Below are positions 1 to 64,000 of a DNA stretch of 64,000 bases, in pieces. The stretch comes from Pectobacterium parmentieri (GTDB taxonomy: Bacteria > Pseudomonadota > Gammaproteobacteria > Enterobacterales > Enterobacteriaceae). Each line of letters begins with the position of its first letter. Within the stretch, counting starts at the first letter, position 1. The notes below the pieces were generated by a model. That model saw only the letters and a list, made by a program, of their open reading frames with translations. It was not told the origin of the DNA and made no database searches. The position numbers and the translations under genes are program-made. The stretch spans positions 1 through 64,000 of the forward strand of contig NZ_CP015749.1 in assembly GCF_001742145.1 (NCBI RefSeq), written 5' to 3'.

Positions 1-2
1 GA

Positions 3-3000
3 GGATATTTACGCCGGCCTTCGCTTACGGCCACCCGCTTTGTAGCCGATCCGTTTGGCTCCGGCGATGTCATCTACCGCAGCGGGGATGTCATGCGTTG
101 GCGTAGCGATGGTCTGCTCACCTTTATTGGACGGGTGGATCATCAGATTAAGGTACGGGGATTCCGTGTCGAGTTGGGCGAAATAGAAAATGCGCTGGTT
201 GCGTTGCCTGAGGTCAGTACTGCGGTGGTGATTGCTGAACCTTTAGGCGCGACGAACCGGCTGATTGGCTACTGCTCAGTACCGGATGGGTCGCTACGTG
301 AAAGCCCAGATATTTCGACGCGTTTATTGACTTCGTTGGCAGCGCAACTGCCGGATTATATGGTGCCTGCTCTGTTGGTGGTCATGGCGGAGTTACCGTT
401 GACGGTCAATGGGAAAATTGACCGTCAGGCGCTGCCAGATCCCCAGTGCGGTGTCATGCGAATGGGTCGTGAACCGGAAAGTGAGCAAGAGAAACAGATT
501 TGTCAGTCGATAGCCGCATTATTGAGAGTGGAGCAGGTCTGGGCAGACGATGATTTCTTTGTGCTGGGTGGCGACAGTATTTCAGCGATGGGGCTGGGTA
601 CGCGAATGCGCCAACACGGTTGGCTGCTGCGACCGCGTGAAATTTTCTCTCAGCGAACGCCAGCCAATATGGCGCTGGCGATGCAGCCGATGACACTCTC
701 TGCGCCGTCGCGGCATCGGCAGGATCGACAGGGGCCGATTGATGGCGTGCCCATCCTACACTGGTTCGCTCACACCCACGGGATCAATCGACGTTTCGCA
801 CATGGTGTCTTGTTACGTGTGCCGCCGGCCCTGCGTGTGGAGCAGGTGGAGCAGGCGTTGTCTCTGTTGGTCAAGGCTCATCCGGCACTGGCGGCATTTA
901 CCCGCGATCGACAGTTAGTCGTCGGTGAACCGTTGCCCCATGCCACGGAAGCCTACTGTGACGACTGTTTGCTGGGTGAGAACGATAGCGTCGAACATCG
1001 CGCAGAGCAGGCGTTTGATGCGGCGGTGGCGCATCTGGATCCTTCTGCGGGCAGAATGGTGCGTGCTACGCTGCTGCGCCACCCGCAGCGCCATGCTGTA
1101 GGGCTGGTTTTGGCGTTACATCATCTGGTGGTTGATGGTGTTTCATGGCGTGTGCTGCTGGCAGAATTCCAGTCTGTCGCCGACGCGTTGATAAAGGGTG
1201 ATATTCCTCAGTTGGCAGCAGAAGAGTATACGCTGCATGCGTGGTCGGACACGTTACTGGCGCAGTGTGCGGCGCGGCGGGCGGAACGGCCATTTTGGCA
1301 GCGTATGCTGCAATCCCCGGTTCCTCGTTTGGGGGCAAGGGTGTTGAACCCCGCCAGCGATCGTCAGCATCAACGGCGTGAAATGCGCCTCCTGCTCGAC
1401 GCCCGTCAAACTGATGCACTGATTGCCAGATTACCGCAGCGTTATCGCGCCGAGACGGAAGAAATATTGCTGAGTGCGTTAATGCTTGCTGGTTCGCGGT
1501 GTTATGACGTCACGCAATGGCGTTTATCTCTGGAGTCACATGGCCGTGCCGATCTGAACGATGGTAGCGATCTGACGCGTACTGTCGGCTGGTTGACGGC
1601 GGAGTATCCGGTGAACATTGGCTGGATACCTGATGCGACCCCCGCTGTTCTACAGGCCGTCCGCGCGGTGAAACAGGTGTTGCGCAGCGTTCCCGACCGT
1701 GGGATTGGCTATGGCATATTGCGCTATCTGGATGCCGATAGCCGCCTCGAACTGGCCGCGTTGGAACAACAACATGCGCCTGAGATCTTGTTTAACTATC
1801 TGGGGCGTTTTACGGCGGGAGATGACGAATGGGCATTGATGCGCACTTCACACCGTTTCCGTGATGCGTTTGCTGTCGCGCTGGATGATGATATGCCGCT
1901 TTGCCATGCGCTTGAGATCAACATTTTTTGCGATGAACAGGCGTCAGCCCCGCGATTGGCGATCAACTGGGGATGGGCCGACGGGATTTTTGACGCGCAG
2001 GCCATCACCGCGTTGCATCAGGGATTCGTTCAGGCAGTGGACGACCTGATGGCGTTTGCCGCTCTCGAACCGCAGCGTGCGGAAGAGACATTGGTCGCGG
2101 CGGATGTCGGGCTTGAGGGCGTGAGCGATGACACGCTGGCGCAACTTAGCCAGCATTATGGCGCACTGGCAGATATTCTGCCGCTGTTGCCGCTCCAGCA
2201 GGGACTACTGTTTCATGCGGAACTGGCGTCAAACCGGGGGAGCTACAATTCACTGACGCGCCTTTCGTTACGCGGTTCGCTTGATGTGGCGCAGCTTAGC
2301 CAAGCCCTTGAATGCGTCGTCCGTCAGCACCCTCAGTTGGCTGCCCGGTTCGATACGCGTCACGCGCCCTTGCCGTTACAGATCGTGCCTCAGCTTGACG
2401 ACAACACGATCTATTGGCCCTTGGACGTGCATACGCTGCCAGCGCTGTCGGAATCACAGACGATGGATGCGCTGCTGGCGTTGGAGCATGATGAGTTGGC
2501 GCGCGATCTTTTCCATCAACCGGCTTCCATGCTGCATGCTGTACTGGTGCGGCATGACGATGCATCGCGCTGTACGCTGTTTCTTAACGCCCATCACCTG
2601 ATCGTGGACGGCTGGTCTACCCCGGTGCTGCTACGCGACCTGTTCACCGTGTTACATGGCGGGCCTGCGGCGTTGGTGCCCCTGCGTTCTCGCTATGTGG
2701 ATATTGTGCGTCAACTGGTGCGACGTGATGCCACACTTTCCCGTCAGCGGTGGCAGCACGTTCTGGACGGTGTGCGTCCAACGGTACTGTTTGATGAAAC
2801 ATCACAACACGGAGCGGTGCATGAGTGCGATATACGGGTCCCGCCCGAACTTGAGCAAGGCATCATGCGTTTGTGCCGTCAACACGGGATAACGCTCAAT
2901 ACGGTGATGCAAGGTATCTGGGGCGTGTTGCTGAGTGCTTATAGCGGGTTTGACGACGTGGTATTCGGATCGCCAGTGTCTGGACGTTTCGGACAGCTCA

Positions 3001-6000
3001 ATGATATCGACAGGCATGTCGGCCTCTTCAGTAACACACTGCCGGTACGGATTAAGTTTGATCCTGCCCAGCCGCTGTTAACCCAGCTCATACAATTGCA
3101 GGCGCAGCAGATCCTGCTTATTGAACATGACGATCTGGGGTTAGGGGAGATTCAGCAGCTTGCGGGCATCGGCACCCTGTTTGATACGCTGCTGGTGGTA
3201 GAAAATTATCCTGATAGTCATGCGCTGAGTGAGGCGACTGACGCGCTCCGCTGTGAGCGTATCAGTAACCGTGGTTATACCCACTATCCCTTGACGCTGC
3301 TGGTGTTGCCCGGCGAATGTTTGCGTCTGTTGCTGGAGTATCGTGAAGGCGTGCCGCAGCCACAATGCCTGGTGCAACGGCTGATGTTACTGCTGGAACA
3401 GTTGGTGACATTACCGGAGGCTCCGCTTTGTGCCTGGACACTCCAAACCCCGCAAGAGCAGGCGTTACTGACGCGCATCAATCAGACCGACCATCCGGTT
3501 CCCTCTGGCACGTTGCATGAAGCCGTTGACGCGCAGGCACGACGCACGCCGGAAAGTGTGGCGCTGGTGGATGATATGCATCGTCTTACCTACCGTCAGG
3601 TCAGGAGCCAAACGCGCCTGCTGGCGGCGCAGTTGGTCGCGGCCGGAGTGCGGCCCGGTGATATTGTCGCCGTAGCGTTGCCACGCTCGGTGCGCCTCAG
3701 CCTGGCGCTGATGGCTATTTTGGAAGTGGGCGCGGCGTGGTTACCGTTGGACACAGGGTATCCAGACGACCGGTTGGCATTGATGGTGGACGATGCCGCA
3801 CCGCGCCTGATCATCACCGCCTCCGTACTGCAATCGCGCTTTGCGCCTCTGGCCGACGTTTTACTGTTGGATTCGCTGATCGATGAGCATCAACCGCTGC
3901 TGACTGAGCTCATTGAGGTTTCCCCTCAGCAGGCGGCCTATGTCATTTATACCTCGGGTTCCACCGGTAGACCGAAGGGCGTGGTGGTGAGCCATCAGGC
4001 GATTGTGAATCGTCTGTGGTGGATGCAGGCGAGTTATATGCTGTCCTGCGACGATGTGGTGCTACAGAAAACGCCGTGCAGTTTTGATGTGTCAGTATGG
4101 GAATTCTTCTGGCCGCTGATGACAGGTGCCTGTCTGGTGATGGCTCCGCCGGAATCGCATCGCGATCCCGATGCGCTGGTACAATTGATTAACGATTATT
4201 CCGTCACCACGCTGCATTTTGTGCCTTCCATGCTGGCTGCCTGGGTGAACGCGTTGGAGAATCGACCACGAGAGCATATCGGCTGTACCAGCCTGCGACG
4301 GGTGTTTTGTAGCGGTGAAGCGCTGTCGCGCGATTTGGCACTGAGCTATCAGGCTTTGCTGCCCGCACCATTACATAACCTGTACGGCCCAACGGAGGCG
4401 GCGGTGGATGTCACTTATCAGCCCGCCTCGGGGGCGGCGCTTGCGAACTGTCGGACCGCAGGCGTGCCTATCGGTCTGCCGGTATGGAATACCCAGTTGC
4501 GTATTCTTGATAGCTATCTCCGTCCTGTACCGGTTGGTGTTGCCGGTGATCTCTATCTATGCGGGGTACAACTGGCCGAAGGATATTTACGCCGCCCTGA
4601 CTTGACGGCCAGCCGTTTTGTCGCCGATCCGTTCGCGCACGGCGAGCGGATGTATCACACCGGGGATATTGCCCGATGGCAGGAAGAGGGAATGGTCGAA
4701 TATCTGGGACGCAGTGACGATCAATTGAAGATCCGTGGGCAGCGGATCGAACTTGGTGAGATTGAACAGGCATTATCCGGCCTGCCCGGTGTTGCCCAAG
4801 CGGTGGTGTGTGCGCGTGATTTGGGGACGAGCGGCAGCGGCACGCCGCGAGGTGCCGATGCCCGACAACTGGTGGCATGGGTCATCGTAGAGGATGGCGT
4901 AGCACAGGAATCTGACATTTTGCATCAGGCGCTGGCTCAGTGCTTACCTGCTCATATGTTACCGGTCAGCTATGTGTTCATGACACGTTTCCCGCTGAGT
5001 GCTAACGGTAAGCTGGACAGAAAAGCCTTACCTGCCCCCGTCAGGGATCAACAAGGGCGCTTACCCGAATCCGAAACGGAGCGGTTATTGGCCGCGTGTT
5101 TCTCTGCCCTGTTGGGACGGGACACCGTTTATGCGGATGATGACTTTTTCGCGTTGGGGGGGCATTCGCTACTGGCGATGCGTCTGGCAGCAGATATTCG
5201 TCAACATCGGCAGCCTGCGCTGACGGTCGGGCAAATTATGGCGTCTCGCAGCGTAGAGAAAATGGCCGCGCTGCTGGATGGCTCGGGCGAAATTGACCGC
5301 GAGATCGGCAGTGGTACGGGAGAGATACTGCCGCTGCGCAGTGGCCGTGGTCCCGCCCTGTTTTGCCTGCATCCGGCATCTGGGTTTGCCTGGCAATACA
5401 CGGGGCTGCTGCGCTATCTGAAAGGTGATTATCCGATTGTCGGGTTGCAGTCGCCGCGTCCTCAGGGGACGATCGCCAGTTGTGCCACGCTGGATGATAT
5501 GTGCGAACGGCATCTGGTATCGATTCGCTGTTTGCAACCGCAGGGGCCGTACTACCTGCTGGGGTATTCATTGGGTGGAACGATCGCGCAGGGGATCGCT
5601 GCCCGGTTGCAGGCGGCGGGCGAATGTGTGGAGTTTCTCGGATTACTGGATACCTATCCGCCTGAAGGGCAGGACTGGACGGGGCCCAGTGAGGAAGAGG
5701 CGCGACAGGAAGTCGCGCGTGAACAGGCGTCGTTTATGAGCGCAGCGGAAGACGAAACCGATCCGCAGGTGCGCGCGGAGAAGGCTGCGATGTTTAACGA
5801 TATCGTCGCCAACTACCGTGATGCAGTGCGTTTGTTGTCTGCGGCGCAGACGTGTTCTTATCATGGCGAAGCGACACTGTTTGTGGCAACGCGCACGCTG
5901 CCAGAGGGGATGGACGTACAGGCTGTTTGGGCACCTTACGTCCGTTCACTCAACGTGCATCCGTTGCCTTACGAACATGCGGATATTATTTCGCCTGCTT

Positions 6001-6053
6001 CGCTGGAAACGCTGGGGCCACTACTGCAACGGTTGCTGACGTCACTCGATTGA
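3..6053 (+). CDS. cbsF: Nonribosomal peptide synthetase, chrysobactin-type, 5' truncated by window edge
   Basis: The frame is open from the left edge, so the N-terminal condensation domain and most of the first adenylation (A) domain lie outside. Visible order: end of A1 (A7 YRSGD, A8 GRVDHQIKVRGFRVELGE, A10 NGKID); carrier protein 1 (LGGDS, serine near base 576); epimerization domain (HHLVVDGVSW near 1120); condensation domain (HHLIVDGWS near 2590); A2 (YTSGSTGRPKG near 3949); carrier protein 2 (LGGHS near 5160); thioesterase (GYSLGG near 5565). A2 is very EntF-like and its pocket reads DVWHFSLVD, the serine code. An epimerizing module followed by a serine-thioesterase module matches chrysobactin, 2,3-dihydroxybenzoyl-D-lysyl-L-serine. 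Lysine for module 1 is inferred, since its pocket is outside. The end overlaps the convergent ABC gene by 12 bp. Confidence 0.88.
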   Translation, partial: GYLRRPSLTATRFVADPFGSGDVIYRSGDVMRWRSDGLLTFIGRVDHQIKVRGFRVELGEIENALVALPEVSTAVVIAEPLGATNRLIGYCSVPDGSLRESPDISTRLLTSLAAQLPDYMVPALLVVMAELPLTVNGKIDRQALPDPQCGVMRMGREPESEQEKQICQSIAALLRVEQVWADDDFFVLGGDSISAMGLGTRMRQHGWLLRPREIFSQRTPANMALAMQPMTLSAPSRHRQDRQGPIDGVPILHWFAHTHGINRRFAHGVLLRVPPALRVEQVEQALSLLVKAHPALAAFTRDRQLVVGEPLPHATEAYCDDCLLGENDSVEHRAEQAFDAAVAHLDPSAGRMVRATLLRHPQRHAVGLVLALHHLVVDGVSWRVLLAEFQSVADALIKGDIPQLAAEEYTLHAWSDTLLAQCAARRAERPFWQRMLQSPVPRLGARVLNPASDRQHQRREMRLLLDARQTDALIARLPQRYRAETEEILLSALMLAGSRCYDVTQWRLSLESHGRADLNDGSDLTRTVGWLTAEYPVNIGWIPDATPAVLQAVRAVKQVLRSVPDRGIGYGILRYLDADSRLELAALEQQHAPEILFNYLGRFTAGDDEWALMRTSHRFRDAFAVALDDDMPLCHALEINIFCDEQASAPRLAINWGWADGIFDAQAITALHQGFVQAVDDLMAFAALEPQRAEETLVAADVGLEGVSDDTLAQLSQHYGALADILPLLPLQQGLLFHAELASNRGSYNSLTRLSLRGSLDVAQLSQALECVVRQHPQLAARFDTRHAPLPLQIVPQLDDNTIYWPLDVHTLPALSESQTMDALLALEHDELARDLFHQPASMLHAVLVRHDDASRCTLFLNAHHLIVDGWSTPVLLRDLFTVLHGGPAALVPLRSRYVDIVRQLVRRDATLSRQRWQHVLDGVRPTVLFDETSQHGAVHECDIRVPPELEQGIMRLCRQHGITLNTVMQGIWGVLLSAYSGFDDVVFGSPVSGRFGQLNDIDRHVGLFSNTLPVRIKFDPAQPLLTQLIQLQAQQILLIEHDDLGLGEIQQLAGIGTLFDTLLVVENYPDSHALSEATDALRCERISNRGYTHYPLTLLVLPGECLRLLLEYREGVPQPQCLVQRLMLLLEQLVTLPEAPLCAWTLQTPQEQALLTRINQTDHPVPSGTLHEAVDAQARRTPESVALVDDMHRLTYRQVRSQTRLLAAQLVAAGVRPGDIVAVALPRSVRLSLALMAILEVGAAWLPLDTGYPDDRLALMVDDAAPRLIITASVLQSRFAPLADVLLLDSLIDEHQPLLTELIEVSPQQAAYVIYTSGSTGRPKGVVVSHQAIVNRLWWMQASYMLSCDDVVLQKTPCSFDVSVWEFFWPLMTGACLVMAPPESHRDPDALVQLINDYSVTTLHFVPSMLAAWVNALENRPREHIGCTSLRRVFCSGEALSRDLALSYQALLPAPLHNLYGPTEAAVDVTYQPASGAALANCRTAGVPIGLPVWNTQLRILDSYLRPVPVGVAGDLYLCGVQLAEGYLRRPDLTASRFVADPFAHGERMYHTGDIARWQEEGMVEYLGRSDDQLKIRGQRIELGEIEQALSGLPGVAQAVVCARDLGTSGSGTPRGADARQLVAWVIVEDGVAQESDILHQALAQCLPAHMLPVSYVFMTRFPLSANGKLDRKALPAPVRDQQGRLPESETERLLAACFSALLGRDTVYADDDFFALGGHSLLAMRLAADIRQHRQPALTVGQIMASRSVEKMAALLDGSGEIDREIGSGTGEILPLRSGRGPALFCLHPASGFAWQYTGLLRYLKGDYPIVGLQSPRPQGTIASCATLDDMCERHLVSIRCLQPQGPYYLLGYSLGGTIAQGIAARLQAAGECVEFLGLLDTYPPEGQDWTGPSEEEARQEVAREQASFMSAAEDETDPQVRAEKAAMFNDIVANYRDAVRLLSAAQTCSYHGEATLFVATRTLPEGMDVQAVWAPYVRSLNVHPLPYEHADIISPASLETLGPLLQRLLTSLD

Positions 6054-6872
6054 CGGTGGTCTGGCGGTCGTCACTTCTGCTATGCGGTGGTGACGACCGC
6101 AGGGCACGATGAGTGGCGTGTGTGAAACCGGATCGTCGATAATCAGGCTCGTCATGCCGAATACCTGTTCGATCAGGTCGGCATTGACGATATCGGCAGG
6201 CTTTCCTTCTGCCATGATGCGTCCGGCCTGCATCACAATCAAATGGTCGGCATAGCGGCAGGCCTGATTCAGATCGTGCAGCACGGCCACCAGCGTGCGC
6301 CCATGCTGATGCCGCAGTGTATAGAACAGATCGAGCAGGTCTATCTGATGCGCGATGTCCAGCCAGGTTGTCGGTTCATCCAGCAGAAGAAGCGGGGTTT
6401 GTTGCGCCAAAACCATCGCGATCCAGACCCGCTGGCGCTGTCCACCAGAGAGCTCGTCAACGTGGCGTTCTGCCAACTCGCTAATATTCGTCGCCGCCAT
6501 CGCCTCTTCCAGAACTTTTTGATCGGTCTGGTTCCAGGTGTGTAACAGGCGCTGATGCGGATAGCGCCCGCGCGATACCAGTTCGGCCACCGTGATGTTG
6601 TCCGGAACGACGGCATGCTGCGGTAGTAAGCCAATTTGTCTGGCTAACGCTTTAGTGGGCAGATGATGGATATTATTGCCGTCTAAAATCACTTCCCCTG
6701 CTGACGGTTTCAGTAATCGGCACAGCGCGCGCAGCAGCGTCGATTTTCCACACGCGTTGGGCCCGACGATCACGCTGAATTGGTTATCTGGAATTGACAG
6801 ACTCAGATGTTCCGCAATGATTTTTTTGTCATAGGCGAGGGTTAGGTGGTTAGCATGTAAGAGGTGTGTCAT
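6042..6872 (-). CDS. fepC: Ferric-catecholate ABC transporter ATPase (FepC-like)
   Basis: A 276-residue cytoplasmic ATPase that would power ferric-siderophore import through the two permeases encoded just upstream. It shows Walker A (GPNACGKST, about residue 37), the signature ELSGGQRQRVWIAMVLAQ, Walker B (LLLLDEPTTWLD) and the switch histidine (VLHDLNQA). Length and motifs fit the FepC/FecE/FhuC family. It is the last gene of a minus-strand run of three. Its final 12 bp overlap the 3' end of the convergent synthetase, so there is no room for a conventional terminator between them. The ferric-chrysobactin substrate is inferred from the neighbouring synthetase. Confidence 0.93.
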   Translation of the reverse strand: MTHLLHANHLTLAYDKKIIAEHLSLSIPDNQFSVIVGPNACGKSTLLRALCRLLKPSAGEVILDGNNIHHLPTKALARQIGLLPQHAVVPDNITVAELVSRGRYPHQRLLHTWNQTDQKVLEEAMAATNISELAERHVDELSGGQRQRVWIAMVLAQQTPLLLLDEPTTWLDIAHQIDLLDLFYTLRHQHGRTLVAVLHDLNQACRYADHLIVMQAGRIMAEGKPADIVNADLIEQVFGMTSLIIDDPVSHTPLIVPCGRHHRIAEVTTARPPSIE

Positions 6873-6900
6873 AGGCGTTTTACTCTTTCATATATGGCGG

Positions 6901-7920
6901 TTAACGCCGCGCTTCACGGATAAGCAGCCAAATCAGGTAAATCCCGCCGATACTCACGGTTACGGCTCCTACCGGAAGTTGGATAGTAGCAAAGGCATGC
7001 TGGGCGATGATATCGGCTGATAGCAGCAACACGGCCCCGATCGTGCCAGCGGAAAAGAGTGGTGTTGCGCTGGCACGAGTGAGTCGTCGGGCGATCTGTG
7101 GGGCGGCTAAGGCGATAAAAGAAATCGGGCCGGCGACGGCAGTGACCACCGCTGTGAGCAGAATACCGAATAGCATCAGCCATAATCGGCTGGCTTCGGC
7201 GTTAACACCCAGCGATCTGGCACTGTCATCCCCCATTTCTAACAGTTTCAGGCGCGTGCGTAGCAACAGTGTACCGATAATAGTCAGGGGGATCAGGATG
7301 ATGGCCGGTTGTACTTTCATCCATGTCACGCCGTTCAATGAGCCGGTTCCCCAGAGCGCGGCCGTCATCGCATTTTCCAGTGAACCTGTGACAATAAGCC
7401 AGGTATTGAAGGCCGATAGCATGGCACTGATGGCGATCCCGATAAGGATTAAGCGGAACCCGGTGATCCCTTTGCGCCAGATGAGCAGATAAACCAGGGC
7501 TGCGGTGGCAATGCCGCCCAACATCGCACCGCTCGCGATTTCATACCCATTACCTTGTAATAAGATGATCACGATGAGTGCGCCGGTGTAGGCACCGGTA
7601 TTGAAGCCGATGATATCCGGGCTACCTAACGGGTTACGGCTGATAGACTGAAATATTGCACCGCTGACGCCCAATCCTGCGCCCAACAGCAGCGCGGAGA
7701 GCGCACGCGGCGCGCGCCATTCGGTGATGACGGTAGCGCCGACAGACGGAGAACCCATAAATATGCGCCATATATCAAGCGGTGGGAGTTGGAGTGCGCC
7801 GAGACTGACAGCCAGTGCGAACAACAGCAGGCATAACAGCAGCAGCAGGCTGTTAATGAGAACGATGTGGCGTGGGAGTTGGCTGTAGACGGCCCGGCGA
7901 TGACGTGCGTAATGGCTCAT
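6901..7920 (-). CDS. fepG: Ferric-catecholate ABC transporter permease (FepG-like)
   Basis: An inner-membrane FecCD-family permease of 339 residues with about nine to ten hydrophobic segments. The family motif LLGAGLGVSGAIFQSISRNPLGSP is visible near residues 75-95 (quoted in part: GAIFQSISRNPLGSPD). I chose the ATG at 7920 (MSHYARHRR) because it overlaps the stop of the upstream permease as ATGA, a normal sign of translational coupling. A longer in-frame start at 7959 would run deep into that gene. It should pair with the FepD-like permease as the heterodimeric channel. Confidence 0.9.
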   Translation of the reverse strand: MSHYARHRRAVYSQLPRHIVLINSLLLLLCLLLFALAVSLGALQLPPLDIWRIFMGSPSVGATVITEWRAPRALSALLLGAGLGVSGAIFQSISRNPLGSPDIIGFNTGAYTGALIVIILLQGNGYEIASGAMLGGIATAALVYLLIWRKGITGFRLILIGIAISAMLSAFNTWLIVTGSLENAMTAALWGTGSLNGVTWMKVQPAIILIPLTIIGTLLLRTRLKLLEMGDDSARSLGVNAEASRLWLMLFGILLTAVVTAVAGPISFIALAAPQIARRLTRASATPLFSAGTIGAVLLLSADIIAQHAFATIQLPVGAVTVSIGGIYLIWLLIREARR

Positions 7921-8969
7921 CGCTCGTTTCCTACTATGTTGTGGCGGCGAACCAGCCAAATCAGTACGGGTGCGCCGATAAATGCGGTTATGATCGAAAC
8001 GCGCAGTTCACTCGGTGCCAGTAGACGGGCGAGAATATCGGCGCACAATAACAGCACTGGAGCGAGCAGCATCGAATAAAGTACGATCCAGCGCTGGTCT
8101 GGTCCTGCCCACCAGCGGGCGATATGCGGGATCATCAAGCCAACAAAACCGATAGGCCCCACCAGCGCGGTTGCCGAACCGCACATCAGCATGATGGCGA
8201 TCACGGCGACGGAACGGATCAATATGGTGCGGGTGCCGAGTGCGGTAGCGATGTCGTCACCCATGCTTAATGCATTGAGCGCACGGGCGATGATTAACGC
8301 TAATCCGCCTCCCAGCAACACAATGGGGGCGACCAGTGTAATGTTATGCAGGGAACGAATATCCAGCGTACCCGCCTCCCACATGCGCATTTGGTCAAAT
8401 GCATCGGGATTCAGTAGCGAAACTGAAGACGTTATGCCAGTGAGAACGGCGCTGAGGGCGACACCGGTCAACGTTAAGCGAATGGGATTAACGCGCCCAC
8501 CGCTGAGCGAGCCGATAACCCATACCACCACGCTGGTCACCAAAACGCCGAGCCAGGCAAATCCAAGCCAGGAAGCCATGTCGGTGATGCCGAACCAAAT
8601 GATGCCCATAACAATGGCGAAACTGGCACCCGCGTTGACGCCAAGAATACCTGGGTCGGCGAGGGGATTACGGGTCAGCGCTTGTATGAGCGCACCGGAA
8701 CCGCCAAGCGCGATCCCGGCAATGATGCCTGCCAGCGTGCGCGGTAAACGGGCGTCGAGAATAATAATACTGTCTGCGTTGTGGAGTTGGCCTGTCAGGC
8801 TCATCCACACGGCTTCCGGTGCAATGGATTTTGCACCCAGCATTAGGCTGGCAATGGCACCGAGCGTGATGAGCAGTAAACATAGTGTGACACCACGCCA
8901 GCGTCGAATATCAACCCTGCGAGGATCGTATGATGTGCGATTCGCTACGCTGGAAGGATAAACGGGCAT
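7917..8969 (-). CDS. fepD: Ferric-catecholate ABC transporter permease (FepD-like)
   Basis: First gene of the minus-strand import operon, a FecCD-family permease of about 350 residues with multiple membrane segments. It carries the motif GGSGALIQALTRNPLADPG and a C-terminal GLMIPHIARWW segment typical of the coupling region. Two starts are possible: TTG at 8975, 5 bases from an AGAAGGGAG ribosome-binding site, or ATG at 8969, 11 bases away. The ATG is annotated here. The 3' end overlaps the next permease by ATGA. The Fur box at 9004-9022 lies about 35 bp upstream, so iron repression is expected. Confidence 0.9.
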   Translation of the reverse strand: MPVYPSSVANRTSYDPRRVDIRRWRGVTLCLLLITLGAIASLMLGAKSIAPEAVWMSLTGQLHNADSIIILDARLPRTLAGIIAGIALGGSGALIQALTRNPLADPGILGVNAGASFAIVMGIIWFGITDMASWLGFAWLGVLVTSVVVWVIGSLSGGRVNPIRLTLTGVALSAVLTGITSSVSLLNPDAFDQMRMWEAGTLDIRSLHNITLVAPIVLLGGGLALIIARALNALSMGDDIATALGTRTILIRSVAVIAIMLMCGSATALVGPIGFVGLMIPHIARWWAGPDQRWIVLYSMLLAPVLLLCADILARLLAPSELRVSIITAFIGAPVLIWLVRRHNIVGNER

Positions 8970-9003
8970 CCTCAATGCGACTCCCTTCTGAGTAAATGAG
9001 TGT

Positions 9004-9022
9004 GATAATGACTATCATTAGC
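9004..9022. promoter_or_regulatory. Fur box in divergent siderophore promoter
   Basis: GATAATGACTATCATTAGC matches 16 of 19 positions of the Fur consensus GATAATGATAATCATTATC. It lies between the divergent FepD-like permease (start 8969) and the EntS-like exporter (start 9152). One Fur dimer site could therefore repress both uptake and export genes when iron is plentiful. Confidence 0.85.
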
Positions 9023-9151
9023 ATTGTCTTTTTACTATGGTAGCATGTCCTTCCTTGTAAATACATTGACCTACAGCGGAGTAACCGTGAACTTGTCGCT
9101 GGATGAGGGGCGGTTTCATTCACGCTGGAATGGCTTTCATGCGGGAAATCT

Positions 9152-10432
9152 ATGGCCAAATCCTCCGTTTTTCTTGACTTCAGTCTGTTGAAAACCAACG
9201 CGAATTTTCGCGCGATTTTTATTGCTCGAATGCTGTCTGTTTTCGCACTGGGTATGCTGTCCGTTGGTGTACCGATTCAGGTACAGGCAATGACAGGCTC
9301 GACCTTTCAGGTGGGGATGGCCGTGGCGCTTGACGGTGTTGGGATGTTTATTGGTCTGATCCTGGGCGGTGTACTGGCTGACCGTTTCGATCGCCGTAAA
9401 CTGATTCTATTTGCGCGTGGCACCTGTGGTCTGGGGTTTGTCGCACTCAGCATTAACGGTTTTTCTGATACGCCGTCGTTGCTTGCGCTCTATGTGCTTG
9501 CGGCATGGGATGGTTTTTTTGGTGCGCTGGGGATGACGGCGTTAATGGCGGTTATTCCGATTTTGGTCGGGCGAGAACATTTGCCCGCAGCGGGTGCATT
9601 GAGCATGTTAACCGTCCGTTTGGGCGCGATCCTCTCACCCGCACTGGGCGGAGTGATCATCGTCGCGGGCGGCGTCGGTTGGAATTTTGCTATTGCTGCT
9701 ATTGGAACGCTGGCTACCCTGATCCCGTTGATGCGTTTGCCGTCGTTACGCCCTGCAACGAGTGAGCCGGAACCGCCGCTGCGTGCCTTAATCGGTGGGG
9801 TAAGGTTTGTATGTTCGCATCATGTTGTCGGGTGGGTGGTGCTGATCGGCATGTTAGTCAGCGTTATCGGTGCGATGCGCATCCTTTTCCCTACGTTAGC
9901 GAATGACGTTTACCATGCGGGGCCGTCGGCGGTCGGGCTGATGTTTTCCGCCGTGCCGCTGGGCGCGATGCTTGGGGCGTTTACCAGCGGATGGGTATCT
10001 GGTGTGGCGCGCCCTGGTTTGATCCTACTGCTGTGTGCCTGCGGAGCGTTCTTATCGGTGGCGTCGCTAGGGCTGGTGGGGCATCTCGTCCCCGCACTGT
10101 TGGCGTTGGTATGTTATGGCTATTTACAGGCGATTACCGGGCTATTGCAATTTACCTTAATTCAGACTCACACGCCGGATCCTCTCCTTGGGCGGGTGAA
10201 TAGTCTGGTGACGGCGCAGGATGTGACGGGGGATTCGGTGGGAGCATTGGGGCTTGGTCTTATGGGAAGGATATTCGCCCCAGCAATGAGCATTCTGATG
10301 TTTGGGGGGATTGCGGGACTCGTGATTCTACTGGCTCTGCTCGTGCGGCCACTGCGGCAATGCACCTTTGGTGAGCCAGATGCTGTCACTCAGTCCGATG
10401 AGACAGAGGATAAACCCGCCACCTCAGCGTGA
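9152..10432 (+). CDS. entS: EntS-family siderophore exporter (MFS)
   Basis: A 426-residue major facilitator protein with about 12 hydrophobic segments. It begins MAKSSVFLDFSLLKTNANFRAIF and has the loop motif GGVLADRFDRRKLI between TM2 and TM3; both are characteristic of EntS, the enterobactin exporter. Here it should move the catechol siderophore made by the neighbouring synthetase from cytoplasm to periplasm. It is divergent from the import operon across the Fur box. A hairpin follows the stop codon and separates it from the convergent binding-protein gene. Confidence 0.92.
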   Translation: MAKSSVFLDFSLLKTNANFRAIFIARMLSVFALGMLSVGVPIQVQAMTGSTFQVGMAVALDGVGMFIGLILGGVLADRFDRRKLILFARGTCGLGFVALSINGFSDTPSLLALYVLAAWDGFFGALGMTALMAVIPILVGREHLPAAGALSMLTVRLGAILSPALGGVIIVAGGVGWNFAIAAIGTLATLIPLMRLPSLRPATSEPEPPLRALIGGVRFVCSHHVVGWVVLIGMLVSVIGAMRILFPTLANDVYHAGPSAVGLMFSAVPLGAMLGAFTSGWVSGVARPGLILLLCACGAFLSVASLGLVGHLVPALLALVCYGYLQAITGLLQFTLIQTHTPDPLLGRVNSLVTAQDVTGDSVGALGLGLMGRIFAPAMSILMFGGIAGLVILLALLVRPLRQCTFGEPDAVTQSDETEDKPATSA

Positions 10433-10452
10433 TACACGAACGGTGTGTCGCT

Positions 10453-10474
10453 GCGGCCAACCGCTGTTGGCCGC
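10453..10474. terminator. Bidirectional hairpin between entS and fepB
   Basis: A perfect 9-bp stem, GCGGCCAAC and GTTGGCCGC, with a CGCT loop sits between two convergent genes. There is no long T-run, so efficiency is uncertain. Confidence 0.7.
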
Positions 10475-10487
10475 TAACTGAACGCGG

Positions 10488-11495
10488 TTACGGTTTACGG
10501 AAATGTCGTTCGATATTATCAAGCATATTGCTTGCGCTGTAATAATCCAGACGGAACGTATCAGGCCCCATCGCCCATGCCTGCTGTTGCATGACCGGTT
10601 CCAGATAGCGGAGGAAGGGGTTGGCAAGCATCTTTTTAACCACGTTTTCATCAGCCGAAAATAGCAGTAATGAGCGACCGGTTAGGCTATCTGCCATATT
10701 TTCACCGGAAACTTGCACGATATCCTGCCGCTTGCCCTGAGACGTTTCCGTTTTAAGCCAGGCTGGCGGCGTTGCAAGTTGAAAGCCCAGTTCATGTAGC
10801 AATTGCCCCTGTGCGGAGGCATCTGTCCAGAGGTTAACACCGCGCCCATCCTCATAATAAACCAGTGCGGACACCGGCTGAGGAGGTAGCTGGATCGCGT
10901 TTTTGACTGCGTTTACCCGTTGTTCAAAACGGGTGATAACCGCGAGTGCATCGGCTTCGTGCCCCGTAACCTGACTGAGTTGTTGCGCAAGTTCCTGCCA
11001 GCTTTTATCGCCGTAATCAATCACCAACGTTGGCGCAATCACTGACAGTTGTTCATAGAGCTTCAGCGCTGAATCTCCCCCTGTTGCGGCAATCACAATC
11101 AGGTCGGGGGCGGCAGCAGCGATGGCCTCCGCGTTAGGCTCGGTAATATACAGCGGCTTAACGCCTCGCTCCTCAGCTAACTGACTCCACTGAGAAAAAA
11201 AGCCTTTGCTATCGGCAACGGCGCTGCGTGGGCTGGTGGCACCGGAAGCAATCAGCGGCGCATTAATCGCCAGCAGCGTACCGCTGATCGTCACGCTGGT
11301 TGAGACGATGCGCAGTGGTGGCTGTTGCAACGTTAAAGGTCCTTTGAGCGTCTGGAACGTCCGAGGCCAGCCTTCATGATGAGCGGGGGAGGCTGGCATG
11401 CGCTCGGTTTTTTCCTCGCTGTCACAGCCGCTGAGAAAAATGCTGAAAACAATCGCCAGGATGGCATAAATACGCCGTTGAATGGTTTTGTGCAT
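10488..11495 (-). CDS. fepB: Ferric-catecholate binding lipoprotein (FepB-like)
   Basis: A 335-residue type III (helical backbone) metal-siderophore binding protein. The start at 11495 (MHKTIQRRIY) gives a lipoprotein signal ending in a LSGC lipobox; a longer start at 11576 would put 27 unlikely residues before it. Segments such as RIVSTSVTISGTLLAI, ATGGDSALKLYEQLS and FRLDYYSA are close to FepB. Unlike E. coli FepB, which has a cleavable type I signal, this one appears lipid-anchored in the periplasm. It lies apart from the permease/ATPase genes, convergent with entS. I saw no convincing Fur box upstream. Confidence 0.9.
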   Translation of the reverse strand: MHKTIQRRIYAILAIVFSIFLSGCDSEEKTERMPASPAHHEGWPRTFQTLKGPLTLQQPPLRIVSTSVTISGTLLAINAPLIASGATSPRSAVADSKGFFSQWSQLAEERGVKPLYITEPNAEAIAAAAPDLIVIAATGGDSALKLYEQLSVIAPTLVIDYGDKSWQELAQQLSQVTGHEADALAVITRFEQRVNAVKNAIQLPPQPVSALVYYEDGRGVNLWTDASAQGQLLHELGFQLATPPAWLKTETSQGKRQDIVQVSGENMADSLTGRSLLLFSADENVVKKMLANPFLRYLEPVMQQQAWAMGPDTFRLDYYSASNMLDNIERHFRKP

Positions 11496-11686
11496 CGCAG
11501 TCTGTTTTCCTGAAGCGTAAGAAATGAGTCGGCATCTGGTCGTGTTACGGGCAATCACGTTATCATATCTCGCCATACGTCGCGGTTCCTGTGTAAAAAT
11601 AATCTCGCGTTTTGCCAGTGGTCACGGTGAGAGAGCAATTGGAGCACTAGACTGAATATAAGAAACATCACAGTGAGGATGACATC

Positions 11687-12046
11687 ATGGACTATGAATT
11701 TTTGCGGGATGTGACGGGCCAGGTCATCGTTCGTATGTCGATGGGACATGAAGCGATTGGGCACTGGTTCAATGAGGAAGTGAAAGGCCAACTGACGGTA
11801 CTGACTGACGTCGAAGAGGCCGCGCGTTCCGTTGCTGGCAGTGAACGGCAGTGGCGGCGCGTGGGTCACGAATACACGCTATTGCTGGATGAAGAAGAAG
11901 TAATGGTTCAGGCAAATCAATTGTCTTTCACCACGGATGAACTGGAAGAAGGCATGAGTTATTACGATGAAGAGAGCCTGTCTTTATGCGGTCTTGACGA
12001 CTTTTTAACATTGGTGGAAAAGTACCGCGAGTTCGTCCTGCACTGA
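11687..12046 (+). CDS. yacL: YacL (UPF0231 family protein)
   Basis: A 119-residue acidic protein that matches the UPF0231/YacL family from end to end: MDYEFLRD at the start, [22 protein letters not shown] and [13 protein letters not shown]. The molecular function of the family is not established. The start is supported by GAGGATGACATC before the ATG. In E. coli the gene lies just downstream of acnB; here it stands alone between a siderophore gene and a sugar operon. A hairpin follows at 12090-12116. Confidence 0.93.
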
Positions 12047-12089
12047 TCGTGGCAGGCATACGATCGTGTTGTCACACCCGTATTTTGGC

Positions 12090-12116
12090 AACACCACCCG
12101 TCAGACGCGTGGTGTT
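12090..12116 (+). terminator. Probable terminator after yacL
   Basis: The 8-bp stem AACACCAC / GTGGTGTT has an 11-base loop and lies 44 bp after the yacL stop. It ends in GTTTCCC rather than a long T-run, so it is only moderately convincing. Confidence 0.55.
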
Positions 12117-12274
12117 TCCCATCAATTAGCCCGTGCGGTATAAAGCCCTTTCCCCCTTCCCACCCCCTTACGTCTATCGTTTTATCCTTTCCTGTTTCTC
12201 TGGTGAGAGGGATGAGGTGAGACGATGTTTTTTGTTAACGAACTGCAACAAGATAAAACGGTCAAATACACACA

Positions 12275-12294
12275 TTCGGTCATCTTCGGTCATT
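12275..12294 (+). promoter_or_regulatory. Tandem 10-bp direct repeat, candidate operator
   Basis: TTCGGTCATC is followed at once by TTCGGTCATT, one helical turn apart. It lies about 230 bp before a DeoR-family gene, and DeoR-type regulators often bind short tandem direct repeats. Binding by this regulator is inferred. Confidence 0.4.
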
Positions 12295-12415
12295 CTAATG
12301 GGCCGTCACTATTTTTTTATTTTTTTTGATAGCGGTAAAAGGATGACGCATAACGACTTTAAATGGGATGTCTATCACAATAAATAATGATGTTTTTTTG
12401 TTATTTCATTTTTTA

Positions 12416-12431
12416 TTTGATTGTTGTCACT
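12416..12431. promoter_or_regulatory. CRP-like site upstream of the sugar operon
   Basis: TTTGA-N6-TCACT agrees with TGTGA-N6-TCACA at 8 of 10 core positions and lies about 95 bp before the regulator start. Catabolite control of a sugar operon would be expected, but this match is modest. Confidence 0.4.
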
Positions 12432-12525
12432 TAATTAAAACTGCCAATTTTACCCCTTGGTACTCTCGCGCAGTGCACATTTTTCACTCTCTCTATCCAT
12501 TACTTTATTAACACCGGAGGTCATC

Positions 12526-13356
12526 ATGCTACCGATTGAACGCCAGCGGCGAATAATGGAAATATTAACCCTAAATAGCCGAGTGCTGGTGGCGGAATTA
12601 GTCAGTTTATTACAAGTTTCTCAGGAAACCATTCGCCGTGATTTATCCAGTTTGGAAAAAAAAGGCATGTTACTGCGGAGTCACGGTGGTGCGGTATTAG
12701 CGCAAAAGCACCAAGGGAAAATAATAAATAATATAAATAAAAATAATGAGTATGAATTAACTTTTCACCAGCGCACGAATGAAAATATTTCGCAAAAAAT
12801 GCAGATAGCCAAACGTGCGCTGGATTTTATTAGCGTGGGGGACTGTTTATTACTCGACAGCAGTACCACATGCTGGTTTCTCGCTCGACAATTACCCGAT
12901 ATAGAATTAACGGTAATAACCAATTCACTACGAACGGTACAGACATTGGCACCGAAAGGGCATATTCGCACGATCTGTCTGGGAGGGGAATATTCCGATC
13001 GTGATGAGGATTTTAATGGTGTAGTGGCAGAACAGCCGTTAAAAGAGTTTTTGATTAATAAAATTTTCTTTTCCTGTAGCAGTTTGGGTAATGACGGTTA
13101 TTTACGTGAAGGGAATGAAAATAAAGCACACCTGAAACAGCAGATGTTATTAGCTTCAGAAAGGAAATATTTGCTGATGGATGCGAGTAAGTTTTTGCAT
13201 CCTTCCTTTGCACGTATTTGCCATTACCGCGATGTGGATTTTCTTATTACCGACAAGTTGGAAGACAAAGATCTAACACAGGAATTGGCCTGGAACGGCG
13301 TCAATATTATTGATTGTTCGCAACGTCCCCAGTCCATGCAGTTAATTAATAACTAA
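12526..13356 (+). CDS. DeoR-family transcriptional regulator of the sugar ABC operon
   Basis: A 276-residue DeoR-family protein. The N-terminal helix-turn-helix is clear (MLPIERQRRIMEIL, then VSQETIRRDLSSLEKKGML). The C-terminal sugar-phosphate sensor domain has the usual LLLDSSTTCWFLARQL segment and the DASKF motif near the end. The ATG at 12526 is preceded by a strong GGAGG; the longer frame from 12457 adds 23 residues without a ribosome-binding site. It is the first gene of the operon, 24 bp before the binding protein. The likely effector is a phosphorylated sugar made by the operon's own kinases, which is inference. E. coli als uses an RpiR-type regulator instead, so this operon is not simply als. 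Confidence 0.88.
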   Translation: MLPIERQRRIMEILTLNSRVLVAELVSLLQVSQETIRRDLSSLEKKGMLLRSHGGAVLAQKHQGKIINNINKNNEYELTFHQRTNENISQKMQIAKRALDFISVGDCLLLDSSTTCWFLARQLPDIELTVITNSLRTVQTLAPKGHIRTICLGGEYSDRDEDFNGVVAEQPLKEFLINKIFFSCSSLGNDGYLREGNENKAHLKQQMLLASERKYLLMDASKFLHPSFARICHYRDVDFLITDKLEDKDLTQELAWNGVNIIDCSQRPQSMQLINN

Positions 13357-13380
13357 CGAGATCATCACCCTGGAGAGATT

Positions 13381-14364
13381 ATGAAAAGAACATTCCTCGC
13401 CTGTACCCTCCTTGCCTTATTAAGTTCCGCTCACGCCGATGCTGCCGAGAAATTGCGTATGGGCGTCGTCGTCAAAATTGGTGGTATTCCCTGGTTTAAC
13501 GCCATGGAAGCAGGCATCAAAAGCGAAGCGGCCAAACTCGGTATTGATGCCTGGCAGGTTGGCCCTACTGCGGCAGACCCTGCTCTACAGGTTCGCGCGA
13601 TTGAAGACTTGATCGCACAGAAAGTGGACATCATTGGCGTTGTGCCGAATGACCCGAAAGTGCTGGAGCCAGTGCTCAAACGTGCGCAAGAAGCGGGTAT
13701 TAAAGTCCTGGTGCATGAATCCCCCGGCCAGAAATATGCAGACTGGGACTTTGAGCTGGTGGATGCGCCGACCCACGGTATTAACCATATGAAAGCCCTG
13801 GCGGCATGCATGAAAGAGGAAGGCAAATACGCCATGTATGTGGGGAGCCTGACGGTGCCTCTACATCAGGAATGGACCGATGCCGCGCTGGAATATCAAA
13901 AAACGCACTACCCAAAAATGCAGTTGGTAACCGATAAGTTTGGCGTGGGGGAATCGCTGGATGGGTCTATCCGTACCAGTAACGAACTGATGTCTAAATA
14001 CCCTGACCTTAAAGGCATCATGGCCTTTGGTTCACAAGGGCCGATTGGGGCGGGGCGTGCGGTGATGAACCGTAATAAAACCGATCAGATCTGTGTGATT
14101 GGGGCGTTTAGCCCAGGGCAGGGTGCCACGCTGGTAAACCGGGGCGCTATCAAAGGCGGCTATATCTGGAATCCGAAAACGGCGGGTGAGGTGTTTGTTC
14201 GGCTGGCCGACATGATGCAGAAGAACCAGCCGATTACGGACGGTATGACGATTGAAGGATTAGGTAAGGTCAATGTGGATGCGCAGGCACGTACCATTCT
14301 TGGCAACAACACCGAAAGCCTTGATAAAGCCAATCTGCCAAAACTGATCGAAATGGGGCTGTAG
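13381..14364 (+). CDS. Sugar ABC transporter, periplasmic binding protein
   Basis: A 327-residue periplasmic binding protein of the ribose/allose/AI-2 type (PBP type I). A Sec signal peptide (MKRTFLACTLLALLSSAHADA) should be cleaved before AEKLR. The mature protein starts with the typical strand KLRMGVVVK and has IEDLIAQKVDIIGVVPNDP in the first lobe. CTGGAGAGATT precedes the ATG. It is the first transport gene of the operon, and the ATPase follows after 4 bp. The sugar cannot be read from sequence; the AlsE and AlsK homologues downstream suggest allose, allulose or a related rare hexose. Confidence 0.88.
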   Translation: MKRTFLACTLLALLSSAHADAAEKLRMGVVVKIGGIPWFNAMEAGIKSEAAKLGIDAWQVGPTAADPALQVRAIEDLIAQKVDIIGVVPNDPKVLEPVLKRAQEAGIKVLVHESPGQKYADWDFELVDAPTHGINHMKALAACMKEEGKYAMYVGSLTVPLHQEWTDAALEYQKTHYPKMQLVTDKFGVGESLDGSIRTSNELMSKYPDLKGIMAFGSQGPIGAGRAVMNRNKTDQICVIGAFSPGQGATLVNRGAIKGGYIWNPKTAGEVFVRLADMMQKNQPITDGMTIEGLGKVNVDAQARTILGNNTESLDKANLPKLIEMGL

Positions 14365-14368
14365 ACCA

Positions 14369-15892
14369 ATGACGACGCTGACCGAACCACAGACATTGAT
14401 TGCGCTCGACTCTGTCTCCAAGACGTTTGGCGGCAATCGCGCGTTGCACGAAGTCGATCTGTCATTGGCTGTCGGGGAGGTTCACTGCCTTGCAGGTACC
14501 AATGGCTGCGGAAAAAGTACCTTGATAAAGGTGGTTTCCGGCGTGTACGCGCCGGATGCTGGTAGCCAGATTTCGCTCTTTAACGGTGAAACGGTGGAGG
14601 AAGTGCAATTTCCCCGCCTGACGCCCAAACAGGCGCGAGAATTTGGGATTCAGGTGATCTATCAGGATTTGTCGCTGTTTCCCAATCTCAGCGTGGCGGA
14701 AAACATCGCATTTGAACACAACCTGAAAGGGTTGCTTGGCTGGTATCGCGCAGGAACGCTGCGAGAAACGGCGCTGCGGGTCATTGGTGAACTGAATTTT
14801 GATCTGGATCTGGACGAAAAGGTGTCGGCGCTATCCATCGCCCAGCGCCAGCAGGTTGCCATCTGCCGCGCACTAGTGGCGGATGCCCGACTGGTGATCA
14901 TGGATGAACCGACGGCATCGTTGACGCGGACTGAAGTGAACCAACTGCTACGCACCGTGCGTTACCTGAAAGAGAAGCGCATCTGTGTGGTGTTTGTCAG
15001 CCATCGTCTGGATGAGGTGCTGGAGATCTCCGATCGCGTCACCGTGATCCGTGATGGGCGGAAAATTGGAACCTGGCCTGCCAGTGAAATGGATGGCCAT
15101 CGTCTGACTGAACTGATGACGGGGTTAACGCTGGATTATCAGCGTAAAACGCCAACGCTGAATCCAGACCGCACGCTACTGGAGGTGGCTGGCCTGACCC
15201 GTGCAGGCCAGTACCACGATATCAATTTTACGCTGCGCGAAGGGGAAGTGCTGGGGCTGTGTGGGCTGTTGGGCTCTGGGCGAACAGAGCTGGCGCTGTC
15301 TTTATTCGGTATGACGCGTCCAGACAGTGGGAAAATCTGGTTGGACAGTAAGCCGGTGACCTTCCGTAGCCACGAAGACGCGATTAAGGCGGGAATTGGC
15401 TACGTTTCTGAGGATCGTCTGACGCTGGGGTTGGTGCAGCAGCAGTCGGTTGCGGACAATATGGTGTTGACCATCCTCGATCAGCTTCGCAACCGATTCC
15501 ACCTGATTGATGAGTATCGTAAAAATAAACTGATCATGAATTGGATCGGGCAGCTAGGGGTACGCCTGGCCGATCCGCAGCAGGCGATTTCTACCCTGTC
15601 TGGGGGCAATCAACAGAAAATCGTGCTGGCGAAATGGGTGCTGACCCAACCGAAAATTCTCATTCTGGATTCGCCCACAGTCGGTGTCGATGTGGGGGCG
15701 AAAGCCAGTATTTACGCGTTGATCCACCAACTTGCGCAGGAAGGGCTCGCCATCATCCTGATCTCCGATGAGGTGCCAGAAGTTTATTACAACTGCGACC
15801 GGATTTTACACTTTCGCAATGGCGCTATTCATGCGGAGTATCAGCCAGAAAAGCTGGAACAACAGCAACTTGCCGAGGTGATCAATGCCTGA
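14369..15892 (+). CDS. Sugar ABC transporter, fused double ATPase
   Basis: A 507-residue protein with two ABC domains in tandem, the RbsA/AlsA/MglA arrangement. The first has Walker A GTNGCGKST near residue 48, a weak signature ALSIAQRQQVAIC and Walker B LVIMDEPTAS. The second has a degenerate Walker A (GLLGSGRTE) but a good signature LSGGNQQKIVLAKW and Walker B ILILDSPTVGVD; one degenerate site is normal for this family. It follows the binding-protein gene by 4 bp and overlaps permease 1 by 8 bp. Confidence 0.93.
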   Translation: MTTLTEPQTLIALDSVSKTFGGNRALHEVDLSLAVGEVHCLAGTNGCGKSTLIKVVSGVYAPDAGSQISLFNGETVEEVQFPRLTPKQAREFGIQVIYQDLSLFPNLSVAENIAFEHNLKGLLGWYRAGTLRETALRVIGELNFDLDLDEKVSALSIAQRQQVAICRALVADARLVIMDEPTASLTRTEVNQLLRTVRYLKEKRICVVFVSHRLDEVLEISDRVTVIRDGRKIGTWPASEMDGHRLTELMTGLTLDYQRKTPTLNPDRTLLEVAGLTRAGQYHDINFTLREGEVLGLCGLLGSGRTELALSLFGMTRPDSGKIWLDSKPVTFRSHEDAIKAGIGYVSEDRLTLGLVQQQSVADNMVLTILDQLRNRFHLIDEYRKNKLIMNWIGQLGVRLADPQQAISTLSGGNQQKIVLAKWVLTQPKILILDSPTVGVDVGAKASIYALIHQLAQEGLAIILISDEVPEVYYNCDRILHFRNGAIHAEYQPEKLEQQQLAEVINA

Positions 15893-16874
15893 TTTCTCCT
15901 TTTTCAAACCCAAAAGTAGCCAGGGATGGCTGGCCTGGGTACTGCTTGTCGCTATCGTATTTTTCTCACTGACCAGCGACCAATTTTTGTCGATGCAAAA
16001 CCTGCTCGATCTGGCGGAAAGCTACGCGGTGACGGGGATCTTCGCGCTGGGGTTGTTCGTGGTGCTGGTGACGGGGGGGATCGATATTTCATTTGCTGCG
16101 GTGGCATCGGTCGTGCAGTACCTGATTGCCACGCTGTTCATTCAGTTCCAGTTTGATAACGCTGCACTCAGCATTGTGTTGGCGATTGCCTGCGGCATCG
16201 TGTTTGGCATGGTCAACGCGGTACTGATCTATTCGCTGAGGATCGTCTCGATCATCATCACGATCAGTATGCAGTCGCTGCTGTTCGGTCTCCTGATGTG
16301 GTTGACCGACGGCCGCAGCCTTTACACGTTGCCTGAATGGTGGGTCACGCTGCGGCAAGTCTTGCCGTTTACGCTGGGCGGCCTGCCTTTTCAGGTAGGA
16401 CTACCGCTGGTCACGCTGCTGGTGATTACTGGGCTGACCTGGATCCTCCTGAATAAAACCCATCTGGGGCGTCAGCTCTATGCGGTCGGTGGCGATCAGG
16501 AATCCGCTCGCCGAATTGGCATTCGGGTGGGGCTGATTCATCTCTTCGCCTATGGCTATTTAGGGGCGATGGCCGCGATAGGGGGGTTGGTGCAGACCTA
16601 TCGCATGGGTGAGGTGGTGCCGAATGCGCTCGTGGGCGGCGAACTCGACGTACTGGCCGCTACCGTACTCGGCGGTGCCAGCCTGATGGGCGGTAAAGGG
16701 ACGGTTCTGGGGACGCTGATGGGGGTCTTCCTCATTGCCATCCTGAAAAACGGTCTGAATCTGATCGGTGTGTCCAGCTACTTCATGAATATCGTTATCG
16801 GCGTGGTGATTATGCTGGCCATCGCCGTCACACATTACAAAAAACGCAAAGAAACCGACGTCAGCTTTGTGTGA
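15885..16874 (+). CDS. Sugar ABC transporter permease 1
   Basis: A 329-residue BPD_transp_2 (RbsC-like) inner-membrane permease with about nine to ten hydrophobic segments. It contains GLFVVLVTGGIDISFAAVAS, the usual TGGIDIS substrate-channel motif, and AATVLGGASLMGGKGT in the coupling loop. The gene overlaps the ATPase gene by 8 bp and is followed after 17 bp by a second permease. The pair probably forms a heterodimer, whereas RbsC and AlsC act as homodimers. Confidence 0.92.
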   Translation: MPDFSFFKPKSSQGWLAWVLLVAIVFFSLTSDQFLSMQNLLDLAESYAVTGIFALGLFVVLVTGGIDISFAAVASVVQYLIATLFIQFQFDNAALSIVLAIACGIVFGMVNAVLIYSLRIVSIIITISMQSLLFGLLMWLTDGRSLYTLPEWWVTLRQVLPFTLGGLPFQVGLPLVTLLVITGLTWILLNKTHLGRQLYAVGGDQESARRIGIRVGLIHLFAYGYLGAMAAIGGLVQTYRMGEVVPNALVGGELDVLAATVLGGASLMGGKGTVLGTLMGVFLIAILKNGLNLIGVSSYFMNIVIGVVIMLAIAVTHYKKRKETDVSFV

Positions 16875-16891
16875 CCGACCGGAGGATCCTG

Positions 16892-17938
16892 ATGAAACGA
16901 TACATCTTCAAACCGAGCGGCGCTGACGTAGGGCTATTGTTCCTCATCGCACTGTGTTGCGCGCTGTTTAGCGTGATGCTGCCAGGCCGTTTTTTTACTA
17001 GCTCGACGTTTATGAGCATGGCATTTCAGCTTCCCGAACTGGGGCTGCTGACGCTGGGTATGTTTATCGCCATTCTCAGCGGTGGACTCAACCTGTGCAT
17101 TATTGCGACGGCGAATCTGACCAGCCTGTTCATCGCCTGGGTGCTGCTGCACTTTCTGCCTGAAGGGGCGGGGACGACGATGCAACTGCTGTGGCTGGGG
17201 ATTGGCCTGCTGGGCGCATCGGTTATTGCCGTGGTGATTGGTGCATTAACAGGCTTTATGGTCACGAAAGTGGGGGCGCACCCCATTCTGGTGACGCTGG
17301 CGAGCATGATGACGGTTAACGGGATCGGCATCTGGTTAACCAAAGGTGCGGCCGTTAGCGGAATGCCGGATGTCTTGCGCACGTTGGGTTCCGGCACGTG
17401 GCTTGGCATTCCATTGCCGCTCTGGTTGTTTATGGCTGCCGCTGGCGCACTGGCCTTGTTCCTCGGCAAGACGCGGGCAGGAAAGTGCATTTATATGGGC
17501 GGCAGCAACATTAATGCCACCTGGTTCAGCGGCATCAATACGCATCGCATGCTGATGCTGGTGTATGTCATTTCCAGCCTGATGTGCGTGTTGGCCGGGT
17601 TGGTGATGATGGCGCGTTTTAACTCGGCTCGCATGGGATACGGCGATTCCTACCTGCTGCTCACCGTGCTGGCGATCATTCTTGGCGGCACCGATCCGAA
17701 CGGTGGATTTGGTCGGGTGACCGGCGTGGTGCTGTCGCTCATCGTGCTCCAGATCCTCTCCACCGGCTTCAACCTGATGAATATCAGCCAGCACTTCAGC
17801 CTGGCGATGTGGGGAGCGGTGCTGATTGTCGTCCTCGCGCTGAAATTCTTTAAAGCTCGCTACTCCGATTACCGTGCGGTGCGCCTTAGTGCCTTACGCG
17901 CCCGCACCGATCATTTAACTGAAAAAAAGGAAGTCTGA
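16892..17938 (+). CDS. Sugar ABC transporter permease 2
   Basis: A 348-residue second BPD_transp_2 permease. Its channel motif is GMFIAILSGGLNLCIIATAN, with SGGLNL in place of TGGIDI. The coupling loop reads AIILGGTDPNGGFG. The ATG at 16892 has a strong GGAGG seven bases upstream; a start at 16871 would add seven residues over the upstream stop region. The stop overlaps the next gene as TGATG. The two permeases differ enough to suggest a heterodimeric channel, as in AI-2 (LsrCD) and some pentose systems. Confidence 0.92.
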   Translation: MKRYIFKPSGADVGLLFLIALCCALFSVMLPGRFFTSSTFMSMAFQLPELGLLTLGMFIAILSGGLNLCIIATANLTSLFIAWVLLHFLPEGAGTTMQLLWLGIGLLGASVIAVVIGALTGFMVTKVGAHPILVTLASMMTVNGIGIWLTKGAAVSGMPDVLRTLGSGTWLGIPLPLWLFMAAAGALALFLGKTRAGKCIYMGGSNINATWFSGINTHRMLMLVYVISSLMCVLAGLVMMARFNSARMGYGDSYLLLTVLAIILGGTDPNGGFGRVTGVVLSLIVLQILSTGFNLMNISQHFSLAMWGAVLIVVLALKFFKARYSDYRAVRLSALRARTDHLTEKKEV

Positions 17939-18630
17939 TGCGTACTAAAATTTCTCCCTCGTTAATGTGCATGAATCTAATGGAGATCAAGCAACAGTTG
18001 GCGGTTTTAAACTCGCGTGCGGATTTTTTACATGTCGATATCATGGACGGACATTACGTGAAAAATATCACGCTATCGCCGTTCTTCATTGAACAGATTC
18101 GCCCGCATACGCCGCTGGTGATAGATGTACATCTGATGGTGGAAACGCCCACTGATTTTATTGATGCGATTGCGAAGGCGGGAGCGGACTACATTTGCCC
18201 TCACGCTGAGACCATCAACCGGGATGCGTTTCGAGTGATTAATCAGATCCGCGCACTAGGCAAAAAAGTGGGGGTGGTACTGAACCCAGCGACGCCGATC
18301 GAATTTATTCATCACTATATTCATCTGCTGGACAAGATTACGATCATGACGGTGGATCCGGGCTACGCGGGGCAACCTTTTATCCCTGAAATGCTGCAAA
18401 AGATCGCGCAGTTGAAGGCATTAAAGCAGCAGCATGGCTATTCCTATCTGATTGAAATTGATGGATCTTGTAATCAGAAAACCTACGGTATGCTGCTGGA
18501 TGCGGGGGCGGAAGTCCTGATTGTGGGGACATCGGGCCTCTTCAACTTGCATGACGATCTGGCAACATCGTGGGAAACCATGACGGGACACATCGCGCAG
18601 GCGCAGCGCCTGATACAGGAGTCGGCATGA
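17938..18630 (+). CDS. alsE: AlsE-like allulose-6-phosphate 3-epimerase (ribulose-phosphate 3-epimerase family)
   Basis: A 230-residue TIM-barrel epimerase. The start KISPSLMCM, HVDIMDGHYV, DVHLMV, MTVDPGYAGQPF and EIDGSC place the metal-binding His/Asp residues as in the Rpe/AlsE family. Several stretches, including KISPSLMCM, MTVDPG-AGQPFIPEML and DGSCNQ-TY, match AlsE rather than housekeeping Rpe. It should interconvert D-allulose 6-phosphate and D-fructose 6-phosphate, or a close analogue. It is coupled by single-base overlap to the permease gene upstream and by ATGA to the kinase gene downstream. Confidence 0.85.
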   Translation: MRTKISPSLMCMNLMEIKQQLAVLNSRADFLHVDIMDGHYVKNITLSPFFIEQIRPHTPLVIDVHLMVETPTDFIDAIAKAGADYICPHAETINRDAFRVINQIRALGKKVGVVLNPATPIEFIHHYIHLLDKITIMTVDPGYAGQPFIPEMLQKIAQLKALKQQHGYSYLIEIDGSCNQKTYGMLLDAGAEVLIVGTSGLFNLHDDLATSWETMTGHIAQAQRLIQESA

Positions 18631-19520
18631 CCGAATGCTGGCTGGGGATCGATATTGGCGGTACCAGTACACGGTTAATGCTGATGGATGCACAGCACCA
18701 GTGGTCGGGGTTTCGCAAGATAGCAACGGAGAGCTGGGCGCAGCATCCTGATGCGTTGGCCGCCTTGACTGAGGTGATCGCGCAGACGCTGGAACAGCAG
18801 ACGGTGAACGGCGTGATGCTGGGGTTACCGGGTATTTTGAGTCGCGACCGCCAATCCGTGCTGTCGCTGCCGTTTATCCCTGCGTTGGATGGACAGCCGG
18901 TTGCCCAGACGATTAGTGAATGTCTGGGTATCCCCGTGGCGATGGATAAAGACGTCAACCATTTGATGCTGTGGGATTTAATGCAGCTAAAAACGTTACC
19001 GGACACGGCAGTGGGTATTTACCTCGGTACAGGGATTGGTAACAGTCTGTGGCTCAATGGTCGTTTTTATCACGGCGAGCACGGCGGTGCGGGTGAGTTG
19101 GGGCATATACCCTGGCCGGATAATCAACAGCCTTGCCCCTGTGGTAACCTTGGCTGTGTGGAAACCCTGACGTCGGGGCACTGGTTGAAAAACTGGGCAA
19201 CACAGCAGGGAGACTCGGCTATGTCGTCACTGTTTACACGCTGGGGAACGCACCCAGATTTACAGGCGTTTATCGATCGACTGGCGAAGGTCGTTGCGAT
19301 GGAAATGAATATTTTCGATCCTGACTACCTGGTTCTTGGTGGCGGCGTGTTGTCGATGGATGATTTTCCCCATACGGCGCTACGCGACGGGATTTGGCGG
19401 CATTTACGCCCACCAATGACGCGAGAGAAGCTAAACATGGTATTCAGTGAGGCGACGGACTATACCGGCTGTCGCGGAGCCTGTCTGGCAGCGGAGCGTC
19501 AATTCGGGAGGAAGGCATGA
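18627..19520 (+). CDS. alsK: ROK-family sugar kinase (AlsK-like)
   Basis: A 297-residue ROK kinase. The N-terminal phosphate loop is LGIDIGGTSTRLML. The signature GELGHI is followed by the zinc motif CPCGNLGCVETLTSG, with three cysteines and a histidine nearby, and later by NIFDPDYLVLGGGV. The ATG at 18627 overlaps the epimerase stop as ATGA; a longer frame from 18570 is inside that gene. Similarity and position fit AlsK, the putative allose kinase, acting before the AlsE-like epimerase. The true substrate is inferred. Confidence 0.85.
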   Translation: MTECWLGIDIGGTSTRLMLMDAQHQWSGFRKIATESWAQHPDALAALTEVIAQTLEQQTVNGVMLGLPGILSRDRQSVLSLPFIPALDGQPVAQTISECLGIPVAMDKDVNHLMLWDLMQLKTLPDTAVGIYLGTGIGNSLWLNGRFYHGEHGGAGELGHIPWPDNQQPCPCGNLGCVETLTSGHWLKNWATQQGDSAMSSLFTRWGTHPDLQAFIDRLAKVVAMEMNIFDPDYLVLGGGVLSMDDFPHTALRDGIWRHLRPPMTREKLNMVFSEATDYTGCRGACLAAERQFGRKA

Positions 19521-20473
19521 AAGGCAAGGTTTGCGTATTTGGTTCGTTCAATCTGGATATTGTGGCGGGGATGTCCCGCTTTCCACAGCCGGGAGAGTCG
19601 CTGATTGCTCACCGCAGCATGATGGGGCCGGGCGGAAAAGGGGCGAATCAGGCGACGGCGGCGTTGCGTGCGGGGGCGCGCGTACACTACATCGGTAAAA
19701 TTGGTAATGACGACTTTGGCCTGTTTGCTCGGCGTCATCTCGAAAAGACCGGCTTTGATGCTATCACGCTCTTTACCTGTAAGGAAAAACCGACGGGGAA
19801 TGCGCTGATCTATGTGGCCGGTAATGATGCGGAAAACATGATTTCCGTTTATCCCGGTGCCAATTTGATGGTGACGGCGGCGGAGATCGCGCGCTGCCAG
19901 CCGACGGTAGCCGCGGCGGATATTTTATTGATTCAGCTAGAAAATAATCTTAGCGCGATTCAGCGTATCGTGGATAGCGCGCAGGCGGCGAATACCTTCG
20001 TCATTATGAATCCCGCTCCCTGGCAGAAAGTGAGTGACGCTTTGCTCAGTAAGATCGATCTGCTGACGCCAAATAGCACCGAAGCCACGCTGTTGACGGG
20101 TATCTCCGTCACCGATATCGACAGCGCCCAGCGTGCCGCCGCGGTGCTGCATCAAAAAGGGGTGCGGCAGTTGGTGATCACGCTCGGCATGCAGGGGGCG
20201 TTATTATCCACCGGTGATACTCAGTCCCATATCCCTGCGTTTCCTGCGCAACCCAAGGACACCACGGGCGCGGGCGATGCGTTTAATGGCGCGCTGGCCG
20301 CGAGGCTGGCAGCGGGCGACTCCCTGGAACAGGCGGCGCTCTTTTCCTCTGCCTATGCCTCACTTTGCGTTGAGCGCGAAGGTGCTGCGCATGCGATGCC
20401 GCGCTATGAGGAAGCGCTTGAACGGATGCAGCAGCACGCGAAGCTGCTGCACGATACGGGGAACGTTCGTTAG
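19517..20473 (+). CDS. PfkB-family carbohydrate kinase (ribokinase-like)
   Basis: A 318-residue PfkB/ribokinase-family enzyme. Signature 1 is GPGGKGANQATAALRAGA and signature 2 is DTTGAGDAFNGALAARLA, with the catalytic Asp in GAGD. It ends the sugar operon and overlaps the ROK kinase by ATGA. A second sugar kinase in an als-type operon is unusual. It may phosphorylate a pentose or a second imported sugar, or act at another carbon, as phosphofructokinases and tagatose-6-phosphate kinases of this family do. The substrate cannot be fixed from sequence. Confidence 0.87.
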   Translation: MKGKVCVFGSFNLDIVAGMSRFPQPGESLIAHRSMMGPGGKGANQATAALRAGARVHYIGKIGNDDFGLFARRHLEKTGFDAITLFTCKEKPTGNALIYVAGNDAENMISVYPGANLMVTAAEIARCQPTVAAADILLIQLENNLSAIQRIVDSAQAANTFVIMNPAPWQKVSDALLSKIDLLTPNSTEATLLTGISVTDIDSAQRAAAVLHQKGVRQLVITLGMQGALLSTGDTQSHIPAFPAQPKDTTGAGDAFNGALAARLAAGDSLEQAALFSSAYASLCVEREGAAHAMPRYEEALERMQQHAKLLHDTGNVR

Positions 20474-20512
20474 CGCGTTGGGAATGCGGCAAAAAGAAGC
20501 GAACCGGACACG

Positions 20513-20839
20513 TTACATATTTGAATAGAGGTTCATGATAATGCCCCCGCTGATAATCAGAACCATTGAAAATACCGCAGGTAAATCTGGTTTTTGTTTA
20601 TAAAGTAGCATCGAAATAAATGTTACGCCGACGATGCCAAACCCGCACCAGAGCGAGTAGGCCACGCCCACGGGTAAATAGCCCATTGCGCGGGTTAATG
20701 AAAAATAGCAGAGGCAGTAAGCGAGAATAACGATAACGGAAGGCGTGCGTCTTTTAAATCCATCGGTTTTTTTGATCATCGAGGTGCCGGTAATTTCTGA
20801 ACCAATGGAAAGCGCCAACCATAAGAATCCGTTTAACAT
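20513..20839 (-). CDS. Small multidrug resistance (SMR) transporter subunit 2
   Basis: A 108-residue SMR-family inner-membrane protein with four hydrophobic segments. The conserved TM1 glutamate lies in LALSIGSEITGTSMIK, and SLTRAMGYLPVGVAYSLWCG is the usual TM2-TM3 motif. AAGGAT precedes the ATG. It is the last gene of the cutC-cutD-SMR-SMR run, and the paired arrangement suggests a heterodimer like MdtIJ or EbrAB. Export of trimethylamine or handling of choline-like cations is a reasonable inference, since SMR genes recur in choline-lyase clusters. Confidence 0.87.
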   Translation of the reverse strand: MLNGFLWLALSIGSEITGTSMIKKTDGFKRRTPSVIVILAYCLCYFSLTRAMGYLPVGVAYSLWCGFGIVGVTFISMLLYKQKPDLPAVFSMVLIISGGIIMNLYSNM

Positions 20840-20856
20840 GATGGATATCCTTATTG

Positions 20857-21273
20857 TTAATGAATGATTTTTGTATCTAATGGCTGATTCTGATCGCCGC
20901 TTGTTATCGCCTCGGGCTGTTCATCTGCGCCCATTTTAGAAAAGAGATTCATGATGGCTATGCCAGTAGCAATCACAACCATCCCAATGATGGCAGGAAT
21001 ATCGGGGTGTTGGCCGTAAAAAATAATACTGAGCGTCGAAACTAATAAAATACCGGTGCCAGACCAGGTGGCATAGGCCAGACCTACGGGAAGATGTTTT
21101 ACGGCTTTTGATAGTGAATAATAACAAATGCAGTACAGCAGAATAATAACGGCTAATAACGCTATTTTTGTCGACCCCTGACTATTATCAAACATTTTTA
21201 ACGTGGACGTGGCGGACGTTTCTGACAAGATGACGAATAACATCCACAGCCATGACTGCTTTCTGGGTGACAT
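20857..21273 (-). CDS. SMR transporter subunit 1 with extended C-terminus
   Basis: A 138-residue SMR protein starting at 21273 (MSPRKQSWLW), with GGAGCAATACT upstream. The TM1 glutamate is in MLFVILSETSATSTLK, and LSKAVKHLPVGLAYATWSGTG is the TM2-TM3 motif. About 25 polar residues follow TM4, longer than the usual 105-115 residue SMR subunit. It lies 53 bp after cutD and 17 bp before its SMR partner. The 31 residues that a start at 21366 would add overlap cutD's 3' end and are not credible. Confidence 0.86.
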   Translation of the reverse strand: MSPRKQSWLWMLFVILSETSATSTLKMFDNSQGSTKIALLAVIILLYCICYYSLSKAVKHLPVGLAYATWSGTGILLVSTLSIIFYGQHPDIPAIIGMVVIATGIAIMNLFSKMGADEQPEAITSGDQNQPLDTKIIH

Positions 21274-21325
21274 AGTATTGCTCCTGGTTGATGTGCTGTT
21301 AAGAATACGTGATCTAGTTTTCTCT

Positions 21326-22276
21326 TTAATGACGAACCAGCCGAATGTCGAAATCAAATTCGTCAAAGAAAGCGTCCAAATGGTTTAGCTCTTCCTCGCT
21401 GTAGCTGGGATCGGTTTGTATTGGATAAAGGGTGCCTAGCCTTTCGTACTTTTTGCGGCCTAGTTGGTGGTAGGGCAGGATATCGATACGCCGCACGTTG
21501 CCACGTTTTGCGAGCGTTTGTACGTAGTGAATCGCACCCGTGACGGCGTCATACGAATCGTTGTATCCGCGAACGAGCGGCATGCGAATAACGATATCGG
21601 CACCCAATTCGACCAGATGCTCCAGATTACGTCGTATGTTCTCATTTCCTATACCAAACAGCGCCTTATGCTGGCTCGTGTCGATATGTTTGATATCAAA
21701 GAGGAACATATCCGTTACCGCTGCCAGTCGCTCGTAATGTGATAGTGATGTCGTCCCCTGTGTTTCCACGGCGGTATTGATCATCTTTTGTTTGCATGCC
21801 TGAAGGAGCGCAACGGCAAAATCTGTTTGCAGGCTCACCTCTCCGCCGCTGAGCGTCACACCGCCGCCCGAAGACTGATAAAAGCTATAGTCTTGCATGA
21901 TGACGGCCATCAATTCCGCGACCGTCATATCTTGCCCTATGATATCAAGCGCATGAGAAGGGCATATCGCCTCACATTTTCGGCACCCTGTGCATTGAAT
22001 AGCGCGATCGATATGATGAAATCGCTGTCCACGAGCATCAGCGAGCAGGGTGTGGATGTGGTGGGGACAGACTTCGTCACATTTGCCGCAGTGCTGGCAT
22101 TTATCCGGCGAAAACATGATTTGATAGGCACGACGTATCCCCTCTGGATTGGCGCACCAAGGGCAGAGAATATTGCAGCCTTTCAGAAAAATCAGCGTGC
22201 GAACGCCTTCTCCATCATGGAGAGAGTATTTCTGAATATTAAATATTCGGCCGGTGATGTCTTGTGCTGATTCCAT
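21326..22276 (-). CDS. cutD: Glycyl-radical enzyme activase, CutD-type (radical SAM)
   Basis: A 316-residue radical SAM activase. The SAM cluster motif is GCNILCPWC (CX3CX2C). Two added ferredoxin-like clusters follow: CQHCGKCDEVCP and CTGCRKCEAICP. LSGGEVSLQ is the SAM-binding GGE motif. It should install the glycyl radical on the neighbouring CutC under anaerobic conditions. The ATG at 22276 has GGGGAG just upstream; a GTG 12 bases earlier is less likely. It lies 87 bp after cutC and before the two SMR genes. Confidence 0.9.
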   Translation of the reverse strand: MESAQDITGRIFNIQKYSLHDGEGVRTLIFLKGCNILCPWCANPEGIRRAYQIMFSPDKCQHCGKCDEVCPHHIHTLLADARGQRFHHIDRAIQCTGCRKCEAICPSHALDIIGQDMTVAELMAVIMQDYSFYQSSGGGVTLSGGEVSLQTDFAVALLQACKQKMINTAVETQGTTSLSHYERLAAVTDMFLFDIKHIDTSQHKALFGIGNENIRRNLEHLVELGADIVIRMPLVRGYNDSYDAVTGAIHYVQTLAKRGNVRRIDILPYHQLGRKKYERLGTLYPIQTDPSYSEEELNHLDAFFDEFDFDIRLVRH

Positions 22277-22363
22277 TTCACTCCCCACATCTCACTCTGC
22301 CTGAGGCAAGATAAACATCCTTGTTCACGGCGTGTGTCTTACTTATCTGCACGTGTTGAGGGG

Positions 22364-24868
22364 TCAGAATTTCTCAATCATGGTGCGGCTAATGATTTCA
22401 TCCTGAACTTCTTTACAAAGCTCAACGAAGTACGCGCTGTAGCCCGCCACGCGAACGATTAAATCACGGTATTTTTCTGGTTCCTGCTGGGCTTTCCGCA
22501 ACACCTCATCGTCAACGTAGCTGAATTGCATCTGACCATTGCCCAAAATGGAGGACGTTCTCAGCAGAGTGATCAGCCCGTTGCGACCTTCTGGCGTATC
22601 CAGCATGCCTTTAAGGAATTTGAAGTTATGCACCATCCCTATGTTCATGCTTTCCACATTCATTTTACTGACAGACTTGATGCTTGCCGTCGGCCCTTTT
22701 TTGTCTGCCCCTTGCGTTGGGCTGATCCCGTCGGAGAGCGGTGTCCATGCCAGACGTCCGTTTGCGCTGGCCGCAGTTAATGCGCCGATAGGCGTATTGT
22801 TAGAGATAGACAAGGTGCCGTGGCTAAAGGTGGAATAGAGCATCTTGTATTGGCGGCACTCGCGTTCTGTCCATTCCGTGATATCGAGCGCGAGCGGGTC
22901 AACGGCGTTGTCGTCATTGCCGTATTTCGGGGCATTCAGGCAATCCCTGTGCAGTGCGTCGTAGCCTGAAAAGTTAGCTAACAGCGCGTCACGCATCTGT
23001 TCCAGCGTGTACTGACGATCTTCATAGACGAGTTTCCGAATGGCCATCATGGAATCAACGTAGGTGGCTAACCCAGAGAAGATGAGCCCAGGCCCATGAT
23101 TGATTACTGCGCCCCCTGCGGTGACATCCCGACCGGTTTCCATGCAACCTTCCACCAGCAGAGACATCAGGGGTTTGGGGGCGACATCACGATGTACACG
23201 CTGGCTGATCACGGTGCCAATTGCCGACAGGCGGATGATGTGTGCAATCTGGGCTTTCACCGCGCGGTCAAAAGCCTCGAACGTGTCTAGCGTGCTCAAG
23301 TCGCCGGTGTCCAGCCCTTGAACGCGATCAAAGAGGATCATGCGACCACGGTTTAACACGAACTCAATGGCGATGGGCCACTGGGTATAGCCCGTTGACG
23401 TCCACTGATAAATACGGCCTGATTTCTGTGGTTCTACGCAGCCCATCAGGCAGTAGTCGCGCGCATCGTCAAAATCGAAGCCTTTGCGCAGCATCATTTT
23501 GATATGAGAATCATCGAAGTGACATGCCGGGAAACCCATGCCGGATTTGACCACATCGACAATTTTTTCCATGTACTCGTGCGGTGATTGGTTATGAATT
23601 CGGCAGGCGAGCGAAGGCTGATACACTTTCACAAAACGCACCGCATCCATAATCAGGTAGGTGAGATCGTTACAGGCATCGCCGCCACTGCGTTTCTGCC
23701 CACCCACCGTCAGGTTAATAAACGGCTGATAGCCCGCGAAATATTTCGCGCCGCTTTCGCTGGACATCCACATGAGTTCCGCACATTTCAGAATGAACAT
23801 CTGTAGCAGTTCCAGTGCCTGTTCGCGCGTCAGGCGGCCGGATTGAATGTCGGCTTCATACATCGGGTAGCAGTATTGATCGACGCGCCCTAGCGAAATG
23901 CCAGTCTGGTTTTCTTCAATTTCGAACAAAGACTCCAGCGTCCAGATACTTTGCAGGGCTTCCTGCAACGTTTTAGGGGGATTGGCAGGCACGTTCTCGT
24001 TGACGTCGGCAATCATCAGGAGTTCTGCACGCCGTGAGGCGTCGGTTTCCTGTGCTGCCAGCACTCGCGCCTGTGCTGCAATGCGGCTGGCATAGGCCAT
24101 GACGCCGTCGCAGGTTTCAATTGCCGCTTTATAGAAATAGATGCGATCGATATGAGCGGGATCTTCCATACCCAGTTCGGCAAGCTTTGCCTGCGCATCG
24201 GCTTTGATGCCCTTCATCCCTTTCGTGAAGAGCAACACGTCATAACCTGGGCAGGTATCGCCGCCGCCGTTGATCTGGTGGTAAGACAGATCGCTGACAA
24301 ACGTTTCTCCGCTGAATGCCCAAAGACCCGCTTCACGATATTGTGCTTCACATACTTCATCCAGCGAACGACCTTGCCAAAAGGGTGCGATTTCTTCGCG
24401 GATGGTTTTTTTATCTTCTTCTGAGATCTGAAACGGGTCCTGAGGGCGCGTGCTCATGGTGTCCAGTTCGTCCTGCACCCAGCGCCAGGCGATATCAGGA
24501 GAGAACGCGCCGGCACGCGGTTTACCGCAGGGGTGGCCTACGATCAGTTCTTCATCCTGAATCAGAATAGGGGCGGTTTCACAGGCGCGACGAAAGGATT
24601 TTGCACGTAGCAGAATGGGGGGCAGCCCAGGATTGTGTTTCGCAACCTCGGTAAAGGCTACTGCGCGATAAATAGAGACACTGGGACGTGCCTCTAAATA
24701 GTGTGCGCGTAGACGCTGCATCCGTGGCGTAAGGGCTTCTTGCTCTGCAACGGCTTCATCGGCGGAAGATTTTTTGCTGCCATGCTGTCTGGCTATTTTT
24801 CCGCTATTCACTATGCTGTTACCGAGTGAGAAAGGGGCCGTGTCTGGTGCTAACGTGTCATTATCCAT
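22364..24868 (-). CDS. cutC: Choline trimethylamine-lyase, CutC
   Basis: An 834-residue glycyl-radical enzyme that splits choline into trimethylamine and acetaldehyde without oxygen. The active-site stretch [19 protein letters not shown] has Cys and Glu in the CVE triad, Thr 13 residues after the Cys and Tyr 17 after it. This is the spacing of C489, E491, T502 and Y506 in characterised CutC and separates it from pyruvate formate-lyase and glycerol dehydratase. AGYQPFINL supplies the aromatic residue. The radical glycine is in RVAGYSAYF near the C-terminus. The start at 24868 (MDNDTL) has AGGAG eight bases upstream. It lacks the long N-terminal extension of many enterobacterial CutC proteins, and no microcompartment genes are in the window. 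Confidence 0.92.
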
Positions 24869-25069
24869 ACGAAAATCTCCTGCTGTTATTTTTTCTGACT
24901 CAATAAAGGGTGGAAAGGTAAGTGCAGTGAGCAATCTCTGAATCCCCGCGCAGGCAGGAAATATATCCGCCTGAACATTGATTTATATATATTACTGTAC
25001 CAATCTATTGTTGTTTTTTTTGAGTTGTCGCTATTTAATAACGTTGTTTTTATAAAAATAAGATCGGTT

Positions 25070-25075
25070 TTTATA
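25070..25075 (-). promoter_or_regulatory. Candidate -10 element of cutC
   Basis: TATAAA on the minus strand. It would give a start near 25064, which puts the centre of the perfect FNR box at about -41.5, the class II activator position. Confidence 0.55.
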
Positions 25076-25098
25076 TTCAATTCCCCAAGTGATTCGCG

Positions 25099-25112
25099 TT
25101 GATAAAAATCAA
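25099..25112. promoter_or_regulatory. Perfect FNR box upstream of cutC
   Basis: TTGATAAAAATCAA matches the FNR consensus TTGAT-N4-ATCAA at all 10 defined positions. An oxygen-labile glycyl-radical enzyme is a logical FNR target. Confidence 0.82.
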
Positions 25113-25314
25113 TGCACACGACGCTTTAAGTGTTGTGGGGTATTGAAATGGTTTGTGTTGCTATCTACGTTAATTAACTGATGGAAGTGCAGTTCATATT
25201 GATTGCTTTTCTCATGAATTAATTTGGATTGTTTTTATATATTTCTTATTTTTATGCATTCAAAATAGTGTAGTCATTATTTTAACGATGATGAAGCGTT
25301 ATCTTGTTAATAAA

Positions 25315-25328
25315 TTGACCAAGATCAA
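25315..25328. promoter_or_regulatory. Second, near-perfect FNR box
   Basis: TTGACCAAGATCAA matches 9 of 10 FNR positions. It lies about 216 bp upstream of the first box, far from the predicted start, so it may be an accessory site or serve another promoter. Confidence 0.55.
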
Positions 25329-25473
25329 TTCATTTTGTTTTATTAAATTGGTTGTTTTGTATTATTTCCTTGTTAATTATTCTGAGTGGATGGATTATAA
25401 ATAAATGGAAAGGGGATAATATATTCTACATGATTTTAATTGCAGGAGGGCGGCAAAGATAAGGGTGATAATT

Positions 25474-25505
25474 CAGGCCAATTTACGCTTAAGAAAATTG
25501 GCCTG
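25474..25505 (-). terminator. Terminator of the aldolase-symporter-SDR operon
   Basis: A perfect 11-bp stem, CAGGCCAATTT and AAATTGGCCTG, with a 10-base loop begins 20 bp past the SDR stop. Confidence 0.75.
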
Positions 25506-25524
25506 TAATAATGGGATACGTGCG

Positions 25525-26214
25525 CTACAGCGAGGCACCACCGCATATCACCAACTGCTGGCCAGTAATGGCTGCCGCAGAAGGGGAGAGCAGATAACCG
25601 ACCAAATCGGCCACTTCCTGCGGCTGAATGAAACGCCCAATCGGCGGTAGCTTCGGCGGAGAGCTCTGGCGACCCGGCATCGTCAGCATTGGGGTTTCGG
25701 TAGCGCCCGGGGCGACAATGTTCACCGTAATACCGCGTGGCGCCAGTTCCGCTGCCCAGCTTCTCGCCATACCAATCATCGCGGATTTTGTGGTCACGTA
25801 CTGGCTGCGCCCTGCGGAACCGCTAGAGGTACGGCTACCCAGTAGCACGATCCTGCCCCCTTGCAGCAGTTTATCGACCAGTCGATCGGCAAGCACCTGT
25901 GCAGCATTGATATGCAATCGCCACAGCGTTTCACCGTCCTCCAGCGAAAGCTGGCCGAGCGGGGCAGCCTTCATTATGCCAGCGGCATGGATGACGGCAT
26001 CAACCTGCACAATTTCGTCCAGAATGGCAATCAGCGTGGGCGTATCCATGATATCCACCGCGCGGTGGGTAAAGTGTGGATGTGAATAGTCACCCGGCTT
26101 GCGTGACAGGCCGGTTACCCGCCAGCCTTCCGCCAGTAATTTTTGTGTGATGGCGGCACCGATCCCTGAGCTGCTGCCGGTAATCAGGGCGTGTTTAGGG
26201 GCTGTAGCTGACAT
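25525..26214 (-). CDS. Short-chain dehydrogenase/reductase
   Basis: A 229-residue classical SDR. The nucleotide loop is ALITGSSSGIGAAI (TGxxxGIG), and HAAGIM corresponds to the NNAG motif. The catalytic residues are the serine in LLGSRTSSGSAG and the Tyr-x-x-x-Lys in SQYVTTKSA. IVAPGATETPM follows as the usual PG motif. It is the last gene of the minus-strand operon that contains the aldolase and symporter. It probably oxidises or reduces a sugar-acid intermediate, but the substrate is unknown. Confidence 0.85.
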   Translation of the reverse strand: MSATAPKHALITGSSSGIGAAITQKLLAEGWRVTGLSRKPGDYSHPHFTHRAVDIMDTPTLIAILDEIVQVDAVIHAAGIMKAAPLGQLSLEDGETLWRLHINAAQVLADRLVDKLLQGGRIVLLGSRTSSGSAGRSQYVTTKSAMIGMARSWAAELAPRGITVNIVAPGATETPMLTMPGRQSSPPKLPPIGRFIQPQEVADLVGYLLSPSAAAITGQQLVICGGASL

Positions 26215-26259
26215 GTGTCTCCTTAATCAAACTTAACGGCTTTGATGCACCATTCTTAA

Positions 26260-26727
26260 TTACAACAACGTGACGGGGATTTTAAACACGGCTTTTTTAA
26301 CCGGTGCTGGATTGTCGTTAATGGCACACAGCGCCTGATGGGCTTCTCCCGGATAGAACGTGACGAAATCGCCTGCTCGCAGATGGATCTGATGCGGCAC
26401 CTGTGGGTTATCCAGAATATAGAGATCGGGTTTACGTTCCGTCGCGGGCTGACCATGCACATCATTCAGACCGTAACCGATAATCTCTTCGCCTTCCAGA
26501 ATCAGTTGAATATCGAGATAGTTGCTGTGAAATTCGGTATGTCGGGTGGCGCGCGGTGCGGTATTCGTCGTGCCGATGTTGTAAAACCACTCGGCACCTT
26601 CTGGCTGATAGCGGCCTTCTGGCAACGCATTCAGTTCAGCTAACGACATGCCTGATGCGGACAGAATAGTCCACAGCACGTCGGGCAGTGTGGCGAGTTT
26701 TAGGGCGTTTAGGTTTCCTGCAATCAT
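26260..26727 (-). CDS. YhcH/YjgK/YiaL family protein (DUF386 cupin)
   Basis: A 155-residue beta-sandwich protein of the YhcH/YjgK/YiaL family. GRYQPEGAEWFYN, HSNYLDIQLILEGEEIIGYG and DFVTFYPGEAHQAL show the conserved His/Glu set thought to bind a metal. In E. coli, YhcH lies in the sialic-acid operon and YiaL in the sugar-acid yia operon, so members are linked with keto-sugar-acid use, perhaps as anomerases. The start at 26727 has AGGA upstream; the 28 extra residues from 26811 would overlap the sialidase-like gene. It lies between that gene and the SDR. Confidence 0.87.
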   Translation of the reverse strand: MIAGNLNALKLATLPDVLWTILSASGMSLAELNALPEGRYQPEGAEWFYNIGTTNTAPRATRHTEFHSNYLDIQLILEGEEIIGYGLNDVHGQPATERKPDLYILDNPQVPHQIHLRAGDFVTFYPGEAHQALCAINDNPAPVKKAVFKIPVTLL

Positions 26728-26792
26728 TATCGTGTCCTGAAGGAAGATAGCGGGGGAGAGCCCCCGCTGGAAAAGAGAAAAAGCAGCGTGGT

Positions 26793-27980
26793 TTAGTTCG
26801 CCTTGACCCACTCCTCACTCACCACAACATGCTTGATCGCTTGACGGAAGTAGGTGAACGCAAGATGCAGCTTACCGTCCGGTGCTTGCTTGACGCTGGG
26901 GTAAGAGAACTCGCGGTTCAGCTTCTCCGTTGAGTTATTGGTCATGCAGTAACCGTCACCCACTTCAACATTGCGCTGCCACGGCCAGCTCTTACCGCCG
27001 TCTTCCGAAATGGCGAGCGTCATCGGTGCGCGCGGTGCGCCCCAGAAGGCGCTACGATCGCCGGCTTGCACTTCTGGCATTTTTGCACCGCTGGCCTTGT
27101 CTTCTTCGTCCTCGATTTCATCGTACAGCGACAGGCGGCGATCGGTGGCATCGGCGGCGCTCATGTGGTTGAACACCAGTGCCAGATGACCGTTTTGCAG
27201 CGTAGTCACCTGAATGGACGAGTTGTTGTTCGGCAAATCGGTTGCTACCGGATCTGACCAGGTTTTACCGCCATCCGTTGAACGGCTTTGGTAGATAAAA
27301 TCGGCCCAGCGACTGCGGTACAGCGCCAGCAGCGTGCCGTCCTGCAACGGGGTGATGTTCATGTGTACGCAGCCCGTGCTGTTCGGTACCGAATATTCCC
27401 GCCAGGTTTTACCCCGATCGCTGGAAATCTTCACGGCGCTGTCATCATTATTGCCGACCCATTTCTCACCTGGCTGAACGCGGCAGTAGAACACCGGCAG
27501 CAGCCAGTCGCCGTTTTCCAATACGGTGATGGGCTGGCGGATAAAGGTGCCCGGCTGATCGAGCAGCGTGCCGATTTCGCCCCAGGTGGCACCCAAATCG
27601 GTGGACTGGCGGTAGCGCACAATCGCGGTGTCCTGATTACCGGATTTCTGCGCGGTATACAGCAGCCACAGCACGTTATCCGGCGCGAGGAACAGTACTG
27701 GGTTCTGTTCAGAACGCGTCGCATCCTCAGACAGCTTAACGGCTTTACTCCAGCTATCGCTGCCTTTCACAAGGCGGGACATGTAGATAGAGATATCCGC
27801 AATCCCTTCTTGTGTACCACCGAACCAGACGCACAGTACATCGCCATTCGGCAGATGGAGCAGGTTGGCCGCATGATTTTGCGGGCATTCCGACGGAATG
27901 TAGGCATCCAGACGCACGGCATCGCCTTCTGCGTGATGAACTTTTCCGCTACGTTCCACAGTAATGGTTTCGCTACTCAT
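26793..27980 (-). CDS. Sialidase-fold (BNR/Asp-box) protein, cytoplasmic
   Basis: A 395-residue six-bladed beta-propeller of the sialidase/BNR_2 type. Four Asp-boxes can be seen: STDLGATW, SSDRGKTW, STDGGKTW and SEDGGKSW. There is no signal peptide, so it acts on a small imported molecule, not on polymer outside the cell. It starts 4 bp after the symporter stop and precedes the YhcH-type gene. The family includes sialidases, anhydrosialic-acid enzymes and a GH33 enzyme that releases the pectin sugar Dha. Here the substrate may be a glycosidically linked keto-deoxy sugar acid. The exact reaction is not readable. Confidence 0.8.
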   Translation of the reverse strand: MSSETITVERSGKVHHAEGDAVRLDAYIPSECPQNHAANLLHLPNGDVLCVWFGGTQEGIADISIYMSRLVKGSDSWSKAVKLSEDATRSEQNPVLFLAPDNVLWLLYTAQKSGNQDTAIVRYRQSTDLGATWGEIGTLLDQPGTFIRQPITVLENGDWLLPVFYCRVQPGEKWVGNNDDSAVKISSDRGKTWREYSVPNSTGCVHMNITPLQDGTLLALYRSRWADFIYQSRSTDGGKTWSDPVATDLPNNNSSIQVTTLQNGHLALVFNHMSAADATDRRLSLYDEIEDEEDKASGAKMPEVQAGDRSAFWGAPRAPMTLAISEDGGKSWPWQRNVEVGDGYCMTNNSTEKLNREFSYPSVKQAPDGKLHLAFTYFRQAIKHVVVSEEWVKAN

Positions 27981-27983
27981 GAC

Positions 27984-29399
27984 TCAGGCTCCTGATTTAT
28001 TTTCAGTTTGAGAAATTTTGATTTTGTTCGCTTTGTTCGGGATCATGCGGTCGATCAGTATGACGACAGCCGGGGTAACCAGCGCGACATACATGTTATC
28101 GATGCCGTATGGGTTGCCGAGAATATACCAAACAGAGGTGACCACGCAGGCTGATATCAGGCTGGCGTTTGCACCGCGGGCGCTGCCGAAGAACGGCAGA
28201 TAGAACGCGATCACGGCAACCACGGAAATCGATAGGCGAATGGCACGGGTAAAGAACGACAGTTTCAGAATTTCAGGGACGAACAGAACGAAGATGAGTG
28301 GCGCGAAACCTACGACAAGCGAGAGGATCCGGGTCATTTTCATTTCTTTTTCTGGCGTCGGTTTCCAGTAAGGGACGTAGAAGTCTTTAATCAGCAGGGA
28401 AACGATAGCTAGTGCCACCATACTCACGCTGATGAAGATAGATGCAACCAGCGATGTCGTGACCAGACCAGCGAGCCATGGGTTCATGTCTTGCAGGAAG
28501 ACTGGCATAGCGTACAGGCTGCTGATTTCAGGGTGGGCAAACTTCGCTGCGACGCCGATGACCGCGATAGCCAGTGCAATCGGCATACAGAAGAAGAAGG
28601 CAACCCAGGTCGCGCGTTTGGCACTGGTAGCATCTTTGGTTGACGAAATGGCCTGAATCACGAACTGCGTACAGAAGATAGAACCGATGGTACCGATCAG
28701 CCAAGCGAAGATAGTGCTGGCACCGAGTTTTCCATCCCACGTCCAGTAGTAATCCGGCATTTGTTCGATCATCGGTTTGAAGCCACCGGTCATTTTTAAC
28801 GCCACAAACAGAATGATCATCACGCCCACGTATTTCACGGCGCTATGGATCAACGTGATGTAGGCTGTCCCTTTCAGGCCACCGAAGTAGTAGTAGAAGG
28901 TACTGACGATAGCAGTGATCACGGCGGCGACCGGTAGGGAGACTTTCAACACGGTGGCGATGGCTGCCGCGCCGCTGACGTAGTTGCCCACGTTAACCAG
29001 CAACAGTGCGTAGATCATGATGATCGAGATAATATTTTTGGTGCTGGTACCGTATTTCTCGGCAATCGCGCCGGAGATGGTGATTTTCCCGGTGTTATAA
29101 ATCTTTTTCACCAGAATCATACCAAACAGCGGGAAGCCGATAGCGGCGCCAATCACCGACCATGATGCGGCAAAGCCGTTCTCAAAGGCGGACTGTGCCG
29201 TACCGATGGTGGATTTGGCACCGATAAACTCAGTCATCAGCAGGATACCGACGATAAACGCCGGTAGCGCGCGCGAGCCTTCCATGAACTCGGTGTTCGA
29301 TTTACTGCGGAGCTTGTAGGTTAACCATGAGGTGAATGCGATATAAAACACAATCATCCCAACGATTATGAGGGTGTCAGTTAAGTTAAAATGGTTCAT
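27984..29399 (-). CDS. Sodium:solute symporter (SSS family)
   Basis: A 471-residue SSSF transporter with about 13 hydrophobic segments. MTEFIGAKSTIGTAQSAFENG is the TM2 sodium/substrate region; ISGAIAEKYGTSTKNI and YYYFGGLKGTAYIT are family-typical loops. It lies between the aldolase gene (38 bp gap) and the sialidase-fold gene (4 bp), with GAGAAGAT before its ATG. In sialic-acid operons of other bacteria a related SSS protein (SiaT) imports the acid, so import of a keto-deoxy sugar acid or its glycoside is the likely role. Confidence 0.9.
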   Translation of the reverse strand: MNHFNLTDTLIIVGMIVFYIAFTSWLTYKLRSKSNTEFMEGSRALPAFIVGILLMTEFIGAKSTIGTAQSAFENGFAASWSVIGAAIGFPLFGMILVKKIYNTGKITISGAIAEKYGTSTKNIISIIMIYALLLVNVGNYVSGAAAIATVLKVSLPVAAVITAIVSTFYYYFGGLKGTAYITLIHSAVKYVGVMIILFVALKMTGGFKPMIEQMPDYYWTWDGKLGASTIFAWLIGTIGSIFCTQFVIQAISSTKDATSAKRATWVAFFFCMPIALAIAVIGVAAKFAHPEISSLYAMPVFLQDMNPWLAGLVTTSLVASIFISVSMVALAIVSLLIKDFYVPYWKPTPEKEMKMTRILSLVVGFAPLIFVLFVPEILKLSFFTRAIRLSISVVAVIAFYLPFFGSARGANASLISACVVTSVWYILGNPYGIDNMYVALVTPAVVILIDRMIPNKANKIKISQTENKSGA

Positions 29400-29437
29400 A
29401 TCTTCTCGGCCTATAAGTGGAAATTGAAATTTCTCTG

Positions 29438-30322
29438 TTACTGCGAGAATGGTTTAAGTATGTTGCGGATGTTGTCTTCATCCTGTGCGGAAAACTGGAT
29501 CGGATAGCGGCTGACGCCGACATCTTCACCCATGATCGCTAGCGCTTTCTTCACCACAGCCGGTGAGAACGCGATGGCGTACAGTGTCTTACGCAATTCG
29601 GCAACCTGTTCCTGTGCCTGACGAGAGCCTTCGATGTCACCGGCATGGAAACGGTGCCAAATCTGGCTGATCGGTTCCGGTGCCACGTTAGCCAGCCCGG
29701 AAATACAGGCGGAGCAGCCGTCAACAAAGCCCTGGTGAATGAGCGAGTCTGGGCCATTCAATACGTTAAAACCCTGTACGCCTTTCACCGCTTGCACATA
29801 GCTGCTCAGGCTTTCATAGCTGCCTGCGCTGTCTTTGATGCCGATGATGTTCGGGTGATCCGCCAGCGTGCGGACGGTTTCCGGTGCCAGCGTGTTCCCC
29901 GTGCGTGCAGGAATGTTGTAGAGAAACACCGGCACGGTCAGCGCATCGGCGACGGCGGTGTAGTGGGCGATCAGTTCTTCCTGTTTTAGTGGAATGAAAT
30001 ACGGGGTGATGACCGAAACGGCGTCGACACCCAGCGCGGCGATGCGCTTGCCGAGCTTGATGGTTTCCCGCGTGGAGATTTCACCGATGTGGCCGACAAC
30101 GGGCACTTTTCCGGCAACTTCATCCACGCAGGTTTCCGTGACGGCGACTTTCTCATCGGTGTGCAGAACGAAAAACTCACCGTTGGTGCCGTTACAGAAA
30201 ATACCGTTGCCATAGCGCATCTGGCGTTGAACCTGAAGACGCATGGCTGCGGGATTAAATTCGCCCTGGTTATCAAATGGCGTGACGATGGCGGTCAGGA
30301 CGCCAGTAATGTTCTTACTCAT
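29438..30322 (-). CDS. DHDPS/NanA-family pyruvate aldolase
   Basis: A 294-residue class I aldolase. The Schiff-base lysine is in NIIGIKDSAG, the catalytic tyrosine in FLYNIPARTGN, and FCNGTNGEFFVL is the pyruvate-binding GTTGE-like loop. Housekeeping DapA is unlikely because the gene is the first of a catabolic operon with a symporter. The NanA pattern YNIPALSG is absent, so sialic acid itself is uncertain. It should cleave a 2-keto-3-deoxy sugar acid to pyruvate and an aldehyde. The start at 30322 has AGGA eight bases upstream. Candidate operator dyads lie at 30361-30390. Confidence 0.85.
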   Translation of the reverse strand: MSKNITGVLTAIVTPFDNQGEFNPAAMRLQVQRQMRYGNGIFCNGTNGEFFVLHTDEKVAVTETCVDEVAGKVPVVGHIGEISTRETIKLGKRIAALGVDAVSVITPYFIPLKQEELIAHYTAVADALTVPVFLYNIPARTGNTLAPETVRTLADHPNIIGIKDSAGSYESLSSYVQAVKGVQGFNVLNGPDSLIHQGFVDGCSACISGLANVAPEPISQIWHRFHAGDIEGSRQAQEQVAELRKTLYAIAFSPAVVKKALAIMGEDVGVSRYPIQFSAQDEDNIRNILKPFSQ

Positions 30323-30360
30323 TGTTTTTCCTCGTGACACGTAATCAAAAAGTGAAAACC

Positions 30361-30390
30361 TAAAACTGTTCTACTTAAAACGGTGTTCTT
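30361..30390. promoter_or_regulatory. Tandem IclR-type dyads upstream of the aldolase operon
   Basis: TAAAACtGTTCTA (30361-30373) and TAAAACggtGTTCTT (30376-30390) lie 40-70 bp before the aldolase start. The second agrees with the dyad TAGAACtgtGTTCTA before yjhH at 12 of 15 positions and also resembles the KdgR box of pectin genes. The regulator is inferred. Confidence 0.45.
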
Positions 30391-30423
30391 TAAAGCCTCA
30401 AGCCTGTCTTTAGGGGAAACTCC

Positions 30424-30454
30424 GGGGGAGGTTCCCGCAGGGACGCCTCACCCC
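30424..30454. other. GC-rich hairpin between aldolase and alcohol dehydrogenase genes
   Basis: GGGGGAGG pairs with CCTC-A-CCCC around an inner TCCC-GCA-GGGA stem. There is no T-run on either side. It could end the dehydrogenase transcript or be a copy of a dispersed palindromic repeat; I see no second copy in this window. Confidence 0.45.
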
Positions 30455-30516
30455 TGTGGTCGCCCCGTATATCTCGATGCTTAAACAATCAACATGAGCG
30501 ATTTAGAGCCGCGCGA

Positions 30517-31653
30517 TTAAAACAGGGTCAGATAAACTTCACGTACATCGTCAGCACTAACTTGCGTCGGTACATTTTTCATCAGGCGCTGAACCTGTAA
30601 TGCGGCATCGACCAGGTAGGGCAGGTGATCTTTTTCCACACCGAGCTGCTGCAGGGTGTTGGGCAGGTTGAGCCGTTTGACCAACTCGCTGAAATAGGCC
30701 ACCAGCGCCTGCGCTTTTTCTGCCGTACCGAGCGTCAGATCGGCATCCGGCAGCAGGTCATACGCTTGGGCAAATTTGTCCTGTGCGGCGTCCTGTACGA
30801 AACGCATGCAAGGTGCGAGCAGGATGGCGTTCGCCACGCCGTGTGGAATGTGGTACTTGCCGCCCAGCGGGTAAGACATCGCGTGAACCAGATGCGTACC
30901 GGAGTGAGCAATGGCGGCACCACCGTAGTAGGACGCCCACAGCATGTTCAGCTTGGCTTCCATATTGCCCGGCTCGCGCACGGAGGTTTCGAGGTTGGCA
31001 AACAGCTTTTTCAGGCCAATCAGTGCGTAGTTGTCGCTGACCGGGTTGGCAATCGTTGAGGTGAAGCACTCAATCAGGTGGCAGAGCGCATCAATACCGG
31101 TTGAAGCGGCGATATGCGATGGCATGCTGATGGTCAGCTCCGGCACCAGTGCAACGTAGTCCGGCAACATCACTGGCGTAATAATGCCGACTTTGGTCTC
31201 TTTCTCTGGGATCGCCAGAATGGCATTTGGCGTAGCTTCTGAGCCGGTTCCCGCCGTGGTTGGGATAAGCAGGGATGTCGTGCGGCGAGTGGGTTTTTCC
31301 CCTGCCAGCAGGCTATCCAGTGTCACGGTTTCATCACCTGCACACAGTACGGAAAGCAGTTTGGCAACATCCAGCACGCTGCCGCCGCCTACGCCGATGA
31401 CCAGATCGGTCTGGATTTGTGTGAGCTGACTCAGTATCTGGGCAACGTCGTGCTGGCTTGGCTCGGCAGGCACATTATCAACCAGCAAAACCTGCGGAAC
31501 GGCTTGCTTAACTTGTGCGATCAGCGCCTTAACATCAGGCAGCCCGACAATATTTTTGTCGGTGACAAATAAAACGTGCTGTTTCCCTGCTAACAGGTGA
31601 CTGATGTCCTGAAGTACCCGGTAGCCGCTGAGGATAGTGCTATTGATGTTCAT
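30517..31653 (-). CDS. Iron-containing (group III) alcohol dehydrogenase
   Basis: A 378-residue Fe-ADH. The nucleotide site is VIGVGGGSVLDVAKLL, followed by PTTAGTGSEATP. Metal ligands are the Asp and first His in ASTGIDALCHLIE, with later histidines in SGTHLVHAM and KYHIPHG. The start at 31653 (MNINSTIL) has AAGG upstream; the 27-residue extension from 31734 is compositionally odd and rejected. It is divergent from the four-carbon sugar-acid kinase gene and in the same direction as the aldolase operon. It may reduce the aldehyde made by the aldolase, or oxidise a sugar alcohol. Confidence 0.87.
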   Translation of the reverse strand: MNINSTILSGYRVLQDISHLLAGKQHVLFVTDKNIVGLPDVKALIAQVKQAVPQVLLVDNVPAEPSQHDVAQILSQLTQIQTDLVIGVGGGSVLDVAKLLSVLCAGDETVTLDSLLAGEKPTRRTTSLLIPTTAGTGSEATPNAILAIPEKETKVGIITPVMLPDYVALVPELTISMPSHIAASTGIDALCHLIECFTSTIANPVSDNYALIGLKKLFANLETSVREPGNMEAKLNMLWASYYGGAAIAHSGTHLVHAMSYPLGGKYHIPHGVANAILLAPCMRFVQDAAQDKFAQAYDLLPDADLTLGTAEKAQALVAYFSELVKRLNLPNTLQQLGVEKDHLPYLVDAALQVQRLMKNVPTQVSADDVREVYLTLF

Positions 31654-31818
31654 GCTTATTACCTTGCCTTTTCTCTTCTTCGCCAGAGCGTTATCGTGAT
31701 GATAATGGTTGCGATGGTGATTATTTTCAGTCAAGTGGCGTGGTTTTCATCACAACTGAACGCCATTTGCCACATCGTGGTGATAATTTATAGGTGAAAT
31801 TCCTTTTAAATAATTTGA

Positions 31819-31851
31819 TATTGCTCACATATAATCAAATGTGATTCAATA
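31819..31851. promoter_or_regulatory. Extended dyad in the divergent ADH/kinase promoter
   Basis: TATTG-CT-CACAT, 8 bases, then ATGTG-ATT-CAATA: matching outer and inner arms form a nearly symmetric 33-bp operator-like element 38 bp before the kinase start. The arrangement TCACA...TGTGA is outward-facing, so it is not a CRP site. ATAATCA also recurs at 31831, 31851 and 31865. Confidence 0.5.
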
Positions 31852-31888
31852 TAATCATTGTCAGATAATCATGAACCGGAAATGAGGT

Positions 31889-33217
31889 ATGCCAAACATG
31901 CAGCAATCAGCAGAGTTGGTCGTCGTTGTCGCTGATGATTTTACGGGTGCCAATGATGCGGGCGTCGGACTGGCGCAGCATGGTGCGCGGGTTAGCGTCG
32001 TATTTGACGTTAATAAACTGCATGCGGATTTACTGGGTGATGCGGTAGTCATCAACACCGATAGCCGGGCGGCGCATAGCGATGTGGCGTCTCAACGTAC
32101 CGCAGACGCGGTAGCCGCCTGGCAGGCAGCGGGCGGGCAAGGCTGGATTATTAAGAAGATTGACTCGACGTTACGCGGGAATCTGGGCGCGGAAGTTGCC
32201 GCGGCGCTGTCTGCGGCAGAGGTGCCTGTTGCACTGATTGCTGCGGCATCGCCGACGCTGGGACGTATTACCCGAAAAGGTGAAGTCTGGGTTAATGGTC
32301 GTTTGCTTACCGATACCGAATTTGCCAGCGATCCGAAAACCCCGGTGGCCTCGGCTTCTATTGCCGCTCGTCTGGCGGAACAGACCGCGTTGCCAGTGGC
32401 AGAAGTCCATCTTGATGAGGTTCGTCAGACTAATTTAGCCCTGCGTTTACAGCAGTTGGCTGACGAGGGGGCGCGTCTGATTATTCTTGATACGGACGTG
32501 CAAGACGACCTGGCGCATATTGTTGATGCCGCCAAGGCGCTGCCGTTTCGTCCCTTGTTGGTCGGCTCGGCAGGCCTGAGCGAAGCGCTGGCCAATGCGC
32601 TGGATTTTACACACAAAGCCGAGAAACCGCTGCTGGCCGTCGTGGGATCAATGAGTGATATTGCTCAAAAACAGATTGCAATCGCTCGCCAGCACCGCGA
32701 TGTCACGCTGGTTGAGATCGACATCAGCGCGCTCTTTTCATCCCATTCATCCACCGTCATGGCGTCCCAGTGTCAGGACGCGGTGAGCGCACTGATGAAC
32801 GGCCAACACTGCATTATTCGTACCTGTCACAACGAGAACCAGCGCTTCGAGATCGACGCGCGGTGTCAGCAACTTGGGCTTACCCGCCAGCAGCTTGGCG
32901 AAACGATCAGCCATTATCTAGGGGAACTTACGCGCAGCATTGTTCAGGCTCTAGATAGCCTGGCAGCAGACGACACTAGCCGACGCTTGCCGGGGGGACT
33001 GTATTTATCGGGTGGTGATATTGCGATTGCCGTGGCAACCGCACTGGGCGCGACCGGTTTTCAGATTAAGGGGCAAATCGCATCCTGTGTGCCTTGGGGA
33101 TACCTGCTGAACAGCGTTGTCGGCATGACCCCTGTGATGACTAAAGCGGGGGGTTTTGGCAACGAAACTACTTTGCTCGACGTTTTACGTTTTATTGAGG
33201 AGAAGGTCAGTGAGTAA
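31889..33217 (+). CDS. dtnK: Four-carbon acid sugar kinase (DUF1537, DtnK/OtnK type)
   Basis: A 442-residue DUF1537 kinase. The N-terminal domain has [17 protein letters not shown] and [15 protein letters not shown], the acid-binding residues. The C-terminal nucleotide domain has [13 protein letters not shown] and [15 protein letters not shown]. The family phosphorylates D-threonate, L-threonate, D-erythronate or related C4 acids at O4. The next gene is pdxA2, its known partner, and the two overlap by 8 bp. Either ATG at 31889 or 31898 is possible: GAGG is one base from the first and ten from the second. Confidence 0.88.
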
Positions 33218-34190
33218 AATTATTGCAGTAACGATGGGTGATCCGGCAGGGATTGGACCAGAAATTATTATCAAATCTCTGGCCGAAGGTGAGCTTTCCG
33301 GCGCATCTGCTGTGGTGGTGGGCTGCGTACAGACGATGCGACGTGTTCTGGCGCTGAATGTGGTGCCTGCCGTAGAGTTGAAAATCATTGATAAACCGGC
33401 TGACGCCGTATTCGCACCGGGCGTCATCAACATCATTGATGAACCGCTGGAAGATCCACAGGCGCTGAAGCCGGGTGTCGTTCAGGCACAAGCGGGCGAT
33501 TTAGCTTACCGCTGCATCAAGAAGGCCACCGAACTGGCAATGGCGGGTGAGGTGCATGCGATCGCGACCGCGCCGCTGAATAAAGAAGCGCTGCACTCGG
33601 CGGGCCACCTTTATCCGGGTCACACCGAACTGCTGGCGAAGCTGACCAACAGCCGCGACTATGCGATGGTGCTGTATACCGATAAGCTGAAGGTTATCCA
33701 TGTTTCAACGCACATTGCGCTGCGAAAATTCCTCGATACCCTGAACCGCGATCGCGTGGAAACGGTGATCGACATGGCAGACGTCTTCCTTAAACGCGTC
33801 GGTTTTACCCACCCACGTATCGCCGTTGCCGGGGTTAACCCGCATGCGGGTGAGAATGGCTTGTTTGGTGACGAAGAGATTAAAATTGTCTCGCCATCGG
33901 TTGAAGCCATGAAGGCCAAAGGCATTGATGTGTATGGTCCGTGCCCGCCGGATACCGTCTATTTGCAGGCGTATGAAGGCCAGTACGATATGGTGGTGGC
34001 GATGTATCACGATCAGGGGCACATCCCGCTCAAGCTGTTGGGCTTCTATGACGGAGTGAACATCACCGCTGGGTTGCCGTTTATTCGCACCTCGGCTGAC
34101 CACGGTACGGCATTTGACATTGCCTGGACGGGTAAAGCGAAGCCTGAAAGCATGGCGATCTCGATTCAGCTCGCGATGCAACTGGCCTGA
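33210..34190 (+). CDS. pdxA2: PdxA2-type 4-phospho-threonate/erythronate dehydrogenase
   Basis: A 326-residue PdxA-family enzyme starting at GTG 33210 ([18 protein letters not shown]) inside the kinase stop region, with GAGGAGAAGG upstream. Metal ligands sit in [19 protein letters not shown] and [12 protein letters not shown]. PdxA2 oxidises and decarboxylates the 4-phosphorylated C4 acid to dihydroxyacetone phosphate. The coupled DUF1537 kinase favours this catabolic role over vitamin B6 synthesis. A strong hairpin follows the stop. Confidence 0.88.
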
Positions 34191-34191
34191 T

Positions 34192-34215
34192 TGACAGCGG
34201 CTACCGCCGCTGTCA
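34192..34215 (+). terminator. Terminator after pdxA2
   Basis: A 9-bp stem, TGACAGCGG and CCGCTGTCA, with a 6-base loop begins 2 bp past the stop and is followed by GCACGGTGTTTT. Confidence 0.75.
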
Positions 34216-34233
34216 GCACGGTGTTTTAAGCGA

Positions 34234-34304
34234 CAGTACACATTGCAGGATATCGCCTTCCCTCCTTTGGGAAGGGTTCTGGTATCCTGCAACCAAGAAT
34301 ATAT
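34234..34304. repeat. Long hairpin intergenic repeat, copy 1
   Basis: TTGCAGGATA (34243-34252) pairs with TATCCTGCAA (34283-34292), with an inner stem CCTTCCC/GGGAAGG. It is closely similar to 40409-40480, including the shared CAAGAATATA tail. The rest of the 34216-34651 gap is AT-rich promoter DNA of yjhH. Confidence 0.8.
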
Positions 34305-34546
34305 CGTTTTATTCCTTCCCATCCCCTGTTCTGCGTAGCGCCTCTTTCCTTCTCTAGCGTGTTTTTCCAACACCGGATCATTCCTTGTGGCACCTGTTTT
34401 CCTGGTGCAGCACGGCTGACTGATTACCGCTTCTCCGTTTCCTTCCGTGTCTTTATTTTGTGATCCAGTGACCATTTCTCAATGTTTCGCTCTGTCGGTT
34501 ATTTACTCGCCACAAACTGTGGTGCTAGCATTTCGGTTATGTAATG

Positions 34547-34565
34547 TAGAACTGTGTTCTATAAT
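34547..34565. promoter_or_regulatory. IclR-type operator overlapping a consensus -10 before yjhH
   Basis: TAGAACtgtGTTCTA (34547-34561) is a perfect 6-3-6 dyad. It overlaps TATAAT at 34560-34565, about 87 bp before the aldolase ATG. A repressor here would block the promoter; the XynR-like IclR protein encoded at 39399-40157 is the likely binder (inference). Confidence 0.6.
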
Positions 34566-34651
34566 GTAAAACAAAAACATCATCACTGACCAAATGTATT
34601 GGCAGAATGTTCGTTTCTTTTTTGCTATCTGATGCTGTAAGGAGAAGTTAA

Positions 34652-35569
34652 ATGGGATTTATCACCAAGTTCGCCGGGATCATTCCGCCAGTGTCGTCAA
34701 TCTTTACGAGTGACGGCCTTCTGGATGAAGCAGGAATGCAACGCGTGATTGACAGCCTGATCGCCGCAGGCGTGAATGGGCTATTTTTCCTCGGTACAGG
34801 AGGGGAATTTTCGCAAATGTCTGCGACAGAGCGTATGGCATTGACCGAGGCTGTGATTCGTATGGTGGATCGCCGTGTTCCGGTATTGATTGGCGTAGGC
34901 AGTACAAACACGCGTGAAGCCGTCGCGCTGAGTCAACATGCTGAGACCGCTGGTGCAGATGCGGTTGTCGCTATTAACCCCTATTACTGGCAAATTACCG
35001 AAGAGAACTTGATGGGCTATTACGGCGCCATCGCCACCGCTGTCTCGCTCCCGGTGATTTTGTACAATTTCCCCAAGCTCACCGGTCAGGATCTCTATCC
35101 CGCTCTCGTGAAACGTCTGGCCGATGCACATCACAACATTGTCGGTATCAAAGACACCATCGATTCTGTGGCGCATTTGCGCGATATGATCACCACGGTG
35201 AAGGCCGCCCATCCTGATTTCGCGGTGTTCTGTGGTTTTGACGATCACTTATTGAATACGGTGTTGATGGGGGGAGACGGGGCAATCTCCGCCAGTGCCA
35301 ATTTTGTACCTGAACTGTCGGTCGGTATCTATCAGGCGCTGCGTAATGGGGAATTCGCTGAGGCGATGGACATGCATAAAACGATTTTGCAATTGCCGCG
35401 TCTCTATCAAATTGACAGTCCATTTGTGAATGTCGTGAAAGAAGCAATGACGCTAATGGGGCTGGATATTTCCACGGCCTGTTTAGCGCCGACACAGCCA
35501 TTAAATAACGAGCAGAAAGCACAGGTTCGGCAAACGCTCGTTGATGCGGGCGTGTTATCAGAAAAATAA
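34652..35569 (+). CDS. yjhH: 2-dehydro-3-deoxy-D-pentonate aldolase (YjhH/YagE-like)
   Basis: A 305-residue DHDPS-superfamily aldolase. It matches E. coli YjhH and YagE through FSGIIPPVSS-like start residues, LFFLGTGGEFSQM, NPYYW, VILYNFPKLTGQDL (catalytic Tyr), NIVGIKDTIDSVAHLR (Schiff-base Lys), CGFDDHLLNT and GGDGAISASANF. It should split 2-keto-3-deoxy-D-xylonate into pyruvate and glycolaldehyde. AAGGAGAAG precedes the ATG. It is the first gene of a yjhH-yjhG-permease set with an IclR-type operator upstream. Confidence 0.92.
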   Translation: MGFITKFAGIIPPVSSIFTSDGLLDEAGMQRVIDSLIAAGVNGLFFLGTGGEFSQMSATERMALTEAVIRMVDRRVPVLIGVGSTNTREAVALSQHAETAGADAVVAINPYYWQITEENLMGYYGAIATAVSLPVILYNFPKLTGQDLYPALVKRLADAHHNIVGIKDTIDSVAHLRDMITTVKAAHPDFAVFCGFDDHLLNTVLMGGDGAISASANFVPELSVGIYQALRNGEFAEAMDMHKTILQLPRLYQIDSPFVNVVKEAMTLMGLDISTACLAPTQPLNNEQKAQVRQTLVDAGVLSEK

Positions 35570-35708
35570 CGAAAAGATTTATCCGGTTACGGGACGCTGG
35601 TGCCGTGCATGTGGCCTGAAACCGGAATTCAGTGAGTAGTGATGTCGTGCATGCTGTTATCTAAAAGAAAACAGTACGTTTTATTCCCAAAAAATAAGTG
35701 AATAAGCC

Positions 35709-37676
35709 ATGTCTATAAATACAATTTTTCATCAGGACAATGCGCAGATTTATGACATTCAGACGCATGCGGAAGGTCCTCAGGGAGCATTACCGCTGAC
35801 ACCGGAAATGCTGATTGACTCGCCGAGCGGCCATATTTTCGGCCTGACGCTTAATGCTGGTATGGGATGGGATCCGAATAAATTACTGGGTAGCGAGGTA
35901 TTAATTTTAGGTACGCAGGGCGGGATCCGCGATGCCGATGGTAAGCCTGTGGCATTAGGTTATCACACGGGACATTGGGAGATTGGCTTGCAGATGCGCG
36001 CGGCGGCTGAAGAAGTTGCGCTGCATCGTGGCGTGCCGTTTGCCGGTTATATCAGCGATCCTTGCGATGGTCGTTCTCAGGGAACCACCGGCATGTTTGA
36101 TTCATTGCCGTATCGGAATGATGCTGCGGTGGTCTTTCGTCGTCTGATTCGATCGCTCCCCACCCGCAAAGCGGTTATCGGTGTCGCCACCTGTGACAAA
36201 GGGCTGCCGGCGATGATGATTGCGCTGTCCTCTATGCATACTCTGCCGACGATTATTGTTCCCGGCGGGGCTACATTGCCGCCAACACAGGGTGAAGATG
36301 CCGGGAAAGTTCAGACCATTGGCGCTCGTTTTGCCAACCACGATATCACGCTGGAAGAAGCCGCGATGCTTGGCTGTCGAGCGTGCGCTTCGCCGGGCGG
36401 CGGATGCCAATTTCTTGGCACGGCAGGGACTTCCCAGGTGGTGGCAGAGGCGCTGGGGCTGGCATTACCCCATTCGGCACTGGCACCTTCTGGTCAGGAG
36501 GTCTGGCTGGAAATTGCCCGGCAATCGGCGCGTGCGGTATTGACGCTAGAGCGTAAGGGGTTAAGCACCAGAGATATCCTGACTGATAAGGCTATCGAGA
36601 ATGCGATGGCGGTTCATGCGGCGTTTGGTGGGTCAACCAATTTGCTGCTGCATATTCCCGCGATTGCACATGCTGCTGGCTGCCGGATCCCGAGTGTTGA
36701 TGATTGGACTGCGATCAATCGTCGCGTGCCGCGTCTGGTGAGTGTTTTGCCTAATGGCCCGGTTTATCATCCTACCGTGCGTGCGTTTTTGGCTGGCGGG
36801 GTGCCGGAAGTCATGTTGCACCTGCGCGATCTGGGGTTACTGCATGAGGATGCGCTGACCGTGACGGGAGAATGTGTGGGTGACAATCTTGCGTGGTGGG
36901 AGACCTCCGAACGGCGGAGGATATTCCGTGAGCGCCTGTGGGAATTGGATGGTATCCGCCCCGATGAGGTCATCATGAGTCCCGTGCAAGCACGCGAAAG
37001 AGGATTGACGTCAACGATTACCTTCCCGATGGGCAATATTGCACCGGAAGGATCGGTGATTAAATCCACGGCGATCGATGCCTCCGTGGTGGGTGAAGAT
37101 GGTGTCTATCGTCATACCGGCAAGGCCTGCGTCTTTACCTCCGAAGCGTTGGCGATCCACGCCATTAAACACGGTCAGATTCATCACGGCGATATTATGG
37201 TCATTATCGGCGGAGGGCCATCAGGCACCGGTATGGAAGAAACATATCAGGTCACCTCGGCGCTGAAGCATTTACCCTACGGCAAACACGTGTCTCTTAT
37301 CACGGATGCCCGTTTCTCTGGTGTATCAACGGGAGCCTGCATTGGTCATGTCGGTCCGGAAGCGTTAGTCGGCGGTCCGATAGGCAAGCTGCGCGATGGC
37401 GATATTATTGAGATTATTGTCGATAGGCAGCAGTTGTCGGGCTCTATTAACTTTATCGGCACCACCGAACAGCGACTGACGCCGGAAGAAGGCGCTGAAC
37501 TGTTGGCGACACGTCAGGCCCATCCTGATTTGAGCGCTCACGCTGAGCTACCCGATGATACACGCCTGTGGGCAGCGTTGCAGGCGGCAAGCGGTGGCAC
37601 TTGGAAAGGCTGTATTTATGATACCGATAAAATTATCGATGCATTACGTGCAGGTATGAAAGTTTTAAATTATTAA
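35709..37676 (+). CDS. yjhG: D-xylonate dehydratase (YjhG/YagF-like, IlvD/EDD family)
   Basis: A 655-residue iron-sulphur dehydratase. The cluster cysteines lie in [21 protein letters not shown] and [12 protein letters not shown]. Long stretches such as [37 protein letters not shown] and [20 protein letters not shown] match YjhG. It converts D-xylonate to 2-keto-3-deoxy-D-xylonate, the substrate of the aldolase encoded 139 bp upstream. Length equals the E. coli proteins. A terminator with a T-run follows. Confidence 0.93.
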
Positions 37677-37726
37677 TGCCTTTTATTCTATATCGATAAA
37701 TTCTGTTGCAGAGATAATGTCATGTT

Positions 37727-37782
37727 GCATATTACTGTCCTGGTTTATCTTTCAGCCAGTAATATGCCGCAGAGGTTTTTTT
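37727..37782 (+). terminator. Rho-independent terminator after yjhG
   Basis: An 11-bp stem, GCATATTACTG and CAGTAATATGC, has a 19-base loop. A run of seven T follows at about 37776. Confidence 0.7.
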
Positions 37783-37999
37783 ACACGTTCGTAATGAAAA
37801 GGAGTTAAGCGTTAATTAAAAAGCCATCACCAGGGAAATTATAAATACATTCATTCTCTTTTATGCTGTGAAATTGGCAGGCCTAATTACGGTTTTTCTG
37901 TACTGTCGAGGAGTTGGGCTTTTTCTGTTTTATTTCTTTTTAATGAGAATGAATAAAAATAAATCTTACCGTAAAATATAAAAACCCGGAGTTACGAAG
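37783..37999. other. AT-rich leader of the GntP permease gene
   Basis: Together with the preceding terminator this makes a 320-bp gap without a gene. It is AT-rich and probably carries a separate promoter for the permease; I cannot fix the -35/-10 pair. CCCGGAG lies before the permease ATG. Confidence 0.45.
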
Positions 38000-39346
38000 A
38001 TGCCTTTATTTATTGTCTGTATCGGTATTTTTTTCCTTCTGATATTTATCATGAAGTTAAAATTAAATACCTTTGTATCCTTACTCATTGTTGCTTTTGG
38101 TGTTGCGTTGGCACTCGGTATCCCTCTCAATGGCGTAGTGAAATCAATTGAGAAAGGACTGGGTGGGACACTCGGTCATATTGCATTGATCTTTGGTGTA
38201 GGGGCAATGCTGGGACGACTGATTGCAGATGCCGGTGGTGCGCATCGTATCGCGGTGACGCTGATTAACCGTTTTGGTGCACGCCGTATTGAGTGGGCAG
38301 TGGTTATTGCTTCATTTATTGTCGGGATTGCCTTATTTTTCGAAGTGGGACTGGTTTTATTGATTCCCATTTTATTTACCATGTCACGGCAATTGAATGT
38401 ATCGATCCTTCATCTTGGGATCCCCATGATTTCCGCATTATTGGTGACTCATGGCTTTCTTCCTCCTCACCCAGGCCCAACGATGATCGCAGGCGAATAT
38501 GGTGCTGATATAGGAACGGTATTGTTCTATGGCATTATTGTCGGTGCGCCGACGGTTGTTCTTTGTGGACCCTTATTTAATAAAGTAGCCAAAATCATCG
38601 TGCCGGAAGGATTTAATAAGGTTGGTAATATTGAATCACTAGGTATGCAGAAAACCTTTTTATTAGAGGAAACACCAGGATTCGGTATCAGCTTATTTAC
38701 TGCCATGCTCCCGGTTATTCTGATGTCAATTGCAACGCTGGTATCCATGGTACAGCAGGCGCTTGGCGTGCCAGGTAACATGCTGATTGATATTATTAAA
38801 CTGCTCGGTGATGCCTCGGTTGCGATGGTGATCTCTTTGTTATTTGCCATGTACTCCATGGGGCTGCAACGGAATATCGAGGTGAAAACGTTGATGGCAT
38901 CCTGTAGCTCCGCCGCGGCTGCAATTGGGATGATGCTATTAATCATCGGCGGGGGTGGGGCATTCAAACAGGTGTTGATCGACGGTGGGGTCGGAACCTA
39001 TGTCGCCGAGTTATTTGCTGGCACATCGGCATCGCCTATTCTTCTGGCCTGGTGCGTTGCGGCGATTCTACGAATTTCGTTGGGATCGGCGACCGTGGCG
39101 GCTATCTCCACAGCAGGGCTGGTGATTCCGACGTTAGCACAAAGTGACGCTAATTTGGCGTTAGTGACATTGGCAACAGGGGCGGGAAGCGCCATTGCTT
39201 CGCATGTTAACGATGCTGGCTTCTGGATGATTAAAGAGTATTTCGGCTTAACAATGAAAGAGACGTTTGCGACCTGGACTTTACTCTCTACGCTAGTTTC
39301 TATCTTTGGTCTTATCTTTATTCTTTTACTTAATATGATGCTCTGA
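38000..39346 (+). CDS. GntP-family sugar-acid permease (YjhF-like position)
   Basis: A 448-residue gluconate:H+ symporter family protein with about 12-14 hydrophobic segments. [27 protein letters not shown] (part: [14 protein letters not shown]) and [17 protein letters not shown] are GntP hallmarks, as is [16 protein letters not shown] near the C-terminus. By position after yjhG it is the likely D-xylonate importer, as YjhF is thought to be. It converges on the IclR gene across a strong hairpin. Confidence 0.9.
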
Positions 39347-39352
39347 CGTTGT

Positions 39353-39389
39353 TGCGCTCTGGTATGTACGATAGCGTTACCAGAGCGCA
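39353..39389. terminator. Bidirectional terminator between permease and IclR genes
   Basis: A perfect 12-bp stem, TGCGCTCTGGTA and TACCAGAGCGCA, with a 13-base loop lies between two convergent stops. Confidence 0.8.
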
Positions 39390-39398
39390 CGCTTCACT

Positions 39399-40157
39399 TC
39401 AGCCTTCGTAGCCGAGCCGTTGCGATAGGGCTTTTGAGGCATCTTTCAGCAACAAAATGTACTCGTTGATGTCGTTGTCTGATACGCGATTGGTCAACGT
39501 GGACATACTGATGGCGGCGATGATACGGCGAGCGTGGTTCCAGATAGGGACAGAAATACAGCGAACGCCTTGCTCATTTTCCTGATTATCCAGGGCATAG
39601 CCATGTTGACGCACAAACTCCAGCTCTTTCAGGAATGTTTCCCGATCGACAAGGGTATTCGGGGTTTGTCGAGTAAAATCATAACCCTGCAAGAGCGTAT
39701 TGACCTCTTCTTCTGGAGTGAAGGCCATCAGTACTTTGCCTATTGCCGTCGCGTGAATCGGCAAACGGCGACCGATGCGGGAAAACGTAATGACCGCCAG
39801 TTTCCCTTCCACTTTATCGATGTACACGGCTTCTTTGCCATCAAGGATCGCCAAATGCGTGGTTTGGCCGGTTTGTGACGCCAGATCGAGCAGATAGCTA
39901 CGGGCTTTGTCACGAATATCAATGGAGTTCACCACTAAATTGCCGCGCTCAACCAGTTTCATACCCAGTCGGTATTTACCGTTCTCTTTGTTTTGGTCGA
40001 TATAGCCAGCAACCTGAAGCGTTTTCAACAGGGAATGCAGGGTACTTTTGTGTAACCCTATTTGCGTGCTGATATCAGTAATCTTGATCTCAACATTATA
40101 CTCATCGAAGAGATCCAGAATACGTAACGCACGTTCCACCGATTGGATGATTGGCAT
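39399..40157 (-). CDS. xynR: IclR-family regulator, XynR/YagI-like
   Basis: A 252-residue IclR protein. The winged helix runs through residues 1-65 (MPIIQSVERALRILDLFDE; GLHKSTLHSLLKTLQ), and the effector domain has RIGRRLPIHATAIGKVL and ENEQGVRCISVPIWNH. It is very close to E. coli YagI (XynR), the xylonate-responsive repressor of yagEF. It lies convergent to the permease gene at the end of the yjhH-yjhG-permease set. Its probable operator is the TAGAAC/GTTCTA dyad before yjhH. Confidence 0.9.
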   Translation of the reverse strand: MPIIQSVERALRILDLFDEYNVEIKITDISTQIGLHKSTLHSLLKTLQVAGYIDQNKENGKYRLGMKLVERGNLVVNSIDIRDKARSYLLDLASQTGQTTHLAILDGKEAVYIDKVEGKLAVITFSRIGRRLPIHATAIGKVLMAFTPEEEVNTLLQGYDFTRQTPNTLVDRETFLKELEFVRQHGYALDNQENEQGVRCISVPIWNHARRIIAAISMSTLTNRVSDNDINEYILLLKDASKALSQRLGYEG

Positions 40158-40569
40158 AGGAAAACCAAATGGTTATGACGAATAAGGAGAGTGCCAGATG
40201 GTACTACGTCAGTCAGGGTAAATCAATTTTCCGCATCGGGTGGTTCGGGACTGATAACGACATTATCGCGTTCATTTACCTCAGAAGTTATTCCATACGC
40301 TGCATATTTCCGACAATAGAGTCAGGCTGTAACCTCATCAGCCTTTCCCAAATACGTTATGTCGCTAACACCCAGATAATTTGCGGTATGGCGGGAATAA
40401 AACGCGATACAGCACGCATTGCAGGATATCTTCTTTCCCGTGTTTGGGGCGGTTTCTGGTATCCTGCAGCCAAGAATATAAATAGCCGTCATATTTCAAG
40501 CAGCAGGTGCATTCTCTTTCCGCCTGCTTGCGACGCGAATTATTTAAGGCATAGCTTAACAACAGTAAG
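40158..40569. other. Intergenic region between IclR and DeoR genes
   Basis: About 410 bp with no credible gene. It must carry the promoters of the two flanking divergent regulators. A long hairpin repeat occupies 40409-40480. ORFs on both strands here are unsupported by family or ribosome-binding site. Confidence 0.6.
40409..40480. repeat. Long hairpin intergenic repeat, copy 2
   Basis: TTGCAGGATATC (from 40419) and GGTATCCTGCAG (40458-40469) form the outer stem, and CAAGAATATA ends the element. It aligns over about 70 bp with 34234-34304; the inner loop has diverged more than the arms. Confidence 0.8.
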
Positions 40570-41391
40570 ATGGATATCGCCGTGGATCCTACATTAACCG
40601 ATGCTTTCCGCATGAGCGGGGATAAAGTAAAAGGACAAAGTCGCCTTGATCAGATCATGGATTATCTGAAAAGCCATAATCTGGTGACGGTAGAGGAACT
40701 GGTGTCTGTGATCGACGCTTCTCCGGCGACGATCCGTCGTGATTTAATCAAGCTGGATGAACAGGGCGTGATTAGCCGTAGTCATGGTGGCGTGACGTTG
40801 AATCGCTTTATTCCTTCTCAGCCGACTACGAACGAGAAACAGCATCGCAATCTTCAGGAAAAGCAGGCGATTGCGCGTTATGCCGCCACATTGGTTACGC
40901 CGGGTAGCGCGGTAGTGCTGGATGCGGGAACGACGATGCTGGAATTGGCGCGTAACTTAACGCATCTGCCGCTGCGCGTGATTACCGCCGATTTGCAAAT
41001 TGCGTTATTTCTGTCTGAATTCAAGCAGATTGAAGTGACGATTATTGGCGGGCGTATTGATGACAGCAGCCAATCCTGTATCGGTGAGCATGGGCGTCGC
41101 CTGCTACGCAACATTTATCCCGATATTGCATTTATTAGCTGCAACTCGTGGAGTCTGGATAAAGGGGTGACCACACCGACGGAAGAAAAAGCCGGTGTGA
41201 AGCAAGATCTCGGTGCAAATGCCAGCCGTCGGGTGTTGCTGGCCGATAGCAGTAAATATGGGGCGTATTCCCTGTTCTGCGTGACGCCGCTGTCAGATCT
41301 GACCGATATCATCACCGACAGCGCGTTAGCGCCCGACGTACAGGCGCAACTGAAAGGTAAAACATTTAATCTTACGTTGGTTGGCGGCTGA
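40570..41391 (+). CDS. DeoR-family transcriptional regulator (YgbI-like)
   Basis: A 273-residue DeoR protein with about 25 extra residues before the usual start of the family ([20 protein letters not shown]). The helix-turn-helix is [21 protein letters not shown], followed by SHGG. The sensor domain has [28 protein letters not shown] and [12 protein letters not shown]. It resembles YgbI, a regulator tied to DUF1537/aldolase sugar-acid operons, so control of the kinase/PdxA2 genes 6 kb away is possible but unproven. It lies 15 bp before the HAD gene. Confidence 0.82.
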
Positions 41392-41406
41392 CAGGAGAGT
41401 TTGGTA

Positions 41407-42090
41407 ATGAATACTGAGTTCAATGGGACTCGTCAGGTTCTGTCGGTTTTCGATTTTGACGGAACGTTGACCTACCACGATAGCTTTATTCCTTTTTTAC
41501 GTTTTGCCTTTGGCAAGCGTGTTTTCGCCCGACGCATGATGCATCTGGTATTACCCTCTGCACGTTGTGTGCAGCGTAAATTGACACGCGACGAGCTAAA
41601 AGAATACCTCATCGCCACGTTTCTTTCTGGCATCGAGGCATCCTGGATACAGGAAAAAGCAGAAGCGTTTTGTCAACGTAAGTGGAATACGTTAATGCGT
41701 AAGTCTGGGGTGCTTGGCGTCGCTGCGGAATTGCATTCCGGGGCTGAAGTGACGCTCTGTTCAGCATCGCCTGAGATCGTGTTACGTCCTTTTGCCGAGC
41801 GGCTCGGGGTGAAACTGATTGGGACGCAACTTGAGGTAGAAAACGGAATACTGACTGGAAAGATTAACGGGCATAACTGTCGATGTAGTTATAAGGTGCA
41901 GCGTTTGGAAAGCGTGTATGGCCCGCTAAACCAGTACCATATACGTGCGTGGGGCGATACCCGTGGCGACTACGAGCTGTTGGCGTCTGCCCATGATGCG
42001 CACTGGCGTCATTTTCATCCACGCTGGCTGCGGCGCAAACCGCTTTCGGAACGGTTACTTCTATCGGGCGTGATTAAAGTTCATCCTTAA
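41407..42090 (+). CDS. HAD-IB family phosphatase
   Basis: A 227-residue HAD hydrolase. Motif I is FDFDGTLTYHDSF, motif II is LCSASPE, and motif III/IV lies in YKVQRL and AWGDTRGDYELL. The arrangement is the HAD-IB subfamily (phosphoserine-phosphatase-like, close to YfhB/CicA). The ATG at 41407 has AGGAGAG upstream; a TTG at 41401 is less likely. It is co-directional with the DeoR gene and is followed by a hairpin shared with terE. The substrate is unknown. Confidence 0.83.
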   Translation: MNTEFNGTRQVLSVFDFDGTLTYHDSFIPFLRFAFGKRVFARRMMHLVLPSARCVQRKLTRDELKEYLIATFLSGIEASWIQEKAEAFCQRKWNTLMRKSGVLGVAAELHSGAEVTLCSASPEIVLRPFAERLGVKLIGTQLEVENGILTGKINGHNCRCSYKVQRLESVYGPLNQYHIRAWGDTRGDYELLASAHDAHWRHFHPRWLRRKPLSERLLLSGVIKVHP

Positions 42091-42101
42091 ACATCAAGAA
42101 G

Positions 42102-42123
42102 CTCCCCGACCTACGTCGGGGAG
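42102..42123. terminator. Hairpin between HAD phosphatase and terE
   Basis: A perfect 9-bp stem, CTCCCCGAC and GTCGGGGAG, with a CTAC loop sits between convergent stops at 42090 and 42134 and probably ends both transcripts. Confidence 0.78.
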
Positions 42124-42133
42124 ACAGTATCAA

Positions 42134-42709
42134 TCACACGTTGACGCCGTGTTGAGCGGCAAGGGCTGACAATCCGCCCGCAAAGCCTTGACCTACTGCT
42201 TTGAATTTCCACTCGGTGCCATTACGGTACAGTTCGCCAAAAATCATGGCGGTTTCGGTGGACGCATCCTCAGACAGATCGAAACGCGCAATTTCAGCGC
42301 TGGTGTCGTTGTTATAGACGCGCATGAAACTGTTGCTGACCATACCGAAGTTTTGTTTACGGCCTTCGGCATCATAAATCGTCACGGAAAACACCAGCTT
42401 TTTCACTTCAGCCGGCACCTTCGCCAGATGAATTTTTACTTGCTCATCATCGCCGTCACCTTCACCGGTGCGGTTGTCGCCTTGGTGCTCAACGGAGGCA
42501 CAAGGGCTCAGTTTGTTATTGAAGAAAATAAAATTAGCGTCAGACAGGACCTTGCCATCTTCCCCCACCATAAATACTGATGCATCCAGATCGAATGCCT
42601 GCCCATCGGTGACGCGCGCATCCCATCCCAAGCCGACCATGGCAACATTCATGGTTGGTGCTTCTTTCGTTAGGGATACATTGCCGCCTTTTACCAGAGA
42701 AACTGCCAT
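42134..42709 (-). CDS. terE: TerE, TerD-family stress protein
   Basis: A 191-residue single TerD domain. It starts [18 protein letters not shown] and has the calcium-binding loop [13 protein letters not shown] and [20 protein letters not shown] at the end. TerD-family proteins form a calcium-dependent membrane-associated stress complex that gives tellurite, phage and colicin tolerance. It is the last gene of terZABCDE; no terF follows. Confidence 0.95.
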
Positions 42710-42783
42710 TTTATAGCTCCTGCTTTAGCGTGGATTACTGGGCAGTTCGAGACTGCCCAAAGGAAAAGACAAGGTGAGGTCTA

Positions 42784-43362
42784 TCAGGATGCGTTGATAC
42801 CGTATTGTGAGCAGACCGATGCCAAACCACCTGCATAGCCCTGACCGACGGCACGGAATTTCCACTCCGTATTATGACGATACAGTTCACCGAACAGCAT
42901 GGCGGTTTCAGTGGAAGCATCTTCAGTCAGGTCGTAGCGTGCGATCTCGGCTTGGGTGTCATCGTTTACCAGGCGAATGAACGCGCCGGATACCTGACCA
43001 AAGCTCTGGTTACGGACCTGTGCATCATGGATAGTGACAACGAAAACGATTTTGTCGACCTCAGCCGGAATCAGATCCAGCTTAATTTTCAATGATTCGT
43101 CATCTCCATCACCCGCGCCTGTACGGTTATCGCCGGTGTGGGCCACTGAGCCATCAGCAGACTTCAAGTTATTGTAGAAAATGAAGTCGGTATCACCACG
43201 GACTTTGCCATTCGCATTGAGCAGGAATGCTGACGCATCCAGGTCAAAGTCCTGACCATCCGTCGCGCGTGCATCCCAGCCAAGACCGACTAAGACATTT
43301 TTCATCGTCGGTGCTGCTTTGCTCAGTGAGACATTACCGCCTTTAGAAAGAGAAACGCTCAT
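42784..43362 (-). CDS. terD: TerD, tellurite resistance protein
   Basis: A 192-residue TerD domain that is clearly paralogous to Ter[27 protein letters not shown], the calcium loop [13 protein letters not shown], and [20 protein letters not shown]. Length and motifs match the plasmid R478 protein. It lies between terC and terE with 50-75 bp gaps. Confidence 0.95.
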
Positions 43363-43414
43363 TAAATTAACCTCTTAAGTTGATATTTCAGAATGTAGTG
43401 TTAGGAGCAGAAGA

Positions 43415-44458
43415 TTAACTCTCCTTGTTCTCCTCAGCATCGGGTTTGGCCGGGAACATTATGCTGATGATAATGCCCAGCGCCAGTACGCCCAGAACAA
43501 CAAGCAGGCTGGTGGTTGCCGAGATGCTGTAGCCGTGGTGCCATATGTGATCGGTTGCATTCAGGCCAAGCTTGGCAGCAATAAAGAACAGCAACACAAT
43601 AACGGCTTTTTCCAGATGAACCAGATATTGTTTCAGTGCTTCCAGTACAAAGTAGAGTGTACGCAAGCCAAGGATGGCAAACATCATCGCACTGTAAACA
43701 ATCAGCGGCTCACGGCTCACGGCAATAATAGCGGGAACTGAGTCAAAGGCGAACATCACGTCAGAAAGTTCGACTACCGCGACGCAGAGCATCAGTGGCG
43801 TGGCGTAGAAGGCGGCTTTGGTGCCACGACCAATCGTGACGTCTTTGTTTTCCGGCTTGGCCAGTTCTTCGTCTACTTCTTTCTGGTTTAACAGGAACGC
43901 GTGGCCCTTTAATTTTGGCCAAATAGGGAAGACGCGTTTCACTAAACGGTAAGCGAGGTGCTGCGAGTAATCTTCGATCTCTTCGTCATCGTCACCGCTT
44001 CTCAGCATCATGACGGCGGTCCAGGCAACAATCAACGCAAAGACGATTTCGACATACGGCCCCAGGCTGAGCAGCCCTGTACCGATCGCGACGAAAATAC
44101 CACGGAACACGATGGCCCCGATGATCCCCCAGTAGAGTACGCGGTGACGGTAACGATCGGGAACGGCGAACCAGGAGAAAATCGCCATCATCACGAACAG
44201 GTTATCCACCGATAGCACTTTTTCCAGCGCATAACCGGTAATGAACAGGCTGGCGACCTCAGTACCGTGATGAATATAGAGGAAACCGGCAAAAGCCATT
44301 GCCACAATGACCCAGAACACAGACCACAGCGCTGCGCTTTTCAACGAAATCGGCTTGTCATGGCGGTGCATGAACAGGTCGATAAAAATGGCCCCGACGG
44401 CCAGTGCTATAAAAACAATGACGGTTTCTGTCGGGAAGCCGATATGAGTGGATACCAT
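43415..44458 (-). CDS. terC: TerC, integral membrane tellurite resistance protein
   Basis: A 347-residue TerC-family inner-membrane protein with about nine hydrophobic segments. The acidic membrane motifs SVDNLFVMMAIF and DVMFAFDSVPAIIAV hold the conserved aspartates that suggest metal-ion transport, probably Mn2+ or Ca2+ efflux. It is the only integral membrane protein of the operon and may anchor the TerB/TerD complex. It lies 25 bp after terB. Confidence 0.95.
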   Translation of the reverse strand: MVSTHIGFPTETVIVFIALAVGAIFIDLFMHRHDKPISLKSAALWSVFWVIVAMAFAGFLYIHHGTEVASLFITGYALEKVLSVDNLFVMMAIFSWFAVPDRYRHRVLYWGIIGAIVFRGIFVAIGTGLLSLGPYVEIVFALIVAWTAVMMLRSGDDDEEIEDYSQHLAYRLVKRVFPIWPKLKGHAFLLNQKEVDEELAKPENKDVTIGRGTKAAFYATPLMLCVAVVELSDVMFAFDSVPAIIAVSREPLIVYSAMMFAILGLRTLYFVLEALKQYLVHLEKAVIVLLFFIAAKLGLNATDHIWHHGYSISATTSLLVVLGVLALGIIISIMFPAKPDAEENKES

Positions 44459-44483
44459 AGATAACCCTTAGAGGATATTGACA

Positions 44484-44939
44484 TCAAAGGCCGAAGTCGG
44501 CTGGTTGAAACCCTAGCGCCGTTGCGATCTCTCGCACGGCGTGTTGTTCTGCTGCATCGAAATCACCGTCGCTTTTGGCAACGGCAATCCCCACTCGCAG
44601 AGCTAGCTGTGCGGCTTCAGGCTGATCTTTGAGCACCAGGATATATTTCATGGTTTCACCTTTTCCAACTTCTTCATCGAAATCGAAACTGGCAACCAGT
44701 TTGTTAAAGAATTCAATAACTTCAGCAGTATCAAATACTTTCAACTCTTCTGATGATTTGAGAAAACCGATCATCTTCTGTTTTTCTTCCGTACTCACGC
44801 CGCCGCTGGATACCGCGATGCGAACACAGACGGCGACAGTGCCTTGCAGAAACTTCTTGTTCTTGAAGCGTCCGACCTGTTTGGTCAACTCTTCTCGGCT
44901 GGCATTAAAAGCGCCTTTAACTTTATTAAGAAAGCTCAT
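44484..44939 (-). CDS. terB: TerB, tellurite resistance protein
   Basis: A 151-residue all-helical TerB protein (MSFLNKVKGAFNASREELTKQ; later VGIAVAKSDGDFDAAEQHAVREIA, whose acidic loop DGDFD binds metal in the family). TerB is thought to link TerC at the membrane with the cytoplasmic TerD-family proteins. It lies between terA and terC with about 25 bp on each side. Confidence 0.95.
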   Translation of the reverse strand: MSFLNKVKGAFNASREELTKQVGRFKNKKFLQGTVAVCVRIAVSSGGVSTEEKQKMIGFLKSSEELKVFDTAEVIEFFNKLVASFDFDEEVGKGETMKYILVLKDQPEAAQLALRVGIAVAKSDGDFDAAEQHAVREIATALGFQPADFGL

Positions 44940-44962
44940 TCTGAAATCCTCGTAAAATGAAA

Positions 44963-46117
44963 CTATTTTGAGCCCGCTTTCCAGCGGAACCCCCAGCCAA
45001 GTGCGTTATCCATCTCGCCGTGGTCACGGAAGAACTGATTGATACGCTCGACCTTGATGCTCCCACCTTCATTGACCAGACGTGCAACCGCACACATGCT
45101 GCGGCTATCTTGCCCTTCCGTCATTCGGGTTTCGATCGGGGGTTGATCGGGGATGTGCAGCGTGACCACGCCATCGGTTTTATTCCAGCTAGGCACACCT
45201 TCGTAAATAAAGGCGTAAATCAGCACCTGACGCAGGTTCTTCCATTCGCGACCATTGATATGCAGCCATTCGCCTTCTGAGACATCACCAGTACGGTCGT
45301 CACCTTTGAGCAGGACAAAGGGTTCGTCCTGATAATCGCCAAAGCGGTTGCCCAAGGCCTGAACCACGGTTTTGTGACCGTCTTGCATTTCGACAAACGC
45401 ACCGAGGTCGAGATCGACGCCGTTACTGCCCCCAAACATCCCACGCAGGCCGGACGCTTTGGCCTCGCGATGCCAGTTTAGGTTGATGCGAATCTCACCG
45501 AAGTTGTCACGTTTTTCCAGACTAATAGCTGGTTTTTCTTTGGTGAGTGACACCTTGCTCAGATTGATGCGGCTTGTCGCTGGTGGTGCCGGTGGAGGCG
45601 TGGGTTCCGCGTGTGCGGCAGGTGCCGCCACGTCGACGCCGAAGTGCTCGGCCAGGGGCTGTAGGCCACCGTTGAATCCCTGCGCAATAAAGCGAAACTT
45701 CCAGTCATTGTTACGACGATAAAGTTCTCCCAGGATCAATGCCGCTTCCTGACGTCCAGCCAGTTCGACATTGCCGTTAACCAGAACCTCATTATCAGCC
45801 TCAACCTGAATGTTGAGCCGCTGTAGATTTGCAATGGTCTGGCTACCTTCACAAGCAACGGTAAAGGCGACCTTCTGTACTTCTGGCTTTAGCCGAGTGA
45901 CGTCGATAGTGAAGATGGTGTTGTGCCCTTCATGTATCAGACTGATGCTGCCGTCATCATTGCGTGGCTGACCATAAAACACCATATCCGCGTCGCCCTG
46001 TACCTTGCCTGTTGCAAACAGACGGAAAGCACTGGCATCAACGGCGGCACCGGAGAGGATGCGAACTTGCAATGCTTTGTTAGGGACGGGCGCGTTGCCG
46101 CCTGGGGTCAGATTCAT
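44963..46117 (-). CDS. terA: TerA, tandem TerD-domain protein
   Basis: A 384-residue protein with two TerD-like domains joined by a Pro/Ala-rich linker (AAPAAHAEPTPPPAPP). The first (residues 1-165) lacks the full calcium loop, with EGHNT in place of DNRTG. The second has GDDRTGDVSEGE, also degenerate. This matches TerA of R478, so it is probably structural more than calcium-binding. The start overlaps the terZ stop as TAATG. Confidence 0.94.
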   Translation of the reverse strand: MNLTPGGNAPVPNKALQVRILSGAAVDASAFRLFATGKVQGDADMVFYGQPRNDDGSISLIHEGHNTIFTIDVTRLKPEVQKVAFTVACEGSQTIANLQRLNIQVEADNEVLVNGNVELAGRQEAALILGELYRRNNDWKFRFIAQGFNGGLQPLAEHFGVDVAAPAAHAEPTPPPAPPATSRINLSKVSLTKEKPAISLEKRDNFGEIRINLNWHREAKASGLRGMFGGSNGVDLDLGAFVEMQDGHKTVVQALGNRFGDYQDEPFVLLKGDDRTGDVSEGEWLHINGREWKNLRQVLIYAFIYEGVPSWNKTDGVVTLHIPDQPPIETRMTEGQDSRSMCAVARLVNEGGSIKVERINQFFRDHGEMDNALGWGFRWKAGSK

Positions 46118-46698
46118 TAGCGCACCACCGTGGTAACGATATCGGCGTGCATATCACTAATGGTGCGACCACGGCAGGCCTGCCCATGAGCGGTGAAATC
46201 CCACTGGCCGTTATTGCGGCGCAGCGAAGCGATAACAATCCCGGTATGAGAACCTTGTTCGGTCAGTTGATAGCGAGCCTGTTCTTTATTGGCCTGATCA
46301 ACGACGCGGCAGAAGGCATTTTCAACTTCATTAAACGTTTGGCCACGGAAGCTATTGACGGTAAATGCCAGAAATTCGACCTTTTGAGGGAGTCGGTTCA
46401 GGTCAACGCGGATCACTTCGTCATCGCCGTCTCCCTCGCCAGTCAGGTTGTCTCCGCTGTGTACCACCGAGCCACAGGATGATTTCAATTTACGAAACCA
46501 CACGGTGTCGATCTCATTACCTGCTTTGTCGAGCAGGACGCATCCGGCATCAAGATCGATTGACGCATTACCGCCAAATAATCCCCCTAAAAGGCCTTTC
46601 TTTTTCACTGGGTCCCAGCCGAGCCCAAAGTGAAGATTACTGATAGCAGAAGACTGTTTGCTGAGAGAAATTGTCTGGTTTTTACTTAAAGAAACCAT
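46117..46698 (-). CDS. terZ: TerZ, TerD-family protein, first gene of ter operon
   Basis: A 193-residue TerD domain starting at 46698 (MVSLSKNQTISLSKQS) with AGGAATGTGGCT upstream; 19 residues of a longer frame from 46755 are rejected. The calcium loop is [13 protein letters not shown] short insert, KKKGLLGGLFGGNAS, distinguishes TerZ from TerD/E. It begins terZABCDE and faces the metabolite-module genes across an AT-rich divergent promoter region. Confidence 0.95.
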   Translation of the reverse strand: MVSLSKNQTISLSKQSSAISNLHFGLGWDPVKKKGLLGGLFGGNASIDLDAGCVLLDKAGNEIDTVWFRKLKSSCGSVVHSGDNLTGEGDGDDEVIRVDLNRLPQKVEFLAFTVNSFRGQTFNEVENAFCRVVDQANKEQARYQLTEQGSHTGIVIASLRRNNGQWDFTAHGQACRGRTISDMHADIVTTVVR

Positions 46699-47019
46699 AG
46701 CCACATTCCTTATAAAGGTATTGAAAAGAACAACGCTTTTTACACCAAATCCCATTCTTTAAAAAATCATATCATGATGTAGTTTGTGAGCAAGTGACTT
46801 TTTGTCTTTTATTGTTTTAAATTTTACAAATATATGATTTTTATATTAAAGGTGTGTTTTTTGTTGTGATTTTACGTTTTTACTTAATATGCATAAGCTT
46901 TTTTGTCATGTTTTTTCTTTACCTAATGTAAATCATCATATGATTGACATATTGTGGTGGCGTCAATAGACTCAGTGCGCTTAACTCAATCAGGCAACAC
47001 AGCACGGGAATGCATACCA
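46699..47019. promoter_or_regulatory. Divergent promoter region, terZ / ATP-grasp gene
   Basis: A 320-bp, very AT-rich region. TTGACA at 46944-46949 and TAGACT at 46967-46972, 17 bp apart, form a plausible promoter for the rightward genes. Palindromic ATCATATCATGAT (46766-46778) and ATCATCATATGAT (46932-46944) lie near each end. TATGCATAAG (46888-46897) recurs before the first terY gene. Confidence 0.5.
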
Positions 47020-48084
47020 ATGACACAGAGAATTTGGCTAATGGAAGGCTTGTCTTCCCAGCGTGATATGATTTTGGCGATTAAATCTTTTGCTGAAATC
47101 CGCGGTGCGGACGTCACCATTTTTGCCTCTCATCGCAATGAGCGTAATGAAATCCTGTCGCTTGCCGATTGTGCATTCCTTGAGCCAAAGGACGAGACAG
47201 AGCGCCTCTCATTTATTCTTACTACCGTCAAGACGCAGGGGATCCATGCGATTCATGCTGGTCGGCATGGCCGCTGGTGCGAAAACTATCGGCATGAAAT
47301 TGAATCGCTTGGTGTGAAACTCACTACCGGCACGGTCAATGTCGAGTCTCTCCTAATCGCTGATGACAAAGTCTCTTTTGCTCATGAAATGGAGAAATTA
47401 GGGCTAGCCGTCGTGCCTTCGATTCGCGTGTCCTCCGTTGATGAACTCCGACAGCAGATCGCCGCGGCACCTTTTTCTGGTGCGTCCCTGTGTGTTAAGC
47501 CCGTAACGGGCATTTATGGCATGGGTTTTTGGCGTTTTGATGATAGCGCCTCACCGATGGCGGTATTTACCCATCCAGAAAGACGTGTGGTTGCGCCAGA
47601 GCACTACCTACATGCACAGAGCGAAGCGGGAAACTTTGCGCCGCTGGTGCTGATGCCCTACCTGCCTGGGCCGGAATATTCTGTCGATATGCTGGTAGAA
47701 AAAGGAAAGGTACTGGCCGCAGTGGCACGGCGTAAGGCCGGTGCGCTGCAATATCTGGAAAACAGCGGCGAAGCTTACCAGCTTGCGATTGCCTGTGCGG
47801 AGTCGATGCAAGCGGATGGGTTAGTCAACGTGCAGACCCGCCACAATGATGATGGCATCCCTCAACTGCTTGAAATTAACATGCGTCCTTCCGGGGGGAT
47901 TGGCTATACCCGTTTTAGCGGCGTAAACCTGCCTGGGCTGTTTGCCCTGCGCCAATTGGAACTGCTGAGTGCGCAACAGGTGATCGAACTGGCGGTAGAG
48001 GCCTTTGAGCCCGCGACAGTGCGTACCATCACCGATGTTGTCCGCTACCAGACCACGTTGTCTAACCGACTTCAGGAAGGGTAA
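47020..48084 (+). CDS. Ter-associated ATP-grasp ligase
   Basis: A 354-residue ATP-grasp protein. The ATP-binding region includes SLCVKPVTGIYGMGFWRF and MPYLPGPEYSVDMLVEKG, and the metal-binding end is QLLEINMRPSGGIGYTR. The start at 47020 (MTQRIWLMEG) fits the family; a frame from 46954 would add 22 residues over the promoter. It is the first of five genes that Ter comparative studies propose make a nucleoside-like metabolite. As an ATP-grasp it should join an acid to an amine. The real product is unknown. Confidence 0.87.
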   Translation: MTQRIWLMEGLSSQRDMILAIKSFAEIRGADVTIFASHRNERNEILSLADCAFLEPKDETERLSFILTTVKTQGIHAIHAGRHGRWCENYRHEIESLGVKLTTGTVNVESLLIADDKVSFAHEMEKLGLAVVPSIRVSSVDELRQQIAAAPFSGASLCVKPVTGIYGMGFWRFDDSASPMAVFTHPERRVVAPEHYLHAQSEAGNFAPLVLMPYLPGPEYSVDMLVEKGKVLAAVARRKAGALQYLENSGEAYQLAIACAESMQADGLVNVQTRHNDDGIPQLLEINMRPSGGIGYTRFSGVNLPGLFALRQLELLSAQQVIELAVEAFEPATVRTITDVVRYQTTLSNRLQEG

Positions 48085-48090
48085 GCCGCA

Positions 48091-49233
48091 ATGTCACTGA
48101 TTTCACAACAGCCTGTTTATACCCGCCACCTTTCCTGCGGCACACTGAGTGTGGCGCCAACTGGCGGCGTGGCGGCGCTGGATACCTTGTTTGATATTGC
48201 TGAACGTCGTAACCCTAAGCGTGCTTTCCTGTTTGTTAGCAAGGTACTCGGACGACACATTCCCGTATCTCCTGCAACGATGCGCGGTGTGTATCGCCAG
48301 CTTGCAGAACAACTCCCCGTCTCTATCGAGGGGCCGGTGCTGTTTATCGGCATGGCCGAAACGGCGGTAGGTTTAGGGGCAGGTGTTTTTGACGAAGTGA
48401 GGCAACGGGTCAGTGAGCCAGTTTATTTGACCTCCACCCGTCACCCGCAAGACGCTGAACTGCTCTGTGAGTTTAAGGAGGCGCATAGTCACGCCACCGA
48501 TCACTTAATCTATCTCCCAGAGGATGAACAGTTGCGTCGTCGCGTGCGTGAAGCACGTACTCTGATACTGATTGATGATGAAGCGACGACGGGCAATACG
48601 TTTATTAATTTACTGGCCGCCCTGCGAGAAACCACATGGCTTACGCACTTACAGCAGGTGTTTGCTGTAACGCTAACCGACTGGAGCGGTAGTGCGCTCG
48701 CACAGCGTTGTCCTTTACCTCTTCAGTCCCTCTCTCTGGTTCAGGGCGACTGGCAATGGGTGCCCAAGCCCGATGCCCCCCTTCCAATCATGCCGACAGT
48801 GAATGTTACGGCGCGCGGTAACGTCGCTATCACGGGAAAACAGAGCTGGGGACGCTTGGGCATGGCCGAACCTGCGGGGGATTTAGGGCGTGATTTGCGT
48901 GTAGCGCCGAGTGAAAAAATATTGGTTCTGGGCAGTAGTGAGTTTGTTTGGGAACCTTTTTTACTGGCGGAGCATTTGCAAGCCCAGGGGGCTGACGTTA
49001 AGTTCAGCTCCACCACACGATCCCCTATCGCAACCGGGTTCGCGATCCAGTCGGCGATAACATTCAATGACAATTACGGGCTAGGCATTGCAAATTTTGT
49101 CTACAACGTTATGCATCAACGTTTCGATCGCATTTTGCTCTGCGTGGAGACGCCGCCAGAGAGTGTCGATCCTCAATTACTCGATGCGCTGGCGACGGTA
49201 GCGGCCAGCGTGGAGATTATCAGCTATGACTAA
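48091..49233 (+). CDS. Ter-associated phosphoribosyltransferase with TRSP domain
   Basis: A 380-residue protein. The phosphoribosyltransferase (PRTase) domain has the PRPP loop LILIDDEATTGNTF near residue 170 and FLFVSKVLGRHIPV and GMAETAVGLG before it. The C-terminal part, with SWGRLGMAEPAGDLGRDL, resembles the TRSP domain found next to such PRTases in Ter islands. It begins 6 bp after the ATP-grasp gene and overlaps the HAD gene by 8 bp, so all are co-expressed. Its base and product are unknown. Confidence 0.85.
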   Translation: MSLISQQPVYTRHLSCGTLSVAPTGGVAALDTLFDIAERRNPKRAFLFVSKVLGRHIPVSPATMRGVYRQLAEQLPVSIEGPVLFIGMAETAVGLGAGVFDEVRQRVSEPVYLTSTRHPQDAELLCEFKEAHSHATDHLIYLPEDEQLRRRVREARTLILIDDEATTGNTFINLLAALRETTWLTHLQQVFAVTLTDWSGSALAQRCPLPLQSLSLVQGDWQWVPKPDAPLPIMPTVNVTARGNVAITGKQSWGRLGMAEPAGDLGRDLRVAPSEKILVLGSSEFVWEPFLLAEHLQAQGADVKFSSTTRSPIATGFAIQSAITFNDNYGLGIANFVYNVMHQRFDRILLCVETPPESVDPQLLDALATVAASVEIISYD

Positions 49234-50008
49234 GCCCGTTATTTTTTCTGATCTTGACGATACGCTGTTTCAGACGCGACGTAAGATGGTGAATGAGCTT
49301 GCGCTTGAACCTTATCGAACGGGGGCGCTGGATCCCAGCCTGACGCCGCGCAGCTTTATGACCGAAGAACAGGCCATGCTGGTGGATTGGATGTTGGAAT
49401 ACGCTGAGCTGATCCCTGTGACGGCACGCGGTACTGAGGAAATTGCCCGTGTGACTATCCCTTTCCGTTCCTGGGCCGTTACCACGCATGGCGCTGTCAT
49501 TCTTACCCCAGAAGGTGAACCTGAGCCTGTCTGGAAAGCGCAGATACTGACTGCTTTGGCTCCGTATGCCGAGCAGCTTCACACGATGCAACACGGTATC
49601 ACCGCACTGATGGCTGATCGCAATATTAACGGCTGGGCGCGGATTAATTATGAATATGGCAAGACGCCGATTTATCTGGTGATGAAGCACCGCGACAGCA
49701 CCAAAATCGAAGAGCTTTATACCATTGCCGATGAAATTGAGCAGCGCTATCCGACGCAGGGTTTTTATCTGCATCGCAATAGCAACAACGTGGCCTGGCT
49801 ACCCGAACCAGTAGAAAAAGGGCGGGCAGTAACCTATTTACTCAACAAATTGCGTGCGGAACGAGGCACCTTTCCCGTGATTGGTTTAGGCGATAGTCTC
49901 AGCGATCATCGCTTTATGACACTCTGCACCTGGTACGGATTGCCTCGGCAAAGCCAGTTTGCCGAGGCAATCGCCCGCCGCATTTTTGGAGACGCCCAAG
50001 ATGCATGA
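49226..50008 (+). CDS. Ter-associated HAD hydrolase
   Basis: A 260-residue HAD-superfamily phosphatase. Motif I is IFSDLDDTLFQTRRK, motif II VTARGTEE, motif III has the lysine in VEKGRAVTYLL, and motif IV is GLGDSLSDHRFM, a Cof-type arrangement. It overlaps genes on both sides by 8 bp. It probably dephosphorylates an intermediate of the five-gene module. Confidence 0.87.
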   Translation: MTKPVIFSDLDDTLFQTRRKMVNELALEPYRTGALDPSLTPRSFMTEEQAMLVDWMLEYAELIPVTARGTEEIARVTIPFRSWAVTTHGAVILTPEGEPEPVWKAQILTALAPYAEQLHTMQHGITALMADRNINGWARINYEYGKTPIYLVMKHRDSTKIEELYTIADEIEQRYPTQGFYLHRNSNNVAWLPEPVEKGRAVTYLLNKLRAERGTFPVIGLGDSLSDHRFMTLCTWYGLPRQSQFAEAIARRIFGDAQDA

Positions 50009-51083
50009 CGACATCACGCCTTTTTCTGGTTCCTACTTGCCAAACGACATCCATTTTTTGCTTCAACCTGTCGAGATAGACGTGACGCCTGTGGAGGAAA
50101 AGGAGCGGCTGATTCAGTCGGGCGCTAAGCACTACTCAGATATGCTGAGTCAGGAGCCGGAGCCGACGGTCTGGCACCTCGAACTTTTCTCCCGCGCGCT
50201 TGAACAAGAGGGCGGGCGTTTGGCGCGCGAGGTGCAGATGCTTGCGCAAACGCTGGCACAGCGTTTTGCCGATACGCCAGTGGTATTGACCAGTTTGGTG
50301 CGTGCCGGTGTTCCTCTGGGCGTGATGTTGCATCGAGCCCTGCGTGCTATGGGGAAAACGTCTTACCATTATGGCATCAGCATTATCCGCGATCGGGGTA
50401 TTGATAAAACCGCGCTGGAATGGATTGAAGCGCGTCACGGCAGCGAGGGCATTGTGTTTGTTGATGGCTGGACCGGTAAAGGCGCTATCACGGGCGAGTT
50501 GATCAAGTCCCTGAAGGGAAGAGAAGGGTATCCCGAACAGCCACGTCTGGTGGTACTGGCGGACCCCTGTGGCTGTGCCTGGTTGTCAGCGAGTCATGAT
50601 GACTGGTTGATTCCGTTTGGGATCATGGGCGCTCCTGTATCGGGTCTGATATCCCGATCGTTGTGGGCGGCGCAAGGGCTACACGGCTGTATGATATGTG
50701 AGCACCTTAAGCGCTATGAGTGTAGCCAAATGCTGGCGGATACCGTTGAAGCGTTGCGTCGTACCTCCTCTTCCGTGCTCTCGGTATGCAGTGAATCAAC
50801 ACCTGAACGACAGCATTATCTTCAACAACAGAGTGAAAGGGTGATCCGCACGCTGGCTGAACGCTATGGCATCGATAGCATCAATAGAATTAAACCGGGT
50901 ATTGCTGAAGCGACCCGCGCGGTGTTGCGTCGGGTGCCGGATCATGTCCTGGTACAAACGATGGACGATCCTGATGTTGCGCTGTTGGTTTATCTTGCGA
51001 AGGAAAAGGGAATCACGATTACTGAAGTCGGCGATGAAATCGGTCAGTACCGCGCGGTGACCATTATCAAAAAGGTGCACTGA
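50001..51083 (+). CDS. stiP: StiP-type phosphoribosyltransferase with PELOTA-like C-terminus
   Basis: A 360-residue protein starting at 50001 (MHDDITPFSGSYL), with GGAG eleven bases upstream and an 8-bp overlap with the HAD gene. The PRTase core has VLTSLVRAGVPLGVMLHRAL and the PRPP loop IVFVDGWTGKGAITGEL. CGCAWLSASHDDWLIPFGI is a conserved cysteine stretch that led to the older name cysteine protease StiP. The last 80 residues (RIKPGIAEATRAVLRR, LLVYLAKEKGITITEV) resemble a PELOTA-type RNA-binding fold. An enzyme of the Ter metabolite module is more likely than a protease. Confidence 0.85.
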   Translation: MHDDITPFSGSYLPNDIHFLLQPVEIDVTPVEEKERLIQSGAKHYSDMLSQEPEPTVWHLELFSRALEQEGGRLAREVQMLAQTLAQRFADTPVVLTSLVRAGVPLGVMLHRALRAMGKTSYHYGISIIRDRGIDKTALEWIEARHGSEGIVFVDGWTGKGAITGELIKSLKGREGYPEQPRLVVLADPCGCAWLSASHDDWLIPFGIMGAPVSGLISRSLWAAQGLHGCMICEHLKRYECSQMLADTVEALRRTSSSVLSVCSESTPERQHYLQQQSERVIRTLAERYGIDSINRIKPGIAEATRAVLRRVPDHVLVQTMDDPDVALLVYLAKEKGITITEVGDEIGQYRAVTIIKKVH

Positions 51084-52036
51084 TGAATAAAAGGCTTTCT
51101 CCCTGGAATTTAGGTGCGACGCTCTATATGCCCGCGACGCGTACCGATATCGCTGACGTTATTTTGACCGATAAAATTAGCGGACTGCGCTCTCTGGTTA
51201 TTTGCCTTGAAGATGCCGTCGCCGAAAGTGATGTCCCTTTGGCGCTGTTACGGCTTCGTGAGCTTCTGACGACATTAGCACAGGCGAAACAGGCTAATGG
51301 AAAAGCCGACTGGCCGTTGGTTTTTGTTCGTCCGCGTGACGCTGAGATGGGGCGTTGGCTGGCACATGAGATGGACTTGAGTCCGCTGGATGGGCTGGTG
51401 TTACCCAAATTTACCCTAGCTTCTTTGCCACAGTGGTGGGAAGTGGTGCGGAACAGCGAGCTTTGCATGATGCCAACACTGGAAACTGAAGACGTTTTCG
51501 ACGTGGTGCAGATGCGTGAGTTAGCAACGCAGCTACAGTCTCACCCCTGCCATGAGCGCATTATTGCCTTGCGTATTGGTGGAAACGATCTGATGAATGT
51601 GATCTCACTGCGGCGGTCACGCCACCTGACTCTATATGATGGGCCGATGGGATACGTGATCAAAATGTTGGTCTCGATATTTGCTGCACGGAATTTCGCG
51701 TTAACCGCGCCAGTCTGTGAGCATATTGATGAACATCACATCATGTCACGCGAGTTGGCGTTGGATATGGCGCACGGATTGGTCGGCAAAACGGCTATTC
51801 ATCCCAATCAAATCGCTATCATTGAGCAGGCGCTGATGGTGTCTGCGGCTGATTATGCGGATGCGTTGCGTATTCTGAATTCCAGTCAGGCGGTCTTTAA
51901 ATCTCAGGGGTCGATGTGCGAACCGGCCACGCATCGGCGCTGGGCATCTGGGATTTTGGATCGCGCGAAGGTCTACGGCATCGCATCAGAGCAAAATTTG
52001 GGGGCGCGCTTTATCGCGGCGACCCATAATCATTGA
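51083..52036 (+). CDS. Ter-associated CitE/HpcH-like lyase
   Basis: A 317-residue TIM-barrel protein of the HpcH/HpaI-CitE superfamily. LVICLEDAVAESDVP supplies the acidic metal ligands, VFVRPRD the substrate arginine, and LETEDVFD and LRIGGNDLMN further active-site residues. GKTAIHPNQIAIIE is the CitE C-terminal motif. It is coupled to stiP by TGATG and ends the five-gene module. It probably makes or breaks a carbon-carbon bond to a small keto acid. Confidence 0.86.
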   Translation: MNKRLSPWNLGATLYMPATRTDIADVILTDKISGLRSLVICLEDAVAESDVPLALLRLRELLTTLAQAKQANGKADWPLVFVRPRDAEMGRWLAHEMDLSPLDGLVLPKFTLASLPQWWEVVRNSELCMMPTLETEDVFDVVQMRELATQLQSHPCHERIIALRIGGNDLMNVISLRRSRHLTLYDGPMGYVIKMLVSIFAARNFALTAPVCEHIDEHHIMSRELALDMAHGLVGKTAIHPNQIAIIEQALMVSAADYADALRILNSSQAVFKSQGSMCEPATHRRWASGILDRAKVYGIASEQNLGARFIAATHNH

Positions 52037-52328
52037 AGCGATCGGATCGATGATTAATCGGGTATACACCCTATTCTGGTTGGGGGGCGTTGCTCTATAT
52101 TGCCTCTGGTTTATCTCACGTTGAAAATTTGTCTGTTAGAGTAAAAAGTGGTTAAAATTTTACTTAAGGATGCAGGAGAGAGCGTTTATCCGTTGTCACC
52201 TACATTGTCTGTCCACGCTCAGAAATGACGGCGATTAGCATGAGAGAGTCATCGAGAAAAATGTCAGTGAACACACTTATTTTTCAGCCCATACGATCGT
52301 TGTCTTGGAATATAGGGTGTGATTCTCT
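52037..52328. other. Intergenic region upstream of terW
   Basis: About 290 bp without a gene. ACACCCTATTC near 52066 and its near inverse GAATATAGGGTGT near 52308 bracket the gap. The second lies about 10 bp before the terW ATG, so it may be an autoregulatory site. Confidence 0.4.
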
Positions 52329-52796
52329 ATGCAACTAAGCACCCGTCAGGTACGCGTTTTCCGTCTTGCCAATATTCTGGGGACGGGGAAGCACGTTGCC
52401 GCAACGCAGATCATCACTGCACTGGGTTGTTCGGAACCGACGTTGACTCGGGTACTGAAGGAGTTGAGAAGCGACTATGCTGCTGAGATAAAGTACAGCA
52501 AGTCTCTACACGCTTATCAGATGATCCAGCCCGGGCAGCTCGATAAAAAGACGTTACGTCATATGGCGCAGGCGCTCGCGTCCCATGCCGAATTGAAAGA
52601 AGAAGGAACGGTCAGCCGGGTCTTTCTGGATAAAGAAAAAAAGAAAGCCGTCTCCCTGTCCTTAAGAATGTCGGTGTTGCGTAAGATCGATACATTGGCA
52701 CGCCTGAAAGACGTCACGCGTAGCGAAGCGGTGGAAATGCTGATCGATAAATGTGCTGATGAACTGATTCGTTCATCTTTACCCTCGCAAAAATAG
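52329..52796 (+). CDS. terW: TerW, winged-helix regulator of the ter genes
   Basis: A 155-residue protein (MQLSTRQVRVFRLANILG). Residues 1-70 look like a winged helix-turn-helix (AATQIITALGCSEPTLTRVLKELRSDY). The C-terminal part ends with RMSVLRKIDTLARLKDVTRSEAVEMLIDK (part: RKIDTLARLKDVTRSEAVEM), a ribbon-helix-helix-like stretch. Position between the metabolite module and terY equals that of terW in other ter islands, where it is needed for inducible resistance. Two DNA-binding-like segments in one small protein are notable. Confidence 0.87.
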   Translation: MQLSTRQVRVFRLANILGTGKHVAATQIITALGCSEPTLTRVLKELRSDYAAEIKYSKSLHAYQMIQPGQLDKKTLRHMAQALASHAELKEEGTVSRVFLDKEKKKAVSLSLRMSVLRKIDTLARLKDVTRSEAVEMLIDKCADELIRSSLPSQK

Positions 52797-52927
52797 CCAA
52801 CGTCTCCCCCCTCTTTCCCACCAGCCTCCTGAACCGTATCCCATTAAATCCTTTCAACTTTGCGGGTTGATGTCGCGCATTTTTTGTTGAGATAACAACC
52901 AGAACGATTATGATGTCTCAATCATAT

Positions 52928-52937
52928 TATGCATAAG
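52928..52937. promoter_or_regulatory. TATGCATAAG decamer before terY, shared with terZ divergent promoter
   Basis: The same 10 bases occur at 46888-46897. Both sit in AT-rich DNA within 20-130 bp of Ter gene starts, next to AATCAT motifs. Common regulation, for example by TerW, is inferred. Confidence 0.4.
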
Positions 52938-52954
52938 ATGAATGGATTGATGCT

Positions 52955-53593
52955 ATGCGAAGACTACCTGTCTATTTATTGCTGGACACCTCTGGTTCAA
53001 TGCACGGTGAGCCAATGGAAGCCGTCAAGAATGGGGTACAGACGTTAATCACGACGCTGCGCCAAGATCCCTACGCGCTGGAAACCGCTTATGTTTCCGT
53101 TATTACTTTTGATTCCTCTGCCCGTCAGGTTGTGCCGCTAACCGACCTGATTAATTTCAAATCCCCCGATCTGGTCGCGAATGGCACGACGGCTCTGGGT
53201 GAGGCGCTGTCGCTGGTCGCTCAGGCCATTGAACGTGAAGTCCAGAAAACCACGGCGGAAACGAAGGGTGACTGGCGTCCGTTGGTCTTCATCATGACCG
53301 ATGGTGCGCCAACGGATGACTGGCGTAAAGGTGTCGCTGACTTTACGTCGGCGCGTACTGGTGTCGTTGTCGCCTGTGCCGCTGGACAAGTCGCAGAAAC
53401 AAAGGTTTTACAGGAAATTACCGAAATCGTTCTACAGCTCGATACTGCGGATTCGAACGCTATCAAGGCGTTTTTCAAGTGGGTATCGGCGAGTATTTCA
53501 GTGGGAAGTCAAAAAGTGGAATCGGGTAAAAAAGAGGTTATCGGTCTTGACGATCTCCCCCCTCCGCCGCCAGAAGTGAATGTTGTGCTCTAA
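52955..53593 (+). CDS. terY: TerY-type von Willebrand A domain protein 1
   Basis: A 212-residue VWA protein. The metal site (MIDAS) is LLLDTSGSMHGEPM near residue 10, with the later Thr in ANGTTALGEAL and Asp in IMTDGAPTDDW. The C-terminus ends in LDDLPPPPPEVNVVL, a proline tail that a second paralogue shares. VWA proteins of Ter islands are thought to scaffold TerD-family proteins and the kinase/phosphatase pair. It lies 27 bp before terX. Confidence 0.9.
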   Translation: MRRLPVYLLLDTSGSMHGEPMEAVKNGVQTLITTLRQDPYALETAYVSVITFDSSARQVVPLTDLINFKSPDLVANGTTALGEALSLVAQAIEREVQKTTAETKGDWRPLVFIMTDGAPTDDWRKGVADFTSARTGVVVACAAGQVAETKVLQEITEIVLQLDTADSNAIKAFFKWVSASISVGSQKVESGKKEVIGLDDLPPPPPEVNVVL

Positions 53594-53620
53594 TTCTATT
53601 ATCAAAAACAAGGAGACTGT

Positions 53621-54265
53621 ATGTCAGTCAGTTTGCGTAAAGGACAAAGTGTTAGCCTCAAGAAGAATGAATTTGATCTCTCCTCCGTCACCATCGGTCT
53701 GGGCTGGGACATTAGCGAAGAGAAAAAAGGCTTCCTGGGAGGAATATTTGGTAAGAAAACGGAAGATGAATATGATCTCGATGTTATCGCTTTCCTGTGC
53801 AATGCCGAAGGAAAAGTGGTTGATTTGGGACAGATAGAAGATGGCCGACCCACTTTGGATAACGGGGATGTGATCTTTTTCAATAACCAGCGGCACCACT
53901 CAGGTCAAATCTGGTTAACTGGCGACAACCGCACTGGAGCGGGGGATGGCGACGATGAGCAAATTATCGCTAACCTGAATACGCTGGATGCTAAATACGA
54001 AAAAATAGTTTTTATCGTCCAAATTTATAACGGCCAGGAACAGCAACAGCATTTTGGTAAAGTGAAGAACGCGTTTATTCGCGCTGTCGATGCCAATAAT
54101 GTCGAAATGGCGCGTTTTGATCTGTCCGGCGGGCCTGCATTTAACCAACAATGCTCTATGGTCTTTGCCGAGCTGGTGCGTGAAGGCACGGGTTGGAAAC
54201 TCAGCGCTATCGGTGAACCTTCCGAGTCAGATAGCTTTATTACGCATTTAAAGAGCTACCTGTAA
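53621..54265 (+). CDS. terX: TerX, TerD-family protein
   Basis: A 214-residue TerD domain: MSVSLRKGQSVSLKKNEF, IGLGWDISEEKKGFLGGIFG, then the calcium loop [13 protein letters not shown]. Like TerZ it has a lysine/glycine insert after the GLGWD motif. The C-terminal ILGELYR motif is changed to MVFAELVREGTGWKLSAIG. It is flanked by two terY paralogues, and its stop abuts the second (TAAATG). Confidence 0.92.
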   Translation: MSVSLRKGQSVSLKKNEFDLSSVTIGLGWDISEEKKGFLGGIFGKKTEDEYDLDVIAFLCNAEGKVVDLGQIEDGRPTLDNGDVIFFNNQRHHSGQIWLTGDNRTGAGDGDDEQIIANLNTLDAKYEKIVFIVQIYNGQEQQQHFGKVKNAFIRAVDANNVEMARFDLSGGPAFNQQCSMVFAELVREGTGWKLSAIGEPSESDSFITHLKSYL

Positions 54266-54904
54266 ATGAGACGGCTACCTGTTTATCTCTTGATTGATAC
54301 TTCAGGCTCAATGCGCGGCGAGTCCATCCATGCGGTCAATGTGGGGATTCAGGCCATGCTAAGCGCACTGCGTCAGGATCCTTACGCACTAGAAAGCGTC
54401 CATATCTCGATCATCACCTACGACAATGACGCGCGAGAGTTTATCCCGTTGACGCCGCTGGAGGATTTCCAGTTTACCGATATTGTGGTGCCCAGTGCGG
54501 GTGGCACCTTTACGGGGGCGGCCCTTGAGTGTCTGATCCAGTCCGTCGATCGCGATATCAAACGTTCCGATGGCGATCAGAAAGGTGACTGGCGTCCTCT
54601 GGTATTCCTCATGACGGACGGTAGCCCCTCTGACGCCTACGCGTATGACGAAGCGGTGACCGAAGTCAAAAAACGTGCCTTCGGTTCGATCATTGCCTGT
54701 GCGGTTGGGCCGAAAGCCAAGCATGAACACCTTAAGAAGCTGACCAATCAAGTGGTGGCGTTAGAAACGCTGGACTCGACAGCGTTTGCCGGTTTCTTTA
54801 AATGGGTTTCTGCAAGTGTCGCATCCGGTAGCACTAGCTCCGGCGTCACGGCGGGTCAGGATAACCTACCGCCACCGCCTCCCGAAATACAGTTGGTTCT
54901 GTGA
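54266..54904 (+). CDS. terY: TerY-type von Willebrand A domain protein 2
   Basis: A 212-residue VWA protein, the same length as the first terY. MIDAS LLIDTSGSMRGES, later SAGGTFTGAALECL and LMTDGSPSDAY. The end QDNLPPPPPEIQLVL matches the proline tail of TerY1 closely. It begins directly after the terX stop. A true rho-independent terminator follows, so the genes downstream may have a partly separate transcript. Confidence 0.9.
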   Translation: MRRLPVYLLIDTSGSMRGESIHAVNVGIQAMLSALRQDPYALESVHISIITYDNDAREFIPLTPLEDFQFTDIVVPSAGGTFTGAALECLIQSVDRDIKRSDGDQKGDWRPLVFLMTDGSPSDAYAYDEAVTEVKKRAFGSIIACAVGPKAKHEHLKKLTNQVVALETLDSTAFAGFFKWVSASVASGSTSSGVTAGQDNLPPPPPEIQLVL

Positions 54905-54908
54905 CGTC

Positions 54909-54948
54909 AAGGCAGGGCTCCCGACAGGGAACCTTGCCTTTTATTTTT
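54909..54948 (+). terminator. Rho-independent terminator after terY2
   Basis: AAGGCA pairs with TGCCTT with further internal pairing (GGGCTCCC, CAGGGAACC region), followed directly by TTATTTTT. Confidence 0.75.
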
Positions 54949-55021
54949 GCGGTAAGCGATCCCATTCAAACTCATAGAAGCGCTTGTCGCGAAAGTTATT
55001 CGTTTAATAAAGGTGTCTGTT

Positions 55022-56062
55022 ATGAGACGACTACCCGTTTTCTTTGTTCTCGACTGCTCGGAGTCGATGATCGGGGATAATCTGAAGAAAATGAATGATG
55101 GCCTACAGGCTATCGTTAGTGATTTGAAAAAAGATCCTCATGCCCTCGAAACAGCCTGGATTTCCGTCATCGCTTTCGCCGGTGTGGCGCAAACCATCGT
55201 TCCCTTGGTGGAGGTGGTATCGTTCTATCCACCGCGTCTGCCGTTAGGCGGTGGCACCAGCCTTGGCGCTGCGCTGCGGGAATTGACTAAACAGATCGAT
55301 GAACAGGTAAGAAAGACGACGCAAGAGCGTAAAGGTGACTGGAAACCGGTGGTCTATCTGCTGACTGATGGTCGCCCGACGGATGATACCGCATCGGAAA
55401 TCACTCGTTGGAAACAGCACTACGCTAATAAGGTCAACCTGATCGCGATTGGCCTGGGAGCCTCTGCCGATCTGAATACATTGCGCCAACTCACCGAAAA
55501 TGTATTGCTGTTTACTGAGGCGCAAGAAGGGGATTTCACCCGCTTTATCAAATGGATCACCGCGTCTGTCACTGCCCATAGCCGTAGCGTCGGGGAAGAT
55601 GCGCCACCGCTGTTGTCGAATAATGAGTCTATTGTCCGGTTGGCTAAGGATGAGGTCGCGCGGGCGTATGATGAGAACTGTGTCATTCTGGTTGGTCGCT
55701 GCAATAAATCGCGCCGCCCCTACCTGATGAAGTATGAGCGCCCCAACGTTAACCTATCGTCCCTCAATTTTAAGCTCAATATCAACGGATTTAATCTGGC
55801 AGGCTGTTTCCCGATAGATGAAGATTATTTTGCCTGGAGTGATGCCAGAGCCTCTGCGCTGCAAGTCAATACGAGCGAATTACACGGCGCGCCGGGTTGC
55901 CCCCACTGCGGTAATGCCAGTGCTTTTGCGATGTGTTCCTGCGGAAAACTGCTGTGCATCAACGGGCCAGAAACTGTGATATGCCCTTGGTGCAATCATA
56001 ACATTAGCTTTAGTGAAAACGGCGGCGTGGATGATTTCGATGTCAATCGCGGGAGAGGCTAA
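55022..56062 (+). CDS. TerY3: VWA domain fused to a zinc-ribbon C-terminus
   Basis: A 346-residue protein. The VWA domain (about residues 1-205) has MIDAS FVLDCSESMIGDN, LGGGTSLGAAL and LLTDGRPTDDT. The C-terminal half has paired cysteines CPHCGNASAFAMCSCGKLLC and CPWCN, one or two zinc ribbons. Unlike TerY1/2 it has no proline tail. The start at 55022 (MRRLPVFF) matches the paralogues. Its stop overlaps the PP2C gene (TAATG), and the VWA-PP2C-kinase triad is known from Ter-type systems (TerY-P). Confidence 0.88.
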   Translation: MRRLPVFFVLDCSESMIGDNLKKMNDGLQAIVSDLKKDPHALETAWISVIAFAGVAQTIVPLVEVVSFYPPRLPLGGGTSLGAALRELTKQIDEQVRKTTQERKGDWKPVVYLLTDGRPTDDTASEITRWKQHYANKVNLIAIGLGASADLNTLRQLTENVLLFTEAQEGDFTRFIKWITASVTAHSRSVGEDAPPLLSNNESIVRLAKDEVARAYDENCVILVGRCNKSRRPYLMKYERPNVNLSSLNFKLNINGFNLAGCFPIDEDYFAWSDARASALQVNTSELHGAPGCPHCGNASAFAMCSCGKLLCINGPETVICPWCNHNISFSENGGVDDFDVNRGRG

Positions 56063-57828
56063 TGGATATTGATGTCCGTCTGGATCTCCAGATCTTCGCG
56101 CTGATTTTGCAGCAGGCAGGAAAAACGCTTTCCGAGGCTGACGTTAACACGTGGGGAGATGATGCTGAGCTGAGAGAACTGTTAGACAAACTGCGTGAAC
56201 AGGTAATGCTCAAGGCGGAAGGTATTGCGCCGCCTCTTCCTATTATAGAAAGCGGTGACTCGACAGAAAGTAGCGACACGATAGAAAGTAGTTGCCCTAC
56301 TGAACACGATGATTCTACAGGAAATAATGACTCACAGAACGGGTCTGGCTCTGTGGAGGCAACAGCGGACGCTGTCGTTGCGCCGCAGGATGCCGTGGCG
56401 GCATTACCGGATATGATCGCGGCATCGGGACAGGATGACGCTATTCAGCCTGAGATAGCTGCGCCAGAGACAGTAGCGCCACTGTCAGTCAGCGGTGCTG
56501 AACCTGTGGAACAGGAGAACGCGGAAAAAGCACAATGGGAAGCGATGTCGTTTGCGGAGTTGAATGCCGCACAAGGTCGCCCAGCCACGGTAAATGCGCT
56601 AAAACCGGGGCAAGTTCCCACGCCGAGCTTGAGTCATAAGGCTCCTCCAGCGGCGGTGAGTCTGCCACAGGTAAAAATTAATATCGCGAATGCCCGCGTC
56701 GGTACACCTTTTAACTCACCCATTGAGATTAGCCTTGATAACGGAATGAGGCCTGATGTGCAGGAGGTGGTGTTTAGCGAAGCGATCGGGTTGCATTTCG
56801 ACCGTGAGACCACGGCATTGGTTGGGATCCCGACACTGAGTGGTGATTGGGACATCGCTGTCCACTGGTCATGCGGAACCGCGACGGTGGGCGTCACCAA
56901 GGTACTCTTGATCGTGAATCCCGATCCGCGCAGCCTATGGAAAATCATCGATCCTCCCGCAGACGATCGTTATTTTAAAACGAATATGGCGCAACAGGCG
57001 ATCCGGCAGCCGGGTGTTAACATCGCTGCCGCCAGCCGCCGAGGACGTTCGCACGAACATGTCGGTACGTTTCGTGATGACGACTATTTTATCGCGCACG
57101 ATAATGACAGCGGTTGGAGCGTCCTGTTGGTTGCTGATGGTGCCGGGAGCGCGAAAAATTCTCGGCAGGGGTCGCGGTTAGTTACGGAGGTGGTTGGTGA
57201 CTATTTAGCGCGGCAACTGGCGGGGGAATTGGCGTCAGGGTTAAAGCGTGCGATCGCCGATTGGACGCCGGAAGATCAGCGGGAGGTCGGCACCTTCTTT
57301 GTCAGCCAATTTCATAAGGCTGCACAGCTTGCGGTGCATAAGATCCACGGCGAAGCGCTGGAAACGAATGAAAGCATCAAATCTTACTCCACCACGTTGT
57401 TAGCGACGGTTGCGTTACGCACGGATGATGGGGTGTTTGCCGCGTCGTTCTGGTTAGGAGACGGAGCTATCGCCGCCTATGGCCCAACGGGGAAAGTCCG
57501 TCTATTAGGCATGCCGGATAGTGGTGAATACGCTGGGCAAACCCGCTTTTTGGATCAGGATGCCGTACAGGACACCCAGTTTAGTAAGCGCGTTATTATT
57601 GGTAAATGGAGCGAGATCTCGCACCTGATCCTGATGACCGACGGGGTATCCGATCCGTATTTTGAAACGGATAACGGGCTACAAAACGCGGCAAAATGGG
57701 ATGCACTGATTGCCGACATTGCCCCTTGTTTGAATGACAGCGAACAGGCAGCAGAACGGTTGACTGAGTGGCTAAACTTTTTCTCGCCCGGAAACCATGA
57801 TGACCGGACGATTGTCGTGGCATGGTGA
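56062..57828 (+). CDS. PP2C-type phosphatase with long acidic linker
   Basis: A 588-residue protein. Residues 1-60 form a small helical domain. Residues 65-180 are low-complexity and rich in Ser, Thr, Asp, Glu and Ala. Residues 205-300 look like an Ig-type beta domain (NIANARVGTPFNSPIEI). The PP2C domain covers about 320-588: VLLVADGAGSAKNSRQGS with the metal Asp near 356, LILMTDGVSDPYFE near 525 and GNHDDRTIVVAW at the very end. It should reverse phosphorylation by the neighbouring kinase. It is coupled to TerY3 by a 1-bp overlap. Confidence 0.88.
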   Translation: MDIDVRLDLQIFALILQQAGKTLSEADVNTWGDDAELRELLDKLREQVMLKAEGIAPPLPIIESGDSTESSDTIESSCPTEHDDSTGNNDSQNGSGSVEATADAVVAPQDAVAALPDMIAASGQDDAIQPEIAAPETVAPLSVSGAEPVEQENAEKAQWEAMSFAELNAAQGRPATVNALKPGQVPTPSLSHKAPPAAVSLPQVKINIANARVGTPFNSPIEISLDNGMRPDVQEVVFSEAIGLHFDRETTALVGIPTLSGDWDIAVHWSCGTATVGVTKVLLIVNPDPRSLWKIIDPPADDRYFKTNMAQQAIRQPGVNIAAASRRGRSHEHVGTFRDDDYFIAHDNDSGWSVLLVADGAGSAKNSRQGSRLVTEVVGDYLARQLAGELASGLKRAIADWTPEDQREVGTFFVSQFHKAAQLAVHKIHGEALETNESIKSYSTTLLATVALRTDDGVFAASFWLGDGAIAAYGPTGKVRLLGMPDSGEYAGQTRFLDQDAVQDTQFSKRVIIGKWSEISHLILMTDGVSDPYFETDNGLQNAAKWDALIADIAPCLNDSEQAAERLTEWLNFFSPGNHDDRTIVVAW

Positions 57829-57858
57829 GTCTCAGAAATGGATTGCTGGTGATAATAA

Positions 57859-59358
57859 ATGGCTAATATTATTAGTTGTACCACCCGAGAGGGCGAGCGT
57901 GTCCAGTACGTTGACGAAGTCATCGGTTCGGGCTCGATGAAGGATGTCTATTTCTCTCCTGACAAGACCTACGTGGTCGCTTTCTATAAAAAACCACAGA
58001 ATGAGCAGGCGAAAGAGCGAATTGCGATGATCACCGGTCGCTATCGGCAAAGTATTTTTGAGCAGGCGGGTGGTGAGTATTGGCAAGACCTGTTCTGCTG
58101 GCCGACCAGTGTGGTTGAGCACGAGGGGCGAATCGGTATTGTGGTGCCAACCTACCAGAGCCACTTTTTCTTTAAGTATGGTTCCAAGAATAATGATTTT
58201 CTTGGCATCAAAGGGCGAGAGAAAGAAGGAAAATGGTTCGCCAGTGCGAATAACCAGAACAAATTTCTCGATCCGCGTGAGCGCGGTAACCTGCTGAATT
58301 ACCTAAAAGTCTGCCTGCTATTGACTCGGGCAGTGCGTCGTATGCACGCCGCCGGTCTGTGCCACAGCGATCTCAGTTATAAGAACGTGCTGGTTGATCC
58401 CGAAGCGGGTCATGCCTGTGTGATCGATATTGATGGTCTGGTGGTGCCGGGGAAATATCCGCCGGATGTCGTGGGTACGCCGGACTTTATTGCGCCCGAA
58501 GTGGTGAAAACGACTCATCTGGCGAAAGAAGATGCCAATCGGATTTTGCCTAGCATCAGTACCGATCGTCATGCGTTAGCCGTATTGAATTACATGTATC
58601 TGTTTTACCGGCACCCGCTACGGGGCGGTAAAATTCATGATATGGATGATGAGATGCGGGACGAAGCGCTGTCTATGGGGGAAAGGGCGCTGTTTATCGA
58701 ACATCCGACAGACCGCAGCAATGCGGTTAAGCTCAACCAAGTCAGCCCGTCATCCTTGCCGTGGGCAGATACGGATAAGATCCCCTATACCATTCTGGGA
58801 CCTTATCTTACGCCTCTGTTTGAGAAAGCATTTATTACCGGTTTGCATGAGCCAACCCAACGTCCGACGGCGGATGAGTGGGAAACCGCACTGGTGAAAA
58901 CGGTCGATCTTATCCAGCCGTGCCAGAACTCGGCGTGTGAACAGGAATGGTATGTCTTTTCGGGTAAGACCCAGCCCTCATGCCCTTATTGCGGTACGCC
59001 GTATAAAGGCAAGCTGCCGATACTCAACCTGTATTCTTCGCGTAAAACAGGGAGCTATCGCCCTGACGATCACCGGCTGATGGTCTGGAACGGCCAGTCG
59101 CTGTATGCCTGGCATGTCAATCGCCTGATTGCCCCAAATGAGCGCACGACGCCAGAACAGAAGAAACGTGTGGGTTATTTTGTCTTTCATAATGACCAAT
59201 GGTGGCTGGTGAATGAAGGTATTGAGGAGTTGATGTCGTTACCCGATAAACAGAAGGTCGCCATCGGGGATAAACTAGCGTTGACGGACGGTGCACAGTT
59301 TGTCCTTTCCACCCAAGAGGGGGGAAGGCTCGTGGTGGTACAACTGGTATCCAATTAA
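57859..59358 (+). CDS. Ter-associated protein kinase with zinc ribbon
   Basis: A 499-residue protein. The kinase domain spans about residues 18-330: Gly-loop GSGSMKDVY, catalytic loop GLCHSDLSYKNVLVD near 169, VIDIDGLV in place of DFG near 190, and GTPDFIAPE near 206. A zinc ribbon follows (CQNSACEQEW ... CPYCG, about 354-378). The last 110 residues form a beta-rich region ending in a strand-like VVVQLVSN. It lies 30 bp after the PP2C gene and completes a VWA-PP2C-kinase triad. Substrates may be the TerD-family proteins or TerY. Confidence 0.88.
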   Translation: MANIISCTTREGERVQYVDEVIGSGSMKDVYFSPDKTYVVAFYKKPQNEQAKERIAMITGRYRQSIFEQAGGEYWQDLFCWPTSVVEHEGRIGIVVPTYQSHFFFKYGSKNNDFLGIKGREKEGKWFASANNQNKFLDPRERGNLLNYLKVCLLLTRAVRRMHAAGLCHSDLSYKNVLVDPEAGHACVIDIDGLVVPGKYPPDVVGTPDFIAPEVVKTTHLAKEDANRILPSISTDRHALAVLNYMYLFYRHPLRGGKIHDMDDEMRDEALSMGERALFIEHPTDRSNAVKLNQVSPSSLPWADTDKIPYTILGPYLTPLFEKAFITGLHEPTQRPTADEWETALVKTVDLIQPCQNSACEQEWYVFSGKTQPSCPYCGTPYKGKLPILNLYSSRKTGSYRPDDHRLMVWNGQSLYAWHVNRLIAPNERTTPEQKKRVGYFVFHNDQWWLVNEGIEELMSLPDKQKVAIGDKLALTDGAQFVLSTQEGGRLVVVQLVSN

Positions 59359-59390
59359 CGTCCGACTGTACCAACAGAGCGCATAACATC

Positions 59391-59433
59391 AAGGGCAGCA
59401 TCTGGCGGGACGTTTCCCGGCATCGCTGCCCTT
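59391..59433. terminator. Bidirectional terminator between kinase and zinc-binding protein genes
   Basis: AAGGGCAGC pairs with GCTGCCCTT, with an inner CGGGA-CGTT-TCCCG stem. It lies between two convergent stop codons. Confidence 0.72.
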
Positions 59434-59474
59434 GTCTATTTATCTTGGTCATCCGGCGTTAGCAGGCGCGGGGG

Positions 59475-60353
59475 TTACTTCATGCTGGCGGCGAGGGTAT
59501 CAACGTTGTGTTTAAACGCGGTCGTATAGGTCGCTGCCGGGCCGGATGCATCGGTCAGGGCTTCCGGGTACAGTTCACCGCCCGGTTGTGCGCCGCTGGC
59601 ATTGGCGATTTGCTTCACCAGACGTCCATCGGTCTGGTTCTCAATGAAGTAGCTTTTCACCTTCTCTTGCTTGATTTGCTTAATCAGCGAGGCCACTTTT
59701 TTGCTGCTGGCTTCAGATTCGGTAGAGTAACCTACCGGTGACAGGAACTTCACGCCGTAGGCCTGGCTGAAGTAGCCAAACGCGTCATGGCTGGTCAACA
59801 CCTTGCGTTTTTCTGGCGAAATAGCGGCAAAGGTTTTCTTCGCGTAACGATCCAGCTCCTGTAGCTGCGTGATGTAGGCTTCGCCCTGCTGGCGATAGTA
59901 ATCGGCATTGGCAGGATCGGCTTTTGCCAGCGCGTTGACGATGTTGTGCGCATAGATCACGCCGTTGCTCATGCTGTTCCAGGCATGTGGATCGGTTTCC
60001 GTTTTGCCGTCTTCCACCATTGAGCGTGTTTCAATCCCGTTGGAGGCGGTAATAACGTCGCCATGATAGCCAGATGCGGTGACCAGACGATCGAGCCAGC
60101 CTTCCAGCCCCAGCCCGTTAACGAAAACCAGATCGGCGCTAGCCAACGTTTTGCTGTCTTTTGGTGACGGTTCAAACTCATGTGGATCGCCATTCGGTTT
60201 CACCAGGTCGGTCACGGTAACGCGATCGCCGCCGATGTGGCTGACCATATCGCCAAGTACGGAAAAGCTGGCAACAACATCAAGATTCTTTGCCATCGCC
60301 AGTGGGCTAAGCAGCAGGCCGGATAATGCGATAGCTAATAGTGAACGTTTCAT
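59475..60353 (-). CDS. Zinc-type ABC transporter, periplasmic binding protein
   Basis: A 292-residue cluster A-I metal-binding protein with a Sec signal (MKRSLLAIALSGLLLSPLAMA). Likely ligands are the His in GDPHEFEPS, the His in TDPHAWNS, the His in TSHDAFGYF and the Asp in EALTDASG. A third His rather than Glu points to Zn (TroA/AztC type) more than Mn/Fe (SitA/PsaA type). There is no His-rich loop like that of ZnuA. It is the last gene of a minus-strand operon that has a Zur box at its start, which strengthens the zinc call. Confidence 0.86.
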   Translation of the reverse strand: MKRSLLAIALSGLLLSPLAMAKNLDVVASFSVLGDMVSHIGGDRVTVTDLVKPNGDPHEFEPSPKDSKTLASADLVFVNGLGLEGWLDRLVTASGYHGDVITASNGIETRSMVEDGKTETDPHAWNSMSNGVIYAHNIVNALAKADPANADYYRQQGEAYITQLQELDRYAKKTFAAISPEKRKVLTSHDAFGYFSQAYGVKFLSPVGYSTESEASSKKVASLIKQIKQEKVKSYFIENQTDGRLVKQIANASGAQPGGELYPEALTDASGPAATYTTAFKHNVDTLAASMK

Positions 60354-60393
60354 TTTTCCCTCACAGAAAATTACAGGTAACGAAATTTATCGG

Positions 60394-61248
60394 TCAACGA
60401 CGCAGGCGTAGCAGCCCACCGTGGTGACCAACACAGACGGAGAAACAGAAAAACAGCGTCATCGTCAGGATGATGGCGGGGCCAGCAGGCAACTCGGCAT
60501 AGTAAGACCACAGCAGCCCGATCAGGCTGGCAACCATTCCTTGCAGTACTGCGATGCCGAGCATGATGGGCAGGTGCTGTGTCCAAAACCGTGCGCTGGC
60601 GGCTGGCAGCATCATCATGCCGACCGTCATCAGCGTGCCTAGCAGTTGGAATCCTGCGACCAGATTGAGCACCACCAGTGACAGAAACAGGCCGTGGATT
60701 AGCGCCCGATAGCGGCCTGAACTGATGCGCAGGAAGGTTACGTCAAATGATTCAATCACCAGCGCCCGATAGATCACCGCCAGTACCAGCAAGGAGGCGG
60801 AACCGATCAGTGCAATGTCGATCAATGCAGCGCGATCCACCGCCAGAATCGATCCGAACAGCACATGCAGTAGATCGATGCTGGAGCCGCGCAGCGAAAC
60901 CAGCGTGACGCCAAGCGCCAGCGAACCGAGGTAAAATCCGGCAAAGCTGGCATCCTCTTTTAATTCTGTGTGGCGGGTGACGAAGCCAGAAAGCATGGCG
61001 ACCGACAGCCCGGCAATAAAGCCGCCAATGCCCATCGCCAGCAGTGACATCCCTGAGATGAGGTAGCCGATTGCCACGCCGGGTAACACCGCATGCGACA
61101 GCGCATCGCCAATCAGGCTCATTCGCCGCAACAGCAGGAAACAGCCCAGCGGCGCGGCGCTTAACGTGAGTACCAGACAGCCGACCAGCGCACGGCGCAT
61201 AAAACCGAATTCGGCAAAAGGAGAAGTAATGAGGTGAAATAGCATCAT
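60394..61248 (-). CDS. Metal ABC transporter permease (ABC-3 family)
   Basis: A 284-residue ABC-3 permease with about eight or nine hydrophobic segments. LLLRRMSLIGDALSHAVLPGVAIGYL (part: SLIGDALSHAVLPG) is the family hallmark, and FQLLGTLMTVGMMMLPAASAR is the second. It is the only permease of the operon, so the channel is a homodimer, as in ZnuB. The start overlaps the ATPase stop by ATGA. Confidence 0.9.
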   Translation of the reverse strand: MMLFHLITSPFAEFGFMRRALVGCLVLTLSAAPLGCFLLLRRMSLIGDALSHAVLPGVAIGYLISGMSLLAMGIGGFIAGLSVAMLSGFVTRHTELKEDASFAGFYLGSLALGVTLVSLRGSSIDLLHVLFGSILAVDRAALIDIALIGSASLLVLAVIYRALVIESFDVTFLRISSGRYRALIHGLFLSLVVLNLVAGFQLLGTLMTVGMMMLPAASARFWTQHLPIMLGIAVLQGMVASLIGLLWSYYAELPAGPAIILTMTLFFCFSVCVGHHGGLLRLRR

Positions 61249-61955
61249 GGCGTGACGATCCTGAGCGTTGGCGTATCACTTTCTGCCTTGCGCAGGCTAT
61301 ATAATATGGGGTGGGCATCTCCCCAGCGATGGCCGCTCTGGGTGAGTTGCAAGACAGTTGGAAAGTGCTGCCCAACCAGTTCCAAATCGTGCAACACGGT
61401 AAGGATGGTTCTGCCTTCGGCGTGAAGTTGCTCGATAATCTGCAAGAGTGCCTGCGTGGTGTGGCTATCGACGCCGGTAAAAGGCTCATCCAGCAGAATG
61501 ATCGGAGCCTGTGTCAACAGCAACCGCGCAAAGAGCACGCGCTGTAGCTGCCCGCCGGACAGGATGCCAATATGCCGATCGGCGAAATCTGCCATCGAGA
61601 CAGCGTCGAGGGCATCAATGGCTTTGCGGTGCCAGTTGGCGTTAATACTCCGTAACAATCCGCGATGGGGCAGTGAACCCATCAGCACCAGATCGCGCAC
61701 GTTAATAGGGAACTGCCGATCGAATTCGGAGAGCTGTGGCAGATAGCCGATAGCATTTTCTTTACCACCAGTACCGAGGCTGAACGTGCCGTAAAGCGGC
61801 GACAGCAGGCCTGCCAGCGTTTTCAGCAGTGTGGATTTCCCCGTGCCGTTCGCGCCAATAATCGCCGTCAGCGATCCTTGGTGAAAACAGCCGCTGAGCG
61901 TCGCGAGTGGCGGTTGGCCACGGTAGCCAAAGGCCAATTCCTGTAGGGCAATCAT
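61245..61955 (-). CDS. Metal ABC transporter ATPase
   Basis: A 236-residue ATPase: Walker A GANGTGKST, signature ILSGGQLQRVLFARLLL, Walker B IILLDEPFTGVD and VLHDLELV. The ATG at 61955 (MIALQELAF) overlaps the stop of an upstream 34-residue ORF as ATGA, which supports this start over 61988. It is followed by the permease gene (ATGA) and the binding-protein gene. A Zur-repressed zinc import role fits the operon. Confidence 0.9.
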   Translation of the reverse strand: MIALQELAFGYRGQPPLATLSGCFHQGSLTAIIGANGTGKSTLLKTLAGLLSPLYGTFSLGTGGKENAIGYLPQLSEFDRQFPINVRDLVLMGSLPHRGLLRSINANWHRKAIDALDAVSMADFADRHIGILSGGQLQRVLFARLLLTQAPIILLDEPFTGVDSHTTQALLQIIEQLHAEGRTILTVLHDLELVGQHFPTVLQLTQSGHRWGDAHPILYSLRKAESDTPTLRIVTP

Positions 61956-62056
61956 GGCAACATCACCGCCCACCCGACTAATAGCCATAACAGTGATAGC
62001 AGCAGGGAAACCAGTAACACGCGCTTCAGCGCGGAGAGAGAGTAAAAACTTGTCAT
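61952..62056 (-). CDS. Putative 34-residue single-span membrane protein coupled to zinc ATPase
   Basis: A short ORF, ATG at 62056 to TGA at 61952-61954. It starts MTSFYSLSALKRVLL, continues with a strongly hydrophobic helix of about 20 Leu/Val/Trp-rich residues, and ends AVMLP. The TGA overlaps the ATPase ATG (ATGA), the same coupling used by the next two genes. It lies 23 bp from the Zur box. No good ribosome-binding site is seen, so translation is not assured. I recognise no family. It may be a regulatory small membrane subunit or simply a coupling leader. Confidence 0.5.
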   Translation of the reverse strand: MTSFYSLSALKRVLLVSLLLSLLWLLVGWAVMLP

Positions 62057-62078
62057 TATCATCGGTAAAAGGCTAAGT

Positions 62079-62093
62079 TGTTATATTATAACA
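62079..62093. promoter_or_regulatory. Zur box with embedded -10
   Basis: TGTTATATTATAACA is a perfect palindrome that matches the core of the enterobacterial Zur consensus (TGTTATAnTATAACA). On the minus strand it includes TATAAT, so zinc-loaded Zur would occlude the promoter of the zinc operon. Confidence 0.82.
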
Positions 62094-62382
62094 TACCGAT
62101 TTTTATCGATGATGGTAGAGGGTATAGGTAAGAAAGTATGTAAGGCGATTGAGTTTGGTTTGGGGGAATATTTCGTGCGCCATTCTGCTGACAAAACCCA
62201 GCTAACTTATATTGTTCACGGCATAATTTCCGCCAAAAAGCCGGGGTTCATAGGGGGCTGGCGTAGCCCCCTATGTCGGGCGCGTGCTGCGACGTAGCAT
62301 GAAGATAACGGTGTTTGAAGCGCACGAAACCACCTCTAGCTCTACATAACCCATGTGACTAAAAGCCAATTCCATGAACACA
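62094..62382. other. Intergenic region with a perfect 11-bp hairpin
   Basis: No credible gene. CATAGGGGGCT (62249-62259), loop GGCGT, AGCCCCCTATG (62265-62275) is a perfect hairpin without a T-run. It resembles a REP-like palindrome more than a terminator. The ORF at 62109-62297 runs through the hairpin and is rejected. Confidence 0.55.
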
Positions 62383-64000
62383 TTACACCGCTGATAAATT
62401 CCCCTGCATATCAACCACAAAGCGAGTCGCTGGCTCATCGTTGATATATCCCGCGAGGATTTTTAGCATCAGGCCGAAGCGGTATTGCAGGCTTTCCGGT
62501 GGTAGCGTAGCCGTTGGCGTGTAGGCAGCGAGCAGTGCGCGATACTGTTTCACTCGCGCTGCCGGAATATCTTGCCAGGCGAGATCGCTGCCGTTGCGCA
62601 GGCAATACCAGTCGGTCACCAGCGTGAGCAGAGAAATATCCTGTAACCCATCGCTGCCTGCTACCGCGCTCGGTTTACGCTGGTCGGCATCAGGCAGCGC
62701 GTTGGCGCTGATCGGCTCTTTTTGCTGCGCAATCCACAGCAGATCGGCACAGTTCAGCGTGTTGATGAGAGGAGATAGATCCTCCGGCCAGTCTTTTACC
62801 AGAAAACGCTGGCGTACCAGCAGCGCCAGATGGTGGTGCAGGAAGTCGTAATAATCGCGGCTTTTCAGTATGTCACCCAGCGGTTCGCCGGTGCGATCCA
62901 ATTCTTTCTGATAAAACGGGAACAGATGGTTGAACTGCGGCACGTTGCGTAGGACCAGCGTATCAATATCGACTCGGTCATTATGCAGCGTCGCCAGCTT
63001 CATCGCAGGTGGGTAGGCGGCCAGTGACGGCACCGCCACATTCACCAGCGTCCCCTGTGAACCGCGATACACGCCCGTGTCGTTGACGTGCAGATGACCG
63101 CTGAAATGCAGACGGATGCCTGCCGCCAGTGCCTGTTCGGCAACCTCTGGCTTCGGCGTACGCTTGATGAAGCTGTTGCTGCCGAACAGTTGTTTTTCAT
63201 CCTCTACCGTGCCGTCGAGGAAATCGACCAGCGGATAGTGCGAGAACACCAGCAGCTTCTTATTCTGCGCTTTCGCCCGCTGTACCACCGATTTCACCCA
63301 CGGCAGCATGAACGGTTTCTCGATCAGCAAGGCATTCCAGCCGGTGTTGCTGCTGGTGGAGTAGCCTTCAATCCCTTCACGTTTCTCCGGGCCGTCTTTG
63401 ACCTGATACACGTTGGCATCGATGGAAAGTAGCCACAGCCCCGCTTCCGGCTCCACCAAATAGGAGGCATCGACGATGTTCCACTGTTTGCTACCATCCG
63501 GTGAACGGGCGAGATACTGACGTTTATTGAGTTCGTCGCTGTCGCCAAACGGCGTTTCCCAGTGCAGGAAGTCATCGCGTTTAAAGAAACCAAACGGTTT
63601 CATCAGCGGCAGGCCGCGTTCATAGCCGAGTGCCTGCATCTTGGCTGTAACGATTAGCGATTGTGCGCCGCCCAGTTTAACGCCGGGTTTACTGCTCAGC
63701 AGCGTGCTGGTGCCGTCGGCGTTGAGCATTCTTTCCCACGAGTCATCCCCTTGTGGACGGTTGACATCATGGTTGCCCGGTGTGGCGAAGAAGCGCATCC
63801 CGTGACGCTGTTCGTACTGCGTCAGGATGGCGGCGATGCCTTCAACGGTAGGTTGTTGGCCGTCATCAGAATAATCGCCGGACAGCACTACGTATTTCAC
63901 CTGCTGTTTTGCCAGTTCGTCCAGCGCAGCCAGCAGCGCAAAGTAGGGCTCGTTGAAGATGCGGGTCGAATTCACCGAATCTTTCAGGGTGCGAATGGTC
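62383..64000 (-). CDS. Calcineurin-like metallophosphoesterase, 5' part outside window
   Basis: The minus-strand frame stays open to the right edge, so the N-terminus lies beyond 64000. Metal-site motifs are present in order: VVLSGDYSDDGQQ (GDxxDxG), FATPGNHDVNRP (GNHD), LVFSHYPLVDF and HFSGHLHVNDTG (GHxH). About 300 further residues follow the catalytic domain. Members with this architecture are often periplasmic or outer-membrane proteins, but no signal can be checked here. Substrate unknown. It has no clear link to the zinc operon. Confidence 0.85.
   Translation of the reverse strand, partial: TIRTLKDSVNSTRIFNEPYFALLAALDELAKQQVKYVVLSGDYSDDGQQPTVEGIAAILTQYEQRHGMRFFATPGNHDVNRPQGDDSWERMLNADGTSTLLSSKPGVKLGGAQSLIVTAKMQALGYERGLPLMKPFGFFKRDDFLHWETPFGDSDELNKRQYLARSPDGSKQWNIVDASYLVEPEAGLWLLSIDANVYQVKDGPEKREGIEGYSTSSNTGWNALLIEKPFMLPWVKSVVQRAKAQNKKLLVFSHYPLVDFLDGTVEDEKQLFGSNSFIKRTPKPEVAEQALAAGIRLHFSGHLHVNDTGVYRGSQGTLVNVAVPSLAAYPPAMKLATLHNDRVDIDTLVLRNVPQFNHLFPFYQKELDRTGEPLGDILKSRDYYDFLHHHLALLVRQRFLVKDWPEDLSPLINTLNCADLLWIAQQKEPISANALPDADQRKPSAVAGSDGLQDISLLTLVTDWYCLRNGSDLAWQDIPAARVKQYRALLAAYTPTATLPPESLQYRFGLMLKILAGYINDEPATRFVVDMQGNLSAV

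What the first reader, a model, noticed from the sequence alone, without database searches (positions are those of the whole stretch)
25525..34190. Possible complete pathway for a C7 keto-deoxy sugar acid (Dha of rhamnogalacturonan II)
One block holds a sodium symporter, a sialidase-fold protein without signal peptide, a DHDPS/NanA-family pyruvate aldolase, a YhcH-type protein, an SDR, an Fe-alcohol dehydrogenase, a DUF1537 C4-acid kinase and PdxA2. Carbon accounting fits 3-deoxy-lyxo-heptulosaric acid (Dha): retro-aldol gives pyruvate plus a C4 aldehyde-acid; reduction by the Fe-ADH gives a threonate/erythronate; the kinase and PdxA2 turn that into DHAP. No nanE/nanK/nagA genes are present, which argues against sialic acid. 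Dha and Kdo occur in plant pectin, the niche of this organism. Each enzyme family is readable in the sequence; the joined pathway is inference and I know of no description of it.
Basis: partly seen in the sequence, partly recalled or inferred. Interest (0 to 1): 0.8.

Follow-up and report, generated by a model that had tools for sequence, protein, structure and literature searches.

The report
Pathway for a rare pectin sugar
A set of bacterial genes, kept together across many plant and gut bacteria including about a fifth of the complete E. coli genomes searched, looks like the missing route for eating a rare seven-carbon acid sugar such as Dha of plant pectin, but its substrate has not been tested.

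Summary
In detail: six genes (SDR, YhcH, sialidase-fold BNR, Na symporter, DHDPS-type aldolase, Fe-ADH) diverge from a D-threonate kinase and D-threonate-4-phosphate dehydrogenase (PdxA2). Joining them into one pathway now has strong comparative support. At 80 aldolase loci (alpha/beta/gammaproteobacteria) PdxA2 is found at 76, Fe-ADH at 75, the kinase at 68; four other window neighbours at 0-2. A ~40-bp element between the operons is shared by 43 of 51 divergent loci. All 81 aldolases have a DapA-type Arg that suits an acid-bearing aldehyde. 3-Deoxy-D-lyxo-heptulosarate (Dha) would give exactly D-threonate. Of 17 genomes with PdxA2, 15 have the aldolase; the other two carry a KdgT permease there. 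New: the locus is in 1044 of 5426 complete E. coli genomes; its entry module is exchangeable (BNR/YhcH/SDR or a D-2-hydroxyacid dehydrogenase); and the 'sialidase' has the GH33 fold but His for the catalytic Glu and lacks two of three carboxylate Arg. Best reading: catabolism of a 3-deoxy-2-heptulosarate, most likely Dha of pectin. Steps above D-threonate are inferred. Ten searches of an open-access library found no description.

The parts
25525..26214 (-). SDR-family oxidoreductase, step unknown, goes with the BNR module
   Evidence: Pfam PF13561; in 31 of 48 BNR-only and 1 of 20 HADH-only loci
26260..26727 (-). YhcH/YiaL-family protein, probable anomerase that opens the ketose ring
   Evidence: TIGR00022 103.7 bits, cut-off 45.5; N-acetylneuraminate anomerase model 103.6, below its cut-off 160; 29 of 48 BNR-only, 0 of 20 HADH-only loci
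26793..27980 (-). GH33-fold protein with altered active site (His206 for Glu, Leu322 and His36 for two Arg); presumed to free the acid sugar from a glycoside
27984..29399 (-). SSS-family sodium symporter, presumed importer
   Evidence: PF00474 79.1 bits
29438..30322 (-). DHDPS/NAL-superfamily pyruvate aldolase (ALD), core
   Evidence: PF00701 222.5 bits; Lys, Tyr, GTN motif and DapA-type Arg in 81 of 81
30517..31653 (-). Iron-containing alcohol dehydrogenase, presumed threuronate reductase, core
   Evidence: PF00465/PF25137; at 75 of 80 loci
31815..31857 (.). Conserved element between the divergent operons (TGATTATATTcAATCAnaaTTGATTATATGTGAGCAAgaTCAA, read on the - strand)
   Evidence: 43 of 51 divergent loci; the two ATATAATCA copies at 31829 and 31849 are the only exact copies of that 9-mer in 64 kb
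31889..33217 (+). D-threonate kinase DtnK (DUF1537), core
   Evidence: NF047819 614.9 bits, cut-off 450; 847 bits end to end to PDB 4xfm/4xgj
33210..34190 (+). D-threonate 4-phosphate dehydrogenase PdxA2, core
   Evidence: NF002891 682.8 bits, cut-off 583; 579 bits to PDB 6e85 of that name
40570..41391 (+). DeoR-family regulator, probably of the two divergent operons; parted from them here by another block
   Evidence: 93-98.5% identical to the DeoR next to PdxA2 in six other Pectobacterium loci; DeoR at 53 of 80 loci

Best explanation
The locus is a complete catabolic route for a seven-carbon 2-keto-3-deoxy diacid, most likely 3-deoxy-D-lyxo-2-heptulosarate (Dha) of rhamnogalacturonan II. A small Dha-bearing compound is imported by the sodium symporter; the cytoplasmic GH33-fold protein frees the acid and YhcH opens its ring (inferred). 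The aldolase splits it into pyruvate and the C4 aldehyde-acid threuronate (inferred from family, Arg and partners). The Fe-ADH reduces that to D-threonate (inferred). DtnK phosphorylates D-threonate and PdxA2 oxidises and decarboxylates the product to DHAP (family-level function from curated models). A DeoR-type regulator acting on the shared element controls both operons (inferred). The lower part is the one-carbon-longer analogue of the glucarate route (recalled: aldolase to pyruvate plus tartronate semialdehyde, reductase, kinase).
For: All three core partners at 65 of 80 aldolase loci (37 of 44 genus-level labels), while window neighbours YagE, YjhG, GntP, IclR are at 1, 2, 0, 0 of 80. Gene order differs between lineages, e.g. 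L047, L102, L128; kinase and PdxA2 are fused in L051. Genome-level co-occurrence: BNR in 14 of 295 genomes of the order, 13 of them with the aldolase; PdxA2 at E<=1e-110 in 17, 15 of them with the aldolase. The two PdxA2 genomes without it have a KdgT permease beside PdxA2/DtnK instead. Element shared whatever the entry module, also in E. coli. Arg in 81 of 81 aldolases, Leu in the YagE paralogue. Of eight 3-deoxy-heptulosarate stereoisomers only D-lyxo and D-xylo give D-threonate. Kinase and PdxA2 carry D-threonate names. Transporters at sister loci are of DASS, TRAP, tripartite tricarboxylate and galactonate-like MFS types. No NanE in the genome.
Against: No step above D-threonate is tested in anything I found. 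The GH33-fold protein lacks the catalytic Glu and two carboxylate Arg. 20 of 80 loci have a D-2-hydroxyacid dehydrogenase and no BNR, so at least one entry substrate is not a Dha glycoside. The SDR is unplaced. I showed no link to RG-II-degrading enzymes. DtnK was not detected at 12 of 80 loci and is only 23-30% identical to the references at the alphaproteobacterial loci where seen. 6 of 19 aldolase genomes lack BNR. D-xylo would give D-threonate too. For Kdo, lyase assays needed no mutarotase (PMC13220900, passages), so the need for YhcH is not certain. The E. coli control genome also has PdxA2 over the cut-off; whether the aldolase is there was not checked.
Confidence: 0.52

Rival explanations
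1. The core handles a 3-deoxy-2-heptulosarate, but the natural substrate is not RG-II Dha: another stereoisomer, a bacterial polysaccharide constituent, or a free C7 hydroxy-diacid oxidised by the D-2-hydroxyacid dehydrogenase of the sister loci.
For: The two entry modules exchange at least 16 times on the aldolase tree; HADH-only loci have no BNR, YhcH at 0 of 20, an organic-acid-type MFS at 14 of 20; atypical GH33-fold protein; D-xylo also gives D-threonate; presence in many E. coli.
Against: Dha is the one such acid that I know of as a regular plant constituent (recalled; PMC6353982 lists it as an RG-II monomer, passages). Many hosts are plant- or pollen-linked by name (Pectobacterium, Erwinia, Pantoea, Azospirillum, rhizobia, Gilliamella, habitats recalled).
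Confidence: 0.25
2. Two separate pathways share a promoter region: a sialic-acid- or Kdo-like route (aldolase, BNR, YhcH, symporter) and a stand-alone D-threonate route (DtnK, PdxA2).
For: NanA of E. coli also cleaves Kdo (PMC13220900, passages); two genomes have DtnK-PdxA2 without the aldolase.
Against: In those two genomes a KdgT permease sits with DtnK-PdxA2, whereas it is at 2 (L081, L056) of the 104 fetched aldolase regions searched, some of them near-duplicates; aldolase next to PdxA2 and Fe-ADH in other families; no NanE; neither ManNAc nor arabinose needs Fe-ADH, DtnK and PdxA2 (recalled chemistry).
Confidence: 0.13
3. The kinase and PdxA2 serve pyridoxal phosphate synthesis, as a 2026 E. 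coli genome paper says of the same cluster, and the rest is an unrelated sugar cluster.
For: PMC12928451 says so (passages and section 14), citing earlier DUF1537 work that I did not see.
Against: Both proteins pass D-threonate equivalog cut-offs, and PdxA2 goes with the aldolase in 15 of 17 genomes.
Confidence: 0.04

Closest known systems
D-threonate catabolism (DtnK plus PdxA2; NCBIfam NF047819 and NF002891)
   Same: The lower two steps; kinase matches PDB 4xfm/4xgj end to end, PdxA2 matches 6e85
   Different: Here D-threonate is presumably made in the cell by aldolase and Fe-ADH rather than imported; no KdgT-like permease at the six named Pectobacterium loci searched (L058-L062, L113)
D-glucarate/galactarate route (GarL aldolase, GarR reductase, GarK kinase; recalled)
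   Same: Same logic: keto-deoxy diacid to pyruvate plus aldehyde-acid, reduction, phosphorylation
   Different: One carbon longer; aldolase of the DHDPS family, reductase of the Fe-ADH family; ends at DHAP
Sialic acid (Nan) pathway
   Same: Sialidase fold, DHDPS-superfamily lyase, YhcH-type protein, sodium symporter
   Different: No NanE in the genome; lyase is DapA-like with Arg; sialidase active site altered
Unnamed 'GR 6' cluster of E. coli BEN2908 and a similar S. meliloti cluster (PMC12928451)
   Same: The same kind of gene set, listed gene by gene
   Different: The passages and section that I saw give no pathway and assign the kinase/PdxA2 pair to pyridoxal phosphate synthesis

Membership tests
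D-threonate catabolic pair DtnK/PdxA2 | Both proteins pass the curated D-threonate equivalog cut-offs | tested here: met
   614.9 over 450 and 682.8 over 583 bits
D-threonate catabolic pair DtnK/PdxA2 | Activity on D-threonate | not testable with these tools
   The close solved relative 4xfm/4xgj is listed as 'Uncharacterized protein'; that it is a Pectobacterium D-threonate kinase is recalled (Zhang 2016), the paper is not held
DHDPS/NAL-superfamily Schiff-base pyruvate aldolase | Schiff-base Lys, Tyr and GTxGE-type motif | tested here: met
   81 of 81 sequences; residue roles recalled
N-acetylneuraminate lyase (NanA) | Passes a NanA model | tested here: not met
   157.2 and 125.5 bits, cut-offs 281 and 382
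Sialic acid (Nan) pathway | NanE epimerase in the genome | tested here: not met
   PF04131: 0 matches in G000; the control rings in E. coli
GH33 sialidase | GH33 beta-propeller fold | tested here: met
GH33 sialidase | Catalytic Glu and Arg triad | tested here: not met
   Glu position is His206, R342 position is Leu322; R68 position is His36 by gapless spacing (by hand); Tyr360 and Arg222 kept. By sequence alignment, not by a residue-level structure alignment
GH143 Dha hydrolase | Homology to the BT1020 N-terminal domain (recalled) | tested here: inconclusive
   Not among the listed fold matches, which is no exclusion
YhcH-type N-acetylneuraminate anomerase (NanQ) | Passes NF040884 | tested here: not met
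   103.6 bits, cut-off 160; the wider family TIGR00022 is met

The most novel reading that the evidence does not exclude
A first dedicated catabolic pathway for a keto-deoxy-heptarate, the rare RG-II acid Dha, spread through alpha-, beta- and gammaproteobacteria and present in about a fifth of complete E. coli genomes. It has a fixed core (aldolase, Fe-ADH, D-threonate kinase, PdxA2, one control element) and swappable entry modules, one of which uses a GH33-fold enzyme with a rebuilt, His-containing active site that would be a new kind of glycosidase or lyase.
Probability: 0.42. Interest if true: 0.82.

Novelty: new variant of a known kind. Interest (0 to 1): 0.72.

Why it matters
RG-II is degraded in the gut and by plant-associated bacteria, but ten searches of an open-access library gave no paper on what becomes of its Dha. 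This gives a gene set, a named intermediate (threuronate) and an end product (D-threonate to DHAP) that can be tested directly, also in a common reference strain (E. coli ATCC 25922 has the locus). It would say where D-threonate comes from in these bacteria, give a function to proteins now named 'sialidase family' and 'dihydrodipicolinate synthase family' in over a thousand E. coli genomes (names as in the rows listed), and offer a sialidase-fold enzyme with a new active site.

Tried and rejected
Sialic acid route: rejected on NanE absence, NanA models below cut-off and the partners. Kdo: cleavage gives a C5 aldose, no use for DtnK/PdxA2 (recalled chemistry, noted). D-arabino isomer: would give L-erythronate. 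Chance neighbourhood: rejected by internal control genes and by the lower-ranked DHDPS-family loci L021-L031, 0 of 11 with Fe-ADH, PdxA2 or DtnK in the fetched ~4 kb, against 19 of 19 for L002-L020 with at least one. Role of the D-2-hydroxyacid dehydrogenase: the listed solved relatives are glyoxylate reductases, phosphoglycerate and lactate dehydrogenases and the like; no substrate could be named. GH143 was not seen among the listed fold matches, which excludes nothing. A DtnK model, wanted only to read the title of 4xfm, had not finished when last asked.

Limits of the counts. Three of the 80 had no aldolase ORF and three no motif hit by regular expression; the Arg count was redone on direct translations of all 80. 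In one search, 8 of 51 regions lacked the anchor motif and were left out of the consensus. The 16 exchanges leave out rows with both or neither module; SH-aLRT support only; four long end branches and one suspect join were flagged. Labels such as BNR, HADH and DtnK come from BLAST against window or sister proteins and may miss distant ones; ORFs were called mechanically. The 19 aldolase genomes were cut at E 5.5e-57 by me, above a gap in the list. Exceptions: G222 has BNR without that aldolase (with a 279-aa partial Fe-ADH beside it); 6 genomes have the aldolase without BNR; 2 have PdxA2 without it and 4 the reverse at that threshold; 1 of 25 Pectobacterium genomes lacks the aldolase. Complete E. 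coli genomes are a biased sample.
Full report
What is there. The window comes from a Pectobacterium (BNR protein 96% identical to one of P. aroidearum; genome G000, 5.03 Mb). On the minus strand lie, in order of transcription, Fe-ADH, a DHDPS-family aldolase (ALD), an SSS symporter, a BNR_2 protein, a YhcH-family protein and an SDR; divergently lie a DUF1537 kinase and a PdxA homologue. The kinase passes NCBIfam's D-threonate kinase cut-off and the dehydrogenase the D-threonate 4-phosphate dehydrogenase cut-off. The kinase matches PDB 4xfm/4xgj end to end with 847 bits; from recall this is a P. atrosepticum protein studied with D-threonate (Zhang 2016), which I could not open. PdxA2 matches 6e85, named D-threonate 4-phosphate dehydrogenase, with 579 bits.

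Is it one pathway? ALD homologues were sought in 295 genomes of the order. The 19 best genomes (E <= 5.5e-57) had Fe-ADH or PdxA2 in the fetched ~4-kb loci in 19 of 19 cases; 0 of 11 lower-ranked loci did. Wider stretches show ALD, Fe-ADH, DtnK and PdxA2 together in several families, also in different order. A named scan gave 80 loci from alpha-, beta- and gammaproteobacteria: PdxA2 at 76, Fe-ADH at 75, DtnK at 68, BNR at 55, D-2-hydroxyacid dehydrogenase (HADH) at 27, YhcH at 32, SDR at 37, DeoR at 53 of 80; neighbours of the window that are not part of it, YagE 1, YjhG 2, GntP 0, IclR 0. In the 295 genomes BNR (E <= 1e-30) occurs in 14, of which 13 have ALD (Fisher 2e-17); in three of them (G119, G192, G252) the two lie on different contigs of draft assemblies. 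PdxA2 at E <= 1e-110 occurs in 17, of which 15 have ALD (9e-20). The two others carry DeoR, PdxA2, DtnK and a KdgT permease, the layout expected if D-threonate is imported; such a permease is found at 2 (L081, L056) of the 104 fetched ALD regions searched. In Pectobacterium 24 of 25 genomes have ALD, in the family 29 of 198 at E <= 1e-60.

Shared control. The DtnK/Fe-ADH intergenic region holds a near-invariant element, consensus TGATTATATTcAATCAnaaTTGATTATATGTGAGCAAgaTCAA, in 43 of 51 divergent loci, with either entry module; its commonest 7-mer is in 50 of 51. The two window copies of the 9-mer (31829, 31849) are its only exact ones in 64 kb. The E. coli locus has the element too, with one 9-mer exact. 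The DeoR gene that follows PdxA2 elsewhere is at 40570-41391 here, 93-98.5% identical to those of six other Pectobacterium loci.

Chemistry. By Fischer bookkeeping, cleavage of 3-deoxy-D-lyxo-2-heptulosarate at C3-C4 and reduction of the aldehyde gives D-threonate; among eight stereoisomers only D-lyxo and D-xylo do. PMC6353982 lists Dha among RG-II monomers (passages). ALD scores best with the DapA model (195.3 bits, just under its cut-off of 206.15) and stays far below the NanA cut-offs. It has Arg where DapA binds the acid group of aspartate semialdehyde (role recalled), in 81 of 81 sequences; the YagE paralogue in the window has Leu. Threuronate is shaped like aspartate semialdehyde. The scan patterns did not include that Arg. 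Sister loci use DASS, TctA, DctM and galactonate-like MFS transporters, types usual for organic acids (recalled).

Entry modules. BNR-only loci carry YhcH or SDR in 39 of 48 cases, HADH-only loci in 1 of 20 (p 3e-9); HADH-only loci have an MFS of one kind in 14 of 20 and tripartite tricarboxylate genes in 6 of 20, and HADH lies just downstream of ALD on the same strand in all 20. 7 of 80 loci have both modules, 5 neither. On the ALD tree the label BNR/HADH changes at least 16 times. So one core is fed by two modules. An HADH would make an open-chain keto acid, which would need no anomerase; this fits the lack of YhcH but its substrate is unknown.

Reach. A closely related locus (about 90% identity to Escherichia sp. 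L089) is in 1044 of 5426 complete E. coli genomes, all 1045 places on chromosomes, in strain MS 69-1 between glnS and nagE, and in strains such as 536, SE15, ATCC 25922 and an ST131. ALD at E <= 1e-60 is on 153 records of the plasmid collection, most often Sinorhizobium (62), Pantoea (24) and Agrobacterium (17); a few records are chromosome-sized. Annotated neighbours are Fe-ADH, PdxA, exo-alpha-sialidase and an ABC transporter in S. meliloti and A. fabrum.

Prior art. Ten searches of open-access papers listed no paper on a pathway for Dha or threuronate. PMC12928451 lists the E. coli cluster and notes its likeness to S. meliloti, but gives pyridoxal phosphate synthesis as the role of the kinase/PdxA2 pair (passages and section 14). 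Most subscription papers are not held.

Verdict. Core as a route for a C7 keto-deoxy diacid: likely (about 0.77, best reading and first rival together). RG-II Dha as the substrate: about even. Shown: gene families, conservation, shared element, residues, fold. Inferred: all reactions above D-threonate, transport and regulation.

Noticed in passing
window 34652-40157: A D-xylonate-type block (YagE-like aldolase, YjhG/YagF dehydratase, GntP permease, KdgR-like IclR regulator) lies between PdxA2 and its DeoR regulator; in six other Pectobacterium loci the two are adjacent, and in Brenneria L064 YagE and YjhG follow DeoR.
   Followed up: partly
window 21326-24934: Choline TMA-lyase CutC (1514 bits, cut-off 1050) and its activase CutD (384 bits, cut-off 360), also beside the locus in four Pectobacterium loci; two Mangrovibacter matches are only about 33% identical.
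   Followed up: partly
window 12457-20473: Allose/allulose-type operon: regulator, ABC transporter, D-allulose-6-phosphate 3-epimerase, allose kinase and a ribokinase-family kinase (regulator and transporter by eye).
   Followed up: partly
L051 10499-12883: Natural fusion of DUF1537 kinase and PdxA2 in one 794-aa protein.
   Followed up: yes
L093 10997-11758, L154 11949-12707, L064 12586-13311: A TerC-family membrane protein is part of the BNR-type operon in Klebsiella (Pfam), E. coli (annotated) and by eye Brenneria, together with a DASS/SLC13-type permease; its role here is unknown.
   Followed up: no
L127 11859-12917, L134 11925-12974: An Ldh_2-family dehydrogenase follows the HADH in rhizobial loci (L127 by Pfam; L134 by eye), a pairing that could interconvert the two stereoisomers of a 2-hydroxy acid.
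   Followed up: no
L114 13688-14512: Azospirillum loci have a 2-keto-4-pentenoate-hydratase-like (FAA hydrolase family) protein between BNR and SDR.
   Followed up: no
L070 14768-15811: Some HADH-type loci add a second galactonate-like MFS and a PF04199 'cyclase' hydrolase, perhaps a lactone entry.
   Followed up: no
G222 C1 around 1295000 (L187 8709-10678): A BNR gene beside a partial Fe-ADH without the aldolase, perhaps a decayed copy of the locus.
   Followed up: partly
window 42134-59358: Long region that by eye looks like tellurium-resistance-type (TerD/TerC-like) genes with phosphoribosyltransferase and kinase-like genes; no model was run on it.
   Followed up: no
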